Below are positions 1 to 24,094 of a DNA stretch of 24,094 nt, one piece after another; positions within the stretch are counted from its first letter, which is position 1, and every line of letters begins with the position of its first letter. Below the pieces are notes generated by a model. The model was not told the DNA's origin and did no database searches. It saw only the letters and a list, made by a program, of their open reading frames with translations. This DNA is from a virus. The DNA lies in IMG/VR virus record IMGVR_UViG_3300046009_000266, positions 1 through 24,094 of that record; one strand, given 5' to 3'. A program made the position numbers and the translations under genes.

Positions 1-12
1 TAGTGAGTAGGA

Positions 13-3000
13 CTACACGCCCTTGAGAGCTGCTACGTCAGCTTCAAGGGTTTCGATGCGACCAATAGCCTCCTGCAGCGCAGCCGTCAGCAGAGGCACA
101 AGCTTGGACTGGTCGATACCTTGGTAGACGGGGTTGCCGTCAACATCCACTTCATCCTTGGTGCCTTGTACAGCCAGAGGGCACACTTCCTGTAATTCGT
201 GTGCAATGAAACCTTCACTAAGTGGTTGCGTCCCGCCAAAGCCCTTTTTCCATTCAAATTGCACTGGCTTAAGTGCTTTCAAACGGTCAGATGCGTTACT
301 TAGACAAACAATATTCTCCTTGAGGCGGTAGTCAGAACTGGTGTTGTATGTGGTGGTGGATCCGTTTGATAAGATCGACCCGGCACTAACGCGAGAGCTG
401 CCGTTGTCCGTATAGAAATTAATATGTGTAAGGGCAGACGCTGATGACCCAAGATTCCAAGCAGCCCCGCTCCCGGAAACTCGACAACGAATGGCATTGT
501 CAGTAGCGATATAAATTCCATTTACGCGGTTGGCCGTAGGATCAGTGTTTGTGGTGTTAATAAAAACACCACCATCACTCCCAATCCTCATCCGCTCTGA
601 CAGAGAGGTCGAACCAGTAAAGAAGCACAGCGAATCGCTTTGATTGTCGCTACCTTTAATTTGAGAAATCTTGGCTCCACCGGCGCCACTACCTAAGCTT
701 GGACCAAAGATAATTTGGTTTATAATGCTTCCCGAAGCTTGGTTTGTCTGATATCCATAAAGCGCTAATGTATTAGTTCTTACAGTCTCGTCCGTATGCC
801 CACCTATTTGCATTTTGTAGGACGAGTCAGCGACACTAGACGTGCCAACCAACAACCTGCCGGAGCTGTCGATGCGGGCCCGTTCTGTATTAGTGCCACC
901 CGAGGCGGTCCTGAAGGTTAGAATACCGGAATGAGATCCTGCTGTATTTCCGTCAATTAGACCTGCAATAGATGAATATACTACTTTGGCAGATGATCCG
1001 TTTAAGGCAGTGAACGACAAGCTGTTGCCTGACGCACCAGCGCCAAAGCTGCCTGGCATGTGAATTCTGATGCCATCACTCACTGTTCCATTGACTGCAG
1101 CGGAAACTACTTCTAGTGGGGCGTCAGGACTCGTAGTCCCAATCCCTAGTCGCCCACTTGAGTCAACACGCAGCCTCTCAGTGCCTTCAGTCGTAATAGC
1201 AAACGTGCCATTACTCCCAGTATCCGTAACCTCAGCCTTGGTGTTACCGACTTCTATCTTTGAGGTGATGGTGGTGCCTTGCGGCGCTGCATCCACCCAC
1301 TGGCTGCCGTTCGGGTCTTGGTAGTAGACGTAAAGCCGACCACCGACCGAGTCGTACCAGAGGTCGCCATCAACAGGCGTGCTGGGCGCTGTGTCGCTGG
1401 TGGTAACCGTGGCACCACTTGCTGCAGCAGTAGCCCAGGAGAGCGTGCCTGAGCCGTTGGTGCTTAGCACCTGCCCGCTGGTGCCATCAGCACTCGGCAG
1501 GGTCCATGTGACGTTGCTGCTGACTGTTGCTGGGCCTTGGAACGCAACCCAGTTACTGCTGTCGCTATCGGCAAAGCGCAGATCTGACTGAGCGTTCAGG
1601 GTCACGTCGCCGGTCAGTGCACCACCTGCCTTCGGCAGGGCAGCGTTCGCCAGGTCGTATGCCGACTTGACAGCGTTCGGGGTTGCTGCCGTTGAGGTGC
1701 TGGTGCTGCTCGTCGAATCGGTCAGCTGCACCACGCCCACCACGCTGGTGGTGCCGGCCACGATCTTGCTGCCGCTGATCGCAGCGCCGCTGGCGATGTC
1801 GGCGTTCATGATGGCGCCGGAGAGCACCAGCGTGCCGTCTGCGTTCGGCAGATAGATCAGCCGGTCCGCGGTCGGATCAGCAGCCAGCAGCTTGGTTTCG
1901 TTCGCGTCGTCGGTGCTGCCCTCGAACACCAGCCCCACGTTGGCGCCGAGCGCCACGTCACCCGTGAAGGTGCCGCCAGCTGCAGGCACTGCCGCAGCCG
2001 CCAGGTCATAGGCCGCCTTCACCGCTGTGGGTGTGGCAGCGAGCACCGAGCTGGTGGTGCCCGTGCTGTCGCTCAGCTGCACAACGCCGGCCACGCTGGT
2101 GCTTGCCGATGCCACGCTGACCGCAGGCGTAGTGGTGCCGTTGCTGACCGAGATCGCGCCGGAGCCCGTCACGCTGGTGACGGTGCCCACGTAGTCAGCG
2201 CCCCACTCGAGGCCGGTGGCAGCGGCGCTGTTGGCGCGCAGCACCTGCCCATTGGTGCCCACGCCGAGCTTGCTCAGCGCGGTGCTGCTGGATGCCGCCA
2301 GCAGATCACCCTTCGTGTAGCTGGTGGCGCCGGTGCCGCCCTTGGTGGCCAGCAGCGTGCCGCTGGTGATGTTGTCGGCGTTGCGGCACTCGTTGGATAC
2401 CTCCTCGATCGCCGCTTGCACGTTGGTGCTGCCGAGGTTGGCGGCAGGCGAGAAGCTGACGTTGTTGGCCGTTTGCGCTACGAACGTGGACGACACGTCG
2501 ATCACGGTCCAGCTGGAGCCGTTGCTCAGCAGCAGGTCAGGCGGTGCCAGTGCAACGGTCGGTGCCGGCGCTGTGCCGGTGCCGCCGACAGACACCACCA
2601 CGTAGTAGCCGTTGTTGCTCGAACTGGCGGAGGGAAGCGCGTTACCAACCGTCAGGCCGATGGCTGAGCCCTCGGTGGTGACGGTGGCGATCTGGTTCAG
2701 TGTGGCGTCATAGGTGCCGGCGAAGATCACCGAACCGGCCGAGATACCAAGCGGCTGCCAGACGTTGCCGTCCCACAGGAAGAACGCCTCGTCGAGCGGA
2801 TTGAAGAAGATCTGGCCGATGAAGTCGGCAGTGGGCAGCGCTTCACCGAACTTTGCCGTGGAATAGTTAGCCAGCTTCTGACCGGTGACGGCATCATCTG
2901 CAATCAGGGCTGTGTTGAATGTGCCGCTGGTGATCTTGCTGGCCGGCAGCGAAGGGATGTCGGTATCGGCCAGTGCTGCGCCTGCCGTGACGTGCCCCTG

Positions 3001-4308
3001 CGCATCCACCGTCACCTTGGGGTAGGTGCCAGCGGTGGCGCTGTTGCTGTGGTTCAGCGTGCCGCTGCTGACCGACAGGCCGGTGCCGGGCTGGATGATG
3101 CCCTTGGCGCTGGCGGTAGCGTCCGGCAGGTCGCCGGGCACCAGCGCACGGAAGGTCGGCGCCGCATCGGCGCCAGTCGTCGGTCCAGCGAACACCCGTG
3201 CTGCGCTCTGCGTGTCGAGAGTGGTGGTGATCGTGGCGCTGTAGTTGTCGGGGTAGGCGACCGAGAACGACAGCGGACTGGTGTCGCTGAAGCTGATCGT
3301 GCCGAGCGATGCCTGGCGCACCCAGCTGGTGCCGTCCCAGGTGTACTCGATGCCGGTGTTGGTGTTTAGCCACTGCTGACCGATGAAGGCGCCGCTACCG
3401 GACGGCGTGGAGGCGGCCACCACGGCAGCCGACTGATCCGCCAGCTTGGCGGCGGTGATGGCGTCATCGGCCACCTTGCCGGTGGTGACGGCGCCGGTAC
3501 CGAGTTTGGCCTCAACGACAGCGCCGCTGGCGATCGTTGCGGCAAACGATCCGGTGCCGGAGCCTGTCACGTCACCCGTCAGGGTGATCGTCTGATCGCC
3601 GGTGTTGGTGCCGGAGGTGGTGCCGCTGTGGGTGCCGGAGAAGGTGCCGGACTGCGTGGCGAGCGTGCCAAGGCCGAGCGTGGTGCGCTGTGCCGCAGCG
3701 TCTGCGTCATCGAGCAGCGCACGGCCTGCTGCAGTGCAGGCGATCTCCTCAACATCACCAGAGCCCGCAGTGCTGCGGCCGAGCAGCACGTTGCTGCTGC
3801 TGGTGTCCTGCAGCTTGGCGTAGGTGACGGCGCCATCCGCCAGCGCTGCCGTGCCGAGGTTGCTGGCCTTGGCGGTGGTGACGGCGCCATCCGCCAGCTT
3901 TGCGGTGCTCACCGAGCCATCCGCCAGCACCGAGGTGATCGCGCTGTAGGCGCCGGAGCGGTAGATCTGCAGCTCGCCGGTGCTGCTGTTGACCCAGCCG
4001 CGGCCGTCGAAATTGTCGGAACCGGGCGCCGAGGCGCTGATCGCCACCGAGCTGCTGTCGGCGAGCTTCGCGGCGGTGACGGCATCATTCGCCAGCGCTG
4101 CGGTGCCGAGCTTGGTGACGCTGGCCTGATCCAGCTTGTCGAGATCGATCGACGCGGCATCGACCAGATCGAGGCCGGCATCCACTAGGTCCTTGGCGGT
4201 GACCTTCTTCGTCTGCGATGCCGAAATATCGGCAATGGGCAGCACGTCGGTGGCAGCCACCGAGGACTTCGGCAGGGATGTGAGTTGGGTAATCCGCTGA
4301 TCAGCCAA
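13..4308 (-). CDS. Giant tail fibre with C-terminal S74 intramolecular chaperone domain
   Basis: A 1431-residue receptor-binding fibre, the last gene of the tail block here. The first ~46 residues (DVLPIADISASQTKKVTAKD) look like the virion-attaching start of many phage fibres. Then come AVTxAKLAD repeats (residues ~70-160, ~270-290, ~465-480), each long unit ending in a G..W.N..TG..W.G..W segment, and two phage-fibre repeats of the GVVQLxDST...TPxAVKxAYDLA type (about 735-775 and 852-892). Three ERxRIDSSGRL-like repeats follow (about 1043, 1142 and 1237). The end (about 1325-1431) has SDYRLKENI, GFIAHELQEV and a terminal coiled coil, the hallmarks of the Peptidase_S74 chaperone that trimerises fibres and cuts itself off; Ser1325 is the likely cleavage residue. 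The start codon is TTG, chosen because GGAGG lies 8 bases upstream, an in-frame stop sits two codons upstream, and no ATG occurs near the N-terminus. GC content falls sharply below about position 1250. The receptor is unknown. Confidence 0.93.
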   Translation of the reverse strand: MADQRITQLTSLPKSSVAATDVLPIADISASQTKKVTAKDLVDAGLDLVDAASIDLDKLDQASVTKLGTAALANDAVTAAKLADSSSVAISASAPGSDNFDGRGWVNSSTGELQIYRSGAYSAITSVLADGSVSTAKLADGAVTTAKASNLGTAALADGAVTYAKLQDTSSSNVLLGRSTAGSGDVEEIACTAAGRALLDDADAAAQRTTLGLGTLATQSGTFSGTHSGTTSGTNTGDQTITLTGDVTGSGTGSFAATIASGAVVEAKLGTGAVTTGKVADDAITAAKLADQSAAVVAASTPSGSGAFIGQQWLNTNTGIEYTWDGTSWVRQASLGTISFSDTSPLSFSVAYPDNYSATITTTLDTQSAARVFAGPTTGADAAPTFRALVPGDLPDATASAKGIIQPGTGLSVSSGTLNHSNSATAGTYPKVTVDAQGHVTAGAALADTDIPSLPASKITSGTFNTALIADDAVTGQKLANYSTAKFGEALPTADFIGQIFFNPLDEAFFLWDGNVWQPLGISAGSVIFAGTYDATLNQIATVTTEGSAIGLTVGNALPSASSSNNGYYVVVSVGGTGTAPAPTVALAPPDLLLSNGSSWTVIDVSSTFVAQTANNVSFSPAANLGSTNVQAAIEEVSNECRNADNITSGTLLATKGGTGATSYTKGDLLAASSSTALSKLGVGTNGQVLRANSAAATGLEWGADYVGTVTSVTGSGAISVSNGTTTPAVSVASASTSVAGVVQLSDSTGTTSSVLAATPTAVKAAYDLAAAAVPAAGGTFTGDVALGANVGLVFEGSTDDANETKLLAADPTADRLIYLPNADGTLVLSGAIMNADIASGAAISGSKIVAGTTSVVGVVQLTDSTSSTSTSTAATPNAVKSAYDLANAALPKAGGALTGDVTLNAQSDLRFADSDSSNWVAFQGPATVSSNVTWTLPSADGTSGQVLSTNGSGTLSWATAAASGATVTTSDTAPSTPVDGDLWYDSVGGRLYVYYQDPNGSQWVDAAPQGTTITSKIEVGNTKAEVTDTGSNGTFAITTEGTERLRVDSSGRLGIGTTSPDAPLEVVSAAVNGTVSDGIRIHMPGSFGAGASGNSLSFTALNGSSAKVVYSSIAGLIDGNTAGSHSGILTFRTASGGTNTERARIDSSGRLLVGTSSVADSSYKMQIGGHTDETVRTNTLALYGYQTNQASGSIINQIIFGPSLGSGAGGAKISQIKGSDNQSDSLCFFTGSTSLSERMRIGSDGGVFINTTNTDPTANRVNGIYIATDNAIRCRVSGSGAAWNLGSSASALTHINFYTDNGSSRVSAGSILSNGSTTTYNTSSDYRLKENIVCLSNASDRLKALKPVQFEWKKGFGGTQPLSEGFIAHELQEVCPLAVQGTKDEVDVDGNPVYQGIDQSKLVPLLTAALQEAIGRIETLEADVAALKGV

Positions 4309-4316
4309 GGCTCAAG

Positions 4317-4321
4317 CCTCC
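4317..4321 (-). promoter_or_regulatory. Ribosome binding site fixing the TTG start of the fibre gene
   Basis: On the minus strand GGAGG lies 8 bases before TTG (4308-4306), which opens the fibre frame. The frame has a TGA two codons further upstream, so no earlier start is possible. The nearby ATG at 4345 is in another frame and soon meets a stop. Confidence 0.75.
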
Positions 4322-4346
4322 AAGGGCACCACTGCTAGAGCCCATG

Positions 4347-5222
4347 TTAGTCCTCAGTTTCCTTCAGCAAGAAGTCGAGCGACTGCTCAAGGTTGATGCG
4401 GTCGTCGTCTTCCTTGAGGATGAACTCATCAATGGAGCCGATCAGCAGCCTGATCTCTCCTGTTGTCACGAAATCAATCGTGCAGTTGATGATGTCGCCT
4501 GCGCGCACTTCCACGCCGGCCTTTGTCACCATCGCATCGAATTGGTAGAAGACGTTATTCACGCCTGCATCGACTGACTTGTCGGTGAGGTAGAGCGCGC
4601 AGTCGAAGCTGCTGCCAAGCTCGAGGCGCTGGATCAGCTGCAGCATCAGCAGCGGCGTCTCGGTGACGCCGGCCGTTGTGTAGTCGAAGGCGCAGGTGAT
4701 CGAGCCACTGCCCGACAGCAGACCAGCGCTGTAGAGCTGCCGGAACTTGTCGTTCAGGCTGGTGGTGTCGATCGCCTCGCGATCCGTGGCCAGCGTGTAG
4801 TCGATGACGTTGCCCAGCACGCTGTAGGACACGTCGCGCACGCGGCACTCGATCGGGATCGGTTCACCGGAGAACTGGTAGAGCGCCAGCTCATTGGCGC
4901 GCGTGTTATTGACCGCATCGGTGAAGGTGCGGAAGAAGCGCAGGCCACCGGCTGCGTTCACGTTCACGTAGGCGGAGATGCCGCTCTCCACCGTGCCGCT
5001 GCTCCATGCGGCCCCGGTGAAGCAGACCAGCCCGCGCGCGTCGGTGGTGCTGATGTCCACCCGGTCACCCGTGAGCAGGTTGTCGCCGGCACTGTCGAAG
5101 CTCAGCCGGTCGAGGCTGGTGTTCACGTCGGCAGGATCGATCTGATCCTGCAGCGCGCTGATCAGCACCGAGGTGGCACGCCTCAGCCTGACGTTGCCCT
5201 TGGTGCCGAGGAAGAAGGTCAT
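4347..5222 (-). CDS. Tail tube-like distal tail protein, larger of a tandem pair
   Basis: A 291-residue protein not matched to a named family. It starts on ATGA with the gene before it. Its N-terminus (MTFFLGTKGNVRL) and its second half resemble the preceding 149-residue protein: IDTTS...LLSGSGSIT at about 151-176, and VFYQFDAMVTKAGVEVRAGD followed by DFVTTG at about 224-255. The alternation of beta strands with a closing G(E/D)I..(T/I)xF..xG motif is what is seen in tail tube proteins, including the major one of this window. Residues ~15-125 form an extra segment absent from the smaller partner. The C-terminal ~30 residues are acidic and probably helical. Its position between the J-like tip protein and the fibre suggests a collar or adaptor at the tail end; that role is inferred. 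Confidence 0.8.
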   Translation of the reverse strand: MTFFLGTKGNVRLRRATSVLISALQDQIDPADVNTSLDRLSFDSAGDNLLTGDRVDISTTDARGLVCFTGAAWSSGTVESGISAYVNVNAAGGLRFFRTFTDAVNNTRANELALYQFSGEPIPIECRVRDVSYSVLGNVIDYTLATDREAIDTTSLNDKFRQLYSAGLLSGSGSITCAFDYTTAGVTETPLLMLQLIQRLELGSSFDCALYLTDKSVDAGVNNVFYQFDAMVTKAGVEVRAGDIINCTIDFVTTGEIRLLIGSIDEFILKEDDDRINLEQSLDFLLKETED

Positions 5223-5668
5223 GCGATCACGCCGCCAGCGAGGAAGTCGCCATCGACCGTGAACTGGATCGGCACGGTCACCAGCTCGCCGGTGCTGACG
5301 CCAACCTGCGCGGATGTGATGTAGGCGAAGAACTCCAGATCGTCGGCTGCGTCATCGCTGATGCGCAGGCGAAGCTTCACGCGATCGGTCTCGGTGACGG
5401 CACCCACCTTCTGCACCTTGCCGAGCAGTGCGGTGAACTGCGCCAGCGTGGCCGACTCGCCGGCCTCGAGGCGGTAGTAGAGAAGCGTGGCCGAACCGCT
5501 GGCGGACTTCAGGCCAGGCGTAAAGGTTGCGGCCGTGCTGTCGATCGCGGTGGTGCTCAGCAGCTCCACGCTGGTCTCCACCGACCAGTCGCGGATCTTC
5601 GCCACGGGTTTGTAGGCCGCGCCGTCCCAGAACTCCAGCTTGCCCGTGCGGCCTGTGTAGAAGCCCAT
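5219..5668 (-). CDS. Tail tube-like distal tail protein, smaller of a tandem pair
   Basis: A 149-residue, mostly beta protein starting 26 bases after the J-like gene ends; the ribosome site is weak. Visible landmarks are MGFYTGRTGKLEF at the start, PGLKSASGSATLLYY at about 51-65 and FFAYITSAQVGVSTGELV with IQFTVDG at about 113-140. The last pattern (a strand, V.V..GE, then a strand ending xFT..G) is typical of phage tail tube proteins. The next gene repeats these landmarks in the same order, so the two are probably ancient duplicates. The true tail tube gene is at 14628-15563, so this one is more likely a distal tail ring or adaptor component. Lambda has no counterpart at this position. Its function is inferred from fold-like patterns and position only. 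Confidence 0.8.
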   Translation of the reverse strand: MGFYTGRTGKLEFWDGAAYKPVAKIRDWSVETSVELLSTTAIDSTAATFTPGLKSASGSATLLYYRLEAGESATLAQFTALLGKVQKVGAVTETDRVKLRLRISDDAADDLEFFAYITSAQVGVSTGELVTVPIQFTVDGDFLAGGVIA

Positions 5669-5694
5669 GAACGGCGGCCCAGTCTGAAATCAGG

Positions 5695-8600
5695 CTAGCG
5701 AATGGTGAAGCCACTATCCGCGAAAGCCGCGATCAGGCTCAAGGTCTGGCCATCCTGCTGAATGCACGGATGTTCAATGGCTTTCACCGAAACCTGCCCG
5801 TCTTCATCCATTTGCACCTCCGTTACACGGAACACCCGCTTGCGGGTGATCGAGGTGCCGAGCACGAACAGTCGGCCGACATAGGGTGCCAGCGCTGAGG
5901 CGGTGCCGTTGGTGACGGTCACGCTGTCCAGGCTCACCACAGCGCTGCCGGACTGGTAGACCAGCGCCTTCAGGCCGCTGCCGTTCGGCGCCTGCCCGAT
6001 CGGCGTGTTGAGCACGCCGCCGGCCTCCACCACGCCGGTGCTCACCTGATCCCACTGGTTCTCGCCGATCGCCACGTAGATGTAGCTGCCGGGCTCCAGC
6101 ACGCTGTCGGTGGGGAAGGTGGAGAACTCGATCGCGCGACGGATGTGGCGCCGCTGGTTGCAGAGCAGCTTGCCGAACCGGATCGCCTGGCTGCGGTTGG
6201 TGACGTACTGGGAGAGATCGAAGGTCTGGCGCACGCTGTTGGCCTCGAGCGCATCAGCGCGGCTCACCTCCACGCTGCGGTTGCGCGGGAAGACGCCATC
6301 GATCTCGGTGTCGCGGTAGATCACCGAGGCGATCAGGTCCTGCACGCTGCTGCCGAAATCGAGGAACTCCTCGCGGTAGCTGTCCTCGAGGATGTTGCCT
6401 TGGTTGAACAGCGCCGAGATGGTGACCTGCCGTGTGATGTTGCCGGCGTCATCGCAGGGCACCGCCGGCACCAGCGTTTCGCGGCCACCGACACGGCCAA
6501 GCTCAAGCAGCGAGAACGGTGCCACGTCCGCCCAGAACTGCCGCCACGGCACCTGCTCGGCGATCACGCCATCCATGAACAACTCGTTCTGACGGCAGAA
6601 ACGCTTAGCCAGCGCCAGCGCCTGCAGATCGACGCCGCCGATCTTGGCGAACCGGCCGATGCCGTTCTCGCCGTCGAGGATCGTGTCGAGGAAGATGTCG
6701 GGCGCGTAGCTGCTGGAGCCATCCGGCTGTGAGGGGTAGGTGCCGTCATCACGCAGGCGGCGCAGCTTCTTGCCCTCGAGCGTGAACACCGACAGCGAGC
6801 GCAGGTCTTGGATGCCTTGGCCGCTGTAGGCGTTGAAGCCCAGCAGCGTCAGTCCGTTGTAGAGGTTGGGGTAGTTACTGAAGGCCTCGATGCGCTGCTC
6901 CGTCACGGCGCTGATCGAGAACTCGGGTCCACCTTCAAAGCTGAAGCTGGTCTGCGTGTCGGAGCGCACGGAGAACAGCCCCCACTCGTCCACCTCGTAG
7001 GGGTTGACGTTGATCGATGGCTTGAGACCTTGCCGTGAGCGCACGCTGCCGAGGAAGGTGAACTGCCCGCCAGCTGGTCCGGGGATGATCTGCACGTCGC
7101 CGCTGTTCTCGATGTAGGCGAAGTCAGCAAAGCCGTGAAACTGCATTTCGGCAGCAGGCTCGGCGATCGGATCGAAGCGGAACTGCCAGTTGCCGATGTT
7201 GTCGCCGGCCACGAACTTCAGTGACATGAAGTTGTCCACGTCGGCGCCGCGGCGCACGGCGAAGATGTAGGGCAGCCGGCTCCACTCTGCGCCGGTGCGG
7301 CGGTAGCGCAGCCAGAAGAAGGCCGCGCGCACCTTGGTGCCGTTGTCGCTGTCGCGGAACCGCTCCACCTTCTCCTTGCCGTACTTCGGCGCACGGCCTT
7401 GGATCCGCTTAAACACCTTAGCCTTGAGCGCGAAATCAACCACGCGGCACTCGGTGATCGTCTCGTAGCCGGCCTCCTCCATCTTCACCAGGCACTTGGT
7501 GTTGAAAAAGTCGTTCCAGCTGTTCGGATTCTCGAGGTAGCGCTGCAAAAAGCCAATTCTGTTGTTTTTGGTTGTGATCTCGCTGCGCAGGTTGGCGTCA
7601 CGCGCCGACATTGCATTCAAATCGAGGTTGTTGGCGTCTGCGTAAAGCTCAGCCAGTTCCTTCTGCAAGCGGCTTTGCCGCCTGAGCAGAACCTTGCGGT
7701 CTTCGCGGAGCGTACCGCCTCTGGGCGTATTGAAGCCATACTCACGAACGGCCCAGTCGAGCTTTGACTGCTGATTCCTCAGGCGCTTGCTCAGAGTCGC
7801 AATTCGTACCCTGGCTTCCCTGATCCACTGCCTTCTTCTGTCGATGAACGCCTGGCTGGTGTTGGGTTTCTTCCGCTCTGCGCTGATCTCCTCTTGCCAT
7901 TCTTCGATCTGGTTTCTTTCGTCGTCTCGGCTCTGGCGAGTGTTTAGCACCCTCTGGGCGAATGGATTGATGCGATCGTCGAAGATGTCACCGTCATCGT
8001 TGAGTATGCTGTCGATCTCGGCAGCAGTCCAACGGTTATCTCTTAACTCTTCAACCAGACTGATGAGCGAATCAATCTCATTGAGCTTTGCACTGATCCC
8101 ATCGCCAACGCCGGGCTTGAGGATCGATTGATTGCGCAGCAGCTCATCGTTCAGCGTTTCAATTTCACCCTGCAGCTTGATGATCTCGTTTTGTGCTTCG
8201 CGGCCGTTCTTCTTGAAGTCTGTGGTGCCGTAGTCCTCGATCGGGCAGATACCAGCCTCGATGCACTCCATCGAGACCCGCATGGCGCCGTCCTCCAGCT
8301 CCACGTTCTTGATCGGTGCCGCCACGCGGAACTTCGCGCTGCCGAGCTTGTAGGTGCTGGCCGCGTCGATGTAGCTCGAGAGCGTGCGGCGCAGCTCCTT
8401 GGCCGCGCGGGCGGTGTCGCTGCCGCCTGAGCTGATCTGCCGGAAGATCAGCGTCATGCGCTGCCCGACCGGGACTGTGGGACGCGCGTCGTTGAGCACG
8501 TTCAGTGGCCAGTAGCTCTCCAGCCCGGCGATCTCCACGCCAAGCGGTGCGTCCTTCTCCCTGCCATCCTCATCGCGGTCGATGTAGACCACGTTGATCG

Positions 8601-9321
8601 GGATCGGCGCGAAGACACCGAACCGCGTCATGGTGCTCGGCGAGAAGGCCTGGCTGAAGCCGTCCTGATGATTGTCGCCGATCAGCGTCGGCCGGTAGGC
8701 GATGCTGCTGGCCGCCTCGCCGATGCGCGTCGGGTCGCTCTCATCACCGCGGATCAGATCGGAGAACCGCAGCGGCCGGTTGGCGCCGAGATACGCCCAG
8801 GTCTTGCCGGCTGCCAGCTGACGGATCGGGGTCTGGCCGAACGCGATCCGGCCGGGTCCGATGCGCTGGATCTCAGACGCGCCGATCACCACCAGCATCT
8901 GCATAAACTGGCTCGAGCCCTCGCTGTGGACAGCCGACCACACCAGCGAGCTTGCCACGCGCACGCCGCCGGTTGGGTTGTCGTCCACGTTGCAGTAGAC
9001 GAGGTTCACCGGGTCGCCGTACTTGGCCAGCTCCTGCTGTGAGTTGAAGCCGAACCGCGGGGCGAACACCTGATCACGGCGCTGCCGCTGGTTCTTCTGC
9101 TCCATCTCCGGCTTCGGAGCGAGCAGGTAGCTGACGGCCTGCAGGATGATGCCGACCACCGCAAGGATGATCGAGATCGGTTCAGCGCGCAGTTCCTGCA
9201 GCTTCTCCTCACGCGATCGCGTGAAGTCGTGCTGCACCGCCAGAAACTCGAGGTATTCGTCCTCTGAGACCTTCAGGATCTGGATGAGCTCGTGCTCATA
9301 GGGCAGCAGCTTGCGCGTCAT
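5695..9321 (-). CDS. J: J-like tail tip protein (host specificity), with coiled-coil insertion
   Basis: A 1208-residue central tail tip protein, similar in size to lambda J (1132 residues), expected to form the trimeric hub at the tail end. Residues ~49-68 are strongly hydrophobic, like the membrane-like segment of lambda gpI, which has no separate gene here. Residues ~85-360 have the J-type hub start (FGFNSQQELAKYGDPVNLVY). Residues ~365-597 are a charged, largely helical stretch with heptad-like spacing (for example LQGEIETLNDELL and RRQSRLQKELAELYAD), encoded by DNA of lower GC than its flanks. Tip-type sequence resumes at FFNTKCLVKMEEAGYETI and continues with RIQGRAPKYGKEK, then LDTILDGENGIGRFAKIGG and FCRQNELFMDGVI around 880-935, typical of J-family domains. 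The ATG overlaps the K-like stop as ATGA. The gene ends in TAG. The fibre downstream probably works with it in adsorption. Confidence 0.9.
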   Translation of the reverse strand: MTRKLLPYEHELIQILKVSEDEYLEFLAVQHDFTRSREEKLQELRAEPISIILAVVGIILQAVSYLLAPKPEMEQKNQRQRRDQVFAPRFGFNSQQELAKYGDPVNLVYCNVDDNPTGGVRVASSLVWSAVHSEGSSQFMQMLVVIGASEIQRIGPGRIAFGQTPIRQLAAGKTWAYLGANRPLRFSDLIRGDESDPTRIGEAASSIAYRPTLIGDNHQDGFSQAFSPSTMTRFGVFAPIPINVVYIDRDEDGREKDAPLGVEIAGLESYWPLNVLNDARPTVPVGQRMTLIFRQISSGGSDTARAAKELRRTLSSYIDAASTYKLGSAKFRVAAPIKNVELEDGAMRVSMECIEAGICPIEDYGTTDFKKNGREAQNEIIKLQGEIETLNDELLRNQSILKPGVGDGISAKLNEIDSLISLVEELRDNRWTAAEIDSILNDDGDIFDDRINPFAQRVLNTRQSRDDERNQIEEWQEEISAERKKPNTSQAFIDRRRQWIREARVRIATLSKRLRNQQSKLDWAVREYGFNTPRGGTLREDRKVLLRRQSRLQKELAELYADANNLDLNAMSARDANLRSEITTKNNRIGFLQRYLENPNSWNDFFNTKCLVKMEEAGYETITECRVVDFALKAKVFKRIQGRAPKYGKEKVERFRDSDNGTKVRAAFFWLRYRRTGAEWSRLPYIFAVRRGADVDNFMSLKFVAGDNIGNWQFRFDPIAEPAAEMQFHGFADFAYIENSGDVQIIPGPAGGQFTFLGSVRSRQGLKPSINVNPYEVDEWGLFSVRSDTQTSFSFEGGPEFSISAVTEQRIEAFSNYPNLYNGLTLLGFNAYSGQGIQDLRSLSVFTLEGKKLRRLRDDGTYPSQPDGSSSYAPDIFLDTILDGENGIGRFAKIGGVDLQALALAKRFCRQNELFMDGVIAEQVPWRQFWADVAPFSLLELGRVGGRETLVPAVPCDDAGNITRQVTISALFNQGNILEDSYREEFLDFGSSVQDLIASVIYRDTEIDGVFPRNRSVEVSRADALEANSVRQTFDLSQYVTNRSQAIRFGKLLCNQRRHIRRAIEFSTFPTDSVLEPGSYIYVAIGENQWDQVSTGVVEAGGVLNTPIGQAPNGSGLKALVYQSGSAVVSLDSVTVTNGTASALAPYVGRLFVLGTSITRKRVFRVTEVQMDEDGQVSVKAIEHPCIQQDGQTLSLIAAFADSGFTIR

Positions 9322-9695
9322 CGATCCATCCAGAAGTAGCGCGCCACGCCATCAGGCAGCGGCGCCTGTACGACATTCTGCCCCGGCCCGATGAACAGCA
9401 GCGCCCGGCCAAGGCAGGTGCCGAGCGCTGTGCCGCTACCGGCCGGCAGCAGTGCCACCGCGCCGCGTTGGGGTCGCTTCAGCGGGCTGCCGTGCTCGAG
9501 CACCCAGCGCACGATCATCGAGCGCGGGAAGGTCTCCTCGCTCCAGTCGCTGTAGACCCACTGGAAGCGCTCGCGGTAGCTGGTGAGCCCCAGCCGGTCG
9601 CGCACCTCGCACGCCAGCTGGAAGCAGTCGGTAAGCCCGCTGCCATCGCCCGGCCGGTGTCCCCAGCCGTAGCCGAGACCCACCAGGTCATTCAT
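9318..9695 (-). CDS. K-like tail tip assembly protein, degenerate NlpC/P60 cysteine peptidase fold
   Basis: A 125-residue protein in the place of lambda K, between the L-like and J-like genes, with ATGA overlaps on both sides. GYGWGHRPGDGSGLTDCFQL at 9-26 resembles the catalytic-Cys block of NlpC/P60 peptidases, with Cys24 as the nucleophile. PQRGAVALLP at 75-84 matches the next conserved strand. The block that normally reads H-V-G-I-Y reads GTCLGRALLFIGPG (about 92-105), so the usual catalytic His seems to be replaced by Cys94. The protein lacks the Mpr/JAMM-like domain of lambda K (199 residues). It may be an inactive structural relative or use another base. The family call rests on motif shape and synteny. 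Confidence 0.75.
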   Translation of the reverse strand: MNDLVGLGYGWGHRPGDGSGLTDCFQLACEVRDRLGLTSYRERFQWVYSDWSEETFPRSMIVRWVLEHGSPLKRPQRGAVALLPAGSGTALGTCLGRALLFIGPGQNVVQAPLPDGVARYFWMDR

Positions 9696-10156
9696 CGCAG
9701 GTAGAGCTCCGAGTTGAGCGGCAGCGGTCCCACCATGTCGCGGGTGAAGCTGCGGCCGGGAAAGCTCGAGCCCACGCTGTCGATCGCCGAGCGGAAGCGC
9801 AGCTCGATGGTGGTCTCGCTGAAGCTGGCGCCGAGGCCGATGTAATAGTCGGTGGCGGTGTTGGTGATTGTGCCGGCAGCGTTCAGCCAGGCGGTGGTGA
9901 GGGTGAGCTCGCTCAGCCGGTTGCCGTTGCCGCGCTCCACCAGCACCAGCGCGAAGTCCACATGGGGGAACAGCACCTGCAGCTGCGCGTTCTCGCCGTT
10001 CAACGTGGCCAGCGCACCTTCGGCGCGAAATGGCGCGAAGAAGTAGCTCTCACTCTGCAGGATGGCGGTCTGCGCCACGAAATAGTTCTGGTAGCGGTGT
10101 GTGACGCCATCGGTCGTCAGCAGCTTGAAGAACTGGCAGATGCGGATCTCGGCCAT
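9692..10156 (-). CDS. L-like minor tail tip protein
   Basis: A 154-residue protein in the lambda gpL position, between M-like and K-like genes, starting on TGATG and ending on ATGA. It opens with MAEIRICQFFKLLTTDG. It ends in a strand-rich stretch (ATDYYIGLGASFSETTIELR, then an SFPGRSFTRDMVGPLP segment), which resembles hub proteins of the L/DUF2163 type that form the ring joining tail tube and tip. Lambda gpL has a C-terminal iron-sulfur domain with several Cys; this protein has only one Cys (residue 7), so that domain is absent. The call depends mainly on gene order. Confidence 0.7.
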   Translation of the reverse strand: MAEIRICQFFKLLTTDGVTHRYQNYFVAQTAILQSESYFFAPFRAEGALATLNGENAQLQVLFPHVDFALVLVERGNGNRLSELTLTTAWLNAAGTITNTATDYYIGLGASFSETTIELRFRSAIDSVGSSFPGRSFTRDMVGPLPLNSELYLR

Positions 10157-10545
10157 CAGAAGTCGAGCTCTCCGATGAGGGTGATCGAGACACGGCTGCG
10201 GCCGGTGTAGACCGACTGCACCTCGGGCGGCCCGGCATACTCCCAGCGGATGCTGGTCGGTGCCTGGATGTAGCCGCGCAGCGTAGTGGTCATCCCGGCG
10301 AACAGGTCAGCCGGCAGCGTGAAGCGATCGAAGCCACCGCTGGATCCGTTGTAGTGCGCCAGCAGCTGCTCAGTGGTGGCGTCCGGGATGTTGTCGAAGC
10401 CGAGCTGCAACTCAAATCCGCTGGGACGGCTGCCGAAGGCGCGTTTCACGGTCGCACCCGACAGTGCCCGGTAGGTCTTCACCGGGAAGGTACCGAGCTT
10501 GAAGGCTCGGGTGGTCGGCTTGATCCGGGGGAACTGCTCAGCCAT
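10156..10545 (-). CDS. M-like minor tail protein (distal tail family)
   Basis: A 129-residue protein directly after the tape measure gene, the position of lambda gpM. It starts and ends on TGATG overlaps. The pattern of a beta N-terminus (RAFKLGTFPVKTYRALSG), a mid helix (TTEQLLAHYNG), an aromatic-rich turn (GGFDRFTLP) and a final strand (RSRVSITLIGELDF) follows the layout of the minor tail M family, in which a short helix is followed by a W/F-T-P turn and a last strand. It would form a ring at the end of the tube below the tape measure. Sequence identity to lambda gpM looks low, so the call is by layout and synteny. Confidence 0.7.
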   Translation of the reverse strand: MAEQFPRIKPTTRAFKLGTFPVKTYRALSGATVKRAFGSRPSGFELQLGFDNIPDATTEQLLAHYNGSSGGFDRFTLPADLFAGMTTTLRGYIQAPTSIRWEYAGPPEVQSVYTGRSRVSITLIGELDF

Positions 10546-13500
10546 CAGCGCAGCCCCACACGGGTTCGGGTGGACGGGCTCTGCTGCAGTTTATCGAGCG
10601 TCATGGTCATTCCACGCTTCGCACCGTCGCGGGATGCAGCGCGCCGGGTTTCGGCCATGGCGGCCTCCAGCTGATCGCGGCTGACGTATTCGACGCCGCC
10701 GATGTTGGTGCTCTGGAAGCTCATATTGAGCACCGGGGCACCCATGCCTTGCGTCGGCCCGGCACCCATGGCCTCGCGCATCTTGTCCTGCCCCTGCAGC
10801 GCCACAGGGATGCGGCGACCATCGGGCAGCGGCACGTAGGCCTCGGGCTTGCTGCCCTCGCCGTAGAGCGCCAGCTGCGGCCGGTTGGCAATGCCGCCCT
10901 GGGAATACTTCTTGAGCGGTGCCGGCCCGCTGGAGGTCATCACGCCGCCGTTGGCGAAGCCGAAGCCGGCAAAGATCGACTTCATGCCGAAACGCAGCAA
11001 CATGGAGCCAATGTCTTTAAGCACGCCAGACGCGATGCCCTTCAGCGTGTCGCCGAGATTGTCCGCGCCGGTCATCGCTGCTTCGATGGTGGCCTCGATG
11101 CCGCCGATGATGCCGTCCGCGATCGTGCTCTTGATGTTGCCGTAGAGCTCCTTGATCTCAGCGGCGCGCTGCTCCGTTCTCTCGCGCTCCTCGCGTGCCT
11201 TGCGCTCAGCATCGGCCAGCTCGAGCGTCTTGTTCACCAGCTGCCCCTGCAGGTTCAGCCGGTCCTCGATCGCCTGCACCTGCTTCTCGAGCTCCTGGCG
11301 CAGCGCGCTATCCACCGGCAGCGTGGCGATCTTCGCCTGCAGCTCGGCCTCCATCGCCAGCAGCTTCTCCTGCTCGATCGCGGCCGTTGCCTCCAGCTCC
11401 ACCCGCTGCTTGGCAATCTCGGGGCTGATGCCCTGCTTCAGCAGCTCGAAATAGCGCACCTCATCGCGCAGCTTGTTACCGGCCGCCTCCTGCTGGCTGC
11501 TGAGCGCATCGGTGATCGCGCCGTATTTCTGCTCCAGCGCGGTGATGGTCTGCAGCTCGTTGAGCCGCTGCTGCTGACTGGCGAGCGCACCCTGCGCGGC
11601 GCTGAGGTTGGCACCGGCCTGCGTCACGCCAGCCATGGCCGGAGCGGTTGCCGGTGGCAGCGCAGGCGCCATCGGGGTAGCGCCGGCACGCATGGCCTGC
11701 GGCAGGAACTGCTTGTAGGCGCCGGACTTGAACACCGACCACGCGCCGAAGCCCTGGCTCTCGAACACCTTGCGCGCGGCGCTGGCGTTCACCGCCGGAT
11801 CGAACAGCGCCTCATTGCTGCCGATGCCGAACGATCGCCGCCGCTCCGGCCCCATGCGGCCGAGCATGTTGACCTGCCAGAGGCCGTAGCTGTTGTCGCC
11901 GGTCGCTGCGTTGTTGTTGTGCGCGTTGCTGCGGCCGCCAGATTCGGCCATGGCGATCGCCGCCATGATCGAGGCATCGCGGTCGTTGAAGCCGGCCGCC
12001 AGCGCCAGCGCCTTCAGCTGGCCGGCGTTCAGCTGGCCGCGGCCAACAGAGCCCGGCATCAGCCGGTTCGGCCCGAGCGCACCACCAGCACCACCTGCGC
12101 CGCCGAGCGTGGCAGCAGCAGCCTCGGCGCCGGTCTTCATCTTCTCCGCCAGCTTCTCGCCTGCGTCCTGCAGGATGTTGCTGACCTGGCGCGCGTAGCC
12201 CTCTTGCAGCTTGCCGATGCCCTCGGCCACGCTGATCTTGAACTCCTCCAGCCGGCGCTGCAGATCGGTCTGCGCATCGACGGCGCCGCGCTCGTTCTCA
12301 ATCCGCTGCTCGTCATAGCGGCGGAAGATCTCCTTCACCTCCTTGGCGGTCTCGATGCCCTCGGTGGAGAGCCCTGCAGCTGCCAGCCGCTGCCGCTCAG
12401 CCTCCAGCGCGCGATCCTCCAGCGTTTGCTGCAGCTTGGTGCGCGTGTCGGCGATCTGCCGCTCAATCTTCAGCCGCTCATCGGCCAGATCGCGCTCGAG
12501 CTCCATCGCGCGCTTGATCGTCTCGCGCTGGAAGTCGGCGATCTGCTCGGCGTTGCGCTGCGCCGCATCCGCCAGCTTCTCCTCCGCATCCTTGCGGATC
12601 TTCAGCTCGTCCTCCAGCGCCTCCTTCCGCGCACGCTGGCGGGCAGCTTCACGCTCGGCTGCTGCGGCCTCACGCGCCTCGCGCTGGTCGGCGCTGGGGT
12701 TGTCGCCCATTGAGCCCATCGCCCGCTGGCGCCGCTCAGCTTGGAACTGGTTGAACAGCTCCTCGCTGCGCTGGTTCTGGAAGCGGTCGATCTCAAAGCC
12801 GTAACGGAAAAAGCCGCCGATGCCAAACTTCTTGCTGGCTTCCTTCTGCGCCTGGATGGTGGCGCGGATCCGGTCTGCCTCGCGCTCCTGTGATCCCTCA
12901 GTCAGCCGCAGCGCATCAGACACCCGCTGCAGCGCGCTTGTGAAGCCACGCAGCAGCGCGATCGCGGCCGGTCCGAAGGCCTTGGCGATGCCTTCGCCCG
13001 TGCGGCGCAGCTCGTTCTGCAAATCGGCCAGCGCCTGCGCACCGGTCTGGAACTGCGCGTTGAGCTTGCCGAGCTGCGTCTCCTGCAGCTTGCCCAGTGC
13101 CCGCAGCACCACGTCGGTGGTGACCTGCCCTTGGGCTGCCAGATCCTTCAGCTCGCCGATCGAGACGCCGAGCTCCTTGGCGATCGCCTGCGCCGCCAGT
13201 GGCGCCTGCTCACGGATGGAGCGCAGTTCCTCACCCTGCAGCACGCCGGAGGCCAGACCCTGCTTCAGCTGGATCAGTGCATTGCTGGTTTCCTGCGCCG
13301 TCGCGCCGCTGTTGCGCGCGGCCGCCGAGAAGCCGATGAAGGCCTTCTCCAGCTCCTGAATGGTGATGCCGGTCGGGCGCAGCGAGGCGTAGAGCGAGGC
13401 GAAGCTGCCCTGCGCCTCGGTGGTGCTGATGCGCAGCGTCTGCGCGATCCGTGCCGCGGCCGCCTGCGCTTCGTTGTATTCGCCGAACTCATCGGTCAGC

Positions 13501-13946
13501 GCCTTCAGCCGCACCTGCGCGCTTTCGGCCTGCAGACCCACGTCAGCGACGAACTTCACCGCCAGCGCACCGCCAGCAGCCGCCGCAAGGCCGCCAAGGC
13601 CGCCACCCATGGCCAGCAGGCCACCGCCGCCCTTGGTGGTGCCCGTGAGCTTTGCCTGCTGTCGCTGCAGCTTCTCCAGCTCGGAGGTGTAGAACTTGAA
13701 CTGCCGGCTGCCGATCTGCGCTTCGTTGCGCAGGTTCGTCATCACCGTGATCTGCCGCTGCAGCGAGTTGAGCGAACCACCGGCCGCCTGCGCCAGCTTC
13801 TTGTTCGCCGCGTAGAGCCGATCGAGATCCTTGCTACTGCGGTTGGCCTGCTGCGCCATGCCCTGCAGGCCGCGCTTGAGCTGATCGAGCCCTTGCCCTT
13901 CCAGCTTGGCGGTGAACTTGATCGCGGTGTCGAGGGTCATCGCCAT
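10545..13946 (-). CDS. Tail tape measure protein with embedded lysozyme-like domain
   Basis: A 1133-residue tape measure, which sets tail length and is extruded during DNA injection. Residues 1-110 are helical, followed by a Gly/Ala-rich hydrophobic segment (about 107-135). Residues ~150-330 match the tape-measure N-terminal family (for example GVLQGEELRSIREQAPLAAQ). Residues ~415-600 are a long charged coiled coil. Residues ~640-752 look like a lytic transglycosylase or lysozyme-like domain, with AMAESGG carrying Glu668 and NSYGLWQVNMLG behind it. The C-terminus has a hydrophobic stretch (SMLLRFGMKSIFAGFGFANG) and the SQGGIANRPQLALYGEGS block of lambda gpH-type proteins. At about 3 bases per 1.5 angstrom of helix it predicts a tail of roughly 170 nm, a rule of thumb. 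The start is set by AAGGAGG just upstream of ATG. Confidence 0.93.
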   Translation of the reverse strand: MAMTLDTAIKFTAKLEGQGLDQLKRGLQGMAQQANRSSKDLDRLYAANKKLAQAAGGSLNSLQRQITVMTNLRNEAQIGSRQFKFYTSELEKLQRQQAKLTGTTKGGGGLLAMGGGLGGLAAAAGGALAVKFVADVGLQAESAQVRLKALTDEFGEYNEAQAAAARIAQTLRISTTEAQGSFASLYASLRPTGITIQELEKAFIGFSAAARNSGATAQETSNALIQLKQGLASGVLQGEELRSIREQAPLAAQAIAKELGVSIGELKDLAAQGQVTTDVVLRALGKLQETQLGKLNAQFQTGAQALADLQNELRRTGEGIAKAFGPAAIALLRGFTSALQRVSDALRLTEGSQEREADRIRATIQAQKEASKKFGIGGFFRYGFEIDRFQNQRSEELFNQFQAERRQRAMGSMGDNPSADQREAREAAAAEREAARQRARKEALEDELKIRKDAEEKLADAAQRNAEQIADFQRETIKRAMELERDLADERLKIERQIADTRTKLQQTLEDRALEAERQRLAAAGLSTEGIETAKEVKEIFRRYDEQRIENERGAVDAQTDLQRRLEEFKISVAEGIGKLQEGYARQVSNILQDAGEKLAEKMKTGAEAAAATLGGAGGAGGALGPNRLMPGSVGRGQLNAGQLKALALAAGFNDRDASIMAAIAMAESGGRSNAHNNNAATGDNSYGLWQVNMLGRMGPERRRSFGIGSNEALFDPAVNASAARKVFESQGFGAWSVFKSGAYKQFLPQAMRAGATPMAPALPPATAPAMAGVTQAGANLSAAQGALASQQQRLNELQTITALEQKYGAITDALSSQQEAAGNKLRDEVRYFELLKQGISPEIAKQRVELEATAAIEQEKLLAMEAELQAKIATLPVDSALRQELEKQVQAIEDRLNLQGQLVNKTLELADAERKAREERERTEQRAAEIKELYGNIKSTIADGIIGGIEATIEAAMTGADNLGDTLKGIASGVLKDIGSMLLRFGMKSIFAGFGFANGGVMTSSGPAPLKKYSQGGIANRPQLALYGEGSKPEAYVPLPDGRRIPVALQGQDKMREAMGAGPTQGMGAPVLNMSFQSTNIGGVEYVSRDQLEAAMAETRRAASRDGAKRGMTMTLDKLQQSPSTRTRVGLR

Positions 13947-13949
13947 GGA

Positions 13950-14306
13950 TCAACCCTCCTTTGCCATCGCTGTCAGTGCCGCGCCTTCCATGATCTGCAG
14001 ATCCTCCAGGAGGGAGCGCGGCTCCGTCACTTCGTACAGTCTAAAGAGCCATTCCAGAGCGCCGTAATCGAGCCCGATCGGCCCGCCCATCGATGTGCGC
14101 CACTGCGTTGAGATGCGCAGGAACATCAGCACCGCATCCCAGTTCTCAGGCCATACCTCAAAGTCGCCGGATGAGGCCTGCTCGGGCAGATCAAGCCCGA
14201 ACGCGGCCGCATCATCCTGTGACTCATCAACGACGCCGCCGCCGGCCCAGTGCTCGGCGGCCTCGGTCAGTTTTTTCGTTTGCCCTTCGCCAGGCTCTCC
14301 AGCCAT
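13950..14306 (-). CDS. T-like tail assembly chaperone extension (DUF1799-like), made by -1 frameshift
   Basis: This open frame (118 codons if read from its own ATG) overlaps the end of the upstream chaperone gene and lies just before the tape measure gene. FEVWPENWDAVLMFLRIST, QWRTSMGG and GLDYGALEWLF (about 49-88) match the DUF1799 family found at the gpT position. Reading from the slippery site at 14276-14270, the frame continues as KKLTEAAEH, exactly what a -1 slip of the upstream frame yields. The expected product is therefore a GT fusion of about 220 residues, 114 from the first frame and 106 from this one. The ATG at 14306 has only a weak ribosome site (GGTGACC). GT binds the tape measure and recruits tube subunits in lambda. 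Confidence 0.85.
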   Translation of the reverse strand: MAGEPGEGQTKKLTEAAEHWAGGGVVDESQDDAAAFGLDLPEQASSGDFEVWPENWDAVLMFLRISTQWRTSMGGPIGLDYGALEWLFRLYEVTEPRSLLEDLQIMEGAALTAMAKEG

Positions 14307-14611
14307 GCGGTCACCACGGCCGCGGCGACCAGAGGCACGTTCAGCAGGTCGGCCTTGGCCTTCTCGCTGAAGCGCACCTCCTCACCCTTGGCGTCCTGGA
14401 TGCCCTTCCAACCGGTCAGCACCTCGGCGCACAGCTCGTCATCGTTGAGATCACCGGCCTGAATCAGGTCCCAGATCTCGCGGATGCGCTGCTGTGGCAG
14501 CCGCTTGAAGACTGCATCGAAGGATTGTTTCTCGAACCGGCCACCATCGATGGGGAACTCGACAGTGACCGGCCAGCTGTAGCTCTCAGTTTGAGCGAGA
14601 ACAAATGCCAT
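14267..14611 (-). CDS. G-like tail assembly chaperone
   Basis: A 114-residue protein between the tail tube and tape measure genes, the gpG position. It starts 16 bases after the tube gene with GGAG about 8 bases before ATG. RFEKQSFDAVFKRLPQQRIR (about 25-44) and ELCAEVLTGWKGIQD (about 58-72) are typical of small helical tail chaperones, where the GW motif and surrounding acidic helix recur. The frame ends in AAA AAC TGA, the slippery site used to make the longer GT protein. In the lambda scheme, G coats the tape measure during assembly and is absent from the finished virion. Confidence 0.85.
   Translation of the reverse strand: MAFVLAQTESYSWPVTVEFPIDGGRFEKQSFDAVFKRLPQQRIREIWDLIQAGDLNDDELCAEVLTGWKGIQDAKGEEVRFSEKAKADLLNVPLVAAAVVTAWLESLAKGKRKN
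14270..14276 (-). promoter_or_regulatory. Programmed -1 ribosomal frameshift site A AAA AAC
   Basis: On the minus strand the G frame reads CGA AAA AAC TGA. The heptamer A AAA AAC is in the canonical X XXY YYZ register, directly before the stop. A slip of one base back leads into the downstream chaperone frame (AAA AAA CTG ACC GAG). The coordinates agree: codon ends of the G frame are 2 modulo 3, those of the downstream frame are 0 modulo 3, as a -1 shift requires. Confidence 0.9.
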
Positions 14612-14627
14612 GCAGTAGCTCCGTGGA

Positions 14628-15563
14628 TCAGGTGTAGACCAAGCTCAGCTCATCGTTGCCGGCGCTGGTGGGCACAGCAACGTAGGGCAGGTTCAGCATC
14701 TGGATGCCGTCCTGGTCAGAGTAGCTGGGGTTCGCGATGTCGGATTGAGCCGTCGTGAAGGTCACGATGTTGCCGGCCGTGCCGCCATGCTGGAAGCTGA
14801 TCGAGCCAGTGCTCGAGCCCGTGGCGATCGCGAAGAAGTCCTTCGTGGCGATGCTGGGCGCCTCGATCACCACGTCACCAGCGGGCGCGCGGTTCACGAT
14901 CAGCGACTCCTTCGTGCAGCCCACCAGCTCGCGGTAGATCACCTCATTCGCCAGCTGGAAGTTCAGGGACTGCAGGCAGCCGCTGTAGCTGAAGATGGAG
15001 AAGTTGGAGGTGTTGCCGTTCTTGAAGATCAGCGGAGCGGCTTGGTTGGCGTAGGTGGGGCTGGGCAGGCTCTCGTCGGTGGGAGCGTTGTAGATGCCCG
15101 TCATGGTGAAGGAGATCACCGGGATCTGCCCCACCTCGGCGTTCAGCTCAAAGGTGCCGCGGCAGCCGGTCACCTTGTGGCGGATGCCGTCGTTGTGGAA
15201 GTAGATGGTCACCGAGCTGAAGCTCGCGCTCACGGGCGCATAGGTGACGCTGGTGGTGGCCACCACGGTCTCGGACAGACCGCAGGCCTTCAGCACCGGA
15301 CCGTAGGCCGGCGCAGTGCCGGCAGTGCCGGAGCCGGCCAGTTCCACCTCAAAGGTCACCTCCACGCGGGTCTGCGCCAGCAGCTGATCGCTGTTGCCCA
15401 GATACGGCCGGATCAGGTCGCGGGTAACGGTGTCAGCCTGCAGCGGGGTGATCTCAAGGTTCCGCACCAGGATGGCGTTCGCCGAGCCGGTCGGGGTGGG
15501 ATCAGTCCCGTAGGTGCTTTCAGTCTTCGCCAGGATCAGGCGTTTGCGGCTCAGGAGCGGCAT
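14628..15563 (-). CDS. Major tail tube protein
   Basis: A 311-residue, beta-rich protein at the gpV position, between the tail terminator cluster and the G/T chaperones. It starts with LSRKRLILAKTESTYGTDPT, a common opening of phage tail tube proteins. The mid part has an alternating strand pattern with GTFELNAEVGQIPVISFTMT (about 134-153), the strand-turn-strand motif by which tube subunits stack. It forms the hexameric rings of the tail tube. AGAGGT about 9 bases upstream supports the ATG, although the start lies inside the end of the preceding small gene. Confidence 0.85.
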   Translation of the reverse strand: MPLLSRKRLILAKTESTYGTDPTPTGSANAILVRNLEITPLQADTVTRDLIRPYLGNSDQLLAQTRVEVTFEVELAGSGTAGTAPAYGPVLKACGLSETVVATTSVTYAPVSASFSSVTIYFHNDGIRHKVTGCRGTFELNAEVGQIPVISFTMTGIYNAPTDESLPSPTYANQAAPLIFKNGNTSNFSIFSYSGCLQSLNFQLANEVIYRELVGCTKESLIVNRAPAGDVVIEAPSIATKDFFAIATGSSTGSISFQHGGTAGNIVTFTTAQSDIANPSYSDQDGIQMLNLPYVAVPTSAGNDELSLVYT

Positions 15564-15696
15564 TGCTCGTTACCTCTTCGGGGGGTTCGGAGGAAGTGGC
15601 CGGCTCTGTCCGCTCAATGAGCTTCCGTTTGCCGGTTTTGGAGTCCAGCAGGTAAGTCCCGCCCTGACCCCAGTATTCATCGACCATCGTAGCCAT
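15520..15696 (-). CDS. Small protein of unknown function between tail terminator and tube genes
   Basis: A 58-residue frame starting at MATMVDEYWGQGGTYLLD. I chose the ATG at 15696 because it lies 2 bases after the tail terminator stop with GGCGAG upstream; the frame is open to 15750, but that earlier start would overlap the upstream gene by about 50 bases. The first ~30 residues look ordered with a beta hairpin (GTYLLDSKTGKRKLIE), and the last ~28 are Pro/Glu-rich and probably disordered. It overlaps the tail tube start by 44 bases. I do not recognise the family. It could be a tail tube assembly helper or a minor structural protein. Confidence 0.65.
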   Translation of the reverse strand: MATMVDEYWGQGGTYLLDSKTGKRKLIERTEPATSSEPPEEVTSNAAPEPQTPDPGED

Positions 15697-15698
15697 GA

Positions 15699-16124
15699 TC
15701 AGCTCGCCAGATTTGTGACGGAGGTTCGATACATCACACGATAGTCGCACTGGATTTCTCCAGCCGCGCCGTCCGCTTCTGTGAAGTTGAAGGTGACACC
15801 GATCGGCTGCACATCGATCGCGTAGCCGCCGAGCGTCAGGTCCGCCATGACCTTGCTGTGCAGGCTTTCGATGATCGGATCAGCCAGCTGATCCGGCACC
15901 GCGCCGCGCACGATCACCGTGATGCGCACGATCATCGACCAGTCGAGCGTCGGCAGCGCCGTGTTCTGCGCCGCTGTGTCGCTCAAGGGCTCCACCACGA
16001 TCGCCGGGCTCTCGGCACGGCTGACCGGCTCCACGCGGCTGCGGTAGATCCGCGTGCTCACGCCGGTGGTGTTGGTGAGTGCGGTGCGGACCGCAGCCAG
16101 GATCGTCTCGCGTTTGGTGGTCAT
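15699..16124 (-). CDS. Tail terminator protein (gpU-like)
   Basis: A 141-residue protein just before the tail tube gene. MTTKRETILAAVRTALTN, TRIYRSRVEP and ESPAIVVEPLSD match the usual opening of tail terminator/gpU-type proteins: an N-terminal helix, an RSR strand and a PAI(V) strand. Later strands read MIVRITVIVRG and, near the end, QCDYRVMYRT. The hexamer caps the tail tube and contacts the head completion protein. It starts in an ATGA overlap with the jelly-roll gene. Confidence 0.82.
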   Translation of the reverse strand: MTTKRETILAAVRTALTNTTGVSTRIYRSRVEPVSRAESPAIVVEPLSDTAAQNTALPTLDWSMIVRITVIVRGAVPDQLADPIIESLHSKVMADLTLGGYAIDVQPIGVTFNFTEADGAAGEIQCDYRVMYRTSVTNLAS

Positions 16125-16759
16125 GCTGCTGCTACCTGAACCACTGTGCAGATGATGCCGGGGATGCTTGGATGCGCAAACGGACTGCTGGCCGCAGCCT
16201 CAGCGTGGATGTAGGCCGCTGCGTTCGCGGTTGCCCATATCAGCTCGATGTAGTCGCCTGCCGTCAAGGTCAACACGAAGTTGACGCAGCCGATAACGTT
16301 CCCATCCACGCCGCCGTGGCGGCTGATGACGCTAAAGCGGCTGTCGCTATCTGGCACATCACCACTGGCGCCGCTGTCGTTCTTTCGCAGCCAGACGTTC
16401 ACGTCATGGATGTCGTTGCTGGTATTGCTGAACTGGATGGAGAAGGTGAAGCTGTAAACGCCAGGATGATCGACGATGATCCGGCTGCTTGATTCGACTT
16501 TGACGCCACGGCTGGATGGGTCCGTTGAGCGCAACAGGATCGGCGTTGGCGTGTTCGCCACGGCAACCTGTGATGTCTTGTCAAAAAAGGAACCCCAATA
16601 GCCAGGGCAGCCCGTATAAGGCAGTTTGACCCAAGGCGTCCGGCCGTCTCCGATCTTGAGATTGCCAGTGTCGGACTCAAGGCCGTGCTCACCCGCGAGC
16701 AGCACAGGGTTCAGTGATGCCCAGCTGGCGCGTCTGCTGGTCTTGCTGATGGCGTTCAT
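16121..16759 (-). CDS. Mtd_N-like and probable jelly-roll virion protein in the gene Z position
   Basis: A 212-residue protein. Residues ~8-48 (NPVLLAGEHGLESDTGNLKI, then GDGRTPWVKLPY) match the Mtd_N-type beta-prism segment, in which a G-E-x-G-x-E-x-D-T-G-x-L-K-I-G-D-G core is usual, found at the start of many phage fibre proteins. Residues ~55-212 look like one beta-sandwich of TNF/C1q type: GVYSFTFSIQFSN, VNVWLRKND, CVNFVLTLTAGDYIELIWAT and IICTVVQVAAA are successive strands. It has ATGA overlaps with the FII-like gene before it and the terminator after it. Samples of its DNA have about 52% GC against about 67% in the neighbour. Lambda has the tail completion gene Z here. It may be a capsid or neck decoration or a receptor-binding whisker; that is inferred. 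Confidence 0.82.
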   Translation of the reverse strand: MNAISKTSRRASWASLNPVLLAGEHGLESDTGNLKIGDGRTPWVKLPYTGCPGYWGSFFDKTSQVAVANTPTPILLRSTDPSSRGVKVESSSRIIVDHPGVYSFTFSIQFSNTSNDIHDVNVWLRKNDSGASGDVPDSDSRFSVISRHGGVDGNVIGCVNFVLTLTAGDYIELIWATANAAAYIHAEAAASSPFAHPSIPGIICTVVQVAAA

Positions 16760-17034
16760 ACCTTCGTCAACCCGATCTCAACGAAGGCGCCATCGTCGAT
16801 CAGCCGCGTCTCGCGCACCGTGTAGGCCACGCCAGCAACCGTGATCGCGTCGCCGTATTTCAGGCCGCCGAAATCCGCCGCACGGGCGGTCAGCGAGTAG
16901 TCGGTGCTCAGCACCATGTCGCCAGAGATGATCTGGCTCGGCATGTCGAGGATGCCCAACGCCGAAACGGCGCCAGCCGTGCAGCTGACGCCGAAGTCGT
17001 CGAGGAACCCGTTCAGATCCTCGGTGATCGCCAT
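16756..17034 (-). CDS. FII-like head-tail joining protein
   Basis: A 92-residue protein in the gpFII position. The start (MAITEDLNGFLDDFGVSCTA) is a helix followed by the first strand, and the end (GDAITVAGVAYTVRETRLID, then GAFVEIGLTKV) is the beta barrel typical of the FII-type head-tail joiner, which sits between the portal/gpW ring and the tail terminator. Length is that of the family (lambda FII is 117). It begins on TGATG with the preceding gene and ends on ATGA. Confidence 0.8.
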   Translation of the reverse strand: MAITEDLNGFLDDFGVSCTAGAVSALGILDMPSQIISGDMVLSTDYSLTARAADFGGLKYGDAITVAGVAYTVRETRLIDDGAFVEIGLTKV

Positions 17035-17423
17035 CAGCCGTACTTCTTCAGGCCGTAGCCCTGCACGGAGTAGGTGGTGGTGCCGCTGGAGGCGATGGTG
17101 CCGACGAAGCGGATGTAACGCTTCAGCTCATCGCGGTTGAGCGTGATCACCTGCTTGCTGGCAGCCTGTGCCACAGCAGTGAAGCCGCCGCCGGTGACAT
17201 CGGAGAAGTCGCCGCCGGTGGTGGTGTCGCTGTGCTGGATCTTGCCGGTCATGGTGCCGGAGCCACCAGCTGCGCCAGCGTCGAGGATCACCTGGATCTC
17301 GCCGTCGAACTCGAGCAGGTCGGCGATGTTGGTGGTCGCACCGGTGAAGGTGGCAGTTTCTTGCGCCACGGGGTGCAGCGGGAAGTGCTGCAGCTTCTCA
17401 ATCGTCTGCTGGTAGATCGCCAT
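17034..17423 (-). CDS. Probable head structural protein of unknown family
   Basis: A 129-residue, Thr/Gly-rich beta protein. Key stretches are QETATFTGATTNIADLLEF, TMTGKIQHSDTTTGGDFSDV and RYIRFVGTIASSGTTTYSVQ. Phage capsid operons often carry a protein with this GKIQxSDT...F.DV...R.IR layout just after the capsid gene, but I cannot name its function. It may be a capsid decoration or a head completion factor. AAGGTG about 9 bases upstream supports the ATG, which overlaps the end of the preceding small gene by 26 bases. Not recognised beyond this. Confidence 0.75.
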   Translation of the reverse strand: MAIYQQTIEKLQHFPLHPVAQETATFTGATTNIADLLEFDGEIQVILDAGAAGGSGTMTGKIQHSDTTTGGDFSDVTGGGFTAVAQAASKQVITLNRDELKRYIRFVGTIASSGTTTYSVQGYGLKKYG

Positions 17424-17616
17424 CGGTGGTCACCTTGGTGCGGGGTTTGCGTTTGGGAGCCTCCTGAGGCTCGGGTGCGGGCTCGGGCTCAGTCACCAGC
17501 TCCGCCTTCTGCACTGCCACCAGGTAGCGAATGTCAGCCGCTGAGGCCTCCACCACATCGCCGGCCTTGACCGACTGACCACCAGCAACAGTGTCGTGCA
17601 GGATCCTGATCTTCAT
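17398..17616 (-). CDS. Small capsid-linked protein of unknown function
   Basis: A 72-residue protein directly after the capsid gene. The first ~40 residues (MKIRILHDTVAGGQSVKAGD, VVEASAADIRYLVAVQKAEL) resemble a small SH3-like module common behind phage capsid genes, where a V..GG..V.AGDVVE..AAD...L pattern recurs. The last ~30 residues are Pro/Glu then Lys/Arg-rich and likely disordered. In lambda the DNA-packaging gene FI lies here. No ribosome site lies next to the ATG; the AGGAGG upstream is separated from it by a hairpin (see the regulatory entry). Confidence 0.75.
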   Translation of the reverse strand: MKIRILHDTVAGGQSVKAGDVVEASAADIRYLVAVQKAELVTEPEPAPEPQEAPKRKPRTKVTTDGDLPADD

Positions 17617-17653
17617 AGGTTCAAGGGGCAGCCGTTAGGCCGCCCCGCCTCCT
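17617..17653 (-). promoter_or_regulatory. AGGAGG, 9-bp hairpin and start codon: structured translation start
   Basis: On the minus strand AGGAGG (17653-17648) is followed by one C, then GGGGCGGCC (17646-17638), the loop TAAC (17637-17634) and GGCTGCCCC (17633-17625), then eight bases before ATG (17616). The two arms pair over 9 bp with a single G-U pair. The linear gap from AGGAGG to ATG is 31 bases, but if the 22-base hairpin folds, the effective gap is 9. It lies just after the capsid stop (17661-17659). It could also slow transcription or protect the capsid mRNA end; it lacks the T-run of an intrinsic terminator. Confidence 0.6.
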
Positions 17654-17658
17654 GCAGA

Positions 17659-19455
17659 TCAGAGGGTGTTGTTGCCGCGGCAGAAGCCCTCAGGATGACG
17701 GACGGCGAAGTCCACATCCTGCAGAGCCACCACGCGCACGGTGCCGCTGGTGCTGTGGGTGTAGGGATCCACGGTGAGATCCAGACCAGACCACATCGCC
17801 ATGATCAGCTGGCTCCACACGGCAAAGAAGATGTCGTTGGCAGCCACCTGGTTGGACACCACGGCGTTGTAGCCGTTCACGGTGCCGCCGGGCTCGAACA
17901 CATAGGCGCCGGTGTCGGTGCCCTTGTCCTTGGTCTTCAGAGCGCCGCGCATGGAGGCGTTCATCAGGTAGGCCATCGCGCCGATGTCGGCGTTATCGGC
18001 AGCAATCAGGCTCTCCATGTCCACCACCTCGGCGTAGGTCGGGGTGTTGGCGGCAAAGTCCTTGGTGTTGATGCCGGTGGTGAGCTTGATGCCCAGAGGC
18101 TGGTTGGAGTTGCCCAGGCCGTAGAGACCCACGCGGTCGATCTCAAGTGCCAGCACGGTGGCGAGATCCTGGCGGATCATCTGCTCCACGTCGATGCTGG
18201 ACTGCAGCATCAGGCGGCGGCTGTAGTCGGTGAAGGCGCCCACGGTCTTGGGGCTCAGGTTCACCTGATCGACGGTCTGGTTGCTCTCGGTGGGAGAACC
18301 GGACTCAGCCACCCAGTAGGCGGTTGCAGCGCCGGTCTGGCGAGGGATCGCCACGTTGCCGGACAGGCCGGTCAGCGAGGTGACGCCCAGACCAGCAAGG
18401 GCGGAGCGGTTGCGCAGCAGCTCGATGAAGGAGCCAGGGCGGAAGTCGGTGCCGACCAGATCACCAGCCGAAGCGGCCGATGCCACGGTCAGGTCGCGGC
18501 GCAGCACTTCGTTGGGCACCATGATGCCCTGCGCGGTCTTGCCGGCCTTGGCGGCAGCAGCCTCGGAGCACTCACGCTCGAATGCAGCGGCTTCCCACAG
18601 CTTGCGGTCCTGGGGGTTGGCCAGTGCGTTGATCGCGCGCTGGAAGGAGAAGCTGCGCACCTCCTTCTCGGTCATGCCAACGTCGGAGGCCTTCTCAGCC
18701 ACGGGCTCAACCTTGGCGCCGATCTTCTCGAGCACAGCAGCGCGAGCCTCGTCGAGGCTGCGGCCACCCTCGATCAGCTGGCGGCCGAGATCAGCCATGC
18801 CGTGCTTTTCGGTCAGAGCAGTGATGCCGGAGATACGGGCGCGCTCAGCCTTGGCAGCCTCTTGAGCCGCTTCAGCCCGCACCGCCGAGATGTCGGGGGT
18901 GTTTTCCATCGGAACCTCAGGTTCTGGTTGGGGGGTTGGTGATGCGGCGGAGGCCGCAGGATCGGCCTCGAGAGACCGACCCACACCCACAGTGGGGTCT
19001 GCAGGTATGCTAACCACGCTCACTTCGTAGGGAGCCCAGCTGGTAGCGACGAAATCACCGCTGCCGCGTTGCTCCATGTCGTTGATCGCGTAGCCGAAGC
19101 TTACGTTGCGCAGCACGCCGTCACGCACATCCGCGAGCACTTCCTGCGCGAAGGCGTTGCGGCTGAACTTCACCTTGGCGTAGCCGCGTTTCTTCTTGCC
19201 ATCGATCCACGCGCGCTCGACAACACCGATCACCTTGTCGGGATCGTGGTTGAACAGCAGCGGCGCAGAATCATTCAGCCGCGAAAGATCAGCGCTGCGC
19301 TCATCGTGGCTCAGCACTTCATTGCCGAAGTAGCGAGCGACAGGAAACTCGCTCGAAAAGGGGAACTCAATCGACCGCTCGTCTTCGCTGACCGTGAAGT
19401 CAGCAACCTCAGAGCGTTTCAACAGTTGCCCTTCAAGGTCACGCGATAGATCCAT
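17659..19455 (-). CDS. Prohead protease and HK97-type major capsid protein fusion
   Basis: One frame of 598 codons encodes both the maturation protease and the shell protein. Residues ~20-155 are an S78-type prohead protease: LLFNHDPDKVIGV (His70), LRNVSFGYAI (Ser119) and APYEVSVVSIPADP (Glu144) mark the catalytic block. A Pro/Glu linker (about 173-182) follows, then a helical scaffold-like part (183-265) and the HK97 capsid fold, with ELLRNRSALAGLGVTSLTG, GNVAIPRQTGAATAYWVAES and NQPLGIKLTTGI. The start is uncertain: ATGs at 19521, 19482 and 19455 are in frame, none with a strong ribosome site. I took 19455, which overlaps the portal end least (17 bases) and begins close to the conserved protease sequence. 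ATG 18909 at the junction has its own ribosome-site-like GAGG. Confidence 0.88.
   Translation of the reverse strand: MDLSRDLEGQLLKRSEVADFTVSEDERSIEFPFSSEFPVARYFGNEVLSHDERSADLSRLNDSAPLLFNHDPDKVIGVVERAWIDGKKKRGYAKVKFSRNAFAQEVLADVRDGVLRNVSFGYAINDMEQRGSGDFVATSWAPYEVSVVSIPADPTVGVGRSLEADPAASAASPTPQPEPEVPMENTPDISAVRAEAAQEAAKAERARISGITALTEKHGMADLGRQLIEGGRSLDEARAAVLEKIGAKVEPVAEKASDVGMTEKEVRSFSFQRAINALANPQDRKLWEAAAFERECSEAAAAKAGKTAQGIMVPNEVLRRDLTVASAASAGDLVGTDFRPGSFIELLRNRSALAGLGVTSLTGLSGNVAIPRQTGAATAYWVAESGSPTESNQTVDQVNLSPKTVGAFTDYSRRLMLQSSIDVEQMIRQDLATVLALEIDRVGLYGLGNSNQPLGIKLTTGINTKDFAANTPTYAEVVDMESLIAADNADIGAMAYLMNASMRGALKTKDKGTDTGAYVFEPGGTVNGYNAVVSNQVAANDIFFAVWSQLIMAMWSGLDLTVDPYTHSTSGTVRVVALQDVDFAVRHPEGFCRGNNTL
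18907..18918 (-). promoter_or_regulatory. Candidate internal translation start for capsid protein alone
   Basis: At the end of the Pro-rich linker, the minus strand has GAGG (18918-18915), five bases, then ATG (18909-18907) opening MENTPDISAVRAEAAQEAAK. A protein begun here would have 416 residues, a normal length for an HK97-type capsid protein with its scaffold domain. The site would let the phage make many more capsid subunits than protease. GAGG also encodes part of the linker (Glu), so it could be chance. Confidence 0.45.
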
Positions 19456-20977
19456 CGGTGTTGTCCGGGTTGTCTGTCCCATTATCGTCAGCCACTGCTG
19501 CGTTACCGGCCGGCACCACATCGGCGCTCGGGTCGGTGTCGAACTTCAGGTCCAGCTGCTCGGCATCGTCCAGCTCCTGCCGGCGTGCGCGCATCAGCTC
19601 CTCGAGGTCGCCGCCTTGCTCCGCGACCACCTCGCTGAGGGTCTTGAAGCCGTTGCGCACAGCCAGCGCGTAGGCCTCCACCTCCTTGGCCGGGTCCACC
19701 CATGCCCAGCCGCGCGGCATCCACCGCACCGCCTTGTAGCGATCGGCCTGCAGCTCGTAGTTCGGCAGCGGCAGCGCACCGCTCAGCACGGCCATGTCGA
19801 GCCAGGCATCGAACACCCGCTGGTGCAGGTTCTCGATCAGCCAGTTCTGCAGGATGCGCCAGTGGTCGCGATCCTCCAGCAGCGAGAGCCGGCTGCTCGA
19901 GTAGTTCGTCTGGCTGAAGTCGCGGCTGATCGTCTCGTAGCTGCAGCCGACACCGGCCGCCATTGCCCGCAGCATCGCCCGCAGGAACGGCTCGAACTGC
20001 CCGTCCGGGGCGTCCAGCTGCGGCACGCTGACCGACTCGCCGGGCGCCAGATACTTGAACACGCCGGGCTCAAAGTTCGAGACCCGCTCGCCGTTCATCA
20101 CCTCATCGCCCTGCAGCTCACCCTCGGGGCTGGTGATGAAGCCCATCAGCGCCGAGCTCGCGCGCGCGCGCACCACCTCGGCCTGCTCGTAGCCCTGCAG
20201 GTGATGCAGCCGCTGGATCGCGCTGGCGAACCACGTCACGCCGCGGGTCTGCCCCGGCCGCTCCATCCGGTAGAGGTGGATCACCTCCTCGGCCGGAACG
20301 CGCTTGTGCCGCTGCGTCGAGATCTGCTGGTTGCTGAACTGATAATCGCCGGGGTGATAGGCGAGGAAGTGATAGGCCACCGGGCGGCCCCAGGTGTCCA
20401 CCTCGACGCCCATCCTGATTTCATTGCCCTGCTGGCTGCGGCCGTTAAGCCCGTCATCCAGCAGATCAGCCTCGAGCACCTCGATCGCCAGCGGCACGCT
20501 GCTGCCGCCGAACGGTTGTTTCACCAGCCGCACGAACACCTCGCCGGACTCGGCGCACGCGCGCACCACCAGCCGCTCGATGTCGTGGAACGTCAGCTTG
20601 CCGCCGGTGTGGCAATGCCGCGCCTTGATCCACTGGCGCCACGCCTGCTCGATCTGATCGTTGATGCTGGAGTCGAGCCGCCCGCCGCGCAGCATCCGCA
20701 CCTGCGCCTGGAACGGGATGCCCTGCCCCACCACGTTGCCCTCGATGGCACGCAGCGCCTGCCTGGCGTAGTCGTTGTCGCGGCACAGCTGCCGTGCCCG
20801 ATCGCGCAGCTTCTGCGCCGAGCCGTACACCTCGCTGTCGGCGCTGGTGTTGCCCGTCACCCAGTCAGCCGTCAGCCGCGAGAACTTCGCGCCCTCATAC
20901 ATCCGCCGCCGCGGTGCCTTCACCGGTTCCGGTGTTCCGCGCTGCAGCCAGCCCAGAATTGCGCTGCGAACGCCCAT
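19439..20977 (-). CDS. Portal protein, lambda family
   Basis: A 512-residue portal that forms the dodecameric ring at one capsid vertex and docks the terminase. The N-terminal block YEGAKFSRLTADWVTGNTSA, followed by RDRARQLCRDNDYARQALRA and NVVGQGI, is diagnostic of the lambda-family portal (lambda gpB, 533 residues). The block around 340-375 (GCSYETISRDFSQTNYSSSR, LSLLEDRDHW) is the conserved crown or clip region. The C-terminus is acidic and Asp/Asn-rich. It overlaps the gpW-like gene by TGATG and is followed by the protease-capsid fusion. Lambda gpB is trimmed at its N-terminus; whether this one is cannot be seen. Confidence 0.95.
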   Translation of the reverse strand: MGVRSAILGWLQRGTPEPVKAPRRRMYEGAKFSRLTADWVTGNTSADSEVYGSAQKLRDRARQLCRDNDYARQALRAIEGNVVGQGIPFQAQVRMLRGGRLDSSINDQIEQAWRQWIKARHCHTGGKLTFHDIERLVVRACAESGEVFVRLVKQPFGGSSVPLAIEVLEADLLDDGLNGRSQQGNEIRMGVEVDTWGRPVAYHFLAYHPGDYQFSNQQISTQRHKRVPAEEVIHLYRMERPGQTRGVTWFASAIQRLHHLQGYEQAEVVRARASSALMGFITSPEGELQGDEVMNGERVSNFEPGVFKYLAPGESVSVPQLDAPDGQFEPFLRAMLRAMAAGVGCSYETISRDFSQTNYSSSRLSLLEDRDHWRILQNWLIENLHQRVFDAWLDMAVLSGALPLPNYELQADRYKAVRWMPRGWAWVDPAKEVEAYALAVRNGFKTLSEVVAEQGGDLEELMRARRQELDDAEQLDLKFDTDPSADVVPAGNAAVADDNGTDNPDNTDGSIA

Positions 20978-21546
20978 CAGAACCTCACGAACAGGTTGTG
21001 CGGGCTTCCGAGCCCATTTGCGACCATTGTGGCCGCCTGTTCGCGCTTAACCTCCGCCTTCAGCTTGCTTTCCAGCTGGATCAGGTCCGCCATCTCGTAC
21101 TTCTTCAGGCTGCGCGTGCCGATCTTGTACTCCTGCACCACGCCGCCGGAGACGATCGCGCGGATCGCCGCCTGCACCGCCTCAAGATCCTTCTGCGCCT
21201 GCGAACGGCCATCGAAGGCCGCCGGGCTGCCCGTATAGCTGAGGCCAGCCAGCACCTGCAGCTGCCCCGAGCCGATCGTCAGCTTGTCCGCGCCGCTGGT
21301 GGCCAGCGCCTGCCAGTACCACTGCCCAGCATCGAAGCCCGCGCTGGTGGTCGCGGCGATCGTGAACTGCCAGCCCTCGCCCGCGCTGGTCCCCACCACC
21401 GTCGCGCCTTCGCTCGCGGTGTTGGTGCGCAGGTAGTACGTCAGCGTCCAGCCGCTTGATGTGATCGCAGCGCCGAGGTTGTCGCGTGACGCCTCATCGC
21501 GCCACGTCACCGTGTCACCGGCCCTGATTTGCGCGGGGATGTTCAC
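20977..21546 (-). CDS. gpW-like head-tail joining protein with N-terminal beta domain
   Basis: A 189-residue protein with a GTG start just after the large terminase, where lambda has gpW (68 residues). Residues ~115-172 (DLEAVQAAIRAIVSGGVVQE, YKIGTRSLKKYEMADLIQLE) share the layout of gpW: helix, two short strands, then LKKY and a helix. Residues 1-110 are an added beta-sandwich-like part (GDTVTWRDEAS, TLTYYLRT, GWQFTIAA, GQWYWQALAT), so the protein is nearly three times the usual length. The ring would close the portal from below; the extra part may project outward. GGTGAGG lies close before the GTG. The gpW match is by pattern only. Confidence 0.8.
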   Translation of the reverse strand: MNIPAQIRAGDTVTWRDEASRDNLGAAITSSGWTLTYYLRTNTASEGATVVGTSAGEGWQFTIAATTSAGFDAGQWYWQALATSGADKLTIGSGQLQVLAGLSYTGSPAAFDGRSQAQKDLEAVQAAIRAIVSGGVVQEYKIGTRSLKKYEMADLIQLESKLKAEVKREQAATMVANGLGSPHNLFVRF

Positions 21547-21550
21547 GGCC

Positions 21551-23425
21551 TCACCAGCTGGTAGCGAACGCAGGCGCTTTGCCCTTGCCCGATCTTAGCT
21601 GCGGCTTAGCCGCACCATCAGCTGCCTTCTGCAGCCTTGCTTCCAGCTGATCCCAGATTGTTCTGCGGTCATACCGCGAATAGAGCCGATTTAATCCCGC
21701 ATAGGCGTAGACCAGGCAGTCCAGCGCCTCGTTACGGGCGCTTGGTTTCTTCACCCATTCCCTCACGGGGAAGCCCTTCACGTACCGCAGCGCCTGCTTC
21801 TCAGCCGTCAGCTGCTCGAAATACTCCCCACCCGTCTGCGCATGGAAGTGCAGGTAACCCTCGCCGGGTTCGTTGTGCTTCAGCCGCCCGAACAGTGTGG
21901 TCTTGATCGTGTCGCCACCCACCGGCCACACCTGCGCGCCGCGCTTCAGCGTCTGCCCCTTGGCGTTGATGTCCACCTTGCCCGGCTTGCCGATCGGCGG
22001 CTTGCCCCGCTGGCTCTGACCCTTGATCGCGATCACGCCCACACCAGCGCGCTCCCGCGCGTACTGGTACACCTCCGCCGTCGCGTGGCCGCCGGAGTCC
22101 ACCGCCACCACGTCCGCCCGCAGCTTGCCGCCACCGGCGTGCTCCCATTCGTGCAGCACCAGCAGATCGAGCTGCTTCCACACCTCCGCCTGGCACGGGT
22201 CGCCCGCAATCTCTTGGTGATCGATCAGCCAGCCTTCCTCGCCGCGGCCCCAGCCCCACACGCTCACCGCCAGGCGATCACCCGCTGAGCCGCCACCGCC
22301 CTGCACGTCCACGCCGATCGTCACCGCCAGCACGCCATCAGGCAGCCTGCCGCCCGCATAAGCCTCGCAGCGCTCCAGCAGCGTGCTCGCGCTCACCTTG
22401 CTGGCGAAGTCCTCCTCCCACGTCTCCGCAAGCCGGGTGTTGACGAAGCTCTTGAGCATCGGTGCATCCGACTTCGCCCGCAGGAAGTCGTCCACCATGT
22501 CCGCCCAGCTCAGCCAACCCAGCGGCGAATAGAGCCCACTCAGCTGGAAGCCGGCCGTCTTGCCGTCGCTCGGCGCCGTCGCGCGCCATTCGCCCTGACG
22601 CAACATCGCCGGCTTGTGGATCTCGGCGAACCGCTCATGGCAGTGCTCGCATTCGTAGACCGCAGTGCTGGGGTCGTTCTTCTCCCACTTCAGCTGCGGC
22701 CACTTCAGCCACTGCATCGCCCCACAGCAGGGGCATGGCACGAAGAAGCGCCGCTGATCGCTGCGCTCATACTCCGCCTCAATGCGGCTGAAGTCCTTCA
22801 CGGTCGGCGTGCTGGTGAGCAGGATCTTCCGCCGCGCGAACGTGGTTGCCCGCTTCTCCGCCAGGCTCACCGGATCGCCTTCGCCGTCCACGTCAGCCGG
22901 GAAGGCGTCGATCTCATCCATGAAGATGTAACGGCACGGGGTTGAGCGCAGACCCGTTGCGCTGTTGGCACCCGTGAGCAGCATCATTCCGCCGGGGAAC
23001 TCCTTCGCGAACATCGTGTTGCCCGAGTCGCGTGCCCGTGCCGGCGCGATCTTCTCCGTCAGCACCGGTGTCTCGCTGATCAGCGACTCCAGTCGCTGCT
23101 TGCTCAGCCTCTTGGCCATCTCCACGGTCGGTTGCACCAGCAGCATCGGTCCCGGTGCGTGCGCGATCACGTAGCCCAGCCAGTTGCTCCCGCTCTCGGT
23201 CTTGCCGGTCTGCGCCGCAAACATCATCACCACCCGCTGCACCGTGCTGGTGGTGCTCAGGCAGTCCATCGGCTCGCGCAGGTACGGCGTCCGGTTGGTG
23301 CGCCACGGCCCCGGTTCCGCCGACGCCTTGCTGCTCAGCCGCCGATGCTTGTCAGCCCACACGCTCACCGTCAGCGGCGGCTCGGGGCGCAGCCCGTCCA
23401 TGAAGGCCGTGCGCCAGACGCTCAT
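21551..23425 (-). CDS. Terminase large subunit, GpA family
   Basis: A 624-residue packaging motor and nuclease (lambda gpA is 641). The ATPase part has Walker A AAQTGKTES (70-78), Walker B YIFMDEIDAF (166-175, Asp170 and Glu171) and coupling motif LLTSTPT (202-208). Between them and the nuclease lies a zinc-ribbon-like insertion, CPCC (231-234) and CEHC (259-262). The nuclease part has GVDVQGGG (Asp373) and VVAVDSGGHATAEVY (Asp443), the metal-binding acidic residues. The family cuts concatemers at cos sites and pumps DNA through the portal. It starts on ATGA with the small subunit. The sequence looks intact. Confidence 0.97.
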   Translation of the reverse strand: MSVWRTAFMDGLRPEPPLTVSVWADKHRRLSSKASAEPGPWRTNRTPYLREPMDCLSTTSTVQRVVMMFAAQTGKTESGSNWLGYVIAHAPGPMLLVQPTVEMAKRLSKQRLESLISETPVLTEKIAPARARDSGNTMFAKEFPGGMMLLTGANSATGLRSTPCRYIFMDEIDAFPADVDGEGDPVSLAEKRATTFARRKILLTSTPTVKDFSRIEAEYERSDQRRFFVPCPCCGAMQWLKWPQLKWEKNDPSTAVYECEHCHERFAEIHKPAMLRQGEWRATAPSDGKTAGFQLSGLYSPLGWLSWADMVDDFLRAKSDAPMLKSFVNTRLAETWEEDFASKVSASTLLERCEAYAGGRLPDGVLAVTIGVDVQGGGGSAGDRLAVSVWGWGRGEEGWLIDHQEIAGDPCQAEVWKQLDLLVLHEWEHAGGGKLRADVVAVDSGGHATAEVYQYARERAGVGVIAIKGQSQRGKPPIGKPGKVDINAKGQTLKRGAQVWPVGGDTIKTTLFGRLKHNEPGEGYLHFHAQTGGEYFEQLTAEKQALRYVKGFPVREWVKKPSARNEALDCLVYAYAGLNRLYSRYDRRTIWDQLEARLQKAADGAAKPQLRSGKGKAPAFATSW

Positions 23426-23955
23426 CGGTCTGCCTCCACCAGCGCCAGCAGCGCATCGCGGTGCTCATCGCTCAGCAGCTGGTGGATCACAGCCGGGTCG
23501 GTCTCACCCGCCAACTGGTGCGACAGCCGATCGGCCAGGTTGCTCAGCGCCTCTCTCACGCTGCGTCCAATCTGAAACGCCTGCTTCTTCACCTCATCCG
23601 CTGGCACCAGCTCCTTGCGCTGCTGCGCCACCTGCAGCTTCGCCAGCTCCGCCTGGTAGTGCTCCCGCCGTGCCCGGCTCTCATTCAGCTCTGGGATCGC
23701 ATCATCCGGCAGCCGGTCGATCGCCTTGCGCAGCTCCACCGGCGTGCGCGGCTCCACCGGGTCCGGCTGGCTCACCTTCGCGTTGTGGGTCGCCTTGGTG
23801 TTCCGGTTCCACAGCTCGAGCGCTTGGTCGCGATCCAGCCAGCGCTTGCCGTCCTTCTCCACCACCGCAGCAGCGATGCGTGAGCGCACAGCTGCAGTCA
23901 CAGCGGCCTTGCTGCAACCTTTCAGCGCGGCAAACTCAGAAAACGTGACCAGCAC
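23422..23955 (-). CDS. Terminase small subunit, Nu1-like
   Basis: A 177-residue protein (lambda Nu1 is 181) with a GTG start. Residues 3-27 (TFSEFAALKGCSKAAVTAAV) form a helix-turn-helix and residues 31-53 (VEKDGKRWLDRDQALELWNR) the wing of a winged-helix DNA-binding domain, as in Nu1. A Lys/Glu-rich helix follows (about 90-125), and the C-terminus probably binds the large subunit. It would recognise the packaging site, which in lambda lies just upstream of this gene; here ~140 bases with repeated motifs remain in the window. The start at 23955 is the first in frame; its ribosome site is weak. Confidence 0.88.
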   Translation of the reverse strand: MLVTFSEFAALKGCSKAAVTAAVRSRIAAAVVEKDGKRWLDRDQALELWNRNTKATHNAKVSQPDPVEPRTPVELRKAIDRLPDDAIPELNESRARREHYQAELAKLQVAQQRKELVPADEVKKQAFQIGRSVREALSNLADRLSHQLAGETDPAVIHQLLSDEHRDALLALVEADR

Positions 23956-24094
23956 TCAGGTCTCGGATCTAGCGTTGAGTTAACTCAGCCTAGTTAACCC
24001 CTTAACGCACGGGGGATCTATACGCTTTGATCTCACTCTGAGACCCATTAGGTACCGCTGAGACCTGACGCTAGCCGAAGCGCGGGCTCTTTCC
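23956..24094. repeat. Non-coding stretch upstream of small terminase with repeated motifs (possible cos/operator region)
   Basis: No gene is seen. It holds a 12-bp palindrome TGAGTTAACTCA (23976-23987), a second GTTAAC (23993-23998) and TTAAC (24002-24006). CTGAGACC occurs twice in direct order 20 bp apart (24038-24045 and 24058-24065) and once inverted with one mismatch (23959-23966). TCAGGTCTC (23956-23964) and GAGACCTGA (24060-24068) are exact inverted copies. In lambda, the packaging site with repeated small-terminase sites lies here, so these are candidates, but a promoter or operator is equally possible. No clear promoter could be read. Confidence 0.5.

Follow-up and report, generated by a model that had tools for sequence, protein, structure and literature searches.

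Two tandem tail-tube-fold proteins encoded between a J-like tip protein and the tail fibre, a candidate fibre adaptor of a siphovirus lineage

The fold of the phage tail tube forms rings of six subunits, and how interchangeable siphophage fibres are attached to a conserved tip is understood in few model phages. In lambda, we know of no tube-fold gene between J and the side fibre. The first-pass annotation of the locus described here, which saw two tube-like proteins at that place, had stated that they have no equivalent in lambda, and this was right; p140 of T5 is nonetheless a structural precedent (PMC10038345). The T5 protein is a tube-protein duplicate, read by the authors of that work as a copy of T5's own tube protein, and it forms an extra ring in the tip. 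This ring is trimeric, pseudo-hexameric and undecorated, it is surrounded by the p132 collar to which the L-shaped fibres connect, and p140 and p132 were called a landmark of T5-like phages only (PMC10038345). In T4, gp54 and gp48 form TTP-like rings between the baseplate and the tube (PMC10038345; PMC8718954), but they belong to a contractile tail, act as tube initiators and form no cassette with a fibre gene.

The two proteins of this locus, T149 and T291 (Table 1), appear to be a variation on this known reuse of tube-protein duplicates, with T5 p140 as the closest parallel. In both cases a tube-fold paralogue is present on top of the major tube protein, and the further likeness would be an extra distal ring in a siphophage tail that serves fibre attachment. 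The differences are that neither T149 nor T291 is, at the sequence level, a duplicate of the resident tube protein, and that there are two single-tube-domain genes after J, of which T291 carries an insertion. The p140 ring of T5 also lies above the Dit ring and not below the hub, so that being encoded after J need not equal being located after J, and gene order gives no more than an indication of where a protein sits in the virion. In the cyanophages P-HS2, MED4-184, MED4-117, S-H1 and KBS-S-2A, the major tail proteins (phrog_10528, phrog_1407 and phrog_158) belong to the same sequence family as T149 and T291, but the gene occupies the canonical major-tube slot ahead of the tape measure, and there was no second copy after J in the stretches of these phages that were examined.

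The late module and its two additional genes

The window (the whole 24,094-base virus record IMGVR_UViG_3300046009_000266) contains a siphovirus late module on the minus strand. Its head side comprises a terminase, a portal, a protease-capsid fusion, connectors and a tail terminator, and its tail side the major tail tube protein, two chaperone-type genes, the tape measure, three tip genes, the J-like gene, T149, T291 and the fibre; the tail gene order is lambda-like as far as J. The canonical tube slot, between the tail terminator and the tape measure, holds the resident tube protein, and T149 and T291 sit after J, with reading frames that overlap by 4 nt (ATGA). The putative canonical tip genes upstream of T149 are 10156-10545, 9692-10156, 9318-9695 and J. 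The earlier placement of two neighbouring genes between the J-like tip and the fibre was correct in coordinates and frames.

Elsewhere in the module, the prohead protease (S78) and the major capsid protein are a single fused 620-aa gene (17659-19521, minus strand), two overlapping tail-chaperone-type genes (14267-14611 and 13950-14306, minus strand) lie 5' of the tape measure, and the tape measure itself (10545-13946, minus strand) has an internal lysozyme-like/SLT domain at residues 646-737 (SLT_3, E 1.9e-17). Placed between the head-closure and tail-terminator genes, 16121-16759 (minus strand) may encode a neck fibre or whisker: its N-terminus carries a major-tropism-determinant domain (PF18454, E 1.2e-6), and its C-terminal part resembles BclA in a match that scored below the cut-off (PF18573, E 5e-4). 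A gene labelled "tail fiber" occupies a comparable place in S-H1. The 64% G+C of the window, together with the cyanophage relatives, suggests a picocyanobacterial host.

Table 1. Tail-tip features of the window (positions in the record)
Feature	Position	Strand	Evidence
T149, single-domain tail-tube-fold protein, 149 aa	5219..5668	-	phrog_1407 "major tail protein", E 1.4e-9
T291, tail-tube-fold protein with insertion and C-terminal tail, 291 aa	4347..5222	-	phrog_10528 "major tail protein", E 0.0025
T291 residues 16-128, predicted insertion domain, between the first and second strands of the tube fold	4839..5177	-	AlphaFold2 model
T291 residues 129-262, remaining tube domain	4437..4838	-	aligns with T149 residues 17-141; strand/helix order as in T149
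T291 residues 263-291, acidic C-terminal tail, candidate docking peptide	4347..4436	-	conserved; low pLDDT
J-like central tip protein, 1208 aa, upstream neighbour	5695..9321	-	phrog_31 "central tail fiber J", E 5e-14, residues 1039-1184
Long tail fibre with intramolecular chaperone, 1431 aa, downstream neighbour	13..4308	-	Phage_fiber_2, E 1.3e-22; Peptidase_S74, E 4e-10; phrog_18345 tail fiber, E 2.4e-54
Fibre constant N-terminal segment, first 60 aa, putative T149/T291 dock	4129..4308	-	T291 directly upstream in 80/80 loci
Resident major tail tube protein, 311 aa, other tube family	14628..15563	-	PF18906 Phage_tube_2, E 3.1e-25

Fold and descent of T149 and T291

Sequence comparison indicates that T149 and T291 are paralogues of each other. 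Their local alignment scores 95, whereas 500 shuffles average 33.6 (SD 5.8) and none scores as high, and T149 searched against its own record finds T291 at E 5e-7. The similarity claimed earlier is therefore real and far above chance, as are the motifs on which that claim was based: MGFYTG and MTFFLG at the start, IDST..PGLKSASGS and IDTT..AGLLSGSGS internally, and VGVSTGELVTVPIQFTVDG and VEVRAGDIINCTIDFVTTG at the end. Single-sequence shuffles and single-family HMMs were used here in place of a profile-profile comparison of shallow alignments, which at 2.4% (A1 versus A2) carried no information. Both are real, constrained genes, because NG86 dN/dS against relatives is 0.05-0.22 for T149 and 0.10-0.36 for T291, values that point to purifying selection on both. 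The "about 110" extra residues that had been noted in the larger protein correspond to an insertion of ~113 residues after strand 1 (~16-128), to which a C-terminal tail of 29 residues is added. The tail motif ILKEDDDRI.LEQSLDFLLKE is conserved among 34 diverse sequences; with a pLDDT of about 35 in the monomer model, the tail is probably unfolded.

AlphaFold2 was run on each protein with alignments of orthologues only, and the models were compared with the PDB by Foldseek. The T149 model (pLDDT 77, pTM 0.68) consists of E8-14, E19-41, E47-64, H75-85, E97-102, E110-120 and E131-142. The T291 model, of moderate confidence (pLDDT 71.6, pTM 0.61), consists of E11-15, the insertion, E134-145 (two strands), E169-179, H188-199, E205-213, E224-239 and E245-261, and the order of elements agrees between the two. 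T149 has the beta-sandwich, single helix and long beta-hairpin of the tube fold, and T291 has them at lower confidence. The best PDB matches of T149 are tail tube proteins (E 8.6e-6 to 1e-4), led by those of phage YDC107, monocin, a gene transfer agent, 80alpha, lambda gpV, whose fold the model shares, and SPP1, with query TM-scores of 0.53-0.60; by sequence alone, no relatives of T149 were found among solved structures. The top matches of the whole T291 model are also tube proteins (80alpha, lambda, T1 and GTA; E 9e-4 to 1e-2), weaker than those of T149 and with a single one at E < 0.001, and against BFVD it matches viral tail proteins. Its insertion is folded in the model, mostly at pLDDT 70-93 per block of ten. 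For 5219-5668 and 4347-5222, predicted structures and fold comparison thus agree with the first-pass annotation that both are tail tube-like, and we assign both to the tail-tube fold on the basis of these models.

Dit and hub proteins also use this fold, and SPP1 Dit (2x8k) and baseplate chains are among the structural matches of T149. The two domains might for this reason be assembly helpers or hub closures, such as a plug or lid, that provide no dock for the fibre. Against this, the canonical tip genes seem to be present upstream already, and the same fibre N-terminus always follows the cassette; we consider such a role improbable.

The first reading stood in its tube fold and its mutual paralogy and found no support in its third element, descent from the phage's own tube protein. 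Against the resident protein, 19 of 500 shuffles scored as high as T149 and 162 of 500 as high as T291, neither of which is significant, and the profile of the window-type tube matches neither of the two. Since the resident protein belongs to another family (PF18906) and lacks significant sequence similarity to the pair, we rejected this derivation. Homology of the T291 insertion to that of related major tube proteins, an idea prompted by a visual resemblance ("GD.V ... YYV"), was rejected as well (276 of 500 shuffles as high; hhalign probability 0.6%). A tree built from 25 tube domains has T149 in one clade and T291 in another (100/99), and both group toward the single-domain tube proteins of cyanophages (S-H1 and P-HS2), apart from the insertion-bearing tube proteins with which they co-occur (98/96); the branches are long and the deep order is uncertain. 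This placement suggests that T149 and T291 are old paralogues and not recent duplicates of the resident tube.

The same affinity emerged from searches of other phages. T149 shares ~31% identity with the major tail protein of the Prochlorococcus siphophages P-HS2, MED4-184 and MED4-117, in which its relative sits shortly before the tape measure, and the T149 profile matches the tube proteins of S-H1, MED4-184 and MED4-117 at 1e-10 to 1e-14. Separate HMMs for the T149 orthologues and for the T291 orthologues, neither containing members of the other family, were searched against the 40,889 ORFs of the fetched loci; beyond their own families they found essentially just tube proteins adjacent to the tape measure (E 2e-3 to 2e-10), against 0.08 or worse for shuffled ORFs. 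Both single-family profiles match the genuine tube proteins of MED4-117 and S-H1, and the reverse profile, built from tube proteins, recovers 116 T149 and 50 T291 members. T149 and T291 are homologous in sequence to proteins at the major-tube position of other phages. Iterated profiles merge all of these families and were excluded as independent evidence. Both tube genes of S-H1 and the tube protein of KBS-S-2A are members of the T149/T291 family. The KBS-S-2A gene (20001-20759), annotated merely as "hypothetical protein", was identified by the family profiles, and the S-H1 genes (19522-19938 and 19941-20363), also annotated as hypothetical, lie in tandem at the major-tube position, so that a cultured phage, too, has this family in tandem.

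Among INPHARED isolates, at the sensitivity of tblastn, there was no T291 and no T149 outside the major-tube position; cultured phages searched with the fibre N-terminus gave no match, and no relative turned up when 84,980 genomes of bacteria and archaea were scanned. Two apparent candidates were set aside: the small, similar-sized genes after J in Synechococcus phage S-CBS4 (gp040-gp042) are unrelated to the pair, and the apparent second tube gene at the end of the MED4-117 record looks like the same gene repeated at both ends and not like a paralogue.

Linkage of the pair to tip and fibre

Hundreds of IMG/VR loci share the gene order J-T149-T291-fibre, and among them the major tube protein belongs to at least two different families. 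T149 is followed by T291 on the plus strand in 338 of the 341 loci with both genes, the remaining 3, all minus-strand readings, being the window itself plus the two loci derived from it; in 4 further loci without a full T291, a contig end cuts the gene. In 300 of 318 loci the two reading frames share 4 nt or 1 nt, and in 184 of 273 the long ORF upstream stops 26 nt short of T149. In three loci the J-like gene is in two reading frames (L036 6121-9974, L037 3-1177 and L067 3-2549), through sequencing error, frameshift or a real break. These counts come from loci chosen through T149 or T291, with the same contigs fetched repeatedly, and an independent scan was therefore made with the first 63 residues of the fibre alone. 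In its best 80 loci, T291 was directly upstream in 80 and T149 in 79; the scan covers these best 80 loci, and more distant fibres may lack the pair.

Sequence comparison across loci indicates that T149 and T291 travel with the tip/fibre block and not with the tube. In the tally by tube type (INDEPENDENCE from tube), in which each distinct T149/T291 pair is counted once, 27 pairs occur with a window-type tube, 23 with a T149-family tube and 15 with an unclassified one. In pairs of loci whose J N-terminal parts are 31-38% identical, T149 is 75-81% identical, the T291 tube domain 74-87% and the fibre N-terminus 87-97%; for L250 and L242 the respective values are 33%, 81%, 87% and 97%. Locus L129 keeps T149, T291 and the fibre, while its J and tape measure can hardly be recognised. 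Because the tube family varies, the J N-terminus diverges and L129 retains these three genes, the cassette behaves as a tip/fibre module. T149/T291 distances correlate about equally with the J C-terminus and with the fibre N-terminus, so co-inheritance points to no single partner among J and the fibre.

These observations also bear on whether T149 and T291 are minor or alternative subunits mixed into the tube itself, as the tandem tube proteins of S-H1 at the major-tube position might suggest. Here the genes come after J, past both the tape measure and the hub, and they stay constant while the major tube family switches, which would be hard to reconcile with co-polymerisation; we regard mixing into the tube as very improbable.

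A proposed distal adaptor

The earlier suggestion that the pair are distal rings or fibre adaptors is plausible. We think it probable, from the combination of sequence, models and analogy with T5, that T149 and T291 are ancient tube-protein paralogues turned into one or more dedicated distal rings, which would adapt the variable fibre to the J-like tip. Most likely, T149 and the tube domain of T291 would assemble at the distal tail end with the ring geometry usual for tubes, either as two stacked hexamers or as a single ring with three copies of each. In T291, the insertion and the conserved acidic tail would point outward as a socket for the constant fibre N-terminus, and the fibre, presumably trimeric, would dock there with its N-terminus. 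The outward parts of T291 would provide this socket, and the ring or rings may for that reason serve as adaptor from the J-like tip to the host-recognition fibre.

The same outward parts resemble docking elements of another arrangement, in which T149 and T291 would form an outer collar around the J trimer or the last tube rings, outside the DNA channel, with the fibre hanging from the collar. The T5 collar protein p132, which surrounds the p140 ring and bears three side fibres (PMC10038345), offers a model for it, but p132 is an Ig-like protein without the tube fold, and the T149 model retains the two long strands (19-41 and 47-64) typical of lumen-forming tube subunits. An outer collar thus seems unlikely, and we favor the distal adaptor ring.

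More tentatively, the pair could be a fibre-mounting module of two tube-fold rings, beyond the hub, that is exchanged together with the fibre among siphophages of differing tube and J proteins. We know of no described tube ring at a location beyond the hub. The lineage comprises hundreds of viral contigs and none of the isolates examined, and it defines a two-gene adaptor, as proposed here, and a constant fibre N-terminus. The structural prediction that follows concerns only three short proteins and, if right, would widen the known reuse of the tube fold. In sum, tube rings may be reused by phages as a collar on which host-recognition fibres are mounted.
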